This document shows positions 1 through 64,000 of a stretch of 64,000 nt of DNA, piece after piece. The stretch is taken from NCBI RefSeq assembly GCF_017301615.1, contig NZ_CP059066.1:2926888-2990887 (forward strand). The letters run 5' to 3'. Positions within the stretch are counted from its first letter, which is position 1. Each line of letters opens with the position of its first letter. The position numbers were made by a program, and so were the translations under genes. The notes under the pieces were generated by a model that saw only the letters and a program-made list of their open reading frames with translations, did no database searches and was not told the DNA's origin. The stretch is from Koleobacter methoxysyntrophicus (GTDB lineage Bacteria > Bacillota > Thermosediminibacteria > Koleobacterales > Koleobacteraceae).

Positions 1-307
<307 letters not shown>

Positions 308-355
308 CTACTCCTTTCTTTAAATTAATAAAAAAATTCAAGTCATTTTGTTTAT

Positions 356-425
356 AACCGTGTCCTGAAAGAATATTGTTAAAGAATATTATTATGGAAT
401 GGATTCACTAACAGAAAACACGGTT
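356..425 (-). other. Inverted repeat upstream of eno
   Basis: AACCGTGT (356-363) and ACACGGTT (418-425) can pair as an 8-bp stem enclosing AT-rich sequence with two AATATTCTTT direct repeats. It lies between gpmI and eno. It could be an mRNA processing or stability hairpin, or an attenuator. No T-run follows, so a simple intrinsic terminator is unlikely. Confidence 0.4.
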
Positions 426-430
426 TAACT

Positions 431-1966
431 TCAATCAGCACATATTATTGATTTCCCGGTCATTTCCTCAGGTTTATTCAATCCAAGAATATCAAGGATA
501 GTAGGAGCTATATCGGCCAAACGGCCCTCCGTTAACCTGAATCCCTTTCTTTTAGGGTTTATCAGGATAAACGGCACTCTGTTTGTTGTATGTGCAGTAT
601 ACGGTTCCCCCGTTTCATAATCTGCCATCTGCTCAGCATTACCATGGTCAGATGTCACTACAGCAGTGCCGCCCAATTCTTTAATCTCCGAAACAACCCT
701 GCCCAGGCAATGGTCTACCGCTTCTACAGCCCTAATAGCGGCCTCCAGGTTCCCTGTATGGCCGACCATGTCAGGATTCGCATAATTCAACACTATGAAG
801 TCATAGATTTTTTCCCTGATTTTTTCGATTACCTTTTCCGTAACTTCATATGCACTCATTTCAGGTTTCATATCATAGGTAGGTACCTTTGGTGAAGGAA
901 TCAAAATCCTGTCTTCACCGGGAAAGGTTTTTTCTTCCCCGCCGTTGAAGAAGTAGGTCACATGGGCATACTTTTCCGTTTCTGCAATTCTCAATTGTTT
1001 TAACCCTTTTTTGCTGAGGAATTCCCCGAGTGTATTTATCAAAATTTCCGGCTCATATGCCACCTTTACTCCCTTTATTTCAGCATCATACTGCGTCATA
1101 CAGACAAAATTCACATGAAAAAATCCCTTCTTGCGGTTAAAACCTTTAAAATCCTTCTCAGCAAATGCTCTGGTTATTTGTCTAGCCCTATCAGGCCTGA
1201 AATTAAAGAAAATTATCGAATCTCCTTCATTAACGGTTCCTACAGGGTTACCCAGGTTATCTGTTATAACGGTTGGAGTCACGAATTCATCGGTTTCCTT
1301 TCGTGCATAGCATGAATCGACAGCCTCAATAGGGGAACTGGCAGCAGGACCTTCTCCCATTACAAGGGCATTATAAGCCTTTTCTGTCCTTTCCCACCTC
1401 TTATCCCTATCCATCGCGTAATATCTTCCGGCAATGGTGGCAATCTTGCTTATACCCACCTCTTTTATTTTTTCCTCTAATTCACGTATGTATATCTTGG
1501 CATTAGCCGGAGGCACATCCCTCCCATCGAGGAATATGTGGAGATATACCCGGTTTAAATTGTAAATTTTAGCCATTTTCAGCAGGGCATATAGATGAGT
1601 ATTATGGCTGTGAACCCCGCCGTCAGATAAAAGGCCCATGATGTGAAGGGCTGAATCCGTTTCTCTGGTCTTCACCATAGCCTCCACCAGGGCAGGATTC
1701 TTAAAGAAATTACCGTTTTCAATATCCCTTGTTATCCTGGTAAAGTCCTGATAGACTATTCTGCCGGCCCCTATATTTAGATGCCCCACTTCAGAATTCC
1801 CCATCTGGCCTTCAGGCAGCCCAACATCAAGGCCACTTGCTCCTAAAGTGGTACTGGGGTATTCCGCTAGCAGCTTTCTATAATTATTGGTATTAGCCAG
1901 CTCTACGGCATTGTAGACCTTTCTGTCATTGATACCCCATCCATCAAGGATTATTAATGCAATCAT
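431..1966 (-). CDS. gpmI: 2,3-bisphosphoglycerate-independent phosphoglycerate mutase
   Basis: Interconverts 3- and 2-phosphoglycerate through a phosphoserine intermediate and uses two Mn ions. The protein (511 aa from the chosen start) opens with IALIILDGWG, has the metal/phosphoserine region GQMGNSEVGH, and near the C-terminus TSDHGNAEQM, all typical of the alkaline-phosphatase-fold GpmI family at full length. The ATG at 1966 is preferred over an upstream in-frame GTG at 1987 because an AAGGAG lies 11 bases before it and overlaps the GTG-proximal codons. It follows tpiA closely, in the same operon. Confidence 0.97.
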   Translation of the reverse strand: MIALIILDGWGINDRKVYNAVELANTNNYRKLLAEYPSTTLGASGLDVGLPEGQMGNSEVGHLNIGAGRIVYQDFTRITRDIENGNFFKNPALVEAMVKTRETDSALHIMGLLSDGGVHSHNTHLYALLKMAKIYNLNRVYLHIFLDGRDVPPANAKIYIRELEEKIKEVGISKIATIAGRYYAMDRDKRWERTEKAYNALVMGEGPAASSPIEAVDSCYARKETDEFVTPTVITDNLGNPVGTVNEGDSIIFFNFRPDRARQITRAFAEKDFKGFNRKKGFFHVNFVCMTQYDAEIKGVKVAYEPEILINTLGEFLSKKGLKQLRIAETEKYAHVTYFFNGGEEKTFPGEDRILIPSPKVPTYDMKPEMSAYEVTEKVIEKIREKIYDFIVLNYANPDMVGHTGNLEAAIRAVEAVDHCLGRVVSEIKELGGTAVVTSDHGNAEQMADYETGEPYTAHTTNRVPFILINPKRKGFRLTEGRLADIAPTILDILGLNKPEEMTGKSIICAD

Positions 1967-1990
1967 TTGTTCATCTTCTCCTTGCACAGA

Positions 1991-2743
1991 TTATTTTTTA
2001 TAGTTAACTATAGCCCCAAAATCGACGGCTTTCAGACTAGCTCCCCCTACCAGTGCACCATCTATTTCAGGCTGTTCCATAAATTCTTTAATATTACCCG
2101 GTTTCACGCTTCCCCCGTACTGGATTCTGACCTTTTGTGATATATCTTTTCCAAAGTCACCTGCTATTATGTCTCTGATGAGTTTTATTACTTCATTTGC
2201 ATCTTCACCTTTCGCAGATACACCTGTGCCGATTGCCCAAATAGGTTCGTATGCTATTACTATTCGTTCGACCTGTTTTTCAGTTAATCCTTCTAAAGCC
2301 TTTTTTACCTGGTTTGTAACCAGGGATTTTGTCTCTCCATTTTTTCTTTGTTCAAGATTTTCCCCTACACATACAATCGGTATCAAATCATGGTTAAAGG
2401 CAGATTTCACTTTGAAATTGACCATTTCATCGGTCTCACCGAAATACTGCCTCCTCTCCGAATGCCCTATTATAACATATTTACACCCGATTTCTTTAAG
2501 CATACAGGGTGATACTTCTCCGGTATATGCCCCTGACCTTTCCCAGTGCATATTCTGAGCTCCCAAACCTATTGCAGTGCCTACCAGCAGCTCTGCAGCC
2601 TCAGAAAGGGATGTAAAAGGGGGGCAAACCACCACTTCAATCTCCGGGGACATTTCCATATCCTTTAATTCTCTCAACAGCTGGCGGGTTTCCTCAATGC
2701 CCTTGTGCATTTTCCAGTTGCCTGCAATTATTGGCTTCCTCAT
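1991..2743 (-). CDS. tpiA: Triosephosphate isomerase
   Basis: Interconverts dihydroxyacetone phosphate and glyceraldehyde-3-phosphate. Full-length TIM barrel of 250 aa: N-terminal AGNWKMHK with the catalytic Lys, IIGHSERR with the catalytic His, AYEPIWAIGTG with the catalytic Glu and start of loop 6, and the C-terminal phosphate loop YGGSV and GALVGGASL. A strong AGGTGTT-type ribosome site precedes the ATG. It sits 24 bp downstream of pgk and 24 bp upstream of the chosen gpmI start, consistent with co-transcription. Confidence 0.98.
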   Translation of the reverse strand: MRKPIIAGNWKMHKGIEETRQLLRELKDMEMSPEIEVVVCPPFTSLSEAAELLVGTAIGLGAQNMHWERSGAYTGEVSPCMLKEIGCKYVIIGHSERRQYFGETDEMVNFKVKSAFNHDLIPIVCVGENLEQRKNGETKSLVTNQVKKALEGLTEKQVERIVIAYEPIWAIGTGVSAKGEDANEVIKLIRDIIAGDFGKDISQKVRIQYGGSVKPGNIKEFMEQPEIDGALVGGASLKAVDFGAIVNYKK

Positions 2744-2767
2744 TTTAACACCTCCACGCGTAAATTA

Positions 2768-3958
2768 CTAATCATTAATATCGTTTAAAGCCTTAACCCC
2801 CGGCAATTCCCTACCTTCAAGGAATTCCAGAGAGGCACCTCCCCCTGTTGAAATATGAGTCATTTTATCGGCATAACCCAGCTGCTCAACAGCAGCAGCA
2901 GAATCACCCCCGCCAATTATCGTTACTGCCCCTGACTCCGCAAGGGCAGAAGCTATTCCCTTAGTACCTGCTGCAAAGGGTTTCATCTCGAAAACACCCA
3001 TAGGCCCGTTCCACACTACCGTTTTTGCCTGTTTTATAATATTAGAAAATTCTTTAACGGTTTCTGTCCCTATATCTACACCCATCCAGTCAGGGGGAAT
3101 TTCTTCAACCTTAACCCTTTTATACGGTGCATCCGGTTTAAGCTCAGGAGCAACAACTACATCAACGGGCAGAAGGAGCTTAACGCCCTTGTCTTCAGCC
3201 TCTTTAATTAACTCACCTGCAAGGGATAATTTGTCTTCCTCCAAAAGGGATCTGCCTATTTCCAGACCCTTAGCTTTCAGGAAGGTAAAGGCCATACCTC
3301 CACCTATCAGCAGGTAATTCACCTTAGTCAACAGGTTTTTTATAACTCCTATTTTATCGCTGACTTTGGCCCCCCCCAGAATAGATACAAAAGGTCTTTC
3401 GGGATTTTCCAGGGCCTTTCCCAAATACTCCAGTTCCTTCTTCATCAAAAACCCTGAAACGGCAGGCAAAAACTCGGCAACTCCCACAGTAGAAGCATGA
3501 GCACGATGGGCGGTACCGAAAGCATCGTTTACATACACATCAGCAAGCTCAGCCAGCTGTTTTGAGAATTCAGGGTCATTGGCCTCTTCGCCGGGATAAA
3601 ACCTTACATTCTCCAAAAGGAGCACATCTCCTTCCCTCATATCTTCAATGGCTTGCTTCGGCTCATCCCCTATACAATTATCGGTCTTTATAACTTCCTT
3701 ATCCAGCAGTTCGGCCAGCCTCTGAGCAATGGGGTCCATCCGCAATCTTTCTTGGACCTTCCCCTTCGGTCTGCCAAGGTGGGATACTAAAATAACGATG
3801 GCTCCCCGTTCTATAAGATAATTAATGGTGGGAAGGGCTGCTCTTATCCTTGTATCATCGGTAATATTCCCCTTTTCATCTAAAGGCACATTGAAATCCA
3901 CTCTTACGAGCACTTTTTTGCCTTCAACATCAATATCCTCAATGGTCTTTTTTCTCAT
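2768..3958 (-). CDS. pgk: Phosphoglycerate kinase
   Basis: Transfers phosphate from 1,3-bisphosphoglycerate to ADP. 396 aa with the family signatures [11 protein letters not shown] near the start, [28 protein letters not shown], the hinge [10 protein letters not shown] and the nucleotide loop [10 protein letters not shown]. The ATG at 3958 is chosen instead of the ATG three codons upstream because the Shine-Dalgarno AAGGAGG directly abuts that upstream ATG, leaving 9 bases to the chosen one. The gene overlaps the end of the upstream regulator by 20 bp, so translational coupling is likely. Confidence 0.98.
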
Positions 3959-4997
3959 CCAGATCATCCTCCTTAATAATTTTCATTATAGTTTTCACAG
4001 CCCCTTCATCTGTTATAAGAACATCGTGATATTTATTCCGAGAAAAAGACAAGATAGCTTCACCTTTGCTGGACCCACCAGCTACGGTAATTTTGTGTCT
4101 TATTCTCTTTAAATCTTCAAGATTCAGGCCTATGCTTGTAGTAGAGTGGACAATTTGACCTTTTTTATTAAAATAAAATCCAAGGGTCTCTGAAACTGCG
4201 CCCCTTTCTTTTAAAAGCTTAATATCCCTTTCTTTAAACCCCCTTCTGCCGGCCATTTCTTCTGCTCTGCCTATTCCGTGAAGCAGTACATCTGCATTCT
4301 TTATAGTTTTCAATAACTCCTTAATTGAGGGAACCCCTGTTATAGTCTCCATAGCTTCCGTCCCTAAATTTTCCGGTATGTGCAGAAGCCTATAATCCCC
4401 TCCCAGTTTTTGGGCTAATTTAGCAGCTATTGTATCGGCCTGGATCTCAACCCTTTCTCCCAGGGCTCCACGTCCGGGGACCACCATAACATCCAGGGGG
4501 GGGATCATTTGCTTCATGCACTCAGGTATGACTGCCATTGTGGTGCCCCCCGTTACCGCTATTACCATTCCGGGTTTTAGTATTTCCAAAAGATATTCTG
4601 CAGCCAGCCTGCCCATCTGCATCTTAACCCGGTCTTCCACATCGGCGTCCCCGGGGGTTATCAGAACCCTTCTGTATCCAAAACGCCTTTCAACCTCTCT
4701 TGCAATCAAGTCTAAACCCTTCAGGCAAGATAGGAAATGCTCAAGGGCATCAAGAATACCTTCTCCTTCTTCTGATAAAACCATCCCCGACTGTTTAATA
4801 ACAATAAGCCCCTGTTTTTCTAAGAATTTGGCCTCTCTTCTAAGTAAACGTTCCTTTTGGTTGATTTTAACTGCAAGGGTCCTCCTGCCCACAGGTTGTT
4901 TTGAAAACTGGAGCTCTCTTAGAATATTATATCTTTCTTCCATGATTTTTACCAGTTCCGGCGCTATTTTCCTAATGAGCAATGAAATATTGTCCAT
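3939..4997 (-). CDS. cggR: CggR/SorC-family central glycolytic genes regulator
   Basis: Transcriptional repressor of 352 aa. The N-terminal part (residues about 20-80: [36 protein letters not shown]) reads as a winged helix-turn-helix. The rest is a SorC sugar-phosphate-binding domain with [25 protein letters not shown]-like [11 protein letters not shown] and LITDEGA. In Bacillus the homolog represses the gapA operon and is released by fructose-1,6-bisphosphate. Here it lies between gap and pgk, not before gap as in Bacillus. Its 3' end overlaps pgk. Confidence 0.93.
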
Positions 4998-5032
4998 TAC
5001 AACAACCCCTCTATTCCGGTTGACAAACCTTC

Positions 5033-5057
5033 TTGTAACACGTTACAACTCCAGAGT
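5033..5057 (-). promoter_or_regulatory. Palindromic site upstream of cggR
   Basis: TTGTAAC and GTTACAA arms separated by 2 bp (5033-5048) lie 36 bp before the cggR start, with a further TGTAAC just upstream at about 5057. The dyad looks like an operator for a dimeric regulator. It does not resemble the GGGAC-type site before gap, so a different regulator may act here. The assignment is inference. Confidence 0.4.
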
Positions 5058-5132
5058 GTAACTGCAATATTGTGACCATCTTAACTTTTTATGATAATCC
5101 CATCCTGATAATACTTACTTTATATTTTATGA

Positions 5133-5155
5133 GAGCACTGATAAAATCAGTGCTC
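5133..5155 (-). other. Perfect hairpin between gap and cggR
   Basis: GAGCACTGAT and ATCAGTGCTC form a 10-bp stem with a 3-nt loop directly after the gap stop codon. No T-run follows on the transcribed strand, so it is more likely a 3'-end-stabilising or processing structure than a strong terminator. This would allow a higher level of gap mRNA than of the downstream genes. Confidence 0.55.
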
Positions 5156-5168
5156 TTGCAAACCTGTC

Positions 5169-6194
<1,026 letters not shown>

Positions 6195-6319
6195 TTAAGC
6201 ATATTTTTTAAATAAAACAGGATAATTACCCGTACCACCCCTTTCTCTTTGGAAATCCGAAAAGAATTTCTCTTGTTAGTATGCCAATTGTAAATCTGGA
6301 ATATTACGTTTTTTATATT

Positions 6320-6360
6320 TGGGTCATTTTATGTCCCGGTATAATTTTTTTTGTCCCATT
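6320..6360 (-). promoter_or_regulatory. Candidate CggR operator upstream of gap
   Basis: On the gap-coding strand TGGGAC and CGGGAC recur with about 20-bp spacing, each followed by an A-rich stretch, and the second is followed by ATAAAATGACCC. This matches the architecture of the Bacillus CggR operator (tandem GGGAC half-sites with TGTC-like partners). The site lies in the 266-bp rpoN-gap interval and overlaps AT-rich sequence that could serve as the gap promoter. Confidence 0.6.
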
Positions 6361-6445
6361 CGGCCTAAAAAAAAGCTGTTGTTATTTATTTCTACACAGC
6401 CCGTAAAATTCCTCTTTTAATATTAATAATTTATTTTTAAAATTT

Positions 6446-7840
6446 CTAGTACCTCTTCCTCTTTGTAGAAGGAGGTATATTCAATTCATCCCGGTATTTT
6501 GCTATGGTCCTCCTGGAAACTACTATGCCTTTCTGTTTGAATAAATCAGCTATTTTCTGATCACTATACGGATTATAGGGGTCTTCATCAGCGATTATAT
6601 CCTTAAGCATTCTTTTAACACATTCAGAAGAGGTTGTGTTCCCGCTTACATTATCTATACCACTTGTAAAGAAAAATTTCAATTCATATACCCCCCTCGG
6701 GGTTTGAACATATTTCCCATTGGTAGCCCTGCTTACCGTTGATTCATGGACCCCTATCATGTCGGCAATATCTTTCAAAGTGAGGGGTTTAAGGTACCTG
6801 ACCCCTTTGTCAAAGAATTCCCTTTGGACATCCACTATAGATTTTACAACTTTATAAAGGGTCATCCTTCTCTGTTCTATACTCTTTATCAACCACAAAG
6901 CTGATTCGAGTCTGTTCGTTAAAAATTTTGAGATAGAAGATTCTTTAGATTCTGAACTAAGCAGTTCTTTATAGTAATTGTTTATTGTCAACCTGGGTGC
7001 AGTTGTATCATTTATGATAACGATATACTCATCTCCCACCTTTTCTATAACAGCATCCGGTATTACATATTGAATATCGCTATCCTGAAAGTTTCTTCCC
7101 GGTTTGGGTTCAAGGGACTGTATAATATCTTTTATTTCCTGGACCTCTTTTAACGTAATATTTAAAGAATCTGCAATTTTAGTATAACGTGCCTGAGCCA
7201 GTTCGTTAAGATAATTCGTTATCACTAATTCAAGATTGTGATTTTTGATTCCTTTTTGATAAACCTGAATTAATAGACATTCCTGAAGGTTTCTTGCCCC
7301 GACCCCCGGCGGATCGAAGGTTTGAATCAATCCGAGCACTTCCTCTACTTCATTAACATCAACCTTTAAAATGTCTGCAATGTCCTTCGTGGCACATGTG
7401 AGATAACCATTTTTATCTAAGCTGCCTATTAAAAATTCCCCTATTTTTTCATATCTTTTTGGCAGTAGACTCAAATGAAGCTGAAACATCAAATGTTCCT
7501 GAAGGGTAGGTGCTTTTGTTACAAAGTTTTCGTATGAATATTCTTCCCTGTCCTGTTCATTATAATTTCTTATATATCCTAGATCACTGCTGTCCTGAAA
7601 ATATTCCTCCCAATCTATTTCTCCTTTTTCTACCTCTTCCGTCTTTAAATCTTTTTCCTGATAATCCTTTTCACTCTCTTCCTCTTTTATTTCCAGCACA
7701 GGATTATTTAAAATTTCCTGTTCAATATATTCTGCCAGTTCTATTGATGATAATTGAAGGATGGTAATAGCCTGGCGCAGTTCAGGGGTCATTATTAATT
7801 TTTGGGTCTGTTCAAGGGATAACCCATAGGACATCCTCAT
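6446..7840 (-). CDS. rpoN: RNA polymerase sigma-54 factor
   Basis: 464 aa sigma-54. Region I is the Gln/Leu-rich N-terminus (LSLEQTQKLIMTPELRQAI, then LQLSSIELAEYI) that contacts bacterial enhancer-binding proteins. An acidic region II follows (about residues 50-100). The core-binding region includes TFDPPGVGARNLQECLL. The C-terminal HTH (ADMIGVHESTVSRATNGKY) and the RpoN box (VSRRTIAKYRDELNIP, slightly diverged) recognise the -24/-12 promoter. GGGAGGGG lies 8 bp before the first ATG. It is upstream of gap in the same direction, as in several Clostridia. Confidence 0.96.
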   Translation of the reverse strand: MRMSYGLSLEQTQKLIMTPELRQAITILQLSSIELAEYIEQEILNNPVLEIKEEESEKDYQEKDLKTEEVEKGEIDWEEYFQDSSDLGYIRNYNEQDREEYSYENFVTKAPTLQEHLMFQLHLSLLPKRYEKIGEFLIGSLDKNGYLTCATKDIADILKVDVNEVEEVLGLIQTFDPPGVGARNLQECLLIQVYQKGIKNHNLELVITNYLNELAQARYTKIADSLNITLKEVQEIKDIIQSLEPKPGRNFQDSDIQYVIPDAVIEKVGDEYIVIINDTTAPRLTINNYYKELLSSESKESSISKFLTNRLESALWLIKSIEQRRMTLYKVVKSIVDVQREFFDKGVRYLKPLTLKDIADMIGVHESTVSRATNGKYVQTPRGVYELKFFFTSGIDNVSGNTTSSECVKRMLKDIIADEDPYNPYSDQKIADLFKQKGIVVSRRTIAKYRDELNIPPSTKRKRY

Positions 7841-8128
7841 ACCTTAACCCCTCCCATTGGCATGAACATTGTTTCTCTGTTTTTACATTATATTCTACAT
7901 AATTTAACATAAAATTTATTTTATACATCTAGATTTTAATCTGCTAATATATTATATTCTACAATTTTAATATTTTTCCTTCTTTTTAAAAAGTATCGTA
8001 TTGATTTATAATAAAAATAATCCCTTTACAAATTATACATCATATATTTAGTTTAGCTTCATTTGAACCGCTGAAATCCTTGCGGCTTAAGGGTTTCAAA
8101 AAAATGTGCTTTCAAAAAAACCGATTTG
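7841..8128. other. Intergenic region between rpoN and the integrase; probable left end of the element
   Basis: 288 bp without a gene. The rpoN-proximal 200 bp are very AT-rich and probably hold the rpoN promoter. At 8068-8098 a CCGC/GCGG-bounded segment followed by AAGGGTTTCAA resembles sequence often found beside phage-type integrases and is the best place for attL. The near-repeats TTTGCTAACGAG and TTTGCAAACGAG at about 8125-8148 overlap the integrase stop and could be recombinase arm sites. No tRNA gene is present. Confidence 0.4.
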
Positions 8129-9229
8129 CTAACGAGTTTGCAAACGAGAGATAAGATCGGAGAAAAAAGAATCTATTTTATCAGCAATATCCTCCATCAT
8201 TTTTATGTTGACATGAGTATAGACGTCATCCAGCATTCTGGTATCTGTGTGGCCTGCCCACTCCGATATTTTTTTAAAATTTACATCCAACCCAACGAGC
8301 AAAGTAAGATTAATATGTCGCAAAGCGTGAAACGAAAAGTTTGCAAGATTGTGTTTTCTGGCATGGTACGAAAAGTTACCTGAAAAAGTAACTGGATTAT
8401 ACGGTTTGCCGTTATTTTTACAGAAAACGAGATCGTGATCTTCGTACGCAGGTCCCAATATCAATTTATTTTGAGCCTGCTTCTTTTTTTGTTTTAATAA
8501 TTCAAGAACTACGAATTTAGGGATAATTAATGTACGTTCGCTAGATTTACTTTTGGGTGACACAAAAATAATTTTACCGTCAACAGATTGTATGGTGCGG
8601 TTAACGGCGAGGTATCTTTTTTCTATATTAATATCTTTCCAGAAAAGCCCCAACACTTCACCCAAACGAAGCCCCATGCTCATTGCAATTATAGCCGGTA
8701 CATAATATCTTGAATTTTTTATTTTGTGAAGAAAAACGAATACATCACAGACATCAAAATCCATTTTTGGAGTAGTTTCTCTCTTGATGGATGCGACAGA
8801 ATTTGCTGGATTGTATGGAATTAATTTCCATTTGACTGCATCGTTTAGGCTTTTCCTGATAATCGTGAGATGAACAATCAGAGAGTTTGTTGCTAAATAG
8901 CTCTTTTCAGCAAAATATTTTTCAATTGTGAGAGGCTGAAGTTTTGAAAGCGGTATAGAACCCAGAGATGGAAAAAGATGTTTATGAGCTATTTTTTTAT
9001 AAGTTTCAAGTGTTTTAGGTTTAACTTTTTGCAAATCGAGCCATTCTTGCAAAAACTCTCCGAATGTTTTCTTTTCAGGTAACACATTTACCCCTTGATC
9101 TCGTTGCAACAAAACCTCTCTTTCAAATTTTTGTGCTTCTTTTTGCCGCGAAAAACTCTTCCATACTCTTTTCCCCTGGCCGACGTATACGCTTGCGACC
9201 CATTTTTTACCCCGTTTGAATACGGCCAA
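8129..9229 (-). CDS. Tyrosine recombinase, phage/ICE integrase type
   Basis: Catalyses site-specific integration and excision. 366 aa with three parts: an N-terminal AP2-like arm-binding region (residues 1-50, KKWVASVYVGQGKRVWKSF), a SAM-like core-binding domain (about 55-150) and the catalytic domain. Catalytic residues visible: R188 (GLRLGE), the beta-hairpin Lys near 226-228, H301/R304 (HALRH), H327 (GHTD) and the nucleophile Y337. Length and layout match Tn916/ICEBs1-type integrases. It lies at the chromosome border, pointing toward rpoN, and overlaps the excisionase-like gene by 23 bp. Confidence 0.95.
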   Translation of the reverse strand: MAVFKRGKKWVASVYVGQGKRVWKSFSRQKEAQKFEREVLLQRDQGVNVLPEKKTFGEFLQEWLDLQKVKPKTLETYKKIAHKHLFPSLGSIPLSKLQPLTIEKYFAEKSYLATNSLIVHLTIIRKSLNDAVKWKLIPYNPANSVASIKRETTPKMDFDVCDVFVFLHKIKNSRYYVPAIIAMSMGLRLGEVLGLFWKDINIEKRYLAVNRTIQSVDGKIIFVSPKSKSSERTLIIPKFVVLELLKQKKKQAQNKLILGPAYEDHDLVFCKNNGKPYNPVTFSGNFSYHARKHNLANFSFHALRHINLTLLVGLDVNFKKISEWAGHTDTRMLDDVYTHVNIKMMEDIADKIDSFFSDLISRLQTR

Positions 9230-9419
9230 TGTTCGAAGCCCCCTCTCTTTTAATGAAATTCTCCAGGGCCTGGCGCGGTATCCTGATGCTTCGCCCTACG
9301 CGTATAGATGCTATTTTGCCCTGTTTGATCAGGTCGTAAGCCTTCGTTCGGCCTATCCGCAGGATCTTCGCCACTTCCGGCACCGTATAGACCGCTAGAG
9401 GAAGGTATTCTTCGTCCAT
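9207..9419 (-). CDS. Excisionase-family helix-turn-helix protein
   Basis: 70 aa. Residues 10-60 (YTVPEVAKILRIGRTKAYDLI, then GKIASIRVGRSIRIP) form the MerR-like HTH_17 excisionase fold: a helix-turn-helix followed by a beta-hairpin wing. It overlaps the integrase start by 23 bp, so the two are probably translated together. A role as recombination directionality factor is inferred from position; related proteins can also be plain transcription factors. Confidence 0.85.
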   Translation of the reverse strand: MDEEYLPLAVYTVPEVAKILRIGRTKAYDLIKQGKIASIRVGRSIRIPRQALENFIKREGASNIGRIQTG

Positions 9420-9452
9420 TTAGCCTTTTCCTCCTTTCCTGCTAGCAAAAAT

Positions 9453-9647
9453 TCAGGCTGTTTTTGTTGCTTTTTTTCTTTTTTTCTCTGCTACTTCCTC
9501 CCGGTACACGGCTTCCACATTCATTGCTTCTATGACAATTTCAACCTGGCGTTCTGAAACTTCGGCTCCGAGTGTGTTTGCAATTTCCGTGACGTTCCTA
9601 ACCAGTCTGCTCGAAACTTCGCGGAAAACTTGACCCATGTCGTCCAT
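9453..9647 (-). CDS. Small hypothetical protein
   Basis: 64 aa, no family recognised. The body (residues 1-50) is predicted helical and amphipathic; the tail is a Lys/Ala stretch (EKKRKKATKTA) that could contact nucleic acid. GGAGGATGGACGAC at the start gives a good ribosome site. It lies between the NusG paralog and the excisionase gene in the same direction, so a part in the integration module is possible but not shown. Confidence 0.6.
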   Translation of the reverse strand: MDDMGQVFREVSSRLVRNVTEIANTLGAEVSERQVEIVIEAMNVEAVYREEVAEKKRKKATKTA

Positions 9648-9836
9648 CCTCCTTTCTTAAAGAAAAAAAGACAAAAAGGGGGCTTCCGAACTTCGGGGCA
9701 GAGTCCGGCTTGTATTATGCTTCTTTTTTTAGTTTTTCTATAAAAGTTTTTCTACAAAGTGCCCTGCGAACAACCCGTTTTGCCGGTGCCCGCCATTCCC
9801 GGCAGCCGCACTACATTTCCGTGGCGGGCAGTAAGT
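9648..9836 (-). promoter_or_regulatory. Structured, gene-free leader downstream of the NusG paralog
   Basis: 189 bp. On the transcribed strand TGCCCGCCA (near 9830) pairs with TGGCGGGCA (near 9790) around a GC-rich internal part. Farther on, GGACTCTGCCCCGAAGTTCGG and GAAGCCCCC with a T-rich tail (about 9665-9708) give a terminator-like hairpin just before the 64-aa gene. Arrangement (structure, then terminator, then ribosome site) parallels the conserved leaders of the element, but the core hairpin motif is not clearly present. Confidence 0.45.
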
Positions 9837-10391
9837 TCACAATACAAACGCCATCTTCTGAAGAAGAACACTTGAGCTGAGTTTTGTAAAATCAAGATCT
9901 CCGAATACCCGTCTTAGTTTTTTTTGTATTTTTTCGAACTTGCGCAGAGATATATTAATTACGGTGACCTTTCCGTATTTCTTTTCTCTGTATTCTCTTA
10001 TCTTCTGCTTTATTTCGCGCAGTCTTTCTTTTCTGTTCCACGTCTCAAACGATACTACAGTCCGAAACTTTTGGCGGTTTTTTCTGTACTCTTCCTTTGT
10101 AACAGGTTTAGTGTCAAGGATTTTCAGGACTCCTTCGATTTTGAAGCCGGCTATGAAGTGCCATACCTCCGGCGACAGGCGAGCGACAGAAATCATTATG
10201 TATCCGGGAAAGATTTTGTTTCGTTCAACAACTTGTCCTTTGGAGGTATATTTTATTCTTTTGAAGACGGGCAGAATTATTTTGTTGATCTTCCTCCTTA
10301 TGCCCGCAAACTCGGGCATTTTCAGACGCTGGTTAATTGCATTGCATACCTGCTCTTCTTTCCCCGTTTTTACCTGAACTGCGTAAATCAT
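9837..10391 (-). CDS. NusG-paralog transcription elongation factor (NGN domain)
   Basis: 184 aa. Residues 1-95 are a NusG N-terminal (NGN) domain: IYAVQVKTGKEEQV opens it, and the RNA-polymerase-binding hallmark FPGYIMI is at 61-67, followed by W77. The rest is highly basic (REIKQKIREYREKKYGK) and shows no clear KOW consensus. A general NusG sits beside secE/rplK, whereas this one lies in an integration module, like specialised paralogs (LoaP, RfaH, ActX) that bind a leader element and suppress termination in long operons. Seven related hairpins are found in this element (see the leader entries), so it is the obvious candidate regulator. That link is inference. Confidence 0.85.
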   Translation of the reverse strand: MIYAVQVKTGKEEQVCNAINQRLKMPEFAGIRRKINKIILPVFKRIKYTSKGQVVERNKIFPGYIMISVARLSPEVWHFIAGFKIEGVLKILDTKPVTKEEYRKNRQKFRTVVSFETWNRKERLREIKQKIREYREKKYGKVTVINISLRKFEKIQKKLRRVFGDLDFTKLSSSVLLQKMAFVL

Positions 10392-10581
10392 AGATATTCT
10401 CCTCCGGACTGTTTTTTTTCGCTCTCTATTTTCAGTCTACCACTTTCTGAATATATTGTAAAGATTAAAAATAGCGATTCAGCCTGGTTTTTTTTCTGTT
10501 ATTTCTTTATTCTCTAAATTTCTTTATATAGCGCAGTAAAACATTTTTCTGGAAAGCTCATTAACTTTTTGTACCTCTCTA

Positions 10582-10610
10582 TTGTTTTTGCTTTTTTTAA
10601 AGATTATAAT
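10582..10610 (+). promoter_or_regulatory. Promoter of the repressor-protease operon
   Basis: TTGTTT (10582-10587) and TATAAT (10605-10610) are separated by 17 bp, and the start codon with AGAGGAGGTG follows at 10634. The whole 10392-10633 interval is AT-rich and divergent, so it should also contain the leftward promoter of the NusG-paralog/integrase module and operators for the repressor. No clear dyad operator was found by eye. Confidence 0.75.
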
Positions 10611-10633
10611 AAAAAACAAGAGGAGGTGATAAA

Positions 10634-11122
10634 ATGCCGAAGGTCGAGCTGAATTCAGAAACCCTGAAAAAGATCTTTGCAAAAAATTTAAAAAAGCTCT
10701 TTAGCGGAAAAACGGCAACACAAATAGTTGATGAAATACATCAAAAAACAGGCAAAAAAGTAGCAAAATCCACTATTTTAAGCTATATAAGAGGAGAATA
10801 TCTGCCAACAAAAACAAAGCTAAAGATGCTGTCTGAATATTCGGGCAGACCGGTCGAATGGTTTTTTACAGACCATGATAAGGCTTTAAAAATGAAAGAT
10901 GAGATAGCAGAAGCCCTGAAAATCAAGCGAAGGTTCCCCAGACTGTTTCGCGTTCTTGCAAGATCAAAAACAGCATTAACTACAGAAGAAGAGGAAAAAC
11001 TTGCAAGAGTCGTAAAGGAACTGATCTGGGATCACCTTGACCACAGCGAAGATATCGACAGCGCCATAAAAGAACTCCATAGAGAAGCATTTGATATGCT
11101 GGAAGACGATGATGTTTATTAG
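10634..11122 (+). CDS. Phage-type HTH transcriptional regulator
   Basis: 162 aa. The N-terminal half (residues 15-75) has an atypical XRE-like HTH (FAKNLKKLFS, TATQIVDEI, KVAKSTILSYIRGEYLPTKTKLKMLSEY); the C-terminal half is acidic and helical (EEEEKLARVVKELI). It starts the only rightward operon of this region and is followed by an ImmA-like protease, as in ICEBs1 where ImmR is the repressor cleaved by ImmA. It probably keeps the integration module silent. Excellent ribosome site (GAGGAGGTG). Confidence 0.8.
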   Translation: MPKVELNSETLKKIFAKNLKKLFSGKTATQIVDEIHQKTGKKVAKSTILSYIRGEYLPTKTKLKMLSEYSGRPVEWFFTDHDKALKMKDEIAEALKIKRRFPRLFRVLARSKTALTTEEEEKLARVVKELIWDHLDHSEDIDSAIKELHREAFDMLEDDDVY

Positions 11123-11215
11123 AAACATCCGTTCGATAATATTATATCAAACATATGTTTGCATTGCAAGTTCGGTAATTGTTTTTTCAATTTGCCAGAA
11201 AAAAGGGTGAAAAAG

Positions 11216-11764
11216 ATGAGTGTCGTGCTGCACGAAAAAATACAGGATGTAAGAGAAGAACTTGTTTTCAAAACTGCCGTTGACATGGCCGGGCTTTTCA
11301 GCGAGCCGCCGATAGATCCGCTGTTTTTCTTCGGTATATACGGTTTGCGGGTTGAGGATTATGATTTTATCGATTCTCAGAACATAGAAGCTGTTACGAT
11401 TGCTCATGCAGACGGTTATATAACCCTGGTTAACCCCATGTTCAGGGAAAAATTCCCCCGGAGATACAGAGCAACCCTTGCCCATGAACTCGGCCACATC
11501 GTTTTGGGGCACTTCTCAATGTTTTCGGGACAGGAGCAGCCGGGCGATTTTCCTGAAGATACAAAAAAAATTCTCGAACGCGAAGCGTGGGAATTTGCCG
11601 GCGAACTTCTTGTTCCGGGATTTATGCTGAAAAGAGAAAAAACGCTTGATCTGAAAAAACTAACCGATACTTTTCAGGTCACGAAAAGCACAATGGAATG
11701 GCGACTGCAGAAAAACGGTCTTATTTTTTCGGATTTTCCAGAAGAAAATTTCTGGGAAAAATAG
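11216..11764 (+). CDS. ImmA/IrrE-family metallopeptidase
   Basis: 182 aa from the chosen ATG, which has AAAAGGGTG upstream; an earlier in-frame ATG at 11159 has no ribosome site. The zinc protease motif HELGH is at residues 90-94 in the context RATLAHELGHIVLGH, followed by EREAWEFAGELLVP, where the third zinc ligand is expected. Members of this family cleave the repressor encoded next to them and so induce excision of the element. Here it lies 94 bp after the HTH regulator, which is the likely substrate. Confidence 0.9.
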   Translation: MSVVLHEKIQDVREELVFKTAVDMAGLFSEPPIDPLFFFGIYGLRVEDYDFIDSQNIEAVTIAHADGYITLVNPMFREKFPRRYRATLAHELGHIVLGHFSMFSGQEQPGDFPEDTKKILEREAWEFAGELLVPGFMLKREKTLDLKKLTDTFQVTKSTMEWRLQKNGLIFSDFPEENFWEK

Positions 11765-11770
11765 AGAAAA

Positions 11771-11802
11771 GCGGACCCGCAAAAGGCGGGTCCGCTTTTT
11801 TT
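11771..11802. terminator. Bidirectional terminator between immA-like and mazF-like genes
   Basis: GCGGACCCGC and GCGGGTCCGC form a 10-bp stem with an AAAAG-type loop and T8 on the plus strand. It lies between convergent genes and touches the stop codon of the leftward gene. Confidence 0.95.
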
Positions 11803-12139
11803 AGTAAATATTTAGCACTTCGATAAACTTGCCCATAACCCGCTGCAGGTCGGCAGGGTCTATCCTTCCTATTTTCCCCGATATTTCATCTGCCGGGAGC
11901 GTGACGGGCTTTGGCCTAACTACGCTCGGCGCATCCAGCCCGGCTTCTTTCCATTTTTCGATCTTTGCTGCATCCAGGTTTTTGCTCCTTTTCCTGGATG
12001 TTATCTGCAGGGCTATAACCTGGTGATTCTTTTCGAAGTATTTTTCCGAAGAAACGATCAAACACGGCCTGGGTTTTGCACCGGTTCCTTCTACATACGG
12101 GAAACGTGCGACTACCACATCGCCTTTTTTGTATACCAA
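11801..12139 (-). CDS. MazF/PemK-family protein
   Basis: 112 aa with the PemK/MazF-type SH3-like barrel: YKKGDVVVARFPY at the start (typical KRGDIVLVxFP), KPRPCLIVSS, and the end segment KIGRIDPADLQRVMGKF. Family members are sequence-specific endoribonuclease toxins. No MazE-like antitoxin is adjacent: the upstream gene encodes a 304-aa protein of another type. The family is clear. Whether it is an active toxin, and what would neutralise it, is not. Confidence 0.85.
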   Translation of the reverse strand: MVYKKGDVVVARFPYVEGTGAKPRPCLIVSSEKYFEKNHQVIALQITSRKRSKNLDAAKIEKWKEAGLDAPSVVRPKPVTLPADEISGKIGRIDPADLQRVMGKFIEVLNIY

Positions 12140-12155
12140 AATAATTCCCTCCTTT

Positions 12156-13067
12156 TTAAGCAGTTTTCAGCATCTTCTGGACAGAATAGATTTTTTCTTC
12201 TATACCCTGCTTCATTGAGTCGATCATGAACACATCGGCAGCAAGGAGTTTTCTGTAATCTTCTGTGTTTTTTACGATGCTTTTTGCTTTTTCTATTAAC
12301 TCGTTGATTTTGTATTTTTTATCTTCAGCAGACACCTGGTCTAATTCTTCAAGGGTTTTTTGAAGAAGCTCCATAAGTTTCTGCCTGAGCATGTCTTTTG
12401 CATCTGCGGTATTGATAAGGGGCATCATAAACGCCTCCGAACTGCCGCCGAATTTTCTTATAAGCAGGGTTAGTTTGTGCAGGAGTTCTTCATATTTTTT
12501 AGGAACGAAATACACGCCACCCGACGGTCTTACGGGAACCGGTGCCATTTCGCGAAGAATGTTCTGCACTATTTCCCGCAAGTGCCGTCCTTCGTAATAA
12601 ATACGCAGTTCACTATATTTCGCTTTTAGTTCGTGTGCAACATCTACTACTCCCTGGCGGTACTGATAAATATCGATTTCAATTTCTTCGGTAGCTCTAT
12701 CGAAGAAGATATCGGCGCAATTCGGATAATACCAGAGCTGTTTTCCTTTTTCGTCAACAACCTCAACTACTATCTTTTTCTGTACAAATTCTCTATCGCA
12801 ACTGATATCTCTTATGAGCACGTTATATTTTTCGTCGCGGTTCTGGTCCTGGACAGCTTTTCTGTCCACAAGGCTTGCAGCTCTCCTGAAAGCATCTACC
12901 GCACGTATCCTCTGCGGTAGAAATCTTTTATAGAGTTCTACCTTTTCGAATAAATTCTCAAGTTCTTCATATGTTTTTTTTGTGTCTGACACCGTATACC
13001 AGAAAAGGTATCCGATTATATCCGCACCTTCCGTCTTTTCGACGGCGGCAAGATTTTCGAGTTTCAT
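12156..13067 (-). CDS. Hypothetical protein resembling DUF6744 phage/plasmid proteins
   Basis: 304 aa starting at the ATG after GAGGAGGGGG; an upstream in-frame start exists but lies inside the radC-like gene. Soluble, mixed alpha/beta N-terminal half (YLFWYTVSDTKKTYEELENLF, then RAVDAFRRAAS) and a long helical C-terminal half (MRQKLMELLQKTLEELDQV). I associate this pattern with DUF6744-type proteins near RadC-like proteins in Firmicute elements, from memory and without a search. Function unknown. Confidence 0.65.
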   Translation of the reverse strand: MKLENLAAVEKTEGADIIGYLFWYTVSDTKKTYEELENLFEKVELYKRFLPQRIRAVDAFRRAASLVDRKAVQDQNRDEKYNVLIRDISCDREFVQKKIVVEVVDEKGKQLWYYPNCADIFFDRATEEIEIDIYQYRQGVVDVAHELKAKYSELRIYYEGRHLREIVQNILREMAPVPVRPSGGVYFVPKKYEELLHKLTLLIRKFGGSSEAFMMPLINTADAKDMLRQKLMELLQKTLEELDQVSAEDKKYKINELIEKAKSIVKNTEDYRKLLAADVFMIDSMKQGIEEKIYSVQKMLKTA

Positions 13068-13762
13068 TCTATTACCCCCTCCTCTTTTAATGAACAAAAG
13101 CCGCTTGATCCTATTATTATGTGGTCAAGGAAGCTTACATTTAGAATTTTCCCTGCTTCAGCCAGTCTTTTTGTAACGTCTTTATCCTCCCTGCTCGGCG
13201 TTGGATCTCCCGATGGATGGTTGTGAACCGCTACAACCGCTGCAGCGTTTGACCGGAGCGCCTGCTGATAAACTTCTCGAGGCGAAATAACAGCAGTGTT
13301 TAAAGTCCCGACAGATATCGTTTTTGTTTTTATCAACTTGTGCTTTGAATTTAAGTAAAGGGCACAAAACTTTTCTTGTTCAAGAAAGGCCATTTCTTCC
13401 CGGAGCAGTTCGTAGACGGCCACTGGACTGGTTAACTTTTTGCTCCCGATGTCAGTGGTTTTTCGTCTCTTCGACAGCTCCAGGGCCGCGATAAGCCTTG
13501 CTGATTCCGGTGCAGATAACCCAACGCCAAAGATAAGCTCTTCGTATGGCATGGTAAAGATATTACCCTTCTCAAGAATTTTTGAGGCTTTTACCTGGGG
13601 GCGCAGCTCCCCCTGCTTCTCAAACAGGGCAGCAATCAGCTCCGTAAGAGAACAGAATTCAGGGTTTTTAAGCACTCTCTGCACCGGCCTGAGGCTGAAA
13701 GCAATCCTTGTTTCTTCTACTCTTGAAATTTTATCAGGGCCAACAAAGGAAATTTGATGCAT
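13064..13762 (-). CDS. radC: RadC/JAB-domain protein
   Basis: 232 aa. An N-terminal HhH-like region (FTMPYEELI, GLSAPESARLIAALEL) is followed by the JAB1/MPN-like metalloprotease fold with the RadC signature VAVHNHPSGDPTPSREDKD, supplying the HxH and downstream Asp metal ligands. RadC-like genes are common in mobile elements; a role in recombination or as a deubiquitinase-like protease is unproven. Overlaps the next gene by 4 bp (ATGA-type coupling). Confidence 0.92.
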   Translation of the reverse strand: MHQISFVGPDKISRVEETRIAFSLRPVQRVLKNPEFCSLTELIAALFEKQGELRPQVKASKILEKGNIFTMPYEELIFGVGLSAPESARLIAALELSKRRKTTDIGSKKLTSPVAVYELLREEMAFLEQEKFCALYLNSKHKLIKTKTISVGTLNTAVISPREVYQQALRSNAAAVVAVHNHPSGDPTPSREDKDVTKRLAEAGKILNVSFLDHIIIGSSGFCSLKEEGVIE

Positions 13763-13798
13763 TGCCCGTTCGACCTCCTTTTTTAAAAAAAACTAAAA

Positions 13799-13817
13799 GA
13801 CAGCACTCTATGCTGTC
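13799..13817 (-). terminator. Intrinsic terminator inside the operon
   Basis: GACAGCA and TGCTGTC arms with a 5-nt loop, followed on the transcribed strand by TTTTAGTTTTTTTT. It overlaps the last codons of the 146-aa gene and lies before radC, so transcripts reaching radC from the upstream promoter must pass it. Confidence 0.85.
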
Positions 13818-14248
13818 GTTTTTTGGTCCTGCGCAGAAAACACGGGTATCGGCAGCGGTTCCAGGCCGAGTTCGGGATGGTCCTTAACATATTTGTTCCG
13901 CAGTATAAGGAACTTTTTGTATTCCTTCTCGGCACCGGCAAGTAGTGTTTCATTTTCGTTTTTTGCGTAGTCCAGGGCTGCAAGCACCTTAAAATCCCGC
14001 GCTCTGACCTGCTGCCTTCTCTGTCTTACCTGGTCAGGAAGATTTTTCTGGCTGTCATTATACATTTCTTCGACGGTGTAGTGGAGATATACCATGACTA
14101 CTTTATGTGCCGGGGACAGGTCGGATTCAGGACCCAGGTAGCGGCAGAGAATTTTCCATTTTTCCTCCCATGGAATATCTATTTTTGAAATAGAGAGGAA
14201 AATTGGATAATAATAATCCCACAGCTTCTCAACCTCCGGTGCAATCAC
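13808..14248 (-). CDS. Hypothetical helical protein
   Basis: 146 aa, GTG start preceded by AAAGGAGG. Family not recognised. Predicted almost all alpha-helix with many aromatic and charged residues (WDYYYPIFLSISKIDIPWEEKW; ADYAKNENETLL-type repeats are absent). First gene after leader copy a and its terminator. The C-terminal codons run into a terminator stem. Confidence 0.55.
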   Translation of the reverse strand: MIAPEVEKLWDYYYPIFLSISKIDIPWEEKWKILCRYLGPESDLSPAHKVVMVYLHYTVEEMYNDSQKNLPDQVRQRRQQVRARDFKVLAALDYAKNENETLLAGAEKEYKKFLILRNKYVKDHPELGLEPLPIPVFSAQDQKTTA

Positions 14249-14276
14249 AGGTTTTCCCTCCTTTCTGTTTTAAATA

Positions 14277-14479
14277 AAAAAACCGGCAGGAATAAAACCC
14301 ACCGGTTCTTTGGCTGAAAAAATATAAAAATCAGCATGAATAAGCTAATTTTTTGTCCGGATAAATTTGTTTTACATGAAAACCAAACTTCTGCCCCGGC
14401 ATCATCCCCGTCTGGACTTACCGGGCTGATAATAAAAACCTGTTAGTAATATTTTAGCAGGTTTTTTTTTAAAAATCAA
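14277..14479 (-). promoter_or_regulatory. Operon leader copy a: promoter, conserved hairpin, attenuator
   Basis: On the minus strand: -35 TTGATT (14474-14479), 17 bp, -10 TAAAAT (14451-14456). The conserved hairpin (14391-14430) follows with TATCAG, CCCGG, TAA, an inner stem-loop, GAT and CCGGG. After about 80 nt a terminator (ACCGGTGGG/CTGCCGGT arms, T7; 14277-14307) precedes the ribosome site of the 146-aa gene. Layout is that of a riboswitch or antitermination leader. Confidence 0.8.
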
Positions 14480-14502
14480 CAACCCGCAAAAAAGGGAAAA
14501 AA

Positions 14503-14519
14503 AGGAGCAGAATGCTCCT
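14503..14519 (-). terminator. Terminator after the metallopeptidase-VWA gene
   Basis: AGGAGCA and TGCTCCT arms with a 3-nt loop, followed on the transcribed strand by seven T. It starts 2 bp beyond the stop codon of the gene at 14522. Confidence 0.9.
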
Positions 14520-14521
14520 GA

Positions 14522-15976
14522 TTAGATTTCGAATTCCACCGTCTGCCCCCAGGGAGCTTCAGGTCTCGTCTTCCCCACCAGCACCCACACGACCGGGTAC
14601 CACGGAGGATTTTCGGGAAATGTTCCGTATCCATCGGTCAGGTATATAAGAGCAGACGGCAGCAAGTTGCGTTTCTCTATTTCTTTAAAAACCGGCCGGA
14701 AATCCGTTCCGCCACATCCTTTTATTTTAAGGTTTTTTAGGTTTGTATGGGAATCTATCTCCCATACACCCTGAACTTCAGCATCACAGGCTATAAGATA
14801 CCCGTTGATCAAAGGAAACAGGGTCATGATTGCGTTTATTTCTCCTAAATACTGTTCCATCTCTTTTTTTGAGACAGAACCTGATGTGTCTATTGCGATG
14901 ACAATGTCCCGGACAGTTTGATCATTAAAGTCCGGCAGAATAATATCACCGTAAGCACCATTTATGAATCTTCTGTCCGGAGGATTGAACGAATAGTCAA
15001 TTTTCGACTGTGATATAAACGCCGCAAGCAGCGTCCGCCAGTCCGCTTTCGGGTTCCTTAGCCTCTGGATTTTCCGGTAAAGACCAGCGGGCAGGGTACC
15101 CTGCAGCTTTTTCTCTATATCGGCCGCCGCCGCCCGGATAAGGTAATCATCCCATTTTTTTTCGAGTTCGCTCATTTTTGCGGGGTCTCTGGACACCCTG
15201 CGCCAGAGGGAATGATCATCTATTGTTCTCTGAATGATGCTTCCCGGGACGTTTCCGGAATTGATATTGTTTTGAGCGGCATTTGTATTCGGGCATGCCT
15301 GGCTGCTGTGAATACCGCCGTCCGGGATTTCTTGTTTGTTCCCGCTGTTACCGCCGCAGCCCTGTTTGTTCTGGCTGCTGCAGCTGTCCTGTCTTTCTTC
15401 ATTCCGGGCACCGCTGCCGTTCTGATTATCTATCCCTTGATCGCCGGTGTTTTCTTCCCCCGTGCTGTTGTTTTGAGAGATGTCGCTGTCTTCAGGAGCC
15501 GCTGGTGACGGAGACGGTGCTGGAGAACGTTCGGACATCTCCTGTTGAAGTATGCGGTATATTTCCTCGGCAGTTTTTTCTTCAAACCTCCTGTCTAAAA
15601 GTGCGCCTTCCGGCAAACGGAAGTGCTTTTCGACCAGCAGGTTAACTGCAAAATCTGCAGCGATATTAAACAGTTCGAAATCCCTGTTTCCCCGCCGCCA
15701 GATATGCCCGAGGGCAATATGGTACAGCTCATGAGCCACAACGCCCAGGAGTTTTTCTTTGCCTGCAGGCATATCGAGAATATCAGCTACAAACTCCGGT
15801 GAGTAATAAACTTTCTCACCGTCGGTAGCCATAGTGCGGGTTCCCCCTTCAACAAAAGGCAGAAAAAGGGCAAGGGTGCCCCAAAACGGACATTCCGTTA
15901 AAAGGCGGACCATTGCCCACTTTAAACCCTTTTCGGCTTTCTGCAAAACTACAGTTTTATCCGGCAAGGTTTTCAC
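14522..15976 (-). CDS. DUF2201-type protein: HExxH metallopeptidase-like domain plus VWA domain
   Basis: 484 aa. N-terminal domain with HELYHIALGH at 82-91 (HExxH zinc-binding motif), then a low-complexity Ser/Pro/Asn/Gln/Gly linker (about 145-245), then a VWA domain with the MIDAS sequence DTSGS near residue 367 and TDGYG near the end. It starts at GTG, overlapping the previous 68-aa gene by 20 bp. Two genes upstream is a MoxR-type ATPase. MoxR-VWA pairs act as metal-dependent chaperones or remodelers, which is probably the case here; the substrate is unknown. Confidence 0.9.
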   Translation of the reverse strand: MKTLPDKTVVLQKAEKGLKWAMVRLLTECPFWGTLALFLPFVEGGTRTMATDGEKVYYSPEFVADILDMPAGKEKLLGVVAHELYHIALGHIWRRGNRDFELFNIAADFAVNLLVEKHFRLPEGALLDRRFEEKTAEEIYRILQQEMSERSPAPSPSPAAPEDSDISQNNSTGEENTGDQGIDNQNGSGARNEERQDSCSSQNKQGCGGNSGNKQEIPDGGIHSSQACPNTNAAQNNINSGNVPGSIIQRTIDDHSLWRRVSRDPAKMSELEKKWDDYLIRAAAADIEKKLQGTLPAGLYRKIQRLRNPKADWRTLLAAFISQSKIDYSFNPPDRRFINGAYGDIILPDFNDQTVRDIVIAIDTSGSVSKKEMEQYLGEINAIMTLFPLINGYLIACDAEVQGVWEIDSHTNLKNLKIKGCGGTDFRPVFKEIEKRNLLPSALIYLTDGYGTFPENPPWYPVVWVLVGKTRPEAPWGQTVEFEI

Positions 15977-16163
15977 CTGCCTTCATCTTGTAAACGATAC
16001 AGAGCGCCTCGTTCTTTTTTCTCCTATACAGTTTTGCTTCAGGGTGGTTACCCTTTATCTCAAGATACCGTTTCTGTGCCCATTCATCCGAACTCTTTAA
16101 ATCATATACTGGTTTCGGGCAGCAAACTTTACCAAAGATGTTTTGTACATGATATCCCTTCAT
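15957..16163 (-). CDS. Small hypothetical protein
   Basis: 68 aa, basic, with a CC pair (KVCCPKP) and the segment NHPEAKLYRRKKNEALCIVYK. Family not recognised. It overlaps the VWA gene start by 20 bp, so its translation probably feeds that gene. GAAAGGAGAAG lies before the ATG. Confidence 0.55.
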   Translation of the reverse strand: MKGYHVQNIFGKVCCPKPVYDLKSSDEWAQKRYLEIKGNHPEAKLYRRKKNEALCIVYKMKAGENLAG

Positions 16164-16261
16164 TTCTTCTCCTTTCGAGCTTGGAGTACCGCGGAAGCGG
16201 CACCCCTAAAAACAGCACCGCTCCCGTTTCCCCCGGAGCGTCGGGAAGATTTTTTGGTTAT
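16164..16261 (-). other. Short intergenic hairpin region
   Basis: Contains a GC-rich inverted repeat (CGCTCC and GGAGCG arms around 16205-16250) and nearby complementary GCCGCTTCC/GGAAGCGGC sequence. It could slow or attenuate transcription between the 167-aa and 68-aa genes. No long T-run was seen. Confidence 0.4.
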
Positions 16262-16765
16262 TTAAAAAATAAGCAAATAAGCATTTTCTATTGCCCACAG
16301 GTTAAATTCTTCATGCTGCCAAAAATCTTTAGCACATCCCTTTTCAAGAGCCCTCTTTACTGTTATAACTTGAAGTTCAAGAGGCAGGGTTCTAATAATT
16401 TTGAAGAAGTTTTTTAATTGTTTTTCATCAGGTTTTGCTGCGAGTTTTCGGGCTAATTCATCGCTAAAGACTAATAATTCTGCCAGAGAAATGAAATCTG
16501 GTGGGTCGTCTATCCTACCTTCGAGCAGGTTATCACACATATCGGCACAGCGTGGGTAAAAAAATTTTTTGATAGCAGCAATAAAAACTGACAGGTTTCT
16601 GTTGAGCGCCTCTAGTTCGGCATATTCCAATTTTTTTAGCGCAGAATAGAGTTCCTGCATACGTGTTTTAGAAATATTATTCGTATTGTAACCTGCCAGA
16701 AGGATAAAACATACCATCTCAGGAAATTTTATTAAAAGCTCGATTGCTGCCCTTTTGGTATCCAC
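16262..16765 (-). CDS. Protein homologous to the C-terminal tail of the adjacent MoxR ATPase
   Basis: 167 aa without an ATPase domain. Its last about 55 residues (KPDEKQLKNFFKIIRTLPLE, then EKGCAKDFW) align with the tail of the upstream MoxR protein (KPNQKRAENFIKFIETLPVE, then MKSPKCIGVF). It therefore looks like a free-standing copy of the lid/adaptor region of that ATPase, created by partial duplication. It may compete for or modulate the partner-binding site. This function is inference. Confidence 0.75.
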   Translation of the reverse strand: MDTKRAAIELLIKFPEMVCFILLAGYNTNNISKTRMQELYSALKKLEYAELEALNRNLSVFIAAIKKFFYPRCADMCDNLLEGRIDDPPDFISLAELLVFSDELARKLAAKPDEKQLKNFFKIIRTLPLELQVITVKRALEKGCAKDFWQHEEFNLWAIENAYLLIF

Positions 16766-16815
16766 ACCCTATTCTCCTTTCTTCAGGTTCCGGTTATTGC
16801 AGAAGATGCAAATTT

Positions 16816-17844
16816 TTATATAATAATATCTTTGTTTTTATCTGCCCACTCCGAATAAGCAGGCAGCCTGGAGAATACTCCAATACATTTTGGAGATTTC
16901 ATTGCATCCTTAACAGAAAGAGCCTGAAATTCTACGGGCAGAGTTTCTATAAATTTAATGAAATTTTCGGCTCTTTTCTGGTTCGGCTTCTCCGTAATTT
17001 TCCGAACCAGCGCTGCAGAAAGCGCATACAGCACATCGGGAGCCGAACCAACGACGGGTGTTTCTCCTTTTTCGAGGATATCCTCAATGTCCGGCAGGTT
17101 TTCGGCTACTCTGGCGAATGCACAGAACTCAACCGCAGGACCTTCTCCTACCGCACCCCCTATAACTTCTCTTGCATCATCAATTGATTGGTACATTTTT
17201 AAAATCTTTGACACAAACTCCCAGGAACGGGGAGTCGGAAAACCCCGGAACTCCTGAGCCGTCTGCGGGAATTTATAAAGCAGGTCCGGCCGGAAATTTA
17301 AAAATGCGATCACCGTCGGGTGCACATTGTTAGCCCATGCCCAGGTCTTCCAGTCCTCCAGCGAACAGGTTATCTCGATATGGATCATTCTGTTTGCCAG
17401 AGGTGAGGGCATAACGTATGCTACTCCCCTGTCGGTAATTCTGTTTCCGGCGCATACGACGCGCCATCCCTGCGGCAGCCTGTACTCCCCGATCCGCCGG
17501 TCAAGCACGAGCTGGTACGCAGCGGCCTGGACCGACGGCGGTGCGGCTGTTATTTCGTCAAGAAACAGAATCCCCTGAGTCCCGTCCTCGTCTTCATGCG
17601 GGAGGAATCCCGCGCTGAGCCATCTTGCACGGCCTTTCTCTCTATCCGGGACAGGAACACCCCGAAGGTCCACAGGGTTCACAAGCAGCAGGCGGATATC
17701 TTTGACCGCCCAGTTTTTTTCTGAGGCGATCTGTGAAACGATAGACGATTTCCCGATACCCGGCGGCGACCAGAGCATTACTGCCGGCACGGATTCTGAT
17801 TCCAGCAAAATGGATAGGTGTTTTTTGGCTTCATTGACCAGCAT
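16816..17844 (-). CDS. MoxR-family AAA+ ATPase
   Basis: 342 aa. Walker A SPPGIGKSS near residues 26-34, Walker B ILFLDEITAAPP near 92-103, sensor-like VVCAGNRITDRG, and SPLANRMIHIEI with the arginine finger region. The C-terminal 55 residues form a small domain that is duplicated in the neighbouring 167-aa protein. MoxR ATPases work with VWA proteins; the DUF2201-VWA protein is encoded two genes downstream in the same operon. Confidence 0.93.
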   Translation of the reverse strand: MLVNEAKKHLSILLESESVPAVMLWSPPGIGKSSIVSQIASEKNWAVKDIRLLLVNPVDLRGVPVPDREKGRARWLSAGFLPHEDEDGTQGILFLDEITAAPPSVQAAAYQLVLDRRIGEYRLPQGWRVVCAGNRITDRGVAYVMPSPLANRMIHIEITCSLEDWKTWAWANNVHPTVIAFLNFRPDLLYKFPQTAQEFRGFPTPRSWEFVSKILKMYQSIDDAREVIGGAVGEGPAVEFCAFARVAENLPDIEDILEKGETPVVGSAPDVLYALSAALVRKITEKPNQKRAENFIKFIETLPVEFQALSVKDAMKSPKCIGVFSRLPAYSEWADKNKDIII

Positions 17845-17848
17845 TACC

Positions 17849-18271
17849 TTATACCCTCCTTTTGATCTTTCCTTTTTTTATTAAAACCGAAACCCTGCTG
17901 AGCAGGGGTTTTGTTAAACTGTAGTGGCCGGACGTGGATATACTGCCCTGCTCCGATACCGCAGCCAGCATTGCTTCGTTCAGCTCGTCTTCGCAGTCGG
18001 GGTCTATTTCAAGATCGAAACATTCCATCGAGTCTTCATTCATTACCGCCGCCCGCAGGTGCGGTACGAGATTATATACATCGATAAACAGCAGACAACC
18101 CGACAGGTCTCCGTATCTATCATAATCAAGATCAATCTGGATGTAGTAAGCTGTCCGAACTGTGCAAGGGGTTTCGCTCAGCAGGGCGTTTCCAAGCTCT
18201 ATACCGCAGTGTGAACAGATGCTTTTTTTGCCGTCAAAATACGCCCCGGGGTGATGGAAAAGTATACTCAT
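17849..18271 (-). CDS. Hypothetical zinc-ribbon protein, paralog of the gene at 50829
   Basis: 140 aa. N-terminal KSICSHCGIELG gives a CxxC half-ribbon; the middle has an acidic region (LEIDPDCEDELNEAM) and the end is basic (KKGKIKRRV). It is about 70 percent identical by eye to the protein encoded at 50829-51248, the closest paralogous pair in the window. Function unknown. 5 bp separate it from moxR. Confidence 0.65.
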   Translation of the reverse strand: MSILFHHPGAYFDGKKSICSHCGIELGNALLSETPCTVRTAYYIQIDLDYDRYGDLSGCLLFIDVYNLVPHLRAAVMNEDSMECFDLEIDPDCEDELNEAMLAAVSEQGSISTSGHYSLTKPLLSRVSVLIKKGKIKRRV

Positions 18272-18301
18272 ACATATCCCCTCCTTTCTTTTGGAAATAA
18301 A

Positions 18302-18328
18302 AAACCGGCAGGACAGAGCCTACCGGTT
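18302..18328 (-). terminator. Intra-operon terminator
   Basis: AACCGGTAGG and CCGGTT-containing arms with T-rich tail on the transcribed strand; nearly the same stem as the attenuators of leaders a and b. It overlaps the end of the 70-aa gene and lies before the zinc-ribbon gene. Confidence 0.8.
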
Positions 18329-18532
18329 CTTTGGCAGAGAATATACTTCTTCAGCAGAAAACGGTGCTTCTACTTCGATTTTGTACCCGTTAACGACTGC
18401 AGTTAAAATACCCCGACAGCCCCCGGGGAATTTTCCGGGGACAAGAGAGATGTTTTCGATTACAGTACCATCTTCCAGCTCGGTATCCGTGATACCCAGC
18501 TGGTACAGATCAACCAAAAGTTTTTTCAGCAA
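18320..18532 (-). CDS. Small hypothetical protein
   Basis: 70 aa, family not recognised. Predicted beta-rich (TVIENISLVPGKFPG, ILTAVVNGYKIEVEAPF). First gene after leader b. Its last codons (LPKNR) are written by the stem of the following terminator, an economical overlap also seen elsewhere in this element. Confidence 0.55.
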   Translation of the reverse strand: MLKKLLVDLYQLGITDTELEDGTVIENISLVPGKFPGGCRGILTAVVNGYKIEVEAPFSAEEVYSLPKNR

Positions 18533-18563
18533 CCCAAACCCTCCCTCTTTTTTTAATAAAATA

Positions 18564-18734
18564 AAAAAACCGGCAGGAATAAAACCTACCGGTTCTTTGG
18601 CTGAAAAAATATAAAAAACTGGTTTTTTTACAAAAAACTAAACTTTCGTTCCGGTATCGCCTTTGAGACTTGCCGGACTGATAATTCTAAAAACCTGTTA
18701 AATATATTTTAGCAAAACTGCCGGGAGTTTGCAA
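18564..18734 (-). promoter_or_regulatory. Operon leader copy b: promoter, conserved hairpin, attenuator
   Basis: Minus strand: -35 TTGCAA (18729-18734), 17 bp, -10 TAAAAT (18706-18711), conserved hairpin (18648-18684: TATCAG, TCCGG, CAA, inner loop, GAT, ACCGGA), then a terminator (18564-18594) almost identical to that of copy a, then the 70-aa gene. The stretch between hairpin and terminator (ATATTTTTTCAGCCAAAGA) is also shared with copy a. Confidence 0.8.
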
Positions 18735-18751
18735 CTTTTCTGCAAAAAAAA

Positions 18752-18781
18752 TAAAAAAAATCCCGGCTTATCCAAACCGGG
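18752..18781 (-). terminator. Terminator at the end of recJ
   Basis: CCCGG and CCGGG arms around TTTGGATAAG, followed by ATTTTTTTTATTTTTTTT on the transcribed strand; the stem overlaps the recJ stop codon. Ends the operon that starts at leader c. Confidence 0.85.
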
Positions 18782-20270
18782 GTCTGCCCATCGGCTTTTT
18801 CGTGCCGTTAAATTCGTTGATGTAGAGTTCCATCGGGATTCTTGAAAACCCCTCGGGCAGCGGAGTGTTTGCGAAGAATTCTATTCCCGCTATCTCGTAG
18901 AGTATCCATGTATCGCCGTTTCTTTTTTTATGCAGGTTTCCTTCAACCATAAATACCGGCTGCGGGTTCTCATTCCCGAAAGGTTCAAGTTCGTCCAGTT
19001 CCTCTATTTCTTCAACCGCCGGAGCCCGGGTCAAAACACCGTCAACCTCGATAACGGGAATAATATCTTCCGCAGAAAGCATACTGTCTGCAATCTTTTC
19101 GAGCTCACTGCGGAAGCTTTCCAGGTTTTCCGCTTTCAGCGACAGGCCGCAGGCGTCTCTGTGGCCGCCGAACCGGTGCAGAAGACCCGTCCGCTGCTGG
19201 CATTTACTTATCGCCTCAAAGATACTGAAACGCGTATTGCTGCGTGCCGTCCGGCCGGAAGCTTTTATAATCCTGCCTGCCTGGCCTACAAGTACCGGAC
19301 GGTTTATCGCTTCTGCGATCCTGCCGGCTGCAATGCCGACAATCCCGTGGGGCCAGTTGCCGACAAAAAAAGGAAAGGTCTCTCCTTTGTAACGTTCAAG
19401 GCACTCTTCGACAGCCCTGTTGACTGCTTCCTGTCTTTCGTTGTTGAGCCGGTTGATTTTTTCCGCAAGCTCTGCCGCTTTTTGCGGATCGGATGTTTTG
19501 ATTATTTCGTAACTCATGGAGGGGTCGCCCATCCGGCCGCACACATTGACCATCGGGCCGACTATCCAGCCGAGTGCGTAGCCGCCGGGGGATGAAGAAT
19601 AGCCTTTGACATCCAGCACAGCTTCGATACCCGTCCGCGGCTTTTCGCGCATTTTCAGGAGCCCGTTCCGGGCAAGGTAGAAGTTTTCTTCACGGATGGG
19701 GCACACATCAACGACCGTTGCAAGCGATGCGAGGTCGAGCAGATCTGCAGGTTCCGGTTCGCCGAGCATTTCGGTCAGCGCTGAAGCTAAAAGATACGCA
19801 ACCCCGGCTCCCGAATATTCCCTGAACCCATCATTTTTTGAAAGCTTCGGGTTAACGATGATTTCGGCAGCAGGAATGCCGACCGGTTCATGGTGATCGG
19901 TCACTATAAATTCTATGCCGAGTTTTTTCGCTGCCGATGCAGCTTCGTTTGCGGTCGTACCGTTGTCTACGGTTATAATCATATTCGTTCCCTGCCGCGC
20001 TATAGATTTTACCTGTCCAGCGTTTATGCCGTAACCTTCATCGCGCGTGGGAAGGTATACCGAAACATTTTTCCCAAGCCTGTGCAGTATTTCTTCCATA
20101 ATAACCGCAGCGCAGATTCCGTCACAGTCGTAGTCACCGAAAACGGTGATTTTGCCCGTGTGAGACAGGATTTTTTCTGCAGCTTTTTCCATATCGTTTA
20201 TAACCCAGGGATCGGGCTTTTTGGGGACAAGAAACGGCCTTGATTTGCGTATTTTTTCGATCAGTTTCAT
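18768..20270 (-). CDS. recJ: RecJ-like single-strand DNA exonuclease (DHH family)
   Basis: 500 aa, a little shorter than chromosomal RecJ. DHH motifs: FGDYDCDG at 44-51, VDNGTTA, TDHHEP at 124-129 and SGAGVAY. The DHHA1 domain carries GNWPHGIVGIAAGRI, SGRTARS and FGGHRDACGLS. A C-terminal OB-like part follows (VFMVEGNLHKKR). RecJ degrades ssDNA 5' to 3' using Mn; this copy probably serves the element's own replication or recombination. Confidence 0.93.
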   Translation of the reverse strand: MKLIEKIRKSRPFLVPKKPDPWVINDMEKAAEKILSHTGKITVFGDYDCDGICAAVIMEEILHRLGKNVSVYLPTRDEGYGINAGQVKSIARQGTNMIITVDNGTTANEAASAAKKLGIEFIVTDHHEPVGIPAAEIIVNPKLSKNDGFREYSGAGVAYLLASALTEMLGEPEPADLLDLASLATVVDVCPIREENFYLARNGLLKMREKPRTGIEAVLDVKGYSSSPGGYALGWIVGPMVNVCGRMGDPSMSYEIIKTSDPQKAAELAEKINRLNNERQEAVNRAVEECLERYKGETFPFFVGNWPHGIVGIAAGRIAEAINRPVLVGQAGRIIKASGRTARSNTRFSIFEAISKCQQRTGLLHRFGGHRDACGLSLKAENLESFRSELEKIADSMLSAEDIIPVIEVDGVLTRAPAVEEIEELDELEPFGNENPQPVFMVEGNLHKKRNGDTWILYEIAGIEFFANTPLPEGFSRIPMELYINEFNGTKKPMGRPRFG

Positions 20271-20412
20271 ACGCCAGGCAGAATTTTTGAAAAAATCCTG
20301 CCTTTCCCCCTTTCTATAACTAGTTTTTGCTTATCTTTTATAAATGTGTTTTTCTTAATAAGCTTATATTAGCGGCGGGGTCCTTAAGAAGACCCCTGTC
20401 TTTTTTGAAAGT
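20271..20412. other. Intergenic region with two hairpins
   Basis: 142 bp between the coiled-coil gene and recJ. GGCAGGATTTTTT/AAAAATTCTGCC (about 20276-20307) and GGGGTCCTTAAGAAGACCCC (about 20376-20396) can fold. The second is followed by a T-run only on the plus strand. They may be processing or attenuation sites within the leader-c operon. Confidence 0.4.
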
Positions 20413-20733
20413 TTATTCAAATATCGTAAAATCTTTATATCCGGCAAGTTTGTAGGCAAAACAAATACCGCAAAACCGGTATATTCCATCCTGGACATTA
20501 ACGATCTTTTTTGATGTACCGAATACTAGCTTTTGTCTCTCCCGGTATCCTGCTTTTTCCCACAGCTTATCCATTAGCGTTCTGTTTTCTTCTGAAAGCG
20601 TCTTCTGAATCCTCTTGAGGTCTTCTCTGATTTTTTTTAGCATTTGAATTTCTTCTTGCTTTTTTGGGATTTCTTCTTCCAGTTTTTCAATCTTACCTTC
20701 CACTTCCTTGATATTATCCTGCATTACCCTCAT
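20413..20733 (-). CDS. Coiled-coil hypothetical protein
   Basis: 106 aa. Residues 5-60 form a heptad-rich coiled coil (EVEGKIEKLEEEIPKKQEEI); the C-terminal 40 residues contain CGIC and aromatic positions (YRFCGICFAYKLAGYKDF). The ATG at 20733 is used because AAGGGGTGAAAACC lies before it. Overlaps the upstream gene by 20 bp. Function unknown. Confidence 0.6.
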   Translation of the reverse strand: MRVMQDNIKEVEGKIEKLEEEIPKKQEEIQMLKKIREDLKRIQKTLSEENRTLMDKLWEKAGYRERQKLVFGTSKKIVNVQDGIYRFCGICFAYKLAGYKDFTIFE

Positions 20734-21421
20734 GGTTTTCACCCCTTTTTACGGGTTGTTTGAATCGAACCCGCAGCTCAGAATTATGCATTTCATACTG
20801 CATACCGTACCCCAGTTCCATCTGGCACAGAAGCAGTGCATCGAACCATTGGGGATAACCTCCATCTGACCGCACTATGACACTGCTGCCTAGATGGTGT
20901 TTAATTATAATTAAAGCCGCGGTAACTGCAAGGTCGTACGGCTTAAAAGCCGTTTTGCAGAAATCGAAAAATAAACCGTTTTTGTCGGGTTCCTGCCATT
21001 TGGGAGGTTTGTATTTTCTTTTAAACTCAAAAGTTTCGTGCGAACAGTCACCGTTGCAGATTCGTGAATCGATCACGGCACCTGCGAGCCATGTGCCAAC
21101 TTTGCCGCCGCTCATAACTCCTCCAGCGTCTTTAGACGGCCATGTTACAGCAAACTCGGCACCTACCGGATGGCCGCAGTTAGCGTTTCCGTTAAAGACA
21201 ATTTTTTCATTCGATATAACAGGATCTCCCTTTCCCAGGGGGCCCGCAAGAGCAACCCCTGCTTTTTCTAATGCAGGAAGCATTCTCTTGAAATCCTTAA
21301 CAATTTCAGAAAAAATTTCCTTCTTCACTGTTTTTGGTCTGTACCAATAATGAGTATATCCCATTTTGAGCGTGCGGCAGGTTTTAACAGATACGCCTAC
21401 CGCACTTAATCCCCCTTTCAT
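20714..21421 (-). CDS. Conserved hypothetical protein of the MGYTHYW type
   Basis: 235 aa from an ATG with AAGGGA upstream; an alternative start at the ATG of MGYTHYWYRP (21364) fits the usual N-terminus of relatives but has no ribosome site here. Further landmarks: CNGDCSHETFEF, FFDFCKTAFKPYDLAVTAALIIIKHH, SDGGYPQWFDA. I have seen MGYTHYW proteins in phages and plasmids, with no known function. Confidence 0.65.
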   Translation of the reverse strand: MKGGLSAVGVSVKTCRTLKMGYTHYWYRPKTVKKEIFSEIVKDFKRMLPALEKAGVALAGPLGKGDPVISNEKIVFNGNANCGHPVGAEFAVTWPSKDAGGVMSGGKVGTWLAGAVIDSRICNGDCSHETFEFKRKYKPPKWQEPDKNGLFFDFCKTAFKPYDLAVTAALIIIKHHLGSSVIVRSDGGYPQWFDALLLCQMELGYGMQYEMHNSELRVRFKQPVKRGENHEGNAG

Positions 21422-21504
21422 TTTGAGATTCCCTTACAATCTGATTTCTACCGAACAGACTTTATTTTTTTGGCAACAAAGCAGCAGAGAATGAAAATTA
21501 AATT

Positions 21505-22026
21505 CTAATTATCTTCATCTATCAGTTGAATTTCTACCTTAGCTATTCTTTCACCCCAATCCGGGAGTTTAGTATAATATGCCCATACCCCATATGCTCC
21601 GTCTCCCAGCCCTGATGAAAAGATCACACCCAAACCAGGGTTTCCGTTTAAGTCCTCTACCTGGCCGCCCATATCGTTGCTGCATCTTATGTCATACGCC
21701 CTGTTTATTACGCTATCTTCTACAACATCGGTTATTACAAGCCAGTTTTTTTCGGTAATAATTTGGTTTAGGTACTCTTGCAAGTATTCTGCTGAATAAT
21801 CCTTATGTCGAACAGAATAGTAAGAATTTCTTTTTTTTACTTTAAAAAATTGTCCCTGTTTTTTAAGGTAAGCTGCCAGGGTATCTTCATCTCTTCCCCA
21901 GAAATGTAGTTCAGCAGGATTGCTACCTTTCTGCTGCCACTGGGAAATATAGCAGGGATCGGTAACAATGAGACTTCCTGAATCTACAAAAACTATGCCG
22001 AGAAGTTTTTTGCGCAAATATTTCAT
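21505..22026 (-). CDS. Hypothetical protein with DPCYI and GDGAYGVWA motifs
   Basis: 173 aa, ATG at 22026 with AAGGAG 9 bases upstream. Starts MKYLRKKLLGIVFVDSG, then LIVTDPCYIS; near the end SSGLGDGAYGVWAYY. This pair of motifs recalls DUF4241-like beta-rich proteins, but the match is loose. A long DNA-neutral middle with SYYSVRHKDYSAEYL follows. Function unknown. The spacer on its 5' side shares GGATGTTAAGCCAGAAC with the 3' end of the gene at 22381. Confidence 0.55.
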   Translation of the reverse strand: MKYLRKKLLGIVFVDSGSLIVTDPCYISQWQQKGSNPAELHFWGRDEDTLAAYLKKQGQFFKVKKRNSYYSVRHKDYSAEYLQEYLNQIITEKNWLVITDVVEDSVINRAYDIRCSNDMGGQVEDLNGNPGLGVIFSSGLGDGAYGVWAYYTKLPDWGERIAKVEIQLIDEDN

Positions 22027-22101
22027 AAAAATCAACTCCTTTTTGGATGTTAAGCCAGAACAAATTGTCTTTATTTTTTTTGGAAAGTTATTACTTTGCT
22101 C

Positions 22102-22317
22102 CTACTCTATATTACTGTTTGAATAAAGGTAGCTTACATCTTCGGGATCAAGCTCAGTGTGACAGCATGCACAGTATGCGACATCCGGTTCTCCCTCTTC
22201 CCACATGGCTGAATAATAGCCTTTATCCTGTTTATAGGTTACCGCAAGGCGTAAGTACCTTAGTGTGAGGGAAAAATTTTCAGCATTGCCGCATTTGGGA
22301 CATTTAACTTTTTGCAT
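22102..22317 (-). CDS. Small zinc-ribbon protein
   Basis: 71 aa with two Cys pairs, KCPKCGNAE at residues 5-13 and YCACCHTE near 48-55, giving a classical CxxC-CxxC zinc ribbon. AGGAGGGCC lies before the ATG. Probably a small nucleic-acid-binding protein or subunit; partner unknown. Confidence 0.7.
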   Translation of the reverse strand: MQKVKCPKCGNAENFSLTLRYLRLAVTYKQDKGYYSAMWEEGEPDVAYCACCHTELDPEDVSYLYSNSNIE

Positions 22318-22380
22318 ACAGGCCCTCCTTTTTTAGAAAAATTTTCTTTTTTTTCTTATAAAACCAACTCTTTTCGGATG

Positions 22381-22794
22381 TTAAGCCAGAACGAAAAAGT
22401 TGTTATCCCGGCAGTACTTACAGGCTTTTTCGGGATTGGAAAAAGAAGTCTGCAGGATGTCGTTTTTGTTCGGGTATTCGTATGCTTCCTTTAGCATTTC
22501 TGAAAAAATCATATCCGCTTCTTCTGACGGGATGGGTTGACAACTGTACAAAAATCCCAGTTCGTTATGATTTACGGATGCAGCATAATTTGTAATAAAC
22601 CGGCATCCAAGGGCATTTTGCATCTCTTCGATTTTTGCAAATATCTGCGGAATATAATCGTGGTACTCGAATGAAATGTATCCCAGAATACTGTATTTTG
22701 TGATAGCTGCTTCGAGTTTTTTGTTTCGGCGAACGTAGACATCCCAGAAATTTTGTCCACCCTTTTGGCGTTCGAAAATAACGGCGATTTTCAT
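22381..22794 (-). CDS. Hypothetical protein
   Basis: 137 aa, first gene after leader c; AAAGGAGGTGC precedes the ATG. Opens with MKIAVIFERQKGGQNFWDVYV, a beta-strand plus conserved-looking segment, then an amphipathic middle and a C-terminal CKYCRDNNFFVLA with CxxC. No family recognised. Confidence 0.55.
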   Translation of the reverse strand: MKIAVIFERQKGGQNFWDVYVRRNKKLEAAITKYSILGYISFEYHDYIPQIFAKIEEMQNALGCRFITNYAASVNHNELGFLYSCQPIPSEEADMIFSEMLKEAYEYPNKNDILQTSFSNPEKACKYCRDNNFFVLA

Positions 22795-22823
22795 GAAAGC
22801 ACCTCCTTTTTTTGAAAAAAATA

Positions 22824-22981
22824 AAAAAACGACAGAAAAAAAACTGTCGTTTTTTGAGCTTATCTTTCAAAACTTTACATACTATGATTTTTAACTGCCG
22901 GTATCGTCAACAGGACTTACCAGCCTGATAATCAAAATTTACCTTAGCTTAATTATAAACTATTTTGAACGTAAGTGTCAA
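22824..22981 (-). promoter_or_regulatory. Operon leader copy c: promoter, conserved hairpin, attenuator
   Basis: Minus strand: consensus -35 TTGACA (22976-22981), 18 bp, perfect -10 TATAAT (22952-22957), conserved hairpin (22894-22932: TATCAG, CTGG, TAA, GTC/GAC inner stem, GAT, ACCGG), then terminator ACGACAG/CTGTCGT with T7 (22824-22855), then the 137-aa gene. This is the strongest promoter of the set; the terminator stem sequence differs from copies a and b although the layout is the same. Confidence 0.82.
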
Positions 22982-23036
22982 ATAGATCCCACCTATTAAT
23001 CCGATACAATTTATGAGAAAGGCTGGTTGATAAAAA

Positions 23037-23252
23037 ATGAAATTCTCAAAAGCAATTGTGACACTAGTAATTCTTCTTAACACTGCTTTTACAGGAACTG
23101 TACTCTATATTTTTTACCGAGTCGGAGCCGAGCCTACCACATTAATTGGGGCTTGGTTTGGCTTTACGACTGTAGAGTTGTGGGCATTAGCCGGTATAAA
23201 GAAAAGAGAAATCGAAAAGGAAAGCAATAACGACGAAAGGGGTGATATATAA
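23037..23252 (+). CDS. Small membrane protein (phage-type, upstream of the holin-like gene)
   Basis: 71 aa with two predicted membrane helices (residues 5-27 and 35-55: VTLVILLNTAFTGTVLYIF; LIGAWFGFTTVELWALAG) and a charged C-terminus. Similar proteins stand before holin-like genes in Firmicute prophages. Stop and next start overlap by 1 bp (TAATG). Plus strand, divergent from leader c. Confidence 0.65.
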   Translation: MKFSKAIVTLVILLNTAFTGTVLYIFYRVGAEPTTLIGAWFGFTTVELWALAGIKKREIEKESNNDERGDI

Positions 23253-23440
23253 TGCTCAAACAAAAACTAACAAGTAGGAAATTCTGGGTGGCCGTGGCAA
23301 GTGCGGCTTTTATAATTCTTTCAGAAGGGCTAGGCTTGAACGTAGATCAGGATCTATATTGGAAGATTATTACCGTGGCATTGGGCTATATTTTCGGTGA
23401 AACAGCCGTGGACATAGCCAGGGCAAAAGCTCAGGAGTAA
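23252..23440 (+). CDS. Holin-like small membrane protein
   Basis: 62 aa. SRKFWVAVASAAFIILSEG and IITVALGYIFGETAVDIAR give two hydrophobic segments; this arrangement with RKFW at the start is typical of small phage holin-like proteins in Clostridia. No endolysin is next to it, so a lysis role cannot be assumed. Terminator follows at once. Confidence 0.65.
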   Translation: MLKQKLTSRKFWVAVASAAFIILSEGLGLNVDQDLYWKIITVALGYIFGETAVDIARAKAQE

Positions 23441-23443
23441 AAG

Positions 23444-23472
23444 ATACCCCCGGTTGAGGCCGGGGGATTTTT
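23444..23472 (+). terminator. Terminator of the two-gene membrane-protein operon
   Basis: ATACCCCCGG and CCGGGGGAT arms with a TTGAGG loop and T6. Confidence 0.95.
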
Positions 23473-23572
23473 TGTTGGCGGGTTTACAGATATGTTTTTT
23501 AAGAGTATAATAATATATAAGATTTTCACTTACAGGGAAAATCAGGGCGACCAAAGATATGGGGGTGCTTTT

Positions 23573-24544
23573 ATGGCTACGACTGTTGAACTAATATACA
23601 AATTGGAAAATATTAATGCTGAAGATGGAGTAGATGTTTTTGAAATTGCCCCCATTTTGATGCAATTTGGAGAGTTGATTCGTTCTGCGAATACTGTGTT
23701 AGGTTTTGAACAAAAGATTGATGTTAGAATAAGACCATTTAAGGCAGGTTCATGGTTTGCAGAATTTATCCTTCAAAATACTTATATTGAGAACATAATA
23801 AATTATTTTAAAAGTAATCAAGGACAAGACTTAATGATTTTACTTGCATTATTGGGTTTCAGTGTGAAAGACGGTGTAAAAGGAGTAGCCGAGATAATAA
23901 GGTTTACAAAAGGGTTAGTATCAAACTTTAAAATGAATAAAAATAAAAATACCGTTACTTATTACAATGAAAACGGAGAAAAGATTGAAGTATCTTTGGA
24001 AGAGCATAAACTAGTGCAATCTCCTCTAATTCAAAACAACTATTATAATTGCCTCATAGCCCCGTTGGAAAAATTTCCTAATGCAACAGCAGTATCAATA
24101 AAAGTTAATAAACAAGACATTCCAGAACAAAAATTTACACATTCAGACAAAGAAGCTTTTAAAAAATATGCAGCCGCTGAATTATTTGAAGATGTTGAAG
24201 ATAATATAACTACCATGAATGGAGTATTTGTGAAGCCTAAACGGGGGTCTTATTCGGGCACGGAGAGAGCATACTCTTTTGTTATTGGAGACAACGTCAT
24301 TTGGCCTGTAACTATTGAAGACGAGAGTTTTCTCGAATTGCTTCAATCTGGAGATATTAGACTGTTTGCAGAAGATGTTTTAAAGGTTGATTTAGAGATA
24401 CGACAAACAAAAGATTCAAATAACAGAGTACGCACCAATTATGCTATTACGAAAGTCAAAGAATATATTAAATACGAAAAACCAAAACAATTAAATATTA
24501 ATGATATCTTAAAGAATAAAGATGATATCCCAAAGGATGAATAA
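23573..24544 (+). CDS. Hypothetical protein, 323 aa
   Basis: The ATG at 23573 has GGGGGTG upstream; the reading frame extends 27 codons farther but without a ribosome site. The protein contains a short hydrophobic stretch (DLMILLALLGFSV, about residue 95) and a Lys-rich acidic remainder; near the middle PLIQNNYYNCLIAPLEKFP. Lower GC than its neighbours, with its own terminator, suggesting a separately acquired single-gene cargo. No family recognised. Confidence 0.65.
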   Translation: MATTVELIYKLENINAEDGVDVFEIAPILMQFGELIRSANTVLGFEQKIDVRIRPFKAGSWFAEFILQNTYIENIINYFKSNQGQDLMILLALLGFSVKDGVKGVAEIIRFTKGLVSNFKMNKNKNTVTYYNENGEKIEVSLEEHKLVQSPLIQNNYYNCLIAPLEKFPNATAVSIKVNKQDIPEQKFTHSDKEAFKKYAAAELFEDVEDNITTMNGVFVKPKRGSYSGTERAYSFVIGDNVIWPVTIEDESFLELLQSGDIRLFAEDVLKVDLEIRQTKDSNNRVRTNYAITKVKEYIKYEKPKQLNINDILKNKDDIPKDE

Positions 24545-24570
24545 GATATATAACCTCTGAATAAAACAAA

Positions 24571-24595
24571 TGCCCCGGCTTAATCCCGGGGCTTT
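24571..24595 (+). terminator. Terminator
   Basis: GCCCCGG and CCGGGGC arms with a CTTAATC-type loop and following TTTATGTTT; 25 bp after the stop of the 323-aa gene. Confidence 0.85.
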
Positions 24596-24664
24596 ATGTT
24601 TCTTACTCGCTTTGTTTTCGATAAAATCCTATTTATTGGGCTTGCATCTTTATAATGTGCCGCC

Positions 24665-24697
24665 GGGAATACCCCTGAATTCATTCAGGGGAGCCTT
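24665..24697. repeat. IS200/IS605-like end hairpin
   Basis: CCCCTGAAT and ATTCAGGGG (24672-24691) form a perfect subterminal hairpin of the kind recognised by Y1 transposases. It marks the left side of the broken integrase and supplies the stop codon to it. Confidence 0.6.
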
Positions 24698-25063
24698 CAC
24701 GTGCAGTTTCTATATCATTTTTTGATAAATAAACATATTTACTTGTCATATCCGTGGTGGTATGACCCAGCATACTTTGAAGGCTGAAACCATTACCTCC
24801 ATTTCGTAAAAATAGCAAAGCAAAAGAGTGTCTTAAAGAATAAGGTTTTATTTTAACACCCAGGGCAGAACTGTACTGTCGCATTCTTCTGGCCCATTGG
24901 TTTCGGTTGAGTGGCCTTCCATCCTCGGTGCAAAATACCGGAACATTTGCAGACCAGTGCTGAGGTCCAGCCATCAATAATTCGGAAACTGCAAAAACGG
25001 TTTGAGGATGCAAAGGCAATATCCGAGATTGACGGGTTTTTGCAATAGCTGCCGGTATTTGAA
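24681..25063 (-). pseudogene. Tyrosine integrase, C-terminal fragment
   Basis: Continuous frame of about 125 codons encoding only the catalytic end of a phage integrase: KTRQSRILPLHPQ, YSLRHSFALLFLRNGGNGFSL (H and R), MLGHTTTDMTSKYVYL (H and Tyr nucleophile). The N-terminal two thirds are missing because an IS605-type right end begins at 25062. The last residues (REGSPE) come from another IS-like hairpin. Inactive remnant of an earlier element. Confidence 0.85.
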
Positions 25064-25346
25064 CCTCCCCTGACTGAAGTCAGAGGATTCCGAGTTTTAC
25101 TTCCCGGAACTTCGTGCCTGCCTCGGGTACGCGGCTGTGAGAGTCCCGGGGCCGTAGGCCCGACTCCTTACCGGCATGGGCTTGGAATCCGTATCGGCAT
25201 ACGCCGTACTTTACCGGGTGCAAGCAACCAGCGGGTTCGTGCCTGATCCACTATACCACCGTATAGGTGGCATGGACGATCTTCAGTCGCCAGAGAGGTC
25301 TTCCAGACGGATTTGGAACACGCCCGGCATGAATTAAAAATTCATG
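25062..25346 (-). mobile_element. IS200/IS605-family right end with candidate omega-RNA, no transposase
   Basis: On the minus strand the last codons read VPEAGTKFREVKLGIL-stop, the usual C-terminal tail of TnpB-type frames, followed by the end hairpin CTCTGACTTCAGTCAGGGG (25067-25086). The 280 bp are GC-rich and full of pairable segments (GGATTCC with GGAATCC; CTATAC with GTATAG), as expected for a TnpB-associated reRNA. No tnpA or tnpB body is left. The 3' flank, the natural guide position, is the broken integrase. A HEARO RNA read on the other strand is the alternative. Confidence 0.6.
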
Positions 25347-25363
25347 CGTCAGTTTCGACAAAA

Positions 25364-25388
25364 AAACTGCTCCGAGTGGAGCAGTTTT
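25364..25388 (-). terminator. Terminator after the coiled-coil membrane protein gene
   Basis: AAACTGCTC and GAGCAGTTT arms with a 5-nt loop and T-rich flanks on both strands; borders the stop codon of the gene at 25388. Confidence 0.85.
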
Positions 25389-25717
25389 TATCTGACAAAA
25401 ATAGATGCCAGAACAGCTGCCATTATAGTTGCCCAGCTAGCTGCTATAACTCCAAGCACCCATTTAAACTTATTATCTAAGATATTAAATTTCTCATCGA
25501 TCTTTTTATCCAAGATATTAAATTTCTCATCGATCTTTTTATCCAAGATATTAAATTTCTCGTCGATCTTTTTATCTAGAACGTCAATTCTGTTATCCTG
25601 GCGCGAAATCTGCTGCGATAGAAAGTTTATCTGCTGCGCTAGATAAAAATAACCCGCTTCTGGAAAAGTTTCAGTTTCTTTGATTTTATCCTCACCATTT
25701 TTTTCTGACATCAGCAT
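25388..25717 (-). CDS. Membrane-anchored coiled-coil protein with tandem repeats
   Basis: 109 aa. The middle consists of three almost identical 11-residue units (DKKIDEKFNIL) forming a heptad-type coil, followed by a C-terminal membrane helix (WVLGVIAASWATIMAAVLASIF). The layout resembles BhlA-like or hemolysin-XhlA-type small phage proteins. The start could be the first ATG or the third codon; both have purine-rich sites. The repeats are also near-identical at DNA level. Confidence 0.7.
   Translation of the reverse strand: MLMSEKNGEDKIKETETFPEAGYFYLAQQINFLSQQISRQDNRIDVLDKKIDEKFNILDKKIDEKFNILDKKIDEKFNILDNKFKWVLGVIAASWATIMAAVLASIFVR
25479..25577 (-). repeat. 33-bp tandem repeat, three copies, in frame
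   Basis: The unit AAGATATTAAATTTCTCATC plus GATCTTTTTATCC occurs three times head to tail with one or two differences per copy. The unit is a multiple of 3, so slippage changes coil length without a frameshift. Confidence 0.9.
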
Positions 25718-25736
25718 CCACCTTCTCTCCTTTCTT

Positions 25737-26264
25737 TTATTTTACCTCATACGAGCAAAAAAATCTACCGCTTCTCTGTTTTTCTCCAGGCCACAGAAAA
25801 CGTGGGCCGTATTTTTTGTTATACGGCTGAGATTTTACAATCACCTGAATTCCGGCGGCTTTTAACTTTTCTATTTCGAAAGGAGCGTCTTCTATTGCCA
25901 TAGAGACGTAAAGATCTTTTGCAACAGCAGCCTTGTCCGTAGAAAGAATCAGATCTCCGTCGGGGAAGCCGTTTTCCTTCAGCCAGGAAATGGTAATCTT
26001 TTTTGCCCATTCCGGTCTGGCCGAAATGTAGACTATATCGGAATTGAGATCTTTTATTAATCGGTGCAGGCTTTGTGCTGCACCAGGGAAAGGAGCGGCA
26101 TCTATAAAAACTTCAGGATGTTTCAGGAAGAAACCGTCCGTTACCAGTGGGTGAAAATATTCTTCAGGTACCGGCCTTGGACCGAGGATTTTTTCGATTT
26201 CAGCGTTAACATCTGCTATTGTGTTGCAGATATCAACATATATTAATTTTTTCCACCGCCGCAA
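25737..26264 (-). CDS. HAD-superfamily 5'-nucleotidase-like protein with altered motif I
   Basis: 175 aa. Motif I reads YVDICNTIAD (D11, C13), motif II VYISARPEW with Ser, and motifs III/IV are SMAIEDAPFEIEKLK. This fits the NT5C/YqaB-like nucleotidase group of the HAD fold. The usual second Asp (DxD) is Cys here, and that residue is the general acid/base, so activity may be changed or limited. Phage-borne relatives carry the same DICNT motif. AGGGGTG precedes the start. Confidence 0.8.
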   Translation of the reverse strand: MRRWKKLIYVDICNTIADVNAEIEKILGPRPVPEEYFHPLVTDGFFLKHPEVFIDAAPFPGAAQSLHRLIKDLNSDIVYISARPEWAKKITISWLKENGFPDGDLILSTDKAAVAKDLYVSMAIEDAPFEIEKLKAAGIQVIVKSQPYNKKYGPRFLWPGEKQRSGRFFCSYEVK

Positions 26265-26282
26265 AGGTTCACCCCTCCCTTT

Positions 26283-26939
26283 TTAAGAATTAACCTCCGG
26301 CTCGTCAAAGTCCGCATACGGATCAAAGCCCATATTTTCCATAACAAACCTGTGCATTTGTTCCCGATCTTCTGTGAAAAAATTTTCTACAACTTTTCCG
26401 TTTTCAACTGCAAACCGTCCTGCAAATCCCTGGCCAATCTCACAAAAAATCAGCTCAAATTTCAGATCCGACCAGTCCTCGCCTACTTTCTTTACCCATT
26501 TGCACGGAGGCACCCATGCAGTATCAAAGTAATATTCGACAAGCCCTTCTTCTTCGTAAGTTTTTTCTACTGAACCGTCTATATCCCATTTTGTGCCCCA
26601 GTGTGAAATACACCATGAGTAACCATCCCACCACTTTTCCGGGTTACACAGATCGTTTAGCTTTTCCTGCAGAGGCCTGCTGTCCTGAACACTGTATCCG
26701 ATTTTCAGGACTTCTTTGGGAACGGGATACAAAGCATTAAAGCAGTATACCGGCTTCTGTTTCTCCCATTCTCTTTTTCGATTGAGTTCAAGTTCGGCTA
26801 TTTCTTTCTCGCTTTTTCCGTGCTTTTCGAATTCCTGCAACGGCCATAATGCCGGACGGCCTTTGAACCTTCGGTCGAATTCTTTTATTTTTTCGGGCTT
26901 GCCTTTTACAATCAGCCTGTTTTCTGCCCAGTTAGGCAT
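26283..26939 (-). CDS. Api92-like (DUF1281-type) phage protein
   Basis: 218 aa starting MPNWAENRLIVKGKPEKIKEF, the hallmark of the ferredoxin-like Api92/DUF1281 family, then CFNALYPVPKEVL and a CISHWGTKWD motif, which is also conserved in the family. These proteins are widespread in phages and conjugative plasmids; function unknown. It is followed after 18 bp by the HAD gene. Confidence 0.85.
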   Translation of the reverse strand: MPNWAENRLIVKGKPEKIKEFDRRFKGRPALWPLQEFEKHGKSEKEIAELELNRKREWEKQKPVYCFNALYPVPKEVLKIGYSVQDSRPLQEKLNDLCNPEKWWDGYSWCISHWGTKWDIDGSVEKTYEEEGLVEYYFDTAWVPPCKWVKKVGEDWSDLKFELIFCEIGQGFAGRFAVENGKVVENFFTEDREQMHRFVMENMGFDPYADFDEPEVNS

Positions 26940-26966
26940 TTTTTATCCTCCTTTGCCTTTGAACTT

Positions 26967-27529
26967 TTATTTTTTTAGTGATTTTATAAAATTATCATCT
27001 ATCTTAGCCAGTATGCCCCGCAGGTCTATGCTGGTTCTGCAGATAACCGGAGCAAAAAGTTTCTCCGGTGCAGTTTCGGGCAGTTTGCTCATCGTACGCA
27101 TTTCTATTTCTCTCACTTCGAACATCTCGTTCCCGTATTTATCTACGCCGCAAACGATATTTGCACGTTCGATTAATTTGATTTCATGTCTGCATCTTAC
27201 TTCCATACCAACAACCCAGGTTTCGCTGGTGTATTCGGCATCTTCTACATATTGTTTGACCTTTAGCGTTTCCCAGATATTTTCAGCGGGCAGGTCGCTT
27301 TCCTTGATGGTATAAACATGGATTATCGGAGATACAGCCATAAATTCAGATATTTTCAGCAAAGTGTCAAGAGCTTTCCCACCAGTGGGCATTGCACTAA
27401 TACATTTTTCGATAGTACGCGCAAAACATATGCGTTTTATGAAAGAGTTTCCTTTGGAGCCCTTGATTTCGGAATTCGCGGGAAAAATCTGTTATTCTTT
27501 ACAGTCTGGAATGAAACATGGTACAGCAC
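26967..27529 (-). pseudogene. Hypothetical gene split by a one-base frameshift
   Basis: The 3' frame (26967-27440) encodes KRICFARTIEKCISAMPTGG and onward, ending KIDDNFIKSLKK. The 5' frame starts with GTG at 27529 (LYHVSFQTVKNNRFFPRIPK) after a GGGGGAA ribosome site and runs to TAA at about 27440. Joined near 27444-27450 they give one protein of about 186 aa. RIC-x-TIEKC-x-SAMP-GG is the pattern of a known phage-type family with an N-terminal LYHVS start, which supports a genuine single gene. Either mutation, programmed frameshift or sequencing error. Confidence 0.75.
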
Positions 27530-27565
27530 GATTGCTTCCCCCTTATTACAAGGTATTATAAATAT

Positions 27566-28417
27566 CTACGCAGATTTTCCGCATCGTTTGCCGTATTTTC
27601 CTTCCAAAAAGGTTTCTCTGCAAAATGCCCAAAAGTCATCATCCCGAACAATACAGTTAAAGTCAGGACAATTATAGCCGTTGTCTTTGATCTTTAATTG
27701 TTTTTTGAGTTTTTCGATTGTTTTTTCTATGAGCATTGTTTTTAGATCTTCCAGTTCATCCAAAACCTCATCGATTATGCTGTATAGAGCTTTTTTTGCT
27801 CTATTGCCGATCAGCTCCACGCTACATGCAAAAGCGACAGGATCTTTGGGCATAATCGCTCTAACAGCAAGCGACACTTTGCGCCAGATATGCCTTGCCA
27901 GCCTGCGGCCGAAAGGTTTTTCTGTATCGTAAAAAAGCGTGACTTTTGGGCCTTTAACTTCCGCATTCTCCAAAACTTCGCAGCAGGCATCCCCGGGTTT
28001 TATGCTTTTGTTTTTAATTACATCATACCATAAATATGATCCTTCCACTTCATGTACCAGTTCTTTTATGGCATCCTTAACAGCTTCCTGGATTTCTTCA
28101 TCTGTTGGATTATAAAAGCTTTCGTGAGCGCTATAAGCTATTTCAAAAACTATTTCAGGAATAATTTCTGCTATTTCTTCACTTTTGTAAAGGTTCTGCG
28201 GATCAAGCCGTTCGCAAAACTCCTGGAAGGTTAGTCCGGTGACTGCCTCTATATAAGAATGCTCTGCACCTTTGATATATCGCTGAATTTCTTTTTTGGC
28301 TTCTGAGAAGTAGAAAAAAGCATTGTTTTCTGCCCAGCACACAATTTCATCGTAACCAAAAACATCCTCATATTCTTTTTCATCTCTTATATCGAAGGTA
28401 ATCGACTCTATTATCAT
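27566..28417 (-). CDS. Hypothetical protein, 283 aa
   Basis: Acidic soluble protein. Opens MIIESITFDIRDEKEYEDVF; middle has EEIQEAVKDAIKELVHEVEGSYLWYDVI and the segment FYDTEKPFGRRLARHIW; ends with a Cys-containing region (NCPDFNCIVRDDDFWAFC). No family recognised. AGGAGGTATAAG precedes the ATG. Part of the operon from leader d. Confidence 0.6.
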   Translation of the reverse strand: MIIESITFDIRDEKEYEDVFGYDEIVCWAENNAFFYFSEAKKEIQRYIKGAEHSYIEAVTGLTFQEFCERLDPQNLYKSEEIAEIIPEIVFEIAYSAHESFYNPTDEEIQEAVKDAIKELVHEVEGSYLWYDVIKNKSIKPGDACCEVLENAEVKGPKVTLFYDTEKPFGRRLARHIWRKVSLAVRAIMPKDPVAFACSVELIGNRAKKALYSIIDEVLDELEDLKTMLIEKTIEKLKKQLKIKDNGYNCPDFNCIVRDDDFWAFCRETFLEGKYGKRCGKSA

Positions 28418-28447
28418 CTTATACCTCCTTTGTTTTTTTTAAAACAA

Positions 28448-28482
28448 CAAAAGCAGCAGGACAAAAAATCCCGCCGCTTTTG
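28448..28482 (-). terminator. Intra-operon terminator
   Basis: GCAAAAGCGGCGGG and CCTGCTGCTTTTG arms with the loop ATTTTTTGT; lies between the 174-aa and 283-aa genes, so read-through is needed to express the rest of the leader-d operon. Confidence 0.75.
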
Positions 28483-28505
28483 CAAACAATAAAACTTTTG
28501 GTTTC

Positions 28506-29030
28506 TTACATAGTGACGCATATCCCGATCAGATCGGGAGGTTCGGGCAATTGAGAAACAAAGCGATCAATGCACTTCATAAAGTCTTTCGGGCGGCAAT
28601 CTAGAAGTTCAGCTTGTTCATAATATGCAGCTTCTATATCGTCTTCGTCATATGAGCCAAAATATATTTCTATAGGTTCATTGTCAAGAATAAAATAACG
28701 TTCTTTTCCTTTTTTGTCAATAACTTTTAATAAAGTTTCTGTATCGTCTGTTAAATAACCGTATCCCGAAGAATACACCAGAATTTTATCGAAATTTTGA
28801 ACAAAAAGCGAGTCGCTGTCATCGAGATCTTCACCTATTGCAATGAGCAGCAGAGTTTTGGCGGTATTGCCATCAGCGAGTAGTTTTTCCACGTTTGTAT
28901 CAAAACAACAGCTTTTTTTCTCACAATGGCAACAATCTTCGTCGATGTCTTCGAAACGTTCTTTTCTTTCCTCAAAATCCTCTTTTGTAATTTCTCCAAA
29001 AAAATAACCTTCGTTATATTGAATTTCCAT
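28506..29030 (-). CDS. Hypothetical acidic protein with Cys cluster
   Basis: 174 aa, very acidic. A Cys-rich segment DEDCCHCEKKSCCFD near residues 31-44 could bind zinc or an iron-sulfur cluster. Further on come long Asp/Glu stretches and the C-terminal SQLPEPPDLIGICVTM. No family recognised. AAGGAGGCATT precedes the start. Confidence 0.6.
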   Translation of the reverse strand: MEIQYNEGYFFGEITKEDFEERKERFEDIDEDCCHCEKKSCCFDTNVEKLLADGNTAKTLLLIAIGEDLDDSDSLFVQNFDKILVYSSGYGYLTDDTETLLKVIDKKGKERYFILDNEPIEIYFGSYDEDDIEAAYYEQAELLDCRPKDFMKCIDRFVSQLPEPPDLIGICVTM

Positions 29031-29054
29031 GAAATAATGCCTCCTTATCTGAAA

Positions 29055-29387
29055 TTACTCGAGTCTTTCGACAACCCTGATATCAAGGTCGTCGAGCGTG
29101 ACTTTTTGGTGTGCTTCTGAAAAACCCTTTTCCCGCCGCGTGCTTTTCCCCTGCTTAATAGGAAAGCATACGGCAGTTTCGCCCGGTTTCAATCCCTCGA
29201 ATAGTTTGTTTTCTGCCGGAACGGCACCAAAGGTTTCTACTATTTTTTGTGTGTCGGGATGACCTATATAATGAGGAATTCCCGACAGGTTGGGCAAATT
29301 GTTTCTGCTGATTGTAGTTATTCTGTACAAACCGTCTACTGGGACAACTACGGTTGATAAAACAGCTTTGATTTTCATTCTCGACAA
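29055..29387 (-). CDS. Hypothetical protein, 110 aa
   Basis: First gene after leader d. Beta-rich start (KIKAVLSTVVVPVDGLYRITTIS), then PHYIGHPDTQKIVETFGAVP and PGETAVCFPIKQGKSTRREKG. The phrase GHPDT and the following valine/threonine-rich part recall small phage STIV-orfB116-like (DUF1874) proteins; this comparison is from memory and uncertain. Confidence 0.6.
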   Translation of the reverse strand: MSRMKIKAVLSTVVVPVDGLYRITTISRNNLPNLSGIPHYIGHPDTQKIVETFGAVPAENKLFEGLKPGETAVCFPIKQGKSTRREKGFSEAHQKVTLDDLDIRVVERLE

Positions 29388-29407
29388 AAACCTCCTTTCT
29401 AAAAATA

Positions 29408-29566
29408 AAAATCGGCAGAACTTTCGTCCTGCCGTTTTGGCGGAAATTAAAATTTTTACATGAAGCTTTTGCTTTTTACTGCCGGCATCGTTCCCTGTGA
29501 ACTTACCGGCCTGATAATAAAAACCTTTACGTTTAATATTATAACATTTAATTTAAATTTGTGCAA
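29408..29566 (-). promoter_or_regulatory. Operon leader copy d: promoter, conserved hairpin, attenuator
   Basis: Minus strand: -35 TTGCAC (29561-29566), 17 bp, -10 TATAAT (29538-29543), conserved hairpin (29479-29518: TATCAG, GCCGG, TAA, GTTC/GAAC inner stem, GAT, GCCGGC), terminator CGGCAGGACG/CTGCCG with T5 (29408-29439), then the 110-aa gene. The cleanest example of the YAA/RAU internal loop. Confidence 0.83.
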
Positions 29567-29585
29567 GCAAATTAAAAAACGTCGA

Positions 29586-29630
29586 CTGAGCCTCCCCATG
29601 GCTAAAGCCAGGGGTTACCGCGCCGGAATG
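29586..29630. repeat. IS200/IS605-like end hairpin remnant
   Basis: CCCCATGGC and GCCAGGGG (29594-29614) form a hairpin with a TAAA-type loop, in the flank pattern GAGCCT...TTACCGCG seen at IS605-type ends. It marks the border between core (leader d) and cargo (toxin-antitoxin). Confidence 0.5.
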
Positions 29631-29644
29631 ATTAGATAAAAAAA

Positions 29645-29661
29645 ACAGGCTTTGAGCCTGT
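29645..29661 (-). terminator. Terminator after the yoeB-like gene
   Basis: ACAGGCT and AGCCTGT arms with loop TTG and T8 on the transcribed strand. Confidence 0.85.
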
Positions 29662-29682
29662 CTGTTCTTGCATTGTTATATT

Positions 29683-29946
29683 TTATTTATAATGCGTCCA
29701 CATTCTATAAATCTTTACAATTTTTTCTTCATCTAAAACTTCGTATATTATCCTGTGCTGTATGTTTATTCTTCTTGAAAGTTTTCCCCGCAAATTCCCT
29801 TTTAATTTCTCATAAGGAGGGGGATTTTGATAAGGATTTTCTTTTAAGATTTTTAAAATTTCTTTTGCTTTTTTGTCTAATCCGCACTCTTCCAGCCTTT
29901 TTGCATCTTTTAATGCATACTTTGAAAACTTCAGCTTATATCCCAT
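29683..29946 (-). CDS. yoeB: YoeB/Txe-family ribosome-dependent mRNA interferase toxin
   Basis: 87 aa RelE-fold toxin. KEILKILKENPYQNPPPYEKLKGNLRGKLSRRINIQHRIIYEV contains the family core NPP-EKLKG-L-G-SRRI-QHR-IYEV, and the C-terminus MWTHYK has the catalytic His/Tyr pair found in YoeB. It cuts mRNA in the ribosomal A site. Overlaps its antitoxin gene by 16 bp. Confidence 0.93.
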   Translation of the reverse strand: MGYKLKFSKYALKDAKRLEECGLDKKAKEILKILKENPYQNPPPYEKLKGNLRGKLSRRINIQHRIIYEVLDEEKIVKIYRMWTHYK

Positions 29947-30188
29947 CCTAAGTCTTCCTCATCTTTCCATTCATCTAATGGCGTTTTATCTGCATCCATA
30001 ATACTTTCTTTTAAGTTAGGTATTGACAGCAAATACAGTGTTTCTTGAATTGCATTCCAGTCTTCTTCAGAGATCAAAATTGCATTGCCTTTTCTGGAAG
30101 TTATTTGGATTGGTTCGCTGTTCTTCCTTGTTTGCTCAATTATTTTATATATGTTCATCCTTACCTTTGTTACAGGCATTGTCTTCAT
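29931..30188 (-). CDS. yefM: YefM/Phd-family antitoxin
   Basis: 85 aa. N-terminal Phd/YefM DNA-binding fold (MPVTKVRMNIYKIIEQTRKN; PIQITSRKGNAILISEEDWNAIQETLYLL) followed by the acidic toxin-binding tail (DADKTPLDEWKDEEDLGWD). Neutralises the YoeB protein encoded downstream and represses the operon. AGGTGATTTAA lies before the start codon. Confidence 0.93.
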   Translation of the reverse strand: MKTMPVTKVRMNIYKIIEQTRKNSEPIQITSRKGNAILISEEDWNAIQETLYLLSIPNLKESIMDADKTPLDEWKDEEDLGWDIS

Positions 30189-30327
30189 TTAAATCACCTC
30201 TGAAGATAATCATAACGTACATAAAAACGTACGTCAAGAAAAATTTCGATAGAGGTTTTTGTAGAATTTGTAGAAAGGCCAGAGTTTCGTTCACAGAAAA
30301 TGAAAAAATTAAAAAAACTATTGAAAA

Positions 30328-30396
30328 GGGTGGGTATCCCTGAGGTATTATTGATATGGAAACAAAACATCAATACCCGAAAGAAGTGACCCACCC
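30328..30396. repeat. 69-bp inverted repeat
   Basis: GGGTGGGT (30328-30335) pairs with ACCCACCC (30389-30396), and internally GGTATTATTGAT pairs with ATCAATACC. It overlaps the 3' end of the 151-aa gene and could be a terminator for it or the folded end of a lost insertion sequence. Confidence 0.55.
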
Positions 30397-30825
30397 AATC
30401 AACAAAGATATAACATCCTCAATAGAAACAACCTCTTGTAAAGAGTTATCATTGTATTCCGCTTCCTGACCATTAGTGGGGTGTCTCATATCGGACGCAG
30501 TAAGCATGTCATCATCTGTCACAGGTAAGGATGCAGCATTTTTTAAAACTTCTTTGTTAATAACTCTTGCGCCGATTTCCTCCAGTGTTTCTACTACTTT
30601 TCTTATTCCTTCATAATCAATCTCGTTATTTATTTCCAGGAAATCTTCCATGATATTAAAAACATCAATAGGCAAGTTTTGATTAACTTTCAATAGATAT
30701 TTTTGTACAAGCTTATAATAAGCATCTTTGTTTTTCCCCATAGCAACTCGCCTCAATATCTCAATATAATGTAACAAAACCAATAGATATAATGCCAAAT
30801 TAATAATTGGTTGTAGCATTTCCAT
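30370..30825 (-). CDS. Hypothetical protein with N-terminal hydrophobic segment
   Basis: 151 aa from the first ATG; a start at MGKNKDAYYKLVQKY (30741) with GAGGCGA upstream would give 123 aa and drop the hydrophobic part (LALYLLVLLHYIEIL). The soluble part is helical (FNIMEDFLEINNEIDYEGIRKVVETLEEI). The C-terminus lies within a large inverted repeat. Family not recognised. Confidence 0.5.
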   Translation of the reverse strand: MEMLQPIINLALYLLVLLHYIEILRRVAMGKNKDAYYKLVQKYLLKVNQNLPIDVFNIMEDFLEINNEIDYEGIRKVVETLEEIGARVINKEVLKNAASLPVTDDDMLTASDMRHPTNGQEAEYNDNSLQEVVSIEDVISLLIGWVTSFGY

Positions 30826-30869
30826 ATCATGTTATAACGAATCTTTTCTCTTCATATCACTAATTTGTA

Positions 30870-31175
30870 GTTGTTTCAAAAATACTATAAAATTTTTTGA
30901 TGTTTTATTAATTCTCTCAGCATTCTGTAAAATCCTGCTCTGTTTTGCGGAAACTGGAGAAGCGTTTTTGCATTTGCCGGGTCTTCATAGTAGCTGACAG
31001 TCCCGTCCTCCGCTCGGAACTGTAATTCTTTTTTGCTCTTCACTCAACCCAAACAAAATTCACTTAATCTATTATACAAATTTGATATACTGTATTCCCT
31101 GCCGTCTTTAAGCGTTTCCAAAAACGGCAGCATAAAGTCTTTAAACCCTGGAACTGCCAATCTAAACATCTTTCT
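30870..31175 (-). pseudogene. Remnant resembling an Mrr N-terminal domain plus further coding debris
   Basis: No intact gene in 30826-31186. One frame gives AVPGFKDFMLPFLETLKDG and REYSISNLYNRLSEF (31034-31175), then shifts to GLSEEQKRITVPSGG; this order matches the winged-helix N-domain of Mrr-type restriction enzymes. Another frame (about 30900-31030) reads FRAEDGTVSYYEDPANAKTL. The nuclease domain is absent. Likely a decayed defence gene. Confidence 0.45.
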
Positions 31176-31186
31176 TCGTTATGTTT

Positions 31187-32080
31187 CTACTCCCATGCCA
31201 GCTTATCCACACTCTTCTGCAGATCCCTCCTCGTCGGCCTTGTGTACCTCGCCGTTACATTCAGATCCGAATGCCCGGCAAGTTCGGCCACTCTGTCAAG
31301 GCTTTCGCCTGCATCCACCAGAGCCTTGCAGAAGGTATGTCTTAAAACGTGCGGTGTTATGTCTTCCAGCCTGGCATTGTATGCATATTTCTCTATCATA
31401 TATTCAATATTCCGGATGCTCATAGCCCTGCCGGTCTTCCCCGGAAACAGCGGTCCGGGGTCGTCTCCTCTTACGGCAAGCCAGTTTTTCAGCGCTTTCC
31501 TGGCCGTCAGGTTGAGCGGTACTTCCCGGTATTTATTTCCCTTGCCGGAACGCACGGTCAGATACCCGCTTCTTTCGCGGAGCTTTATGTCATCCAGTGT
31601 CAGGGCACACAATTCGGAAACCCGCAGGCCTGTGTGCATAAGCAGCGTTACGATGGCTATGTCCCTCTCTTTACCCGCTCTGTAAACCGCCCGTATAAGG
31701 GCCTGACGCTCCTTCGACTCCAAAGAACGCGGCGCGCTTTTTACCACAGGAATCATTTTTATACTGCCTGCCGGGTTGTCTTTTGCGACACCGACTTCCT
31801 CTGCCCAGCTAAAGAATATTTTAAGCGACTGGAGTATTCTGTTTACCGTTGCAGGTTTATAACCCTTGTTCTGCAGATGTCTCTTGAATTCCGCTATATC
31901 CAGCGGTCCCACCGATGCTGCTTCGGGCAGCTCGCCGGCTGTTTCCTGATACCATTTTATAAATTTTTTTAGATCGGCCAGATATGCTTCTATTGTCTTT
32001 GGTCTGGAGTCTTTTTCTTTTAAATACTGTTCAAATTCAGGAATAATACTGTACACAGTCTGCAGTTTCACCCCTTTCAA
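31187..32080 (-). CDS. XerC/XerD-like tyrosine recombinase
   Basis: 297 aa. SAM-like N-domain (residues 10-100) and catalytic domain with R153 (HTGLRVSEL), K180 (GKGNKYREV), H244/R247 (HVLRHTF), H270 (GHSDLNV) and nucleophile Y279. Length equals that of dimer-resolution Xer proteins rather than phage integrases. The start codon is uncertain (TTG at 32080 or a later GTG). A truncated paralog lies at 51455 on the plus strand. Possibly resolves multimers of the element's circular form or catalyses cargo rearrangement. Confidence 0.92.
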   Translation of the reverse strand: MKGVKLQTVYSIIPEFEQYLKEKDSRPKTIEAYLADLKKFIKWYQETAGELPEAASVGPLDIAEFKRHLQNKGYKPATVNRILQSLKIFFSWAEEVGVAKDNPAGSIKMIPVVKSAPRSLESKERQALIRAVYRAGKERDIAIVTLLMHTGLRVSELCALTLDDIKLRERSGYLTVRSGKGNKYREVPLNLTARKALKNWLAVRGDDPGPLFPGKTGRAMSIRNIEYMIEKYAYNARLEDITPHVLRHTFCKALVDAGESLDRVAELAGHSDLNVTARYTRPTRRDLQKSVDKLAWE

Positions 32081-32084
32081 ATAA

Positions 32085-32891
32085 TTATTTTTTTTCGATA
32101 TATTTTATAAGCGCCTTTTTCACGGCATCATTGTAACCGCCAGAAAACCTCCGGAGCACCGACAGGGACGGGCCATCGTTTTCCTGACGCCATTTTTCGT
32201 AGTTTTCGAGCTTCAGGGCATCTTCGATAAATCTTATCACGGCCGGAAGCCAGTTGGTTTCGTTATATTTTTCCTGCGGTCCCGCATAATAGGTATTCAG
32301 ATCGAGTTTCTTTTTGGCCTCCGGCAGAAACCCGCCCAGTCTGACCCTTATCGTTTCTATATGGGGTCTTTCTGTCTTCTGCTTCTGTCTCCATTCCAGA
32401 TACTCGGCTTCGCTGAATTTTATTTTTCCAAGGTCTTTGGAGCAATCATAGAGAGCTTTATATATTTCTTCGTCGTCTATTGTTCTGCCGAGAACCCTGC
32501 TGGGAACCAGTCCTGCCAGTTCCTTGGCTTTGTTGAATCCTCCGCAGCGCCTGGAAATCTGGGCCGGGGTAGGCATATCTCTATGGTTTTTCTGCCATTC
32601 GGCGTATTCGGACCGCTTGATAAATATGCCGTACTCTTCCGCAGCCTGTTTGAGCGCCTGGATACATTCGTCTCGTGAAAAGGTTTTGTTTCTTGGTGGA
32701 ATATTCAGTTCTTGCCTTAACGTTTCCCAGTTCAGCTTTGTGATATAATATATTCCCATAAAGGAATAGAGGTTGTTCTCTCTGGCATATTCATCCCATT
32801 CTTTTTGGCTGGGCCAGCCGTTGGCTTCTGCGTATTTTTTTAGAATTTTTAAGGTTTTGTCGAGTTTTTTGTTTTCTGCAGCCAAATGCAT
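32085..32891 (-). CDS. Protein with homing-endonuclease-associated repeats
   Basis: 268 aa made of about four repeats of 55-65 residues, each ending with a G-F/G-Y-N-x-A pattern (RRCGGFNKAKELAGL; VRLGGFLPEAKK; RRFSGGYNDAVKKAL) and starting with W-S/P-x-EW. This is the helical DNA-binding repeat found next to homing endonucleases. No nuclease domain is present. Its ribosome site overlaps the last repeat of CRISPR array 1, so it may be transcribed through that array. 4 bp to the Xer gene. Confidence 0.75.
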   Translation of the reverse strand: MHLAAENKKLDKTLKILKKYAEANGWPSQKEWDEYARENNLYSFMGIYYITKLNWETLRQELNIPPRNKTFSRDECIQALKQAAEEYGIFIKRSEYAEWQKNHRDMPTPAQISRRCGGFNKAKELAGLVPSRVLGRTIDDEEIYKALYDCSKDLGKIKFSEAEYLEWRQKQKTERPHIETIRVRLGGFLPEAKKKLDLNTYYAGPQEKYNETNWLPAVIRFIEDALKLENYEKWRQENDGPSLSVLRRFSGGYNDAVKKALIKYIEKK

Positions 32892-32900
32892 AAAGGCCCT

Positions 32901-33262
32901 CCTTTTATCCTGTATAATTGGAATTTGAACGAATCTGAACTCAAAAGGAAATTAAATACTCTGTTTTTCTTATCCTGTATAATTGGAATTTGAACCCTTA
33001 CTGTTATGTAGCCTTTTGGCGGGTCTTTTTCATTTTTTATCCTGTATAATTGGAATTTGAACCAATCATATTTAACGTAATCTAATGTTGTCTTAGGTCT
33101 TTTTATCCTGTATATTTGGAATTTGAACCCAAAAATCTTGCGGTATGCACCTGCCGTCTGTTCAACTTTTTATCCTGTATAATTGGAATTTGAACCAGAC
33201 TTCTTCTGATGGCCGCAAATCATTATAGAAAGCTTTTTATCCTGTATAATTGGAATTTGAAC
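32901..33262 (-). CRISPR. CRISPR array 1: six repeats, five spacers
   Basis: 30-bp repeats at 32901, 32966, 33033, 33099, 33166 and 33233; spacers 35-37 bp. In crRNA orientation (minus strand) the repeat starts GTTCAAATTCCAATTATACA and ends GGATAAAAAG. It differs from array 2 by two bases. Repeats 1 and 2 are slightly degenerate in their 3' part and repeat 4 has an internal change. The right side joins a broken reverse transcriptase gene directly, without a leader. Confidence 0.95.
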
Positions 33263-33817
33263 CCCATTTAGTATTCTTCTGTCTGATATTCTTCTTCTTA
33301 TCAAAATCATTAATTTATCATGATTAATGTTGTCAAAATATGATTTGATATCTGCATCAAGCACAAAATATCCTGCTGTATTATATGCTCTAAATATGGT
33401 TTCTAAAGCCCTATGTGCACTCCCTTTTGGTCTAAATCCATAGGAACAATCTTTAAAATCCGCCTCAAATATAGGTTCAATTACTATTTTGGCAGCTGCT
33501 TGTATTACTCTGTCCTTGATAATTGGTATCCCAAGAGGTCGTCTCGAACCATCCTTCTTGGGTATATACACTCTTTTAACAGGTATTGGTTTATATCTTC
33601 CTTCTTTTAATTCTTTCTGTATTTCTGTCAGAAATTCTTCTACTCCTTGATTCTCTATATCTGAAATTGATACTTCATCTATACCTGCCGTGCCTTTGTT
33701 TCTTTTAACTTGTTTCCAGGCTTTTTTTAGTATATCCATTCGATATACTTTATTGTAGAGTGCATGAAATCGTCTCCCTGTATTAGCCTTGGCACTTAGA
33801 TTTTGACTTATATACAT
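33263..33817 (-). pseudogene. ltrA: Group II intron reverse transcriptase, N-terminal fragment
   Basis: 185 codons with RT motifs 0-3: RNKGTAGIDEVSI, RYKPIPVKRVYIPKKDGSRRPLG, DRVIQAAAKIVIEPIFE, SYGFRPKGSAHRAL, FVLDADIKSYFDNI (first catalytic Asp). The frame then runs into CRISPR array 1, so motif 5 with YADD, the maturase and the endonuclease domains are missing. Inactive. Confidence 0.92.
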
Positions 33818-34205
33818 TCACTTTACAAGCCTACGCTTGTGCAAAGGAAGGTCTCCCCAGTTCCAAAGCATACTGTGAGTGCATATCGCTTCCCATACAC
33901 CGAAGGATTCTTCGATAGTGCAATTTAGGTTCTTCCTATCTTCCGTGGTCTTCACCTATGTGTATGAGGCTCGACTTCCTCTTGCTCCTCTATTGAGGCA
34001 AATTCACGATGCAGCAGAATTCACTTTACGTTACAACCTGCACTCTTGCTCGCTCCCTTTCGGGCTACTTTATCCCCACGCTTTAAGCACAGAATTTCTT
34101 CCATACTTAGTGGTTAGCTACTGAGCTCCCTAACGATTACTCAGATTGGACTTTCACCAGTAAGCATGCTTTGACTTAGCTGGACACGCTACACAAAATT
34201 ATTTA
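33818..34205 (-). mobile_element. 5' part of a group II intron (RNA domains upstream of the ORF)
   Basis: About 390 bp upstream of the RT start have the features of a group II intron leader on the minus strand: a GTG-containing 5' end (GTGTAGCGTGTCC), GAAAGTCC, AGCCCGAAAGGGAGC, and GAAGCGATATGC-type internal loops. The 3' half of the intron (rest of the ORF, domains V and VI) is absent. The exact 5' exon border was not fixed. Confidence 0.7.
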
Positions 34206-34240
34206 CACTCCCTTTTTTTGTTAATCCTGCTTAATTATTT

Positions 34241-35164
34241 TTAAAAATCATAATCATCCAACTCATCATACCAGTGGAATTCAGTAACTTTAGCGTCAGA
34301 ATATTCACCATCCAAAGAAGCATTATAATTTACCCATGTTAAGAATCGGATACTTTCATATCCCACCTTTATACTTGGATATTTATAAAAACCCGAATAA
34401 AAACCTCCCATTATCTTTTTACCTGGTAAAGCTTTAAATGCTATTTCAGCAATTTCTTTTTGAAATTCTTTTAATAATTCTATAGTTTTCTTTTTATCCT
34501 TATCGCTTATCTTAATTGAATACTTTAAATCATGAGGAGATCCGCCACTCCAATCAACTTGTATCCAATAATCATATTGAAAAAAGGATAAATCATTTTC
34601 TTCTATATCAAATTCAAATTTCCAAGCTCCAGTTGGAGTATCTAATTCAGAATAATTTTCTTTAAGAAAATTAAGCAATTCATCTACACCAGAAATTTTT
34701 ATATCATCTAATTTGTTTTCATCTTCTTTTGTCTTTTTATAAGTATAATCATGTTTTTCTTTATATTCTTTTAAATCAGATTTTAATTTTGAAATTTCTT
34801 CTTTATATTCTTCTATTTTTGTTTGACATTCTTTTAACTCAGTTTGTAGCTTTAGTATTTTAGATTTTAATTCTTTATTTTCTTTAACAAGATTACTATT
34901 TCCTTTTAAATTAATTGTTCTTGTTTTTCCGTTCCATTCAACTTCTAATCCTAAAATTTCACTAATAGCTCTAATTGGTAAATAACTTGAATTGCCAATT
35001 ATTAATACTTCCTCATCAATTTTCTTGTCATTTAAAAACAATTTAATGTCTGATATGGTTGCTTTTAAATTATCAGCAACTCCAATATTAATTCCTATTA
35101 AACATATAAACATGAGTATTATTATTAATACTTTTATCGACAGTTTAAGTGAAAAATTTTTCAT
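34241..35164 (-). CDS. Exported coiled-coil protein with copper-amine-oxidase-like N-terminal domain
   Basis: 307 aa from the ATG at 35164 (AGGGAATTG upstream). Signal peptide/anchor KLSIKVLIIILMFICLIG; then the stalk domain FLNDKKIDEEVLI, YLPIRAISEILGLEVEWNG typical of Firmicute cell-surface Cu_amine_oxidN1 modules; then a coiled coil (residues about 85-150) and a C-terminal unknown domain rich in aromatic residues. Much more AT-rich than its neighbours, so it is a recent insertion. Acts outside the membrane. Confidence 0.8.
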   Translation of the reverse strand: MKNFSLKLSIKVLIIILMFICLIGINIGVADNLKATISDIKLFLNDKKIDEEVLIIGNSSYLPIRAISEILGLEVEWNGKTRTINLKGNSNLVKENKELKSKILKLQTELKECQTKIEEYKEEISKLKSDLKEYKEKHDYTYKKTKEDENKLDDIKISGVDELLNFLKENYSELDTPTGAWKFEFDIEENDLSFFQYDYWIQVDWSGGSPHDLKYSIKISDKDKKKTIELLKEFQKEIAEIAFKALPGKKIMGGFYSGFYKYPSIKVGYESIRFLTWVNYNASLDGEYSDAKVTEFHWYDELDDYDF

Positions 35165-35404
35165 AACAATTCCCTCCAATGTGTATGGTAGCTTTCATAA
35201 TAATTTTCTGGTAAAATAGAACTTACAAACATTCCTCCGCTCCCCTAATAAATAAGCAAATAAGTCAAACCAATCAGTAGTACTTGTTGCTTTATATAAC
35301 GGTGTAATAAACTCCCAGAATACACCAACTAAAACAGAAAAAACACTTATACTTTTAAATTTTAATAAGTTTATACTTTTAACTTAGGGTTATATCCTTT
35401 TTCT
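35165..35404. other. Gene-free AT-rich spacer
   Basis: 240 bp without a plausible gene. It should include the promoter of the exported protein gene. No repeats or clear structures were seen apart from poly-A/T runs. Confidence 0.5.
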
Positions 35405-35730
35405 ATCTACCTCCTAGCAATGGCAACTCTGTCATACAATCCATCAACTCCTTCAATATTGCAAGCTCCAGTTCTTTATCTGCTAAAAGGCGCTTTAGCC
35501 TATCGTTTTCGGTGTTAGCTGCTTTTCTATTGCTTTATTACGGTTGTCTTTTGTTTTGGGTAAGGATTTTACGGTTCCTCTTTTGCGGTATTTGGTGATC
35601 CAGGTATGAATGGTGTTGGGTGAAATTTCATGACGCCTTGCTGCTAATGCTGCTTTACCCGTTTCCTGACATTCTTTTATTAGTTGCTCTTTAAATTCAT
35701 CACTATATTGTCTGTTTTTTATATGTTATC
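35405..35730 (-). pseudogene. IS3-type transposase orfA remnant
   Basis: On the minus strand: KNRQYSDEFKEQLIKECQET, AALAARRHEISPNTIHTWITKY, then a frameshift, then TENDRLKRLLADKELELAIL. This is the HTH_Tnp_1 plus leucine-zipper pattern of IS3-family OrfA (about 100 aa). No start codon or orfB catalytic domain (DDE) is present. Confidence 0.8.
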
Positions 35731-35781
35731 TATCCCCTGCTATTAATTTTAGCATATACAAGTTTATTGGGGGGCTATACA

Positions 35782-35857
35782 GGTAGAGCTTTGAAAACTT
35801 TACAGGGTCAGGTTTGAAATTGTTCCAGCTTCCCGCACTCTGCCTACCTATTGAAGA
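35782..35857 (-). pseudogene. Duplicated 3' tail of recD fused to the end of csf1
   Basis: The minus strand reads GRQSAGSWNNFKPDPVKFSKLY, matching RecD residues GGRDVESWNNFKPDPVRFSKLY encoded at 40062-40130. DNA similarity extends into the csf1 stop codon region (CTTCAATAGGTAGGCAG versus CTTGATAGGCGGACGGG). So a second recD once ended here, or a tail was copied, and the join set the csf1 stop. Confidence 0.85.
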
Positions 35858-36624
35858 TCTTGCCATGCTTTATTCTCTTCCGGCAATAACCATTCTTTTC
35901 TTAAAATACCTTCGCTCGCAATAGTTATATCTTTTTTTTCTTTTGTTTTGTATATTTCTTTATTTTCGAATCCTGCAAACCACGCGGCAAGCGCCCATTC
36001 AGGATCGGATTCACATGCACTTTTGAATGGTTGAGTATTGACAAGCAGCGCTTTATTCTGCTTGCAGAAAAATGTTTTTTCCAGCAGTTCGCCAGGTGAA
36101 ACGAAAAAGCTGTAAATTTCAGGTGCAATAGGAGAAACTTTTCTGGTTTTTGGACCGATTTTGATATACATATCGCGGCTGGTACCGAAAAAAGCCAGAA
36201 CACAAATTTCACCTTCTGCAAAGTAATTGGCTTCCAGATACGGGACAACAGGAATCCGGGTGTATTTTGGCATAAAAGCCAAAGCAAAGGGCGGTTCAGG
36301 TAATTTTTTTAACACTTCTACAGCATCACCGGCATTTTTAAAAGGTTCAAATCCCCGCGAGAGCGAAACCGCAAACCCTGCCTTTGCCGTGTTTTGAATC
36401 TTTCGGCAGCTTCTTGCTTCCAGACATGCACCGCATACATATATCGAATCCCGCCTCTTTGAAAAATTGTCATTGTTCCATGTTGACCAGTTGTATTTTG
36501 AGAAAAGCTCGGGACCAGCAATAAGCGGTCCGCCGCAAAGCCGGCAATACCCTTCTTGTTCTGGCGCTAGCTCGGTTTTTATGTTGTTAATCGCGTGGTA
36601 GAAAATCTGTGCACCTGACAGCAT
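35848..36624 (-). CDS. csf1: Csf1, type IV CRISPR Cas8-like zinc-finger subunit
   Basis: 258 aa. Zinc finger from CRLCGG (C27, C30) and VCGAC (C64, C67), the spacing typical of Csf1, the large-subunit-like protein of type IV effector complexes. The remainder has no nuclease motif. It is the last gene of the csf3-cas6-csf1 group; AGGGGGCATAAAA precedes the start. Its 3' end coincides with a recD-derived sequence, so the C-terminus may have been altered by recombination. Identity rests on zinc finger, length and neighbours. Confidence 0.8.
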   Translation of the reverse strand: MLSGAQIFYHAINNIKTELAPEQEGYCRLCGGPLIAGPELFSKYNWSTWNNDNFSKRRDSIYVCGACLEARSCRKIQNTAKAGFAVSLSRGFEPFKNAGDAVEVLKKLPEPPFALAFMPKYTRIPVVPYLEANYFAEGEICVLAFFGTSRDMYIKIGPKTRKVSPIAPEIYSFFVSPGELLEKTFFCKQNKALLVNTQPFKSACESDPEWALAAWFAGFENKEIYKTKEKKDITIASEGILRKEWLLPEENKAWQDLQ

Positions 36625-36641
36625 TTTTATGCCCCCTTCTA

Positions 36642-37352
36642 TTATAATAACTGAAAATCTACATTACCCATTCCCCATGCGGTTTTTTTCCCCGCACCTA
36701 TCCAGGCGGCTGTCTCAAGCAGATAGTATATAAAAAGTCTTATATCACCGATCGCTTTGTTATCGAAAAGCATTTTTACTGAACCTACAAAACCATAAAA
36801 TGATATATCGGTATCAAGTTTGAAATTTATCTGTTTTATTTTTGTTTCTACCGGATAAATTAATGTTATCAGTTGCGAAGCGTTCAGCAGGGGCTGATGT
36901 TGCTTGCAGCTGTACCATGATGCCAGAACACTACTCCAAAAGACATAGCTGTCGAATGCGGGTACAGAGTATCGTTCAAACTTGAAACAGGTAGGCGAGG
37001 TGAATTTCAGTTTTACTCCTGCCGCATTTGATAGGTTGGGGACGGAAATATCGGATAGATATTCTATTTTACAAACTTTCAGTCCGTATTTCTCAGCTCG
37101 TTCTCTTGCGGTATTTTCGGGAACAGGAAAAATATAAACCGCTTCAAAACCTTTATCATTGAGTTTTTTTATTGCGAAGAGCTTTTTGTAAAGTTCATGC
37201 CCTTGTGAGATGACGTGCATGTCTCCAAACATTCTGTAAACAATACTGTTTGCTTCTTTAGGCGAAAGTTTCTGGTTTGTGCCGTATTTTACTTTCATTA
37301 GATTCAATCTATTGTTATATATTGTTTTGTCTAACAGAATTTCAATGGTCAT
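36642..37352 (-). CDS. cas6: Cas6-like crRNA-processing endoribonuclease
   Basis: 236 aa RAMP protein. The C-terminal half has FTSPTCFKFERY and PAFDSYVFWSSVLASWY, followed by the glycine-rich loop WIGAGKKTAWGMG (residues about 217-229), all typical of Cas6 ferredoxin-fold nucleases. A possible catalytic His is H51 or H57 (HVISQGHELY). It would cut the array transcript within repeats to give crRNAs. Overlaps csf3 by 4 bp (ATGA). Confidence 0.85.
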   Translation of the reverse strand: MTIEILLDKTIYNNRLNLMKVKYGTNQKLSPKEANSIVYRMFGDMHVISQGHELYKKLFAIKKLNDKGFEAVYIFPVPENTARERAEKYGLKVCKIEYLSDISVPNLSNAAGVKLKFTSPTCFKFERYSVPAFDSYVFWSSVLASWYSCKQHQPLLNASQLITLIYPVETKIKQINFKLDTDISFYGFVGSVKMLFDNKAIGDIRLFIYYLLETAAWIGAGKKTAWGMGNVDFQLL

Positions 37353-38077
37353 TTTTCTTTTCCCCCTTTAATTTCCAGCAGTATCTCCTGTGGCGATTTT
37401 ATCGGCCAGTACTGATGTCTGGGCGGAATGTAGCATTCTACTATTTCATTTTGCCAGTACGGCGGAGAGTATGTTGTGAAAGTTTTATTCCACCGCGGGT
37501 CCGCCTGTTTTACTTCTTCTGCTGGTATTACGCGGGAAGGATAACCATCGGGACCTGTTAATGTATAGTCGTTTTTTGATTCTGTCACGGTTATTGTGCC
37601 AATCATCCCGTAGCCGGCAGGAACTCTTACTCCAAGACCGCTGCTTTTCAGGGGTTCCAGTATTCTAGCGACTTCATACGGGTCTCCCTCAAAGTAGAAG
37701 TAGATCTCGGGAGTTTCCAGCAGTAGCAAGTAACCCGCCTTTTGGCGGTATATGCCCATACCGCTGTGCACTTTACGCTGTATGGTTGTATATCTGCTTA
37801 CGTCATCGAGCCACGATTGGGTTGATGTCCAGGCTTCTCTTCGCAGCCTGCTTTTTTTCCGGTTGATAAACATTGCTGATGCTTTGTATATTTTGTATTT
37901 TTCCCCAACCTGTTTTACGGGTATAGATATATGAGGAGCACCTGGCGCGAAATCGAAACTTCCAATTTGCTGGGCTTTCGAAAAAATCAGTATACTGTCC
38001 AGGTGCAGAGGACGGTAAGGCTTCCCGGCAGGAATCGCCAGGGGAGAAAGCATTTTAAAGGTAACTTTGTATTGCAA
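37349..38077 (-). CDS. csf3: Csf3, type IV CRISPR Cas5-like protein
   Basis: 242 aa. Starts YKVTFKMLSPLAIPAGKPYRPLHLDSIL, the N-terminal strand/loop pattern of Cas5-like Csf3 (SP-A-P...LHLD-IL), then GLGVRVPAGYGMIGTI as a glycine-rich RAMP segment and a C-terminal PPYW/PPRHQYWP region also seen in Csf3. It should cap the 5' end of the crRNA in the effector complex. It follows the degenerate end of CRISPR array 2. Confidence 0.85.
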   Translation of the reverse strand: MQYKVTFKMLSPLAIPAGKPYRPLHLDSILIFSKAQQIGSFDFAPGAPHISIPVKQVGEKYKIYKASAMFINRKKSRLRREAWTSTQSWLDDVSRYTTIQRKVHSGMGIYRQKAGYLLLLETPEIYFYFEGDPYEVARILEPLKSSGLGVRVPAGYGMIGTITVTESKNDYTLTGPDGYPSRVIPAEEVKQADPRWNKTFTTYSPPYWQNEIVECYIPPRHQYWPIKSPQEILLEIKGGKEK

Positions 38078-38133
38078 ATTTAATCCCTCCTGTTTTTGGT
38101 TTAATAAAAATAATTATTTGGATCCCGGATATT

Positions 38134-39896
38134 CTTTCTTATCCTGTATAGTTGGAATCTAACCAAGCCAACTTCTCTAAATTTGTTTTTTGAGGTTTAT
38201 TCTTCTTATCCTGTATATGGAATTTAGCCGTTGAAAGGCCGGTCGATGTTACATGTATTTTGGTTGATTTCTTATCCTGTATAGTTGGAATTTATCCTTA
38301 GTTTTATACTAAAAGCTGTTGCATAAAATTGACTTCTTATCCTGTATAGTTGGAATTTACCCTATCAGCCCGGAAAAGAGCTGCAGATACATACTCAACT
38401 TCTTATCTTGTATAGTTGGAATTTACCCGTAAGGTAAAACCTAAGTTTTTACAACCTATATAATCCATCTTCTTATCCTGTATAGTTGGAATTTGAACAC
38501 GGTAAGCAGATAGGGCATATTGTCTATATCGTATACTTCTTATCCTGTATAGTTGGAATTTGAACGAAATAGAGAAGTTAGCACTTACGAAAGGAGCGTA
38601 CTTCTTATCCTGTATAGTTGGAATTTGAACAATGGACGAAGAACATTTTTCTCCAGCGATCTTCACAGCTTCTTATCCTGTATAGTTGGAATTTGAACTT
38701 GCCAGTTACAGGGTCAAAACTGATGTATTTTCCCTTCTTATCCTGTATAGTTGGAATTTGAACCATCTACTTCTGCAAGCTTTTCACGGCTTTGGCTTCC
38801 TTCTTATCCTGTATAGTTGGAATTTGAACTTCATCAACAAGAATTAAGCCATCACGAACAGAAGACTTCTTATCCTGTATAGTTGGAATTTGAACTCGTC
38901 AATCGTGAATAATTCTTTACCACTACCTAAAGTCTTCTTATCCTGTATAGTTGGAATTTGAACTGAAGGTCGTCAACGCAACCTGCATAGAACTTATCAA
39001 CTTCTTATCCTGTATAGTTGGAATTTGAACTGAAGAAAGGGGAAAATGCGCAATATTCGTTATAGCCTTCTTATCCTGTATAGTTGGAATTTGAACTCAA
39101 TTATATTTTGCTATCAAATTTACGGGATTTCATCTTCTTATCCTGTATAGTTGGAATTTGAACGAATGTACGTTTGATAACTTTCAAATTGATGAAAACT
39201 TCTTATCCTGTATAGTTGGAATTTGAACTCTAGCTGGGAGACGGTGAAATGGCAAACATAAAAACTTCTTATCCTGTATAGTTGGAATTTGAACTTTCCT
39301 CTACAGGTTCCGATGCCTTAATAAAATCTCTCTTCTTATCCTGTATAGTTGGAATTTGAACCCTGCATCCATGCCTTTTTAATCTGGTCGATGGTCACTT
39401 CTTATCCTGTATAGTTGGAATTTGAACTAAGAAATGGAAATTACAAAATAGAGGAGGATGAATAACTTCTTATCCTGTATAGTTGGAATTTGAACTCATG
39501 TAGGATTAAGCTGTAAAGCAATAGATGCCTGCTTCTTATCCTGTATAGTTGGAATTTGAACCTTTTTCGATCCTAGCTATTATGTCCGCAATCGTTTCAC
39601 TTCTTATCCTGTATAGTTGGAATTTGAACACATCCGCAATTTCCGCAGCGATCCCGGGAGTGCCGACTTCTTATCCTGTATAGTTGGAATTTGAACTGCA
39701 GTCCCCCTCCCGGATGCATCTTCCCTCGTCAACTTCTTATCCTGTATAGTTGGAATTTGAACTTTGTTTTCAAAAAAAATTGCTTCGATTGTTTCGCCCT
39801 TCTTATCCTGTATAGTTGGAATTTGAACCAGGCCCTGAAGGACGGCCGGGCAGTATTCATCGAGGTCTTCTTATCCTGTATAGTTGGAATTTGAAC
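38134..39896 (-). CRISPR. CRISPR array 2: 27 repeats, 26 spacers
   Basis: 30-bp repeat, in crRNA orientation starting GTTCAAATTCCAACTATACA and ending GGATAAGAAG; period 65-68 bp, spacers 35-38 bp. Twenty-two repeats (38471-39896) are nearly identical; the five at the left end (38134-38430) are degenerate, with losses around GAAC. Decay at the left implies that the leader is at the right, so transcription is leftward, the same as the cas genes. Spacers all look different from each other; their targets are unknown. Confidence 0.98.
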
Positions 39897-40021
39897 CCAT
39901 TTAGCAATCCCATTAATCGTGTTTTTCAGGACGAGATAAAGGATTTTTTGTCGTCGATCTGCGGTAGAGCAAAAAACCTGCAAGATCGACGACATTTAGT
40001 ATCGATCTTGAAAAACTATCG
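39897..40021 (-). promoter_or_regulatory. Probable CRISPR leader of array 2
   Basis: 125 bp between the recD stop codon and the first intact repeat. It contains a GTCGTCGATC/GATCGACGAC inverted repeat (about 39950-39999), perhaps the recD terminator, and ends CTAAATGG directly before the repeat. The same CTAAATGG borders the last repeat of array 1, supporting a conserved leader end. Confidence 0.6.
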
Positions 40022-42265
40022 TTATTCAGATCTGTTTTTTTGGGCTTCTTCTTTTATCCGCCAGTAGAGTTTTGAAAACCTTACAGGGTCGGGTTTGAAA
40101 TTGTTCCAGCTTTCTACATCCCGTCCGCCTATCAAGGTAATACTTTCTGTACAGCGTGTAAATGCAGTATAAAGCATCGCTTGAGTTAGACCCTCAGGTT
40201 CAGGTTCAATAAAGTATACTTCTCTTGCCTGACCGCCCTGCGCTTTGTGTACCGTCATTGCAAAGGCATGTTCTATATACCAGTTGATTTCGCTTTTGTT
40301 GTATTCTGCTTCCAGACTGTTTCCGCCAGGAAGAAGAAATTCTACAATTATCGTGTTTTCGTTTATCTGCTTTATAACCCCGCGCGTACCGTTATATATC
40401 GTCGGACGTTCACTGTGTCTTAGTTCTCTTATACGCCGCAAGAAGGGGTTTGATATTTTTATAAAATCTTCATAGTCGTTACGAACGGTTATTATGTAAT
40501 CGCCGGGGGCGAAATCACCGTTGTCAATACCCAGGAAGTGCTTTCTAAGGGCTCTGTTTAGTTTCCGGACTTCTTCTTTTCTTCGAGCAAGCACAAAGAT
40601 ATCTTGTATGTCTTTGTGTTCTTTATCTGTCAGCATAGAAAGCAGCGCTTCTTGTGTGCTGTGCTTTGAATCTACGGGGACAATCCGGGTTTTTGCGCCC
40701 GGGATAATACCGGTGCCTGCTCTGATATTTAGAGCGTTTTTAACCGTTTCGCTCTGCTGTCTGTAACAGCCGGGAAGGTCAATAACAGCAAACAGGTCGT
40801 CTGCTTTTATAAGTGCATCAAATACACCGCCGGGACCGATCGGTGGGAGCTGTGATTCATCTCCCGAAAACACAAAACGGGTGGAAATATCAGATATACT
40901 CAGCAGCTTTGCAATTACCGGTACTGTTGCCATACTCATTTCGTCTACTATAACTACTCTATCACCTGTTGAAACATTCGGCGCGATGTCTTCTTCCGGG
41001 AAAAACAGGTCGCCGTCCTGGTAAATACGTGAATAGCGGTGGATTGTATGATACGGTGTTTCGGACTCGGCAGCGAGCCGCTGGGCAGCTATTCCTGTTG
41101 GGGCCAAAAGTGCTGCCTGAACTCCCGATTTGTGCAGGCCGTAGATCAGAGCTTTTAAAACCGTCGTTTTACCGCTGCCTGCACCGCCGCGCAGAACCGT
41201 AATTTTATTATTCATGACATTCCGAATTAAGTTCTCCTGCGCAGGATTGAATTTTATGCCCCTCTTTTCTGCCCATTCCAGTGCATATCCGGAAACTGAT
41301 TCAGGAAGCAACGCTGTGTTTTCCTTTAATATCGTATTCAGCCTTTTTGCTATAAATTTTTCCTCGAAGTAGACGCGCGATAGGTAGACCGCTTTGGACC
41401 TGTAGCTGCCGTCTCCGGCAAAAAATTCGTTTTCTTCCGCCATGGATTCTGAAAAGCTTTTGTCTATTGTAAGCCTGCCGGCGGTACCCGAGCCGGTTGC
41501 AATAAGTGACTGAAATTCAAATTTCCCGTAAGGGCAGTAGTTTTGTATTTTTTTGTAAAGCTCCTGAAACGGTATATACGCATGCCCTTCCTGCGATTTT
41601 CGAGCGACAAGTGCTGCAGCACATGATATTACCCTGTCAGCACCGAACGGTCTGCCGAGATATCCGGCTATTGCATCGGCTGCTTCGAGCGCTTCCTTTA
41701 TCCTGCTGAATACGTCCGGCACGTGAAGGATTATCCACGGACAGTTTTTTATCAGTTCTGCTACCGTAGTATTATTTCTTTTTGCCCGGCGAGAAAAGAA
41801 GTCTACCAGCCGGACAATCTGCGGTATGTCTAATCTTAACCCCGCCCTGTCCGCAATTGACCATACAGCTTGAATTTCCGTGTTTCGTTCTATCTGCCTG
41901 ATGCACTCTGCAAAGATATCTGCTTTTTCGCTGCCCAGCAGTTCAGAGATTTTTTCGATCCCCGGATCGGATTTAAAGAGGTCGCTTACGGTCTGTATGC
42001 CTGCAGCGGACATAGCACTTCCCAGTTCTTCAGGGTTAATGCCCGGGAAAAGCAGTGCCCAGTCTTCCGGGTCAAGCCTGCCGTCTACAGAAGGGCTGAC
42101 AGCAAGAACTTCAATCCAATCTTTTGTGCGCGGACCTTCGAATTTATAGCACAGGCCGGGTTTTAAACCGGGAATTTTCTTTTTGAATTTTAACTTTACA
42201 AGACCGGATTCGGTTCGCACCTTACCTGTTCTGTTGGTATATTTTACAAGTATTCCTTCGACCAT
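40022..42265 (-). CDS. recD: RecD-type superfamily 1 helicase of the type IV-D CRISPR system
   Basis: 747 aa. N-terminal OB-like and helix-hairpin-helix parts (1-130; ELGSAMSAAGIQTVSDL), then an SF1B helicase: Walker A GGAGSGKTT at 360-368, VIVDEMSM near 440, GDESQLPP near 470, a UvrD_C_2-type end AFAMTVHKAQGGQ and YTAFTRC. Typical type IV-A loci carry DinG (Csf4) here; a RecD-like helicase defines subtype IV-D. It likely unwinds target DNA for interference with plasmids. 2 bp after csf2. Confidence 0.92.
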   Translation of the reverse strand: MVEGILVKYTNRTGKVRTESGLVKLKFKKKIPGLKPGLCYKFEGPRTKDWIEVLAVSPSVDGRLDPEDWALLFPGINPEELGSAMSAAGIQTVSDLFKSDPGIEKISELLGSEKADIFAECIRQIERNTEIQAVWSIADRAGLRLDIPQIVRLVDFFSRRAKRNNTTVAELIKNCPWIILHVPDVFSRIKEALEAADAIAGYLGRPFGADRVISCAAALVARKSQEGHAYIPFQELYKKIQNYCPYGKFEFQSLIATGSGTAGRLTIDKSFSESMAEENEFFAGDGSYRSKAVYLSRVYFEEKFIAKRLNTILKENTALLPESVSGYALEWAEKRGIKFNPAQENLIRNVMNNKITVLRGGAGSGKTTVLKALIYGLHKSGVQAALLAPTGIAAQRLAAESETPYHTIHRYSRIYQDGDLFFPEEDIAPNVSTGDRVVIVDEMSMATVPVIAKLLSISDISTRFVFSGDESQLPPIGPGGVFDALIKADDLFAVIDLPGCYRQQSETVKNALNIRAGTGIIPGAKTRIVPVDSKHSTQEALLSMLTDKEHKDIQDIFVLARRKEEVRKLNRALRKHFLGIDNGDFAPGDYIITVRNDYEDFIKISNPFLRRIRELRHSERPTIYNGTRGVIKQINENTIIVEFLLPGGNSLEAEYNKSEINWYIEHAFAMTVHKAQGGQAREVYFIEPEPEGLTQAMLYTAFTRCTESITLIGGRDVESWNNFKPDPVRFSKLYWRIKEEAQKNRSE

Positions 42266-42267
42266 AT

Positions 42268-43218
42268 TTACTCATCCCCTGTGTCTGATTCCTGTTTGTT
42301 TTTTGTTTTTTCGCTTTCTTTTTCTTTTGCCTGAAGCTGTTCGGGTATACCGAGTATGGTTTCTTTGATTCTGTTCCTGTTTTTTTCGAGGTATTCCCAG
42401 TACGGACCCGATTTCTGTGCCAGTTCTTCGGCAGTCAGGGTGTCTCTGTTTTCGTAATATTTCCCCTCGAATTTTCCGTGTCCCCTGGCACTGTTGCCGC
42501 CCAGCGTGCACCGGGTCAGAAATGCTTCTATGAAAGCATAAAATGCTGACTCTGTTAGAGCAGAAACCCCGTCCCGCAGTCCGAATTCGTGCAGCAACGT
42601 TGTGCCGGCTGGAATAGCTTCGTAGTAGAAAATCATCTGTCCTTTCTCTTCTTCACTTAACCCTTCTTTAGAACCTTCCAGTGCTGTTTTTGTATATCCT
42701 ACAGGATTCTGTTTTATTACCGCTATCAGTTCCGATGCGGTAATTTCGACTGAATCTATTTTTAATTCCGGATACAGTGCAGCTGTTTCTCTGACAAGCG
42801 GTACCGCGAATCTTACAATCAGGTTTGATCGAAAATAGTGCCCTCTATAAGTCCCTCCCAGCAGATCGAGAAACGGCAGAGCGCTGCGGAGGTCTTTATA
42901 CACCTGGCGGTTGGGTGGAACAGGTTTTGCATTTGAGGTTGTACCACCCGCGAAGAACAGATACAGGACATCCAGCGGTATCTCTGTATTGGGGTCAAGT
43001 TCAAGACTTTCAAAGGTTCTGGACATAAATGCCCTTCGACCCGTGCCGCGGATAGAGTTTCCCGATACAGCAGGAACTGAAATATAATTCCCAACCTCAT
43101 CGCAGTAAACGGGTATTTTTCTGATCTCTGTTACATTCGATTTTTGATCAAAATCGGGTATCAGGGCACCGTGAATTAACGAATCTTTTAACTTTAACTG
43201 CCCAATTATTCTTTTCAC
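42268..43218 (-). CDS. csf2: Csf2, type IV CRISPR Cas7-like backbone protein
   Basis: 316 aa RAMP. Residues 60-75 (VPAVSGNSIRGTGRRAF) hold the conserved Csf2/Cas7 S-GNSIRG motif, followed by LYLFFAGGTTS and LDLLGGTYRGHYFRSNL. The end has LGGNSARGHGKFEGKYY. Cas7-type subunits polymerise along the crRNA. The charged C-terminus (KEKESEKTKNKQES) is probably disordered. The gene starts 2 bp after the DUF2325 gene and is followed by recD after 2 bp. Confidence 0.9.
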   Translation of the reverse strand: MKRIIGQLKLKDSLIHGALIPDFDQKSNVTEIRKIPVYCDEVGNYISVPAVSGNSIRGTGRRAFMSRTFESLELDPNTEIPLDVLYLFFAGGTTSNAKPVPPNRQVYKDLRSALPFLDLLGGTYRGHYFRSNLIVRFAVPLVRETAALYPELKIDSVEITASELIAVIKQNPVGYTKTALEGSKEGLSEEEKGQMIFYYEAIPAGTTLLHEFGLRDGVSALTESAFYAFIEAFLTRCTLGGNSARGHGKFEGKYYENRDTLTAEELAQKSGPYWEYLEKNRNRIKETILGIPEQLQAKEKESEKTKNKQESDTGDE

Positions 43219-43219
43219 C

Positions 43220-43861
43220 TTAAAAACCTCCTTTGCAGACGGCCCATATTTGACGGGCTGCCCTGTTTATGTTTTGATTAGTTATATAGCAAACTTTTAT
43301 ATTATTTTTACGGGCAAAATTGATAAATTTGTAATAAATCCCGTGATTAAGATAAGCGGTATTGAAAACTATAAGTTTTATCTTCTGTTTGATATCGAAA
43401 TCGTAGTTTTGATTGTCCGTTTCTATTATCGTTATATCGGACAGGTGTTTTTTTATACGCTGCTGCCAGCTTGGATGGCCGCCGACAATTACTATTTCAG
43501 GCCTGTTTATGGTCTTGTGAATCTCCCCATCCGGAATATCCGGTATCTCGTCCGGCTGTGCCGAAAAAAGCGATTTCCGTAGAGTTTCCAGTTCGTTTTT
43601 GTCCTGCATAAGTTCGGCATTCTGTTTCTCCAGTTCTTTTATTGTCTTTTCCTGTTCTTTGATTTTTGCAATAAACTCTTCTCTAGCGCGTTTATATTCT
43701 TCGTCTGCCTTTTTATTTAATTTATCGATATCCTTTTTTTGTTGAAAAATCATCTGCTGCAGCTTTGTTATTTCGTTCCTGAGTTTTTCATTCTCCGTTC
43801 TGTAGGTTTCTATTTCTATAAACTGCGTTTCTTTGTTGTTTTTTAACAAAAAATTTAGCAA
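43220..43861 (-). pseudogene. C-terminal half of a DUF2325 coiled-coil gene split by the IscB element
   Basis: About 213 codons. From LLNFLLKNNKETQF the protein goes into a coiled coil (about 130 residues, TENEKLRNEITKLQQMIFQQ onward) and ends with a DUF2325-like Rossmann-type domain (EIVIVGGHPSWQQRIKK, IIETDN, LIVFNTAYLNHGIYYKFI, VCYITNQN). The matching N-terminal half is at 45425-46303. A frame start inside iscB could still allow translation of this half alone. It immediately precedes csf2. Confidence 0.85.
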
Positions 43862-43875
43862 GAAGTCTCCATCTT

Positions 43876-45183
43876 CTATAAGATGGAGATGAATTGCTGA
43901 CAAATGTAATTGTTGTTTCTGCAAATTAGACGCAGTTCTTTCGAATTAACCTGTTTGTACTTTTCTGATATCTGCAGATAATTTCCTTCTATATCTTGTA
44001 CATATACCCATTTTCCCGTGAAACCTGATATATAGCCTGTTTTATCTATCGCAGGTATATATACTTTATCCCACAAACACCAGTAATTATTATTAGTTAC
44101 GATTTTCTTTGTGTTCTTTTCGTTCCTTTTTGCATCTCTATTAGGTCTGCTTTTCCCTTTACGCGGGATCTCTTCATGCAAGCTGCGTTTCTTCTTGCGA
44201 ACTTGTCGGATATAATAACTGACTGATACCTCCTGCTTTGGTTTTATCCCCGCAATAACGATAGCATCGTTTATATGTGATTTTTCTAAATTCCATTCTT
44301 TCCGTTTCCTGCGAGTATATAGCCCAAAAGTATATTTTGTTGGCGCTATTTTCTGTAATCTGGGAACAAGATGGTCTTTTAAAACGTTCATAAACACAGT
44401 CACTCGAAAATCCCTGATTGCCGGCAAATCCTTGCCCGTAAATTCTTTGTATGATAAATCGCCTCTCCGCTTGTTGTGTTCTTTGCAGCAGCAGACAAGA
44501 TTAGTCGGATTATTTGTTCCACCCTTGCTTCTGGGTATGATATGGTCCACTGTTAGTTCGTCTGAACATTGTATATCCGGCCTCAGTCTGGCATAGTGAC
44601 ATTGATAATTGTCTCTTATCTTTATATACTCCTTGACACTGTCAAAACCTTTCATGTCGCCGTTTTGATATTCCTCTCCTTGTATATTTGGATTTATTAA
44701 CGCTTGAACATCAAATCGCGCTACTTCTACTACAATGTTCGTGATAGGTATAATTTTAGATAACTTTTTCATAATATTGTAGTGCGCATCAATTCTTGCT
44801 GCTATAGATGGCGGCAGCCAGCCATCTTTCCTTTTGCGGTTTAAAAATCTGGGTTCCCTGTAACGTGTTTTTCTGTTTCTTCTACTTCTTCTAAGCCTGC
44901 GCTTTGTTTCGATGTTTCCTTTGATGTCTTGCCTTAGTTCTACTTGCGCTTTATACACTACTCTGCCGTCATCTGTTGTCACGGCTATGCCAGTGTTCTT
45001 GCTGCCGGCGTCAATACCCGCAGTGCAACCTTGTTTGTAGCCACTGCTGCCGTACAATAACTGGATTGTGAACGGTTCGTAATTAACTATTTTTGCTTTG
45101 CCCTGTTTTAGTAATTTCCTCGCTTTTGAAGGTTTGCACGGCATGAGCGGCTTGCCGTGCTTGTTTAGAACGAACACTAACAA
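43876..45183 (-). CDS. iscB: IscB RNA-guided nuclease (Cas9 ancestor family)
   Basis: 435 aa. N-terminal PLMP domain (PLMP at 12-15), RuvC-I GIDAGS with D58, Arg-rich bridge helix (92-112), RuvC-II E153 (VVEVARF), HNH domain with D213/H214 (DHIIPRSKGG) and HNKRRGD, RuvC-III HINDA with H303/D306, and a C-terminal omega-RNA/TAM-interacting region. All catalytic residues are present. AAAGGAGG lies before the start. Guided by the omega-RNA encoded just upstream, it should cut DNA that matches the sequence flanking the element. Confidence 0.95.
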   Translation of the reverse strand: MLVFVLNKHGKPLMPCKPSKARKLLKQGKAKIVNYEPFTIQLLYGSSGYKQGCTAGIDAGSKNTGIAVTTDDGRVVYKAQVELRQDIKGNIETKRRLRRSRRNRKTRYREPRFLNRKRKDGWLPPSIAARIDAHYNIMKKLSKIIPITNIVVEVARFDVQALINPNIQGEEYQNGDMKGFDSVKEYIKIRDNYQCHYARLRPDIQCSDELTVDHIIPRSKGGTNNPTNLVCCCKEHNKRRGDLSYKEFTGKDLPAIRDFRVTVFMNVLKDHLVPRLQKIAPTKYTFGLYTRRKRKEWNLEKSHINDAIVIAGIKPKQEVSVSYYIRQVRKKKRSLHEEIPRKGKSRPNRDAKRNEKNTKKIVTNNNYWCLWDKVYIPAIDKTGYISGFTGKWVYVQDIEGNYLQISEKYKQVNSKELRLICRNNNYICQQFISIL

Positions 45184-45185
45184 AA

Positions 45186-45424
45186 AGTGTTCCTCCTTTC
45201 AGAGTTATTTGCCCATCGCCAATGTTAGACAGGCTTACGCGCGCATACCACTGCCCCTACCCGTCAGGACTGTTTAGGTTATGCACGACAGTGCCCGGAG
45301 CTTGGGCATCACCCCGGGGTGTCATAACCCGTCTAACGTAGCCCGATGGCGTTTCAGCCCCGGCTGAGGCTAGTCAACTAAGGCCTTGTGAAGCCCCCGC
45401 CTCTATAGGCGGTGGGTAGTTGAC
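45186..45424 (-). ncRNA. IscB omega-RNA (HEARO-type)
   Basis: 239 bp, GC-rich, between the left end and the iscB start. Pairings: the end hairpin CCGCC/GGCGG, CAGCC/GGCTG, a long-range GTTAGAC (near 45335) with GTCTAAC (near 45222), and inside it GGTTATG with CATAACC. This nested design upstream of an HNH gene is that of HEARO/omega-RNA. The guide should be the about 16 nt on the 5' side, in the interrupted gene: ending GAAGGCCTACTAT. Confidence 0.85.
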
Positions 45425-46303
45425 ATAGTAGGCCTTCAGGTCGTTGTAAGATTTGAGCAGATATTTGATGTGCATTGCCGCGGTGAGATATTTTGCGGCT
45501 TCCCCGGCGTTTAGGTTTTTATGCGTGATATAGTACGATCCCAGGATTTCCTCGATATCTTTGACGGTAAATTTAATTTCATCAAACAGCGCCGGGGCAG
45601 ACAGATTCTCGGCATCATACAGATATGCCAGCCCCTGTGCCAGGGAATCGAGTTCTGCATCCTTTGCCGGATTTATGTCTCTGAAGTTTTTAATTTCATA
45701 CTTTTCCTGGTATATTCGGTCTTTTAAAATTTTTATCTTTCTTTCGATCTCCCTTGAAAAATTTTTGCGGCAGAACCTGCTGCCGGTTGATATATTATAA
45801 AACTCGTCGCGTTTTCTGGTTATTTCTATAACCAGCCTTTCTGATTCTTCTGTCATTTTTTTCTTAAAAACCAGACAGAGAAAGGTTATTATATATGCAG
45901 CTGCATTGATCTTATCGTCAGGCAGTGTTATGAAGTTCTGGATTTTGTGGCTTTTTTCGATCGTTTTGTATATATCTATCCGGCCGTTTGATTCTACGAC
46001 AGCTTTGTAAATTGCCGGCCAGCCTTTTTGGGTAAGCGCAAGGACCTCTCTGGATATCCCGGGATCGGTTGTGCCGGCGCAGAGAATGCCCAGCATTTTT
46101 CGGCCGTATTCCAATCTCAGGATACTGCCTTCTGCTATAGCAGGATGGTTGTATTCACTGGACGTTTTTGCTTTTTTGTGAAAAAATGGTACGTTTTTCT
46201 TATATATACGATCAATGTCTCTTCTTATGCCTGTGTTTACCGCAAAGGCTTCCGCTATATACGGCAGCATGTTTATTCCATCTCTTTGCTCTTTTGAGGT
46301 CAT
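45425..46303 (-). pseudogene. N-terminal half of the split DUF2325 gene
   Basis: 293 codons upstream of the IscB element: PYIAEAFAVNTGIRRDIDRI, PAIAEGSILRLEYGRKMLGI, a helical middle with EITRKRDEFYNIS and a final AAMHIKYLLKSYNDLKAYY. The 16 further residues of the open frame come from the element. Joined to 43861-43220 it would make a protein of about 505 aa. Its start region is also duplicated at 50766-50850. Role unknown; its position directly upstream of csf2 makes a CRISPR-accessory role possible. Confidence 0.8.
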
Positions 46304-46378
46304 CGTTTTGTCTTTTCACCCTCCTTTTCCAGAATACTTTCCCTCCCTGCATCTTATCTTGGGGGCAAGACATCTTTT

Positions 46379-48946
46379 CTAACTCAGCGCAAACTCAAGA
46401 CTTGCCCTAAACCGGTTTTCATCTTCGTTGTTATAAAACGGTACACCAATCAAACGGTATTTCTTGTCTCCAAACCTCAGCAGTTTACCGCTGAACTCGT
46501 TAGTGATTTCTTTTAGAAAGTCCTCTTTCCAGCGGTCATGCTCTTTGAGATGTTTTCCCTTTGGCTCAATGAAGAGCTGGTAAGTAAGCAATTCGCCGCC
46601 TTTTTCGCGCAGGAACAATACAAAATCGGGGCGGAAGGTACGGCCATCGCTGAAGTTGTAGACAGCAAAATGCCCCTCGTTGCGCAGTAGATAGATTTCA
46701 TCGTATCGTGCTTGCAGTTTATGCATTTGCCTATCCAGCATACGCACAAAGGCTTTTTCTTCGCTTGTGCCGTAAATGGTGTTGAAGGCAAACCAGTCTT
46801 TGTTAGAGACGAAATGCTCAAATTGCGCGTCGTCTGAAGCGCGAGGGTTTTGGGCATCGAATTTCAAAATTTTGTCTTTGAAGATTTTATGGATCCAGTC
46901 TTCCTTGAAGTCCCGTGTGCCTTCATATTCGGTAGCGTTTGCACAGATTTCAGATTCAATTTGTGCGAGTAAGCCCGACACCGCGGCAAGTTTCTCGGTG
47001 TGGTTATCGTCCAACTCACGCACATTGCCCTGGAAGGTGATTTCCAACCCACCGAGATAATCTTCGCTGGAGATGAATGTTTGTATTGAATCGAGATGAG
47101 GAAAGTAACGCTTTAAATTGGCGAAGGTAAAGAACGGGTTGCGAGCAATGGCAGATTGAACGATGTTACGTTCAATGTCCCGCACTTTCACGTCCAGGCG
47201 GGTTTCGTCATTGGCTGTCAGGCCATTATTTGCTTTTTCCAGTACTGCGGTCGCGCTACCGTGACCTGTAGTAATGAAATGGATATAGTTTCGCTTCTTT
47301 ACACCTAGATCGGCAAGAGAACGGATGCGCCGGTAATCTTTGGGGCGGCGGTCGTTGAGCCAGATAATCCCATACTTGTAAAACGGCGTTTTCTTGAATG
47401 AATCTTTGAGTTTGAGTTCGCGGGCCACTTCGCGCTCGTCCATCATACCCTGCTCGATGAGCGCCTTACGGATTTCAGCGATATAGCGTGAGTCGTTGAT
47501 GCTGTGATAATGAAGTTCCTCCAGCACGCGCAGTTCATGGTTGAGGTCGCCGTCAAATTTGCGGCGGAAACGGTCGTTGTATCCGGGCAGGACAAAAGGG
47601 AAATAGCGTGCCCCGCGCCCAATGAGCTGCGCCTCGGAAAAGGTGGTGGCACCGATTTTGCCCTTACCGGAATCACGAGTTTCATAACACCGTACAATGT
47701 CGAACAGATTCAGCACGTCCCAGCCTTCGTTGAGCTTCTGTACAGCAAAAATGGCACGGATGCGGTTGTTTTTGTCTTCCAGCGTATTGACCAGAATTTG
47801 GTACCGCTCTTTTTCGCTTTCTTCGTTTACAGAAAGACAGAAGTCGGAACGGAATTCGTGCTTCAGGCGCTCTGCCAACTGATCATCGCTGATGCCGTTT
47901 TTGGCAAAGAACCGAAAAGCACGCTGTACCAGCGGGATGTTTGACTTGTTGCGGATACCGGCAATATGCCTACCTTTAAGCTCGTCAATGAGCTTGTGGA
48001 ATTCTGCTTTGAGCTGCTTCGATTGTTCAATAGTGCGTTGGGCTTTAAACAAAATCACGGGTTTAAGGTTAATACGGTATTTCGCCGCCACCTCCTGCTT
48101 ATACTGGCTTAAGATAAGGGCTTGTAAAATACGTTCTTGCTGATCAAGGTCCGATTGCACGATGACTACATCCTTAGAAAAACGGTCGTTGCGAAAATTA
48201 ACGAGGTCGTAGCGGATGATAACCTTGTTGCGGTATTTTTCCACCATGGCAGGAGTGGCGTAATCGTGCGTGGCAGTAAATTCTAGCAGAAGATTGTCTT
48301 CGTTCTGCATAAAGATGCGCTCTACGGTATTTTCCCAACTCTCAAACAGTTTGCTTTGCGCTTTGGTTTTGACGTTCATATGATGAGCTTCATCGGCGAT
48401 TAAAACGACTTTGTGCTTGCGGAAATCCTCAAAGGTCAAAGCGTTTTCTTTTTCGCTGGTCAGGTCAGAATGGAGTTTCTGAATCGTAGTAAAGCAAATA
48501 TTGATGTTACCTGGGTTAACTGCTTCGAAATTCTCCACCGGCAAAACGCGCACGCGGCGATTGTTAATGTGAATACCCTGATTAAAAAGGTATTTAATGC
48601 TGACAGGGTTGAGAAAGTTATCTTTGGTCTTCTCGATAATATTAGTAGAATTGACAAAGAACAGGAAGTTGCGGTAGCCCTGCTCGTAGAGATAAAGAAT
48701 CAGCCCGGCCATGATAAGCGTTTTGCCGCTTCCCGTTGCCATATTGAACAGGAAATGCAGTGGGTAGGTTTTGCCGGGGTAGTCGTTTTTGTAGCAGTAA
48801 ATAAAACGCGCAAAGGCTTCCACCTGATAAGGGCGCAGTTCGTATCCAGGGTTCAGGTTCCGCACTATAGCATCGGGGACTTCTTTTTTAATGCTGCCCC
48901 ATTGAGAAAGAGTGTTAAGTTGTTCATATAGAAACTGCTCAGGCAT
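46379..48946 (-). CDS. res: Type III restriction enzyme, Res subunit (system 1)
   Basis: 855 aa from the ATG at 48946 (GGAG upstream), overlapping the end of mod by 8 bp. SF2 helicase: Walker A MATGSGKT near 69-76, DEAHH near 185-189, motif III FTATHDYATP, motif VI LIGRGARYFPF. C-terminal PD-(D/E)xK nuclease: RPDFVLFL, then LFIEPKGKH near residue 805. Translocates on DNA and cuts about 25-27 bp from a Mod recognition site. Much higher GC and different codon use from the neighbours, indicating separate acquisition. Confidence 0.95.
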   Translation of the reverse strand: MPEQFLYEQLNTLSQWGSIKKEVPDAIVRNLNPGYELRPYQVEAFARFIYCYKNDYPGKTYPLHFLFNMATGSGKTLIMAGLILYLYEQGYRNFLFFVNSTNIIEKTKDNFLNPVSIKYLFNQGIHINNRRVRVLPVENFEAVNPGNINICFTTIQKLHSDLTSEKENALTFEDFRKHKVVLIADEAHHMNVKTKAQSKLFESWENTVERIFMQNEDNLLLEFTATHDYATPAMVEKYRNKVIIRYDLVNFRNDRFSKDVVIVQSDLDQQERILQALILSQYKQEVAAKYRINLKPVILFKAQRTIEQSKQLKAEFHKLIDELKGRHIAGIRNKSNIPLVQRAFRFFAKNGISDDQLAERLKHEFRSDFCLSVNEESEKERYQILVNTLEDKNNRIRAIFAVQKLNEGWDVLNLFDIVRCYETRDSGKGKIGATTFSEAQLIGRGARYFPFVLPGYNDRFRRKFDGDLNHELRVLEELHYHSINDSRYIAEIRKALIEQGMMDEREVARELKLKDSFKKTPFYKYGIIWLNDRRPKDYRRIRSLADLGVKKRNYIHFITTGHGSATAVLEKANNGLTANDETRLDVKVRDIERNIVQSAIARNPFFTFANLKRYFPHLDSIQTFISSEDYLGGLEITFQGNVRELDDNHTEKLAAVSGLLAQIESEICANATEYEGTRDFKEDWIHKIFKDKILKFDAQNPRASDDAQFEHFVSNKDWFAFNTIYGTSEEKAFVRMLDRQMHKLQARYDEIYLLRNEGHFAVYNFSDGRTFRPDFVLFLREKGGELLTYQLFIEPKGKHLKEHDRWKEDFLKEITNEFSGKLLRFGDKKYRLIGVPFYNNEDENRFRASLEFALS

Positions 48947-50750
48947 TATACCACTCTCCATAAAACGCCCTGTTCAACGCTTTGTCTTCTTCGCTGACGT
49001 CAAACTGCGCGTCGTCTATCTCAGAAAGGTTTACATATAATTGGTTCTTGTCCAGCAGTTCCGCCAGCAGGCGTTTTTGCTTTTCAAGACCGTTTGGTTC
49101 TTTGCCGATGGCGATAAAATCATTGACCGCTTCTTCATGCATTGCGGGGTTGACATACCAATTTAAAAATGAACCTTCTGCCATTTCGCGCCAGATTTGC
49201 ACGAGTTCTTCGCTGGAACCGGCGGCCTGGATGCGATCCATGAAGGCTTCGTTGTACTTCATCAGTTCGCAGTAGATGAAGTCACCGCCACCTTTCCAGC
49301 CAACGGATTTGGAGATGCCCTTGTTATCCTTTCCCTGAACCACATTGTACAACCTTTGAATAGCTGTGTTGATTCCGCCTTCTAGTTGCTCAATTCCAAT
49401 AAATCTCCTTTTTAACTTTAAACACACAGCGGCCGTAGTTCCGCTGCCGAGAAAAAAGTCAAGCACTAAATCGTCCGGGTTAGTACCAGCTTCGACAATG
49501 ATTCTAAGCAAACCTTCTGGTTTGGCTGTATCATAGTTTGTCTCTTTGGTGTTTTTGATTAAGTCATTACTCCAAACATCTCCCAGTGCTACATATTGTG
49601 CATCCTTTGCAGTTAGAAGTTTTATAACTGCTTCTTTATCAAGGTCAACCCTATCGGAAACATATGTTTTCAGACCAGACCCAGCTTTCAACTCCCAAGC
49701 AGCAGGTGTTCTGCCCATACGCCCCCTTGTATAAAACCAACCCTTTTCGTCTTTCTGAATCCTGCTAATAGTAGAAACCTTGTATGGCCCCAACGGTGGA
49801 TTCCAGAATCTCATGCTCTTATTCTTTGCGTAGATAAATATGTTTTGGTATTCAGTAGGCATAGAAGAACTCGTTGAGTGAGATCTCGAACTCCCACCTT
49901 CTCTTCCCTTATGCCAAATAATTTCATTGATGAAATTTTCTCTACCAAAGATTTCATCTAGAAGAATCTTTAAATAATGCGACTCGTTGTTATCAATATG
50001 AACAAATATATTGCCATCATCTGTTAGTAATTCATATGCTACCAATAGTCGATTTCTAAGAAATGTGAGCCATGTAGAGTGCCTGAAGTTATCATTATAG
50101 GAAAAACTATCTCGCTCTGTATTGAATGGCGGGTCAATATAAATCAGCTTCACCTGTCCGCGGAATTGGGTTTTGAGAGTGTGCAGGGCGAGCAGGTTGT
50201 TGCCTTTGATAATCAGGTTTTCACGGATAACACCGTTTTCATCGCGGCGAAAGCCGGTTACAGGCTCAATGCTGTTAGCCGTATAGCGTTTGAAGTTAGT
50301 CAACACCTTCGGGTCAAGCAGGCGGTTTATCTCATCCTGCGCCAGCACTTCGTTGAAGAAAATCTCCTTGCGCTTTTCTTCTTCTTTGGTCTGCCCGCCT
50401 TCTAAATAGCAGTCTTTGTAGGGCCACACCAGTGCCACTTCGCCGCGTTCGCGCAGATATCTGCCGCCAATGGTCAGCCCGATGCGGTTTTTGAAGCGGG
50501 TGTAGGAGTTATCCAGAAAGTTCTTCTGGGCAGTATAATCAATGAATTTATTGACATCGAAAATCCAATGCCCTTCGATTTCTTCAAAGAACACTGCCTT
50601 AATTTCGGGATCGGAAAGCAAAAGTTTGACCAAGTTGCGGTCAACCTTCCAAGCAGCATCCTGTACGGCGGCAAGGATAAGCTCGCCGTCGTCATCAACA
50701 AAGCGCGAATCAGATTTGAGCAGGTTGTTTAGTTTTGTATTAAACGCCAT
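48939..50750 (-). CDS. mod: Type III DNA methyltransferase, Mod subunit (system 1)
   Basis: 603 aa beta-class N6-adenine methyltransferase: catalytic DPPFNT at 206-211 (LIYIDPPFNT) precedes the AdoMet motif LDFFLGSGTTAA near 437-448. The region between, with NEIIWHKGREGG and SRSHSTSSSMPTEYQNIF, should be the target recognition domain. Modifies host DNA and gives sequence specificity to Res. Intact and long enough to be active; no simple-sequence repeat for phase variation was seen at the start. Confidence 0.95.
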   Translation of the reverse strand: MAFNTKLNNLLKSDSRFVDDDGELILAAVQDAAWKVDRNLVKLLLSDPEIKAVFFEEIEGHWIFDVNKFIDYTAQKNFLDNSYTRFKNRIGLTIGGRYLRERGEVALVWPYKDCYLEGGQTKEEEKRKEIFFNEVLAQDEINRLLDPKVLTNFKRYTANSIEPVTGFRRDENGVIRENLIIKGNNLLALHTLKTQFRGQVKLIYIDPPFNTERDSFSYNDNFRHSTWLTFLRNRLLVAYELLTDDGNIFVHIDNNESHYLKILLDEIFGRENFINEIIWHKGREGGSSRSHSTSSSMPTEYQNIFIYAKNKSMRFWNPPLGPYKVSTISRIQKDEKGWFYTRGRMGRTPAAWELKAGSGLKTYVSDRVDLDKEAVIKLLTAKDAQYVALGDVWSNDLIKNTKETNYDTAKPEGLLRIIVEAGTNPDDLVLDFFLGSGTTAAVCLKLKRRFIGIEQLEGGINTAIQRLYNVVQGKDNKGISKSVGWKGGGDFIYCELMKYNEAFMDRIQAAGSSEELVQIWREMAEGSFLNWYVNPAMHEEAVNDFIAIGKEPNGLEKQKRLLAELLDKNQLYVNLSEIDDAQFDVSEEDKALNRAFYGEWYNA

Positions 50751-50765
50751 TTTATCACCTCAACA

Positions 50766-50850
50766 CACAGATGTTTTTGCTTTTTTGTGAAAAAATAGTG
50801 TGTTTTTTTCTTTTATTATTGCCTGTGTTTACTGCAAAGGCTTCCGCACT
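50766..50850 (-). pseudogene. Duplicated N-terminal piece of the DUF2325 gene
   Basis: About 85 bp nearly identical to 46163-46255 in the same orientation (TTTTTGCTTTTTTGTGAAAA, then TGCCTGTGTTTAC and GCAAAGGCTTCCGC). They encode EAFAVNTG and KKNTLFFHKKAK. The copy has no start of its own and merges with the end of the gene at 50829. Together the two copies bracket restriction system 1. Confidence 0.85.
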
Positions 50851-51248
50851 TTAAGTTTTCCTTTTCCTGCTAACTCCGAAATCATACAGGCCAGAGGTTG
50901 GGTCAACCCGTAATGGCCGGATGTAGATATACTGCCCTGTTCCGATACCGCTGCCAGCATTGCCTCGTACAGTTTGTCTTCGCAGTCGGGATCTATCTCG
51001 AGATCGAAACATTTTATCGAGTCTTCATTCATTACTCCTGCCCGCAGGTGCGGTACGAGATTATATACATCGATAAACAGCAGATAGCCGGGCGGGTTTT
51101 TCAGTTCTGTATAATAGGCTGTCTGAACCGTACAGGGGATTTCACTCAGCAGGTTGTTTCCAAGCTCTATACCGCAGTGTGAACAGATGCTTTTTTTGCC
51201 GTCAAAATACGCCCCGGGATGATAGTACAGTTTGCGCATATTATTCAC
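50829..51248 (-). CDS. Zinc-ribbon hypothetical protein, paralog of the gene at 17849
   Basis: 139 aa. KSICSHCGIELG near residue 20, YLLFIDVYNLVPHLRAGV, LEIDPDCEDKLYEAM and SEQGSISTSGHYGLTQPL are shared almost word for word with the core copy; only the ends and a short loop differ. Core and cargo therefore exchanged or duplicated a segment. Function unknown; CxxC suggests zinc binding. Confidence 0.65.
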   Translation of the reverse strand: MNNMRKLYYHPGAYFDGKKSICSHCGIELGNNLLSEIPCTVQTAYYTELKNPPGYLLFIDVYNLVPHLRAGVMNEDSIKCFDLEIDPDCEDKLYEAMLAAVSEQGSISTSGHYGLTQPLACMISELAGKGKLKVRKPLQ

Positions 51249-51454
51249 TTCCTTTCCCCAAAAACTTATCCGAAATAAAATATTCTACATACAGGACAGA
51301 ATTTCCTGCTTTATACGAAAAAATTTTTAAGTTTTTTTCGTATAAGGTATATTATCCGAAAAAATACACAAAAATTTTTCGGATAAGGCAGGAAAATTTA
51401 CCCTCTAAGTAGAAAAAATATTTTGGATAATTTTTTGTTCGGAAGTGATGCCTG
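51249..51454. repeat. Inverted-repeat cluster between two divergent genes
   Basis: Two long dyads: TTATACGAAAAAA with TTTTTTTCGTATAA (51311-51345) and TTATCCGAAAAA with TTTTTCGGATAA (51352-51386), flanked by CCTGC/GCAGG. Further TTATCCGAAA (51267) and TGGATAATTTT (51422) copies lie outside. The array stands directly before the truncated xer gene. It could be a recombination site, iteron-like origin or operator set. Confidence 0.65.
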
Positions 51455-51817
51455 ATGTACGACCTTATTTCCGAATTTGAAGTTTATCTCAGGGAGAAGG
51501 ATGCAAGCCCCTTCACGGTACGCGCGTACCTTTCCCACCTGAAGAAATTTATAAAGTGGTATCGGGATACGGCCGGTGAACTGCCCGAAACAGGTGTAGT
51601 CGGTCCGCTGGATATAGCAGAATTCAAAAGACATCTTCAAAATCAGAACCAGAAACCGGCTACAATAAACAGGGCTCTGCGTTCTTTGAAAATCATATTT
51701 TTTAAATGGGCGGTGGAAAAAGGCTGTATTGCCCAGAACCCTGCCGGGGACATAAAACCCGTATCCGAAGTCAAGAGTGCTCCCAGAGCGCTGGGGAGGT
51801 ACGTAACAGCTACCTAA
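51455..51817 (+). pseudogene. Xer-type recombinase, N-terminal fragment
   Basis: 120 codons homologous to the first 120 residues of the Xer protein at 31187 (EKDASPFTVRAYLSHLKKFI, PLDIAEFKRHLQNQNQKPAT, KSAPRAL). All catalytic residues are beyond the break at about 51797, where unrelated sequence begins. It points away from restriction system 1 and lies beside the inverted-repeat cluster. Inactive, though the DNA-binding SAM-like domain could still fold. Confidence 0.9.
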
Positions 51818-52027
51818 TTTCCGACAAGGCTGGAAGTTAAAGAAGAAAAGCCTGCGCTTGCTTCCGTGTCAACGGCGTCCTATGCAGGCAATAAGAGCAG
51901 CAAAAAGTTTCACCTTCCGGACTGCCAGTGGGCTGAAAAAATATCTCGTAAGAACAGGGTATATCTTAAGTCGCGCACCGAAGCAGTAAAAGCAGGGTAT
52001 GAGCCGTGCAAGGTATGCATGCTGTAG
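51818..52027 (+). pseudogene. Fragment with an Ada-like metal-binding domain
   Basis: 69 codons without a start. ASYAGNKSSKKFHLPDCQWA and GYEPCKVCML follow the Ada zinc-binding pattern (GN-SK-FH-x-C, then GY-PCK-C) found at the C-terminus of some secreted nucleases and in Ada proteins. The front part of the gene is missing; the fragment is out of frame with the preceding xer remnant. Confidence 0.7.
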
Positions 52028-52075
52028 TTATCATTGAAATAACTATTAACTATCACTAGGAAGGGGATTATTGTT

Positions 52076-54568
52076 ATGACCAAAGAACAAAAATTTTTAA
52101 ACGCCTTAAAAGACATATTCGTTGGAGCAAAGGTGGAAGGCGAATCCGGCTTCATAAATCTAATGAGAATTAAATCCTGCTATTTTGAAAAAGGAGTCTT
52201 TCCTCGTTTAATAGAAGATATCAATAAAGCTCTGGAACCTTTCCCAGAGTTTCGTGAAGAACTTTTTGACCGACTCTACACCTTCTTTCACCGTTACTTC
52301 AGCGAGACCGGTTCGATTTATTATCGTCACACTCCTTTACATGAGCGAGTATACGAACAGGTTTATACCGATGACCGAGATGTGATGCTTTTTTGGAAGA
52401 CTCATATGCTTTATTACGTCAAAACTGATCGCTTATTCAAGAGCATGGAAATTGAGGTGGACGGTTTTCGTTTCTTCTTCGACGTGTCCTCTTTAGAGCA
52501 TAAGAAAAATAATGAGAAGCGGGAGCTGGTTTATAGCTTTAAAGAAATACGAAGCGACGGAGCTATAATCTTTGACATTTCTTACTCCGAAAAAGGGCGA
52601 AAGACCAAGCTAGACGACATACGCAAAGGAATCAAGAATGCGCTGGGCCTGCCCCGATATACAGACCAGGTTCCCGGAGAGGAGGTGCTCGAGCGTGCCT
52701 TTCGCACATTTAAGCGCCAGAGTGAGGTAGACTACTTCATATGCAAGGACGCCCGGAAGTTTCTGCGGGAGCAGTTTGACCTATGGCTTTACCAGTACGT
52801 ATTCGAGCCTGAGTATAGAGAAGAAGGCTCCAGAGGGGGCACGATCTGGTCCGAGAAGCGGATTCGTCAACTTCAAGTGCTCAAAGACATTGCCTACAAG
52901 ATCATCGACTATATCGCACAGTTTGAGGACGAGCTGATAAGAATATGGAACAAGCCCAAGTTTGTGCTTAACAGCCACTACGTAATCACATTAGATCGAA
53001 TAATTGCTCGAGACGGCGGAACGAAATTACTGAATCGATTTCTGTCACACCATGGTATGGAAACGCAGATACAGGAGTGGCGCGACCTTGGCATAGTAGA
53101 CGACAGCTTCACGCTAGAAGACATAAAGAATAACCTTTATGATCCGCGTTACCTATACCTACCGTTAGATACGCGCCATTTCAAAGATCTGGAGCTTGAC
53201 CTGTTGTTGCTATTTGACCATTTGGACAAAGAACTAGATGGATGGTTGATCAAAAGCGAGAATTATCAGGCATTGAACACGTTGTTGCCCAAATTCCGGG
53301 AGAGTATACAGACAATTTATATTGACCCGCCGTTTAACACAGGAGATGATTTCAACTATGTCGATAGGTTTCAGGACTCTACTTGGCTTACACTCATGGA
53401 CAATCGCTTGTCATTGGCAAAACATTTCCTGAAACAAAGCGGAAGCATATTCCTACACCTCGATTGGAATGCGAACTACCTGGGCCGTTTACTGCTCGAT
53501 AAAACATTCGGAAAGAACGGCTTTGTTAATGAAATTATTTGGCGGATAGGCTGGGTCTCTGGATACAAGACGCAAGCCAAGGGTTTTGTGAGAAACCATG
53601 ACACGATCTTGTTCTATACCCCAGATGAGATACAGCATTTCTTCAAGAAGGAGGATGCAGTTATACCATATTGCTCTTTTGCAAAGGATACCATCAGTGA
53701 GCATTTGTCTCAAATCGTTGAGCAGTGGTGTATTCCAAAAGAGTCTGTAAGAACAGCAAAAGTGGTTTTCCATACCACCGACGGCACTGTATTCAAGATC
53801 GGGCTTAAGACCAAACAGGGCGAATACTACCTTGAGGACACATGGAACTGCAATGAATATGAGGAACTGCATTCAAATAAGATAAAAAGAAACGCAAAAG
53901 AATACACGCCTAATGGTTCTGAAATCACTCAGAAGCCCGAGGAATTGCTAAAAAGGGTTATTGAACTAACTACAGATGATGGTGACATAGTTTTTGATTT
54001 CTTTATGGGTTCTGCAACAACAATTGCTGTCGCACATAAACTACATAGGCGCTGGATCGGTATTGAAATGGCGGATTATTTTGAGACAGATGCCTTATAC
54101 CGAATGAAGCACGTATTAGCGGGGAGGACAATTCGAGAACCAGTAGGTATTTCTGCGCAGGTTGACTGGCAAGGTGGCGGCTTTTTCAAATACTTCGCCC
54201 TGGAGCAACACGAAGACGTCCTGCGTCGCGCCTACTATGCCGACGTCGAGCCGATATTTGTACAAACTGACCCCTACAGCCAATACGTTTTCCTTCGCGA
54301 TACCAAGATGCTGGACAACGCCCAGACCGGTGAAAAAGTAATGATGGTGGACTTAGAGAAAAACGAAATCCGAGTAGATCTTAGCAAGCTCTACGACAAC
54401 ATTGACCTTGCCGAGACGCTCTCCTGTGTCACCGGCAAATGGATACGTCGAATTTATCCTAGGCCGGACGACTCAACTCAGCCCGGCGAAGTTGAATTTG
54501 AAGATGGAACACGTGTAAATCTTACGAACCCGCCCTGGGAACTTTTCAAAACATTAATTTGGTGGTGA
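52076..54568 (+). CDS. mod: Type III-like DNA methyltransferase, Mod subunit (system 2)
   Basis: 830 aa, larger than the Mod of system 1 and not closely related. A 400-residue N-terminal extension precedes DPPFNTGDD at 417-425 and the AdoMet motif FDFFMGSATT near 640-649, so it is a beta-class N6-adenine methyltransferase. Target recognition should lie between (NEIIWRIGWVSGYKTQA, VRNHDTILFYTP). AGGAAGGGG lies before the ATG. 8 bp separate it from res. Confidence 0.93.
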   Translation: MTKEQKFLNALKDIFVGAKVEGESGFINLMRIKSCYFEKGVFPRLIEDINKALEPFPEFREELFDRLYTFFHRYFSETGSIYYRHTPLHERVYEQVYTDDRDVMLFWKTHMLYYVKTDRLFKSMEIEVDGFRFFFDVSSLEHKKNNEKRELVYSFKEIRSDGAIIFDISYSEKGRKTKLDDIRKGIKNALGLPRYTDQVPGEEVLERAFRTFKRQSEVDYFICKDARKFLREQFDLWLYQYVFEPEYREEGSRGGTIWSEKRIRQLQVLKDIAYKIIDYIAQFEDELIRIWNKPKFVLNSHYVITLDRIIARDGGTKLLNRFLSHHGMETQIQEWRDLGIVDDSFTLEDIKNNLYDPRYLYLPLDTRHFKDLELDLLLLFDHLDKELDGWLIKSENYQALNTLLPKFRESIQTIYIDPPFNTGDDFNYVDRFQDSTWLTLMDNRLSLAKHFLKQSGSIFLHLDWNANYLGRLLLDKTFGKNGFVNEIIWRIGWVSGYKTQAKGFVRNHDTILFYTPDEIQHFFKKEDAVIPYCSFAKDTISEHLSQIVEQWCIPKESVRTAKVVFHTTDGTVFKIGLKTKQGEYYLEDTWNCNEYEELHSNKIKRNAKEYTPNGSEITQKPEELLKRVIELTTDDGDIVFDFFMGSATTIAVAHKLHRRWIGIEMADYFETDALYRMKHVLAGRTIREPVGISAQVDWQGGGFFKYFALEQHEDVLRRAYYADVEPIFVQTDPYSQYVFLRDTKMLDNAQTGEKVMMVDLEKNEIRVDLSKLYDNIDLAETLSCVTGKWIRRIYPRPDDSTQPGEVEFEDGTRVNLTNPPWELFKTLIWW

Positions 54569-54576
54569 GGTAATAA

Positions 54577-57558
54577 ATGTTAAAACTACAGGACTTTTTA
54601 GCAGACATCCCATTCGAAGGGCTTCCAGCTGCCTGGACAAGCTTTGATTTATCTACTTTTTCCCAAAACAAGCATCTCTTCGACTACCAGCAGGAAGCAC
54701 TAAAATTTGCCCTGCGCGGCCTGTGGAAATATTACGAAGACTGCTGCGACTATAGACCCGGTGAATCTCAAGCTGCCGTCACAGAACGCAAAGAGCGGTT
54801 TTTTGAATGGTATCGTCACAACGGCCTCGACATCAATCTGGACATCTCGGTGGATAAGCAAAAGTCAAATATCCGCAACTTGCTAACCTACTATTATCAA
54901 ACTCAAAACGGTTGTGTTTCTTACAAACACTTCATCAATCGCATGGCCTTCTGGATGGCTACGGGCAGCGGCAAAACTCTAATTATTATTAAACTACTGG
55001 AACTACTGGCGAGGCTAGGCCGCATCGGAGAAATTCCCCAACACAATCTTCTTGTGCTCGCCCATCGCGACGATCTGCTGGAACAACTGCGCGAACACGT
55101 AAACGAATTCAATGCCAAAAACGAACTGTGTATCCGCCTGCGGGATTTGCGTGAATACCCGGAAGCAAAACGAGAGGTTGCATCTTTATTTCGTGACCGA
55201 GAAGTAACCGTATTCATCTATCGCTCTGATAATCTCAGCGACGAACAAAAAGAACGCATTGTTGATTTCCGAAACTACGACGATAACGGCCGCTGGTTTA
55301 TCCTTTTGGACGAAGCGCATAAAGGTGACAAAGAAGATTCAAAACGTCAACACATATACAGCATCTTGAGCCGCAACGGGTTTTTATTCAACTTCTCTGC
55401 TACTTTTACCGACAAGAGCGACATAATCTCCACTGCATATGACTTTAACCTGGCACGTTTTATTGAAAAAGGTTACGGCAAGCATATTGCCATCATGAAG
55501 CAGGAAAACCGAGCATTCCGGGACGAAGAAGACTACAGCGAAGATGAAAAAAAGAAAGTAGTACTCAAAACCCTACTGATGCTTGCATACATACACCGCA
55601 CCCTTGAAACGGTTCAGCGCAAAGTAGGCACTAGCGTTTACCATCGACCGCTCCTGCTGGTTTTGGTAAACTCCGTCAATACTAAGGACTCTGACCTAAA
55701 ACTTTTTTTCCAGCAGATAAAGGATATAGGAAAGGGCAAATTTGAAGCTCAGGTGTGGGAACAGGCCAAACAAGAACTGCGGCAGGAACTGACCGATGAG
55801 CCGCAACTGATGTTCGAGAAGAAAGAGTTAAAATTGGATCTGGCACTTTACGATTCATTAGAACCCGAAGACATCTTTAAAACCGTTTATAACGCCGACA
55901 ATCCCGGCGACATCGAAGTCTGGGTTCGACCCTCTAACCGTCAGGAGATGGCCTTCAAACTGAAAAATGCCAACCGACCTTTTGCCCTCATAAAGATCGG
56001 CGACATCAGTTCGTGGCTAAAAAACAAACTGGACGGGTATGATATCCTTGAGGGTTTTGAGGACGATGGATTTTTTCAGCGACTTAACGAAGATGACTCA
56101 TACATCAACATCCTTATGGGTTCCCGCTCTTTTTACGAAGGATGGGATTCAAATCGTCCCAACGTAATAACATTTATAAACATCGGCACGGGAACTGAGG
56201 CGCGCAAATTCATTTTGCAGTCAGTAGGCCGCGGTGTAAGGATTGAACCTTTGACCGGCAAGCGGAAGCGGCTGCAAAACCTGTACAACGCTGGAGACGA
56301 AAAAGCCTGTAACCTTTATCCGCAAATTAAAGACAAGGTGCTGCCTTTGGAGACTCTCTTTATATTCGGCACCAACCGAAACGCCCTGTATACAGTCATT
56401 AAAAATCTGGATTTAGAAAGTCCGACTACAGCAAGCCATTTGATAGAACTTGAAGTAAATCATGAGGCAGTGGACGGTCATATCCTGCTTGTCCCGATCT
56501 ATCACACTGCAGACCGTTCTTTGATAGAACAGGAAAAAGAAAAGATGGGAAAATTCAAGATAGCCGCCGGAGAACTGGAACTGCTCAAACAATACATAAA
56601 CTATCTTGCCGACGAAAGGTTACTGGTGGCTCTGCATAATGCATCGCCTCGCCAACTCAGGCTTCTCGGGCAGTGTATGAGTAATCAGGACGAATACTTC
56701 AACACTAGCACCGATCGATACTACGGACGCGTAGACCTGGCCATTGACCGGCTGCTTCAGTATTTTCATGTCATTCCTGAAGAATTAAAGAACTTCAAAC
56801 TGCTGGAGGAAGAAATTGACCATTTTAGGCACATAAGAGTGTTTCTTGAAGACATTACGGAGTTATACGAAAAAATCACCCGTGCAAAGGAACGCCCGAA
56901 TAAGCTGGTGGAATTGCGCCGGAAATATGATACTCGCGAACTTTCCTTCAACGAATTTATCAGGCAGATAGAATCTTTACCTGAAAGGGAAACCTTTTGC
57001 GTCAACGGCCAGAGTCTGAAGATAAAACACGTTGCTAATCACTACTATACGCCAGTGCTCATGTCCGACAGTCAAAGGATCAACTTCATTAGCCATATAA
57101 TACGACATCCCAGCGAAGTGCGATTTATTAATGATCTTGAAGAATATATAAGGCAGGATAGAAACGAATTCAGCTATTTCGACTGGTGGGTTTTCAGCAA
57201 AATCGACGAAAGTATGGATGAGGTTTACATTCCATACTTTGACCCTAATGTGAACCGCTATCGCCCCTTTTACCCGGATTTTATATTCTGGCTGAAAAAA
57301 GGCAAAGATTACTATATTGTATTTGCAGACCCGAAAGGGACAAAGCATACAGAATTTGAGTATAAAATTGATGGCTATAAAAGAATTTTTGAAAACAGTC
57401 GGGGAGAACCGTGTATCTTTTCGTACAACGGCTTTGAAGTTAGGGTATATTTGTTTTTATACACTGAAGACCGGAATCAGCTGCCTGCTGGGTATAGAAC
57501 TTACTGGATGGACAATCCAAGGACTATTGCAGAGAGAGTGAGAGGTTATACTGGATAA
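54577..57558 (+). CDS. res: Type III-like restriction enzyme, Res subunit (system 2)
   Basis: 993 aa. SF2 helicase with MATGSGKT near residue 126-133, LLDEAHKGD near 242, NFSATFTD as motif III, and SVGRGVRIEPL as motif VI. C-terminal nuclease: PDFIFWLKKGKDYYIVFADPKG (PD near 898, D-x-K near 916-919). AGGTAATAA precedes the ATG. Complete and in one operon with Mod 2. Together they would form a second restriction system with its own specificity. Confidence 0.93.
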   Translation: MLKLQDFLADIPFEGLPAAWTSFDLSTFSQNKHLFDYQQEALKFALRGLWKYYEDCCDYRPGESQAAVTERKERFFEWYRHNGLDINLDISVDKQKSNIRNLLTYYYQTQNGCVSYKHFINRMAFWMATGSGKTLIIIKLLELLARLGRIGEIPQHNLLVLAHRDDLLEQLREHVNEFNAKNELCIRLRDLREYPEAKREVASLFRDREVTVFIYRSDNLSDEQKERIVDFRNYDDNGRWFILLDEAHKGDKEDSKRQHIYSILSRNGFLFNFSATFTDKSDIISTAYDFNLARFIEKGYGKHIAIMKQENRAFRDEEDYSEDEKKKVVLKTLLMLAYIHRTLETVQRKVGTSVYHRPLLLVLVNSVNTKDSDLKLFFQQIKDIGKGKFEAQVWEQAKQELRQELTDEPQLMFEKKELKLDLALYDSLEPEDIFKTVYNADNPGDIEVWVRPSNRQEMAFKLKNANRPFALIKIGDISSWLKNKLDGYDILEGFEDDGFFQRLNEDDSYINILMGSRSFYEGWDSNRPNVITFINIGTGTEARKFILQSVGRGVRIEPLTGKRKRLQNLYNAGDEKACNLYPQIKDKVLPLETLFIFGTNRNALYTVIKNLDLESPTTASHLIELEVNHEAVDGHILLVPIYHTADRSLIEQEKEKMGKFKIAAGELELLKQYINYLADERLLVALHNASPRQLRLLGQCMSNQDEYFNTSTDRYYGRVDLAIDRLLQYFHVIPEELKNFKLLEEEIDHFRHIRVFLEDITELYEKITRAKERPNKLVELRRKYDTRELSFNEFIRQIESLPERETFCVNGQSLKIKHVANHYYTPVLMSDSQRINFISHIIRHPSEVRFINDLEEYIRQDRNEFSYFDWWVFSKIDESMDEVYIPYFDPNVNRYRPFYPDFIFWLKKGKDYYIVFADPKGTKHTEFEYKIDGYKRIFENSRGEPCIFSYNGFEVRVYLFLYTEDRNQLPAGYRTYWMDNPRTIAERVRGYTG

Positions 57559-57896
57559 GACTTCGTAGCTCAAGGGGAAAGGGTTTATTGCAGAAAAGGA
57601 ACTGAAAAAATCCAACAAGAATTGGATGAAAAGGTTTATGATCTATATAGTTTGAGCGAAGAAGAAGGTAACCGAGGAGTAATACGGAAGGGTAGTTGCT
57701 AATGGCAAGGGTATGTGATACTTGCAAGGGAGGTAAATACACATAACAGACATAACAGGCATAACTATCATGCTTGTTGCACCCCTTCTAGTCTTTATCG
57801 CATACTACTTGATTGAAGCGCTGGAGTCCGGGTTTCTAGAATCCCGCGACTTTAGTTTAGTTAATCTTTGCCTCTGCTTTTTTCCTGTAAAAAAAA
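57559..57896. other. Region with coding debris and no intact gene
   Basis: After the res stop the plus strand reads KKIQQELDEKVYDLYSLSEEE (about 57604-57670), the typical C-terminal end of a DNA methylase or restriction subunit, without the rest of the gene. MARVCDTCKGGKYT-stop (57702-57746) is a very short frame with CxxC. A long A-run (about 57890-57903) belongs to the next terminator. Low-confidence fragments only. Confidence 0.45.
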
Positions 57897-57926
57897 AAAA
57901 AAAGAAAGACCCTATGCAAGGTCTTT
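57889..57926 (-). terminator. Terminator of the second MoxR-VWA operon
   Basis: AAAGACC and GGTCTTT arms with loop TTGCATAG, followed on the transcribed strand by CTTTTTTTTTTTTTT. The stem overlaps the last codons (ATKDLA) of the VWA gene. Confidence 0.9.
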
Positions 57927-59369
57927 TGTTGCTATTTTTAGCCCGCGAAGCAGGTCATCTTCATCTTTACAAGCTGTAATATACTTTGTTTTCTTTGCAG
58001 CCTGCATCCCCCAGTCTTTTATGAGCCAAGGGAAAACCTCTTCTTCGTGGGCCGGATTATAGTTACACCCGTAGTTGTCCATCCAGATGAGCCTGAAGGT
58101 TATACAAGGCACGAGAGCTTTGTACAACCATTCAGCATCTGCATCTCCCAGCGCAATAAGCACTGAGAGACGATATTTTTTAATAAGTTTTTTGTAGAAC
58201 TTAAGAGCCTCATCCATTTTTTGTCTGATTGTATCATCTGTTATTACGACAGGTTTCCCGTTGACTTCCACTTCTTCCGGGAAACCGTTGACATGGTTCA
58301 CGACAACCACGCTGCAACCCGGGACACCCAGCTTGCCTATAGCCTTTGCCACAGGCAAACTTTTATCAGTAAAGCCAACACAGCTACCGGACGTATCGAC
58401 AGCCACCAGGATAGCAGGTCGCCTTGTGAAATCAACTTTTCTCGCTGGTGCTGTGGAACGCTTGGTGATCAGCCTTACGGCAAGTTTTTTGGTGTCCCAG
58501 CGGGGACTGATGTCTTCTATACCGCACCCCGCAAGCCTTTGGAAAATTTGCCTTATTTCTCTTACAAGCCCCATATCCACTTCTATATCTAGACTTCCGT
58601 AAGAGTAGGGGCTTGTACCCCCCCTTCGGTAACCGAGAGAGGGGAATTTTCGGGCAAATTTTTTTGCCGACGGGCTGCCCTTCCCGCCGCCGGGTTCCTC
58701 TTCCGCCTGATGGGAATTCGAAGACGGTTCGTCTTCGGTCCACCCGGTGAACTCTCCTGCTTCCTGCGGGGTCTCGACAGGATTTTGCGCCGCATCGTCC
58801 TTTTCCGGCACCTTCAGCTTTTCGGGAGTTTCCCCGCGCTCACCCGAACCGCCAGCCGATGCCGGTCCTTCCGGGGTCCTTTCGAGAGCCCGTTTTGGTG
58901 TAGCAGCACTGGGCTGTTGCACGACCCCTTCCGGCGCGGCAGTTGACGAATCGCCCGGCCCGGAAGCCGATCGTGTCCCCTTGTTGGGGAAGTCACCGCA
59001 GGGCTGCCCCAAGGGTGAAGGTTCACCCGTTTCGCCCGAAGCGCCGTCTCCGCCGTGGAGCTCGGAATCCTCGGACGGGTTATCTGAAACGGGAGCAACT
59101 TCATCGGTGCCTTTCGGCCTATAAGCACCCCCGATTTTCAGCTCGTGGCCGTTCGGACCTAAGTCTATAAGTATATGCTTAGGTCCAAATTTTGATGCAA
59201 GCCTGTCCAGGACACATGCCAGAGGCTCGTCCGAATAAAGTCCCTCTGACATAAGTATTTCCCGGATAAGCTCGACCTTCCTATATGTTCTGTAGGTGTA
59301 GTTTAGGCTTACAATTCTTTGTGCATCCCTGATGGTGATAGGATATTTGATCAATTCCCACCACTCCAT
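57912..59369 (-). CDS. VWA-domain protein with long disordered linker
   Basis: 485 aa. N-terminal helical domain (residues 1-95), then about 160 residues rich in Pro, Gly, Ser and Glu (GDGASGETGEPSPLGQPCG and the like), then a VWA domain with MIDAS DTSGSC near residue 336 and VLIALGDADAEW. The linker DNA is very GC-rich. Overlaps the upstream moxR by 19 bp. Forms the second MoxR-VWA pair of the element; its partner is the ATPase at 59351. Confidence 0.88.
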   Translation of the reverse strand: MEWWELIKYPITIRDAQRIVSLNYTYRTYRKVELIREILMSEGLYSDEPLACVLDRLASKFGPKHILIDLGPNGHELKIGGAYRPKGTDEVAPVSDNPSEDSELHGGDGASGETGEPSPLGQPCGDFPNKGTRSASGPGDSSTAAPEGVVQQPSAATPKRALERTPEGPASAGGSGERGETPEKLKVPEKDDAAQNPVETPQEAGEFTGWTEDEPSSNSHQAEEEPGGGKGSPSAKKFARKFPSLGYRRGGTSPYSYGSLDIEVDMGLVREIRQIFQRLAGCGIEDISPRWDTKKLAVRLITKRSTAPARKVDFTRRPAILVAVDTSGSCVGFTDKSLPVAKAIGKLGVPGCSVVVVNHVNGFPEEVEVNGKPVVITDDTIRQKMDEALKFYKKLIKKYRLSVLIALGDADAEWLYKALVPCITFRLIWMDNYGCNYNPAHEEEVFPWLIKDWGMQAAKKTKYITACKDEDDLLRGLKIATKDLA

Positions 59370-60205
59370 TTCGCCCTCCTTATTTCACCCCAGATTATAG
59401 AAGCGGGATCTTTTGTTTGTTCAAGGAGGGCGTTTATATCTTCGGGTTCTTTGATCAGCCACCCTTCAAGCAGGTATCTTACATCTTCTGCCGAACGGGC
59501 TGTTTTTAAATCTATAATCAAATTTTCTGCTTCCTTTAAAGACGGCGAGCTTGCCCCGTTTTTTCTTATAATCATAGCAAGTCTTAAGACTGCTCTAATT
59601 ATGTTAACGGGCGCTCCCGTCTTTTTCCGCAAAATGTCACTTTCAACCTGCGGAGTATGGTATTCCGTTCTGACACGAAACCCTCTCCGCAGTGTAGCTT
59701 CGAGAAGAGACCGCTGGTTGTTTGTCGTGATAAATACAAACATTTTGTCCAGCTTTCCTTCCCAGACTTCACCCTGCGGCCCGTATACCCGGCCGCTTTG
59801 TAAAAAATCTAAAAGCAGCGCTTCCATCCGTTCGGGTGTCTTGTCTAGTTCGTCTATACAGACGACGGCGAACCCCCCGTTGGAAGCGTCCACTGCTCTT
59901 TTCAAGACCCCGGGCTTGTATGCCTCTTCAGGGCGTGACACGCCTACGACCAACCTGGGGACATCAAGCCCTATGAACATTTCCTCGTCGGACAACCAAT
60001 TGTGACAGAGTAGGTATATGTACTCTGCCCCGATAATCTTAGCAAAACTTTCTGCTAGAAAAGTTTTGCCGGTACCGGGTTGGCCTTCGAGTATAATAAC
60101 TTTTGCGCCGTTGTTTCTGTTCAGGGCGCAATTTAAGGCTACAAGTTCCTTTCTGCGAGGAACATAGCCTATTTTCGTTAGTTTTCTTTTTAAATCACCA
60201 AACAC
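59351..60205 (-). CDS. MoxR-family AAA+ ATPase (second copy)
   Basis: 284 aa. Walker A EGQPGTGKTFLA near 40-51, Walker B VVCIDELDKTPE near 112-123, sensor 1 MFVFITTNNQRS, then RRGFRVRTEYHTP with the arginine finger; C-terminal helical lid. Not closely related to the copy at 16816, so the two pairs were acquired or diverged independently. First gene after leader e; AAGGAGGTC precedes the start. Confidence 0.92.
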   Translation of the reverse strand: MFGDLKRKLTKIGYVPRRKELVALNCALNRNNGAKVIILEGQPGTGKTFLAESFAKIIGAEYIYLLCHNWLSDEEMFIGLDVPRLVVGVSRPEEAYKPGVLKRAVDASNGGFAVVCIDELDKTPERMEALLLDFLQSGRVYGPQGEVWEGKLDKMFVFITTNNQRSLLEATLRRGFRVRTEYHTPQVESDILRKKTGAPVNIIRAVLRLAMIIRKNGASSPSLKEAENLIIDLKTARSAEDVRYLLEGWLIKEPEDINALLEQTKDPASIIWGEIRRAKWSGGN

Positions 60206-60247
60206 TGTTTTTGACCTCCTTAATATCTTAATATTTTGTTAAAAAAA

Positions 60248-60437
60248 TGCAACCCCCTCTCTATTCGAGGAAGTTGCGAGTTTTTTTGGAACAGCTAACC
60301 CTCTTCTAGCAGGAATATTTTTTTTGGTAACCTCACTAATAACTTGCGTGTCGGCATTACCCCGGGGGTTTACCGACCTGATAAAAAAACCTTACAATTA
60401 TATAATTATTTTAGCATTTCTTTTTTTTGAAATTCAA
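60248..60437 (-). promoter_or_regulatory. Operon leader copy e: promoter, conserved hairpin, attenuator
   Basis: Minus strand: -35 TTGAAT (60432-60437), 18 bp, -10 TAAAAT (60408-60413), conserved hairpin (60348-60382: TATCAG, GTCGG, TAA, ACCCC/GGGGT inner stem, AAT, GCCGAC), terminator GCAACTTCCTC/GAGGGGGTTGC with T7 (60248-60276), then moxR. Here compensating G-C to A-T changes in the outer stem (GTCGG with CCGAC) support the fold. Confidence 0.82.
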
Positions 60438-60438
60438 C

Positions 60439-60567
60439 CTTTCCTCCCCCTTTTTCAGGGGTCTAGCGGTATTTTTCCCCACCGGCAGGGAAATTTTTGT
60501 TCGCACGTCGCCCAGAATATTTCCCGTTGTGCCGGCTTTGTCCCTCTACGGTTTGCCGGCCTGACAA
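60439..60567 (-). promoter_or_regulatory. Leader-like hairpin copy f without a clear promoter
   Basis: The conserved hairpin recurs at 60529-60567 (GTCAG, GCCGG, CAA, ACC...GGG, ACAAA, GCCGGC) directly after the helicase stop codon, followed by a CCCTGCCGGTGGGG segment and CCCC-TGAAAAA-GGGG hairpin (60439-60500). No -10/-35 pair is visible; it could act on transcripts coming from the helicase operon. The internal loop deviates from the other copies. Confidence 0.6.
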
Positions 60568-60580
60568 AACAAAAAACTGG

Positions 60581-62146
60581 CTACCCGGCTGGTTTGATTT
60601 TGGCCAAAATTTCTTCAAAACCCTTGACAGTGGGATCTGTTTCGTTTATCATTCGTTCGAGGTTTTGTCTGTTTGCAATCTTTTTTCTGTATTCTTTGGG
60701 AAGTGAGTTAATGTATTTTCTGAGCTGCAAAAACCCGTAAAACTCGTTTCTGATGGGTTCATGTGTGAATACAATACTGATAAGTTTTTCTACTTCTAAT
60801 TTTTCTTCTGTTTTTGCAAAGGTTGCTGCAAGCCGAAGGTTTGTGCCGAGGTTGTATTCGACAAAATATATATCTGCAAGGGTTTCTTTTAAACCGGGCA
60901 GGTTTCTTTCTTCTGCGAACGTATCTATCTTAAAAAGAATTTCTTTTATATAATCTATTACTTTTTGTTTTTGCTGCGGCGGATAGGAATATTGTGCAAC
61001 ATATTCGGCTTCTTCTTCGATCGATCTACCTTTTAGAAGGGCCGGGACAGAAACATCCAACTCTATTCTCATCGGCTCCTGCGGAGCCGCCAAAAGGTAT
61101 TCGTAGAGCTCTTCGGTATCATAATCAAAAGATTCATAATTACTCGGATAGTATGTCACATATCCCGTGTCGAAATACCCTTTTCTGCCCGCGCGGCCCG
61201 CCATTTGCAGAAATTCGTTTTTCGAAATTGGACCATCGTAGTACTTTGCAAGCTGTGCAAAGACTACTGTTTCGGCAGGCAGGTTTACTCCAAGAGAAAG
61301 AGCATCAGTTCCAACCATCACGTCTATTATCCTTTCCCTGAAAGCCGCTTCCATAAATAATTTTTCTTTTGGAAGCAAACTTCCTGTATATATTCCCACC
61401 CCTTTATACACAACAGCAGGGATCCTTTTGATTGTTAAAAGTTCTGCAATTTCGTTCAGCCTTCTTTCTTTGTTTGCACTTATTCTATCCCTAAGCAGAG
61501 CAAGTTCTTCAGCTATGCCTGCTGTTCCTTTTAACGAAAAAACAAAAACCAACGCATTTTTTATTTCATCAAGGGTTATAGGTTCTTTAAAAAAAACCTG
61601 TTTCGTCATCCTTTTGTTTGTATGGTAGAGTTCGAATTCTTTCGCCGTTATCTTTTCGATATAATTCTTTGTTTTTTTTGGCCGTCCGAACGTTGCGGAC
61701 ATTAGCAAGATTTTGCTTGCCGAACTTGTTGCAACGATACCGTCGATATACGCCCTGGCTCTTTGGGGGTCGGTAGTTGCATAGTGGAATTCGTCTATTA
61801 TAACTTTCTGGCCGGGTACGGGAGCGTATTTTTTTGTGTATATTTCCTGTGTGCAGCAGATAATATCTGCGTCCAGGTTTTTCTTAAAATCACCCGTTTC
61901 GAGCCCTACGTTTAAGCCCATATTTTTAAGTTCCAAATACCGCTCGTTGCTTAAAGCCTTGATCGGTGCTGTGAAAATTATTTTTCCGCATTTTAGGATT
62001 CCGGGATAGATAATTTGTTCTTTGTCGTCTATTATTCCTGCCCAAAGGTATGCGACCTTTGTTTTCCCGGCACCCGTCGGAGCTGAAACTATCGCGTTCT
62101 TGTCTCTTATTTTTTTAAAAGCAGTTTTCTGCCAGCCGTACAGCAC
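60581..62146 (-). CDS. Ski2-like superfamily 2 helicase
   Basis: 521 aa. Walker A SAPTGAGKTK near 20-29, motif Ib area FTAPIKALSNERY, motif II IIDEFHY (DEFH instead of DExH-box DEAH/DEVH, about 116), motif III MSATF, motif V GTDALSLGVNLPAE and motif VI QMAGRAGRKG. A C-terminal helical part follows. Resembles Mtr4/Ski2/Hel308-type enzymes more than RecQ. It overlaps nothing and lies 6 bp downstream of an 87-aa Cys-rich gene. Probably acts on RNA or DNA intermediates of the element. Confidence 0.9.
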   Translation of the reverse strand: MLYGWQKTAFKKIRDKNAIVSAPTGAGKTKVAYLWAGIIDDKEQIIYPGILKCGKIIFTAPIKALSNERYLELKNMGLNVGLETGDFKKNLDADIICCTQEIYTKKYAPVPGQKVIIDEFHYATTDPQRARAYIDGIVATSSASKILLMSATFGRPKKTKNYIEKITAKEFELYHTNKRMTKQVFFKEPITLDEIKNALVFVFSLKGTAGIAEELALLRDRISANKERRLNEIAELLTIKRIPAVVYKGVGIYTGSLLPKEKLFMEAAFRERIIDVMVGTDALSLGVNLPAETVVFAQLAKYYDGPISKNEFLQMAGRAGRKGYFDTGYVTYYPSNYESFDYDTEELYEYLLAAPQEPMRIELDVSVPALLKGRSIEEEAEYVAQYSYPPQQKQKVIDYIKEILFKIDTFAEERNLPGLKETLADIYFVEYNLGTNLRLAATFAKTEEKLEVEKLISIVFTHEPIRNEFYGFLQLRKYINSLPKEYRKKIANRQNLERMINETDPTVKGFEEILAKIKPAG

Positions 62147-62152
62147 TTTTGT

Positions 62153-62416
62153 TCACTCCCTTTCCTTTTTTGCAAGATCAAATAACGGTCTATAGTCGCT
62201 GTCCTGAATTCTGATATCTCTTTTTAATTTTTCCGCCAGAACACCATCTATTTCTATTAAAGGGCAGTCCTCCCGTTTCCCGCTGCTGGGAGTATATACG
62301 GGAGTATAACCGTTTCGTGCCGAGAGCATATCGCATATATCGCATACCTTATAAAAAGGGCATCCACCTCCTCGACATTCTTTTGGCATTTTTTCAAGTA
62401 TCAAAATTGCAGGCAT
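62153..62416 (-). CDS. Small Cys-rich hypothetical protein
   Basis: 87 aa. CRGGGCPFYKVCDICDML near residues 14-30 contains four or five Cys with spacing suitable for zinc or an iron-sulfur site, and a further DCPLIEIDG occurs in the middle. First gene after leader g, 6 bp before the helicase gene. It may be a partner of the helicase. Confidence 0.65.
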   Translation of the reverse strand: MPAILILEKMPKECRGGGCPFYKVCDICDMLSARNGYTPVYTPSSGKREDCPLIEIDGVLAEKLKRDIRIQDSDYRPLFDLAKKERE

Positions 62417-62452
62417 TTTTTGTCAAACCCCCTTCTTTTTTTTAAAAAATAA

Positions 62453-62646
62453 AAAAAACTGGCAGAAAGAATCTACCAGTTTTTGGTCGGTGCAAAAAAC
62501 TATTTGTAGATAATCGTGGTTATTATACCCAATTATATCATTTTTTTAATAACCAGCTTTCGTGCCGACATCGCCCCGAGGCTTACCGGCCTGATAAGAA
62601 ACAAACCTCTTATGCTTATTCTAGCAAAAAAATAGGGAGAACGCAA
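62453..62646 (-). promoter_or_regulatory. Operon leader copy g: promoter, conserved hairpin, attenuator
   Basis: Minus strand: -35 TTGCGT (62641-62646), 17 bp, -10 TAGAAT (62618-62623), conserved hairpin (62561-62597: TATCAG, GCCGG, TAA, GCC/GGC inner stem, GAT, GTCGGC), terminator AACTGGTAGA/TCTGCCAGTTTTTTTT (62453-62483), then the 87-aa gene. A second -10-like TATAATAACC lies between hairpin and terminator. Confidence 0.82.
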
Positions 62647-63221
62647 GTTTTTGCTTTTCTGTCCAAAAGCGCAGTTAATTTTTTTTCAAGCTTATATTTT
62701 TTCAGGATTTCCTCCCTGAATAATCTCTTAAAAGCTTTTTTGTCAATAAAACATCTTACCGTTGATTTCCAGTCCATAATCTGCAGCTTCTCTATTATTT
62801 GAGGAACCCTGCGTTCTGAGCCCGCCTGTTCCTCGATCTTCAGCAGTTTTTCTTCCTGCATCGGAATTAAAACGTTTTTGTACATCCAATCGTTCGTTTC
62901 TATGTATAAGGGTGAACGGTATTTTAGCGAACACCATATTAAAGCGCCAAAGTCCCGTTTGAATTCCAGAGCAACTTTTTCTCGATTGCCCGTATAATCC
63001 ATCTTTGCATATTTTATCAGTTCAGGCAGTTCCGGTGCCTGCTCTATTGTGTGCCGTAATTTGTTTACGACACCGAACCCGGCGGTTCTTTTGCAATAAA
63101 TTCTGCGCGGGATTTCCGCGAAAACATACAAAATTATATCCAAATACAGCAGTTTTAAAATAAGCAAAATAATACCCAGAAAATAAACAAAAACTATTTC
63201 TATCCAGTTTTTTCTGCCCAT
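62616..63221 (-). CDS. Hypothetical membrane protein
   Basis: 201 aa from the ATG at 63221 (AAAGGAGG upstream; the longer frame starts inside a terminator). One strong membrane helix at residues 6-35 (IVFVYFLGIILLILKLLYLDIILYVF in part), then a basic cytoplasmic part with KKAFKRLFREEILKKYKLEKK. No family recognised. Its 3' end overlaps the promoter of leader g. Confidence 0.6.
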   Translation of the reverse strand: MGRKNWIEIVFVYFLGIILLILKLLYLDIILYVFAEIPRRIYCKRTAGFGVVNKLRHTIEQAPELPELIKYAKMDYTGNREKVALEFKRDFGALIWCSLKYRSPLYIETNDWMYKNVLIPMQEEKLLKIEEQAGSERRVPQIIEKLQIMDWKSTVRCFIDKKAFKRLFREEILKKYKLEKKLTALLDRKAKTCVLPIFLLE

Positions 63222-63265
63222 CCGTTCTGCCTCCTTTCTTTTATTATAACATTTCCACGGCAAAC

Positions 63266-63297
63266 AGTACAAAAAAAATACCCCGCCGAAGCAGGGT
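63266..63297 (-). terminator. Terminator
   Basis: CCCTGC and GCGGGG arms with the stable TTCG loop and ATTTTTTTT on the transcribed strand, 7 bp after the gene at 63304. Confidence 0.9.
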
Positions 63298-63303
63298 TTT
63301 GTA

Positions 63304-63933
63304 CTAGAATTTCTCATCCCAGTGTGCTACATACCAGCAGCCGGAAGGTCTCCTCTTTATAACTGCCGGGCATTCGTAGAGGTCATATCCGTTATCTGCC
63401 ACACTAAACTTCTTTTCTCGCAGCAACATTGCTTTAATTGTATTATTGTTTTCTTCGATTATTTTTGTTACCAAATGCCCATCGACTACTGCCAGTTTTC
63501 TTTTATATACATTATAGCACCAAGCGAAACAAAAATAGAATGAGATTCTTGTTTGCACAAACGTCGATCCATAAAAGGACAGTTGAACAAAATGTGATGA
63601 ACTTGATTCGTCTGAAATTTTCGTAACTGTGTACATATTTGAAGCTTTATTTTTAGCAAATTCGTAACTGCATTTTCCCAAAGCTTCCAGTATTTTTTGT
63701 TTCAAAAATTCCAATTTCGATATTTTTTCTATCGTTTGCTCTTTTTCTTTAAGGATACGGCTTTTTAACATACGGTCTAATCGTATGTCATTTCTTTTTC
63801 GGGCTTCTTCTTTGAGTTTTTTAGAAAGTTTATTTTTTTGTTTTGTAAAAAAATAGCCTGTACAGGCTTCGCGCCACGCATCCAGCACCTCGTAACAGCG
63901 CAGTTTTCGGCCTGTAAGTGCCATTGTAACCAT
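63304..63933 (-). CDS. Hypothetical basic protein
   Basis: 209 aa, Lys/Arg-rich and helical in the first 100 residues (KNKLSKKLKEEARKRNDIRL; EKEQTIEKISKLEFLKQKIL), with beta-type sequence after that and an end segment ECPAVIKRRPSGCWYVAHWD. AAAGGCGG precedes the start region; the ATG at 63924 is an alternative start. Family not recognised. Confidence 0.55.
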   Translation of the reverse strand: MVTMALTGRKLRCYEVLDAWREACTGYFFTKQKNKLSKKLKEEARKRNDIRLDRMLKSRILKEKEQTIEKISKLEFLKQKILEALGKCSYEFAKNKASNMYTVTKISDESSSSHFVQLSFYGSTFVQTRISFYFCFAWCYNVYKRKLAVVDGHLVTKIIEENNNTIKAMLLREKKFSVADNGYDLYECPAVIKRRPSGCWYVAHWDEKF

Positions 63934-64000
63934 ATCCGCCTTTCTTCTGCCGGGTTCGCGGTGGTTACATAAAAGAAGCTGCCCTTTCTCGTTTAAGACT
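63934..64000. other. Right edge of the window
   Basis: 67 bp upstream of the last gene; includes its ribosome site and a GGGTTCGCGG segment. Nothing else can be supported. Confidence 0.5.

Follow-up and report, generated by a model that had tools for sequence, protein, structure and literature searches.

A hairpin repeated across one mobile element

The window that we analyzed is a stretch of 64,000 nucleotides from Koleobacter methoxysyntrophicus (contig NZ_CP059066.1, positions 2,926,888 to 2,990,887). On its minus strand, at 29516-29481, lies a hairpin that reads UAUCAG and then GCCGG, UAA, GUUC-ACAGG-GAAC, GAU, G, and CCGGC. It sits in a leader with a promoter and an intrinsic terminator:

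29538-29566, minus strand: sigma-A-type promoter TTGCAC-N17-TATAAT of the reported copy (fixed-distance pattern)
29481-29516, minus strand: leader hairpin with UAUCAG, the reported copy (covariance model)
29403-29434, minus strand: intrinsic terminator CGGCAGGAC-GAAA-GTTCTGCCG plus a T run, reported copy; the first open reading frame (ORF) starts at about 29387

The original prediction held that a leader hairpin of this kind is conserved in multiple copies, and this is real. A structured search of the genome's end located 11 copies, and a covariance model was then built from them. Across the 3.1-Mb genome, the model finds these 11 copies (E = 4.5e-10 to 1e-5), all on the minus strand, and none elsewhere; the next-best match has E = 8.7. 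The copies span genome positions 2,941,269 to 3,013,285, or 72 kb, within a single integrase-bearing element. Seven are inside the window (named by the T of TCAG: 14429, 18681, 22928, 29514, 60381, 60564, and 62594) and four lie to its right (68491, 72099, 78118, and 86392 in window-equivalent positions). In an unfiltered scan of the window, the seven copies scored 43-59 bits and the best other place scored 15 bits. Besides the reported copy, the window contains:

14395-14431, minus strand: leader hairpin 14429; upstream promoter TTGATT-N17-TAAAAT
14275-14308, minus strand: leader terminator of copy 14429
18650-18683, minus strand: leader hairpin 18681; upstream promoter TTGCAA-N17-TAAAAT
18562-18594, minus strand: leader terminator of copy 18681
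18297-18330, minus strand: second, near-identical terminator within the 18681 operon, about 30 nt before ORF 17849-18271
22897-22930, minus strand: leader hairpin 22928; upstream promoter TTGACA-N18-TATAAT
22822-22851, minus strand: leader terminator of copy 22928
60350-60383, minus strand: leader hairpin 60381; promoter TTGAAT-N18-TAAAAT; precedes the AAA ATPase ORF 59351-60205
60240-60277, minus strand: leader terminator of copy 60381
60531-60566, minus strand: degenerate hairpin 60564, directly past the stop codon of the helicase ORF 60581-62146
62564-62596, minus strand: leader hairpin 62594; upstream promoter TTGCGT-N17-TAGAAT
62450-62482, minus strand: leader terminator of copy 62594

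The weakest copy is 60564 (copy f of the original prediction), which has GUCAG, a broken inner stem, and no promoter. It is probably a decaying or re-loading site. Leaders 72099 and 78118 precede near-identical small ORFs and have terminator sequences in common (window-equivalent 71600-78200, L006); judging from this common downstream sequence, they are a recent duplication.

Covariation and the internal loop

The consensus consists of UUAUCAG, five outer base pairs, a Y-R pair, AA opposite RAU, three or four inner base pairs, and a variable loop. In the alignment of the 11 copies, 94% of the cells in the stems are paired, as compared to 84% in shuffled alignments (0 of 500 shuffles reach 94%); 15 cells are changed on both sides, as compared to 6.3 in shuffles (0/500); and the covariation score is 0.518, as compared to 0.325 for the control, although these statistics are less independent because the copies are paralogs of one another, some of them recently duplicated. 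Despite this kinship, six pairs have double changes. If the structure is slid along the alignment, the proportion of paired cells falls to 22-48%. The covariation proposed for the outer stem is thus borne out by both controls, and in fact the outer and inner stems are both strongly backed by covariation. For instance, the outermost pair is GC in five copies, UA in four, and CG in two.

It had also been proposed that the loop is conserved while the inner stem varies freely. The first part of this claim stands: A17, A18, and A34 are present in all 11 copies, as is a purine at position 33, and U35 is present in 10. The second part does not, as compensatory changes occur at all four inner pairs, so this part still forms a stem despite its variable sequence.

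The same internal bases had been likened to the UAA/GAN internal loop of rRNA and RNase P. There is a resemblance, with UAA on one side, GAU on the other, and an asymmetric loop. The UAA/GAN motif is a 3x3 loop, and the U of UAA pairs across the loop with the A of GAN. The element's hairpin, by contrast, does not support a non-canonical loop of 3x3. Two copies have C at position 16, and this position pairs with R36 (the combinations are UG in seven copies, UA in two, CG in one, and CA in one, so that 10 of the 11 are paired). Also, there are four bases (RAUR) on the 3' side. Y16 varies between copies and still pairs with R36 rather than with A34, so UAA/GAN does not fit as a name for this loop. 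Furthermore, the RNAalifold consensus also pairs A17 with U35, and leaves A18 opposite R33-A34. The internal loop is a small asymmetric one, either 1x2 (A/GA) if A17 and U35 are paired, or 2x3 (AA/GAU); since both bases are nearly invariant, the choice between these is beyond the reach of covariation. Overall, the pattern of conservation is best explained if a protein or RNA polymerase recognizes the structure.

Promoters and terminators of the leaders

Ten of the 11 copies share the same order: a sigma-A promoter, the hairpin near the predicted transcript start, and an intrinsic terminator. The pattern TTG-N16-19-TANAAT at a fixed distance from the hairpin is present at these 10 copies and at just 0.23% of random places on the same strand, and at these copies the spacer is N17/18 and the end of the promoter is 20-26 nt upstream of TCAG. 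(This fixed-distance test replaced a shuffle test on the best promoter score within 75 nt, which was uninformative because the sequence is AT-rich.) The transcript starts are placed about 13-20 nt before the hairpin, which is a prediction because it derives from the position of the -10 box.

An intrinsic terminator lies within 200 nt of the same 10 copies, with its T run beginning at +97 to +147, as compared to 5.3% of random same-strand places. In nine leaders, the gap from the terminator to the start codon is 24-47 nt, so most of the first genes should be expressed only by readthrough of the terminator. In leader 86392, the gap is 108 nt and a second terminator is present. In leaders 72099 and 78118, the terminator is followed by a TATAAT-like sequence, which might be a weak second promoter.

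Some further terminators are internal to the operons and immediately precede genes of the same direction (at 18304, 13798, and 28452). The one at 18297-18330 is so close to the next ORF (about 30 nt) that there is no room for that ORF to have its own promoter. On the hairpin strand of the element, there are 3.6 terminators per 10 kb, as compared to 0.44-0.73 on the left flanking chromosome.

Two further features of these regions are worth recording. Near-identical terminators are reused across the element (at 14282, 18304, 18569, and 62458, as well as to the right of the window), with the sequence ACCGGTRGR...YCTGCCGGT and one ACTGGTAGA variant. Also, a TGTARA motif lies about 15-25 nt after the hairpin (about +45 to +60 from TCAG) in 7 of 10 leaders, while shuffles average 0.6; this motif was noticed post hoc, and it is possibly a pause or a second recognition element.

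A NusG paralog on the same element

The genome encodes two proteins with NusG domains, and the divergent one belongs to the element, near its integrase:

8129-9229, minus strand: tyrosine integrase, at the element's end
9207-9419, minus strand: probable excisionase (HTH_17)
9837-10391, minus strand: NusG paralog of 184 amino acids with an NGN domain and a basic C-terminus; proposed antiterminator
10634-11122, plus strand: likely repressor, divergent from the NusG paralog (weak match to HTH_3, 17.7 bits, below the cut-off)
11159-11764, plus strand: ImmA/IrrE-type peptidase (Peptidase_M78)

The NGN domain of the paralog is clear (PF02357, 36.3 bits with a cut-off of 22.2), while its score against the LoaP family (NF033641, 35.4 bits) is under the cut-off of 125. 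Neither a Pfam match to KOW nor a KOW-like frame downstream was found. A single-sequence fold of the protein was poor (pLDDT of 51) and had NusG/Spt5 NGN domains as its top structural matches, which were non-significant; with a model of this quality, a divergent KOW domain may still be present. We recognized no elongation factor on the element other than the NusG paralog. The genome search for the hairpin found no copy upstream of the paralog's own gene.

The gene order (integrase, probable excisionase, NusG paralog, and then the divergent pair of a likely repressor and an ImmA-type peptidase) resembles an early antitermination operon of the lambda N type, although the operon is predicted from the gene order and the match to the repressor is weak. 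Other phage-type genes on the element encode a sliding clamp, a Mu Gam-like protein, a thymidine kinase, a primase-like zinc ribbon, an AAA/VWA pair, a DUF6744 protein, and a DHH protein. No capsid or conjugation genes were found among the ORFs that were scanned, which are part of those on the element, and a search for integration-site repeats did not find any. The element may be a prophage, a satellite, or an integrative plasmid.

A proposed antitermination circuit

The original prediction envisioned recognition of the hairpin by a protein or a ligand. A protein (or RNA polymerase) fits best, and a ligand-binding aptamer is unlikely because all 11 copies are on one mobile element that also encodes a NusG paralog. 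We propose that the leader hairpins recruit this paralog in an antitermination circuit that resembles that of lambda N, and we put the probability of this at about 60%. The sequence itself shows the hairpin, its covariation, the order of promoter, hairpin, and terminator, that all copies are on one element, and that a NusG paralog is linked to them; from these features we infer that the paralog binds the hairpin, that it brings about processive antitermination, and that the repressor controls the circuit.

In the proposed circuit, RNA polymerase would start at the sigma-A promoter and would have made the UAUCAG hairpin by about nt 50. By default, the intrinsic terminator, some 100-150 nt later, would halt it and the operon would be off. 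Once the repressor is lifted, the adjoining NusG paralog would be made; its gene has the place that N has in lambda, before those for the probable excisionase and the integrase. The paralog would then recognize the hairpin on the nascent RNA, probably by the UAUCAG flank and the A/GA loop, and would join the elongating polymerase via its NGN domain. The modified polymerase would pass the leader terminator as well as the later terminators within the operon, so that the element's operons would come on together. On the other hand, some of the terminators that look strong could leak and just serve to tune expression, which would speak against the circuit.

Alternatively, the hairpin could modify RNA polymerase by itself, as put or EAR RNAs do, without a dedicated protein. 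This is unlikely, but it has a precedent in the put RNA of phage HK022, which acts without a protein (PMC9378689). Like put, the element's hairpin is a nascent RNA structure that lies directly downstream of the promoter and ahead of terminators, and it is strongly conserved. However, put is about 70 nt long with two stem-loops (PMC9378689), while the element has a single hairpin of about 30 nt. No Rfam family matches at the places of the hairpins (in the window, only a HEARO RNA and a group II intron reached the gathering score). Also, a put-like RNA would leave the linked NusG paralog unexplained.

It is rather more doubtful that the hairpin is bound by some other RNA-binding protein from the element or the host, such as an N-like or ConAn1-like protein or a translational regulator, with the NusG paralog being incidental. 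The element does encode many small uncharacterized ORFs, and the conAn system of the pLS20 plasmid family is an example of Gram-positive antitermination by a protein plus an RNA that has no need of NusG (PMC8955417). conAn also acts on a mobile element whose operons contain many intrinsic terminators (PMC8955417), as do those of the Gram-positive element described here. In contrast, conAn is a single bipartite system, located where one conjugation operon starts, while many operons of the element have the short hairpin ahead of them and the candidate protein is a NusG paralog. Moreover, this paralog is the one recognized elongation factor there, and it is in an early regulatory position.

We consider it improbable that the repeat is a stabilizer of mRNA 5' ends or a DNA operator for a repressor. 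The predicted transcripts do have the repeat at their 5' end, and its CCGG arms form a partial palindrome. But stem bases that covary as RNA pairs, along with a loop of varying length, argue against an operator, and a stabilizer would not account for the terminators before the first genes. Finally, a classical attenuator or small riboswitch, which would sense a ligand or switch with the terminator, is very improbable: a loop that is compact and conserved does precede a terminator, but minimum-energy folds keep the hairpin and have no consistent pairing with the terminator (some of the folded segments ended before the T run), the terminator sequences vary between leaders, and the copies are on one element only, with unrelated genes downstream.

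Search for relatives

We found no relatives of the hairpin in 300 genomes of the phylum or in 26 of the class. When viral contigs and 84,980 species genomes were scanned for the pattern, there was one match per stretch at most, and the matches that were examined with their context resembled coding or unrelated DNA and scored 10-32 bits, as compared to 43-62 bits for the real copies. Similarly, at E = 1e-8, the NusG paralog had no relatives in phages, plasmids, viral contigs, or 399 genomes; matches at weaker E values resemble housekeeping NusGs. Because neither the hairpin nor the paralog has a relative in any of these collections, all of the evidence comes from copies within one element.

Via its other proteins, the element has distant relatives only. 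Moorella phage MTATph1 has DUF6744 in common with it, and its annotation includes an ATPase that adjoins an ORF of the VWA protein's size as well as a DHH protein. There was no NusG domain in the whole MTATph1 record and no hairpin in the 50 kb that were searched. This joint absence speaks for the proposed circuit. As no homologous element was found, the co-occurrence of the hairpin and the paralog is limited to one genome.

Comparison to known systems

The precedent for the proposed circuit is LoaP, which requires a leader hairpin and antagonizes termination at the leader terminator (PMC12691694). In the dfn operon of Bacillus velezensis, a specialized NusG paralog acts with a small hairpin that follows the promoter in the leader; an intrinsic terminator precedes the first gene, and others are internal to the operon (PMC12691694). 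Similarly, 10 of the element's 11 copies have the hairpin and then an intrinsic terminator before the first gene. However, the dfn hairpin is of the UNCG type, while the element's 11 loops are variable (0 of 11 are UNCG), and the element has 11 sites on a mobile element, while LoaP/dfn has two, in polyketide clusters. Because of the low LoaP score, the lack of a UNCG loop, and the lack of a recognizable KOW domain, LoaP/dfn is a precedent for the element's system but not a family to which it belongs.

As in lambda, the candidate antiterminator is encoded in a predicted early operon beside a likely repressor and ahead of the probable excisionase and the integrase, and the RNA sites are near the starts of operons that have terminators. 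In contrast to N, which is a short arginine-rich peptide, the element's protein is a NusG paralog with an NGN domain, and the element has many sites while lambda has two nut sites.

The sequence would also be consistent with a broader claim, to which we give slightly less than even odds: that this is the mobile element's own lambda-N-like switch, comprising a KOW-less NusG paralog and a previously undescribed hairpin before about 10 operons, and that it represents a second class of RNA-recruited NusG paralogs, independent of LoaP/dfn. If so, then the recruitment of NusG paralogs by RNA arose or diversified more widely, and the 11 sites are a natural set for mapping recognition. It would also hint at how a large integrated element silences its long operons and then activates them jointly.

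Other features of the region

The 14429 operon ends with a gene for a PemK/MazF-like toxin (window 11801-12139), for which no antitoxin was identified. There is a HEARO RNA (RF02033, 142 bits) at window 45204-45424 on the minus strand and, separate from it, an RRXRR/HNH (IscB-like) protein at L006:10931-12121. A fragment of a group II intron (D1-D4, RF02003, 99 bits) lies at window 34026-34163. A match to Cas6 and a weak match to DevR/RAMP within window 36642-43218 indicate a possible CRISPR-Cas locus that is carried by the element. There are two type III-like restriction-modification gene pairs, at 46379-50750 on the minus strand and at 52076-57558 on the plus strand. To the right of the element, at genome positions 3,021,831-3,055,826, matching stretches about 26 kb apart suggest a duplicated block.

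What the first reader, a model, noticed from the sequence alone, without database searches (positions are those of the whole stretch)
43220..46303. IscB element precisely splits a DUF2325 gene next to the type IV-D operon
Removing 43862-45424 restores an open frame of about 505 codons (KAYY joined to LLNFLL), with no target duplication. The rebuilt protein has a helical N-part, coiled coil and C-terminal DUF2325 domain, and its stop is 2 bp before csf2. It could be an unrecognised accessory gene of this type IV-D locus.
Basis: partly seen in the sequence, partly recalled or inferred. Interest (0 to 1): 0.68.

Follow-up and report, generated by a model that had tools for sequence, protein, structure and literature searches.

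The report
IscB element interrupting mobile DUF2325 gene
A small RNA-guided transposable element has landed inside a gene of an uncharacterised protein family carried by plasmids, phages and defence islands; the gene happens to sit beside a type IV CRISPR operon, and its relatives are mostly found without one.

Summary
The split gene is real. Both halves match consecutive parts of one profile, phrog_11092 (positions 2-299 and 304-476 of 481), and full-length single-ORF relatives occur in many Firmicutes genomes, plasmids and phages. The insert is an IscB element with a complete HEARO/omega RNA whose first base is exactly the left end, 45424.

The proposed role, an accessory gene of type IV-D, is not supported as a rule. 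A family member lies near csf genes in 2 of 14 type IV loci examined and in 1 of 4 with recD; csf genes lie near about 1 of 39 distinct family loci outside the window. That one is a C. difficile phage-plasmid with csf1-cas11-csf2-csf3 upstream of the intact gene. The two linked members do not group in a tree. Other members adjoin R-M genes, a Cas12u1, a helicase or phage lysis genes. Best reading: mobile-element or defence-island cargo, knocked out here by IscB.

The parts
45425..46303 (-). 5' half of the phrog_11092/DUF2325 gene (helical N-part); the ORF reads on into the element to 45374
   Evidence: phrog_11092 positions 2-299, 79 bits; own profile 200.9 bits
43847..45424 (-). IscB element, corrected extent (reader: 43862-45424)
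   Evidence: left end = first base of HEARO; right end from relatives
45204..45424 (-). HEARO / omega RNA
   Evidence: RF02033, 142.4 bits, model 1-211 of 211
43876..45183 (-). iscB, 435 aa (RRXRR, HNH)
   Evidence: NCBIfam guided_IscB 353 bits; Pfam RRXRR 232 bits
43220..43846 (-). 3' half of the gene: coiled coil and C-terminal DUF2325 domain
   Evidence: phrog_11092 304-476, 65.5 bits; DUF2325 28.9 bits, below cut-off
42268..43218 (-). csf2 (type IV Cas7)
   Evidence: PADLOC 202 bits
40022..42265 (-). recD of subtype IV-D
   Evidence: PADLOC RecD_0_IVD 599 bits
38134..39898 (-). CRISPR array, repeat CTTCTTATCCTGTATAGTTGGAATTTGAAC as read on the + strand
   Evidence: sequence; 22 exact cores at 38469-39877
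37349..38077 (-). csf3 (type IV Cas5)
   Evidence: PADLOC 152 bits
36642..37352 (-). cas6 of subtype IV-D
   Evidence: PADLOC Cas6_6_IVD 135 bits
35848..36624 (-). csf1 (type IV Cas8-like)
   Evidence: PADLOC 78 bits
46379..50750 (-). type III R-M pair mod-res just upstream, same strand
   Evidence: REase_III 497 bits, MTase_III 586 bits

Best explanation
An IscB element (omega RNA plus iscB, no transposase of its own) inserted, without target duplication, into a gene of the phrog_11092/DUF2325 family and split it (shown), recently (inferred from both halves still being open and conserved). The family is cargo or backbone of Firmicutes plasmids, phage-plasmids, prophages and defence islands, not a Cas subunit; here it lies between a type III R-M pair and a type IV-D operon and is probably co-transcribed with csf2. 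Inferred mechanism: the intact protein oligomerises through its coiled coil and uses a receiver/TIR-like Rossmann domain as sensor or effector in exclusion of, or defence against, other mobile elements, alone or beside whichever defence genes it travels with. In this strain it is knocked out. The omega RNA guide, read from the gene's own codons left of the element, would direct IscB to the uninterrupted allele and so keep the element in place (inferred).
For: Halves are one protein. Full-length members in 7 of 398 phylum genomes besides the own one and on plasmids and phages. Neighbours: type II MTase and REase in G194, MTase in G362, Cas12u1 in G061, helicase in G422 and type III R-M in the window, phage tail or lysis genes in L139, L140, L091. 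Csf genes near only about 1 of 39 other family loci. Anatomy from AlphaFold. HEARO begins exactly at the left end.
Against: Exclusion or defence activity is untested; neighbours were chosen, not sampled, and no background rate was computed. Several members have no defence gene beside them (no match for one neighbour each of L088, L004, L150, L149, L084, L139, L006). The Rossmann-type match is a common fold with tied scores. Adjacency to csf2 with one base between is as close as in an operon.
Confidence: 0.5

Rival explanations
1. It is an accessory gene of type IV CRISPR systems and works with the Csf complex, as the CysH-like protein is thought to do in IV-B.
For: One base between its stop and csf2; an intact relative downstream of csf1-cas11-csf2-csf3 in a C. 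difficile phage-plasmid, a locus with no CysH-type PP-loop motif in the stretch held.
Against: Absent from 12 of 14 type IV loci and 3 of 4 with recD; the other 10 C. difficile loci have the gene without csf; linked members are not sisters.
Confidence: 0.12
2. It is an accessory gene of restriction-modification cassettes, here the third gene of the type III mod-res pair.
For: Follows mod-res on the same strand after 75 bp; follows MTase and REase in G194 and an MTase with a 252-aa ORF in G362.
Against: R-M types differ (II and III), and many members, for example on the C. difficile phage-plasmids and in L139, L140 and L091, have no R-M neighbour.
Confidence: 0.13
3. It is an upkeep gene of plasmids and phage-plasmids (replication, partition, lysogeny) with no defence role; defence neighbours only reflect mobile DNA.
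For: Fixed position beside small HTH regulators in C. difficile phage-plasmids, including phage phiCDIF1296T; lysis or tail genes beside L139, L140, L091; 75 Enterococcus plasmid records.
Against: Several chromosomal members lie among defence genes; no replication or structural family covers the protein.
Confidence: 0.22
4. The interrupted gene still works as two separate polypeptides.
For: Both halves stay open, with possible starts inside the element.
Against: No relative found is naturally split at this place; the members that are broken (L077, L086, L088) are broken elsewhere.
Confidence: 0.03

Closest known systems
phrog_11092 (unknown function; DUF2325 at the C-terminus)
   Same: Whole length, domain order and junction region match
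   Different: Interrupted by IscB; 21-37% identical to the relatives aligned
IscB / HEARO (OMEGA) elements
   Same: HEARO RNA at the left end, iscB downstream, no target duplication
   Different: Nothing essential; sits in the coding frame of a gene beside a CRISPR operon; no transposase gene in the element
Type IV-D CRISPR systems (csf1, csf2, csf3, cas6, recD)
   Same: The neighbouring operon is one
   Different: The DUF2325 gene is not part of the other recD-bearing loci read
CysH-like accessory gene of type IV-B
   Same: A non-Cas alpha/beta protein encoded next to csf genes (passages of PMC8175902)
   Different: No PP-loop motif found; sporadic linkage; long coiled coil and helical N-part

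Membership tests
phrog_11092 / DUF2325 long proteins | Profile match along the whole protein | tested here: met
   Halves at 2-299 and 304-476 of 481
phrog_11092 / DUF2325 long proteins | DUF2325 domain above Pfam's own cut-off | tested here: not met
   28.9 bits against 33.6; undoubted relatives fall below it too, so this does not remove it from phrog_11092
IscB elements | IscB protein above curated cut-off | tested here: met
   353 bits, cut-off 175
IscB elements | HEARO/omega RNA upstream, starting at the element end | tested here: met
   45204-45424, 142.4 bits, gathering score 83
IscB elements | RNA-guided DNA cleavage | not testable with these tools
   needs the bench; catalytic residues read by eye only
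Type IV-D accessory gene | Present in other type IV-D loci | tested here: not met
   0 of 3 other recD-bearing loci
Type IV accessory gene (any subtype) | Recurrent adjacency to csf genes | tested here: inconclusive
   2 of 14 loci, one being the window itself; five stretches are only 5-10.5 kb long
TIR or receiver domain | Specific fold match with functional residues | tested here: inconclusive
   Z 8-9 shared by many Rossmann-like folds

The most novel reading that the evidence does not exclude
The coiled-coil/DUF2325 protein is a shared accessory of nuclease-poor CRISPR systems on mobile elements (type IV-D here, a IV-B-like locus without CysH in C. difficile, a Cas12u1 locus in G061): a common downstream sensor or effector recruited independently several times, and silenced in this strain by IscB.
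Probability: 0.1. Interest if true: 0.75.

Novelty: new member of a known kind. Interest (0 to 1): 0.4.

Why it matters
It gives an unnamed family a clear anatomy and context: a single-gene mobile-element or defence-island protein that has at least twice ended up beside type IV csf genes. If it does work with them, it would offer an effector or sensor for systems whose action is poorly known. The insertion is also a clean natural IscB target site with a readable guide.

Tried and rejected
'Intact gene never near csf2' and 'halves are separate proteins': both rejected. Type IV-D-specific accessory: rejected as a rule. Target-site rule of the element: the left flanks of three copies share nothing obvious. 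A search for more right ends in the own genome gave no new good copy. Fold searches gave only common Rossmann-type matches; absence of a family there means nothing. PDB sequence search with the family alignment found mainly coiled coils. The genome-wide scan with the family alignment reached only 4 loci, as its seed patterns are narrow. The IV-D RecD model is no marker on its own: 321 of 398 genomes match it, nearly all far below the two true cases and presumably ordinary RecD2. The csf2 model matched 74 of 398 genomes; I used the 4 above 200 bits and read G391 besides; the other 69 were not followed. IV-D csf2 alignment in viral contigs: none. Two further family searches: 2 of 10 genomes and 14 of 82. 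Literature: DUF2325 is in 4 held papers; I read passages of two and only the listing of the others. PMC8175902, PMC10910872, PMC11656645 and PMC5786514: found passages only. The type IV survey in Nucleic Acids Research (doi gkz1197, recalled) is not held, so whether it lists this gene is unknown.

Full report
What is there. On the minus strand the order is: type III mod and res (50750-46379), 75 bp, an ORF from 46303, an IscB element, a second ORF ending at 43220, then after one base csf2, recD, a CRISPR array, csf3, cas6 and csf1. PADLOC names the RecD and Cas6 as subtype IV-D (599 and 135 bits) and Csf2, Csf3 and Csf1 as type IV (202, 152 and 78 bits).

The split gene. The ORF before the element and the ORF after it are one gene. 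phrog_11092 (481 positions, unknown function) matches the first at 2-299 and the second at 304-476. A profile built from ten relatives, without the window sequence, scores 200.9 and 158.5 bits on the halves and 365.0 on the joined protein. Full-length single-ORF members are seen in 7 of 398 genomes of the phylum, the own genome not counted among the 7 (16 of 398 have any match), on plasmids of C. difficile, Vallitalea, Paenibacillus, Jeotgalibacillus, Sporomusa and Enterococcus and in viral contigs.

The element and its ends. Rfam finds a complete HEARO RNA at 45204-45424, whose first position is exactly the left end. The same left end with other flanks occurs at two other places in the genome, one a decayed copy of the RNA plus the start of iscB. 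The right end needs a correction. Relatives read K-x-x-[YF]-[FW]-x-N-[NT]-x-E-[TV] where the joined window protein reads KAYY-LLNFL-LKNNKET; the alignment puts five residues against a gap in all four relatives. Dropping those 15 bp raises the score to 371.7 bits and closes the gap. The element is therefore most likely 43847-45424, 1,578 bp; both versions keep the frame. No target duplication is visible. Both halves remain open and conserved, which suggests a recent event (inference).

What the insertion does. IscB scores 353 bits against a cut-off of 175 and aligns with solved IscB chains; catalytic residues were read by eye only. The guide side of the omega RNA abuts the DUF2325 codons, so the guide should match the uninterrupted allele; that the element uses this to keep its place follows from what is known of such elements (recalled) and was not tested. 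The right flank with the corrected end starts TTAAAA, which fits the NWRRNA motif that I recall for one IscB; in A-rich DNA this is weak.

Is it a type IV gene? I read 14 type IV loci. A family member is near csf genes in two: the window and IMGVR_UViG_2541047343_000006, a 134-kb C. difficile element (L073; L163 is the same contig). None is found in L048, L113/L152, L114, L115, L116, L117 or L153-L158; five of these stretches are only 5-10.5 kb. Among loci with recD the count is 1 of 4 (window, L048, L114, L117). Turned round, 46 family loci were searched with the window's, G118's and L073's csf/cas sequences: only L073 and its duplicate hit; after removing duplicate contigs that I recognised, about 1 of 39. 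In the phylum sample the 3 other genomes with csf2 above 200 bits have no phrog_11092 match; with 7 family genomes in 397, no overlap is expected 95% of the time, so this does not exclude a link.

The C. difficile case. The order is csf1 (101 bits), cas11 (55), csf2 (183.5), csf3 (142), an AbrB-like ORF and the intact gene. The other 10 of the 11 C. difficile-type loci have the gene without the cassette, so there the gene belongs to the phage-plasmid and the csf cassette is the variable part. This locus shows no CysH-type PP-loop motif in the stretch held, unlike L113, L115, L116 and L153; this is a rough motif search, and by it L154-L158 lack the motif too. A tree of 24 members puts the two type IV-linked proteins apart: 2 changes, 0% of 200 bootstrap trees with one. 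Deep branches of that tree are poorly supported.

Other neighbours. G061: Cas12u1 (511 bits; the Cas12f model gives 520) and four degenerate 45-nt repeats just upstream. G194: type II MTase and REase (531 and 410 bits); G362: MTase II (381 bits); G305: HATPase protein, weak REase_II (37.5 bits). G422: a helicase with a PbeA/REase-like score of 93 bits. L091 and L140: phage amidase and holin-like ORFs, read by eye. No match for one neighbour each of L088, L004, L150, L149, L084, L139 and L006, nor for those tested of L080 and L081 beyond a weak HTH hit. Neighbours were chosen, not sampled, and there is no background rate.

Protein anatomy. The AlphaFold model of the G194 relative (pLDDT 73, pTM 0.50) has helices from 12 to 287, a long helix 289-374 that looks like a coiled coil, and an alpha/beta domain 395-487. 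The window's own domain, folded with 7 relatives, has pLDDT 81.5. Best structural matches are an uncharacterised Rossmann protein (Z 9.2, rmsd 2.5, 91 aligned), receivers (Z 8-9) and TIR domains (Z about 8), tied and typical of a common fold. G11, G12, H13, W16 and H57 are invariant in the 8 domains aligned.

Conclusion. In the held library DUF2325 occurs in four papers; the two whose passages I read concern oxidative stress and encapsulin cargo, and none of the four titles concerns CRISPR. A main type IV survey is not held.

Noticed in passing
L073 6795-9423 (IMGVR_UViG_2541047343_000006): A csf1-cas11-csf2-csf3 cassette in a C. difficile phage-plasmid, with no array or CysH-like PP-loop motif found in the stretch held.
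   Followed up: partly
L079 9047-12404 (G061): Cas12u1 gene, four degenerate repeats and a DUF2325-family gene in a row on one strand.
   Followed up: partly
window 32905-33043: A second short array (3 exact cores) with a variant of the type IV-D repeat, about 5 kb from the main array.
   Followed up: no
window 52076-57558: Two long plus-strand ORFs, divergent to the mod-res pair, that read like a second methyltransferase and helicase/restriction pair (by eye).
   Followed up: no
window 51455-51817: Fragment that reads like the N-terminal part of a tyrosine recombinase (by eye); the region may be an old mobile element.
   Followed up: no
L014, L015, L016, L017 (same genome): Other elements sharing ends with this IscB element: one with a different protein inside, one decayed copy, two with the same right-end hairpin.
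   Followed up: partly
L115, L116, L113, L153: Phage-like contigs with csf1, csf2, csf3 and CysH-like ORFs, of the IV-B kind.
   Followed up: partly
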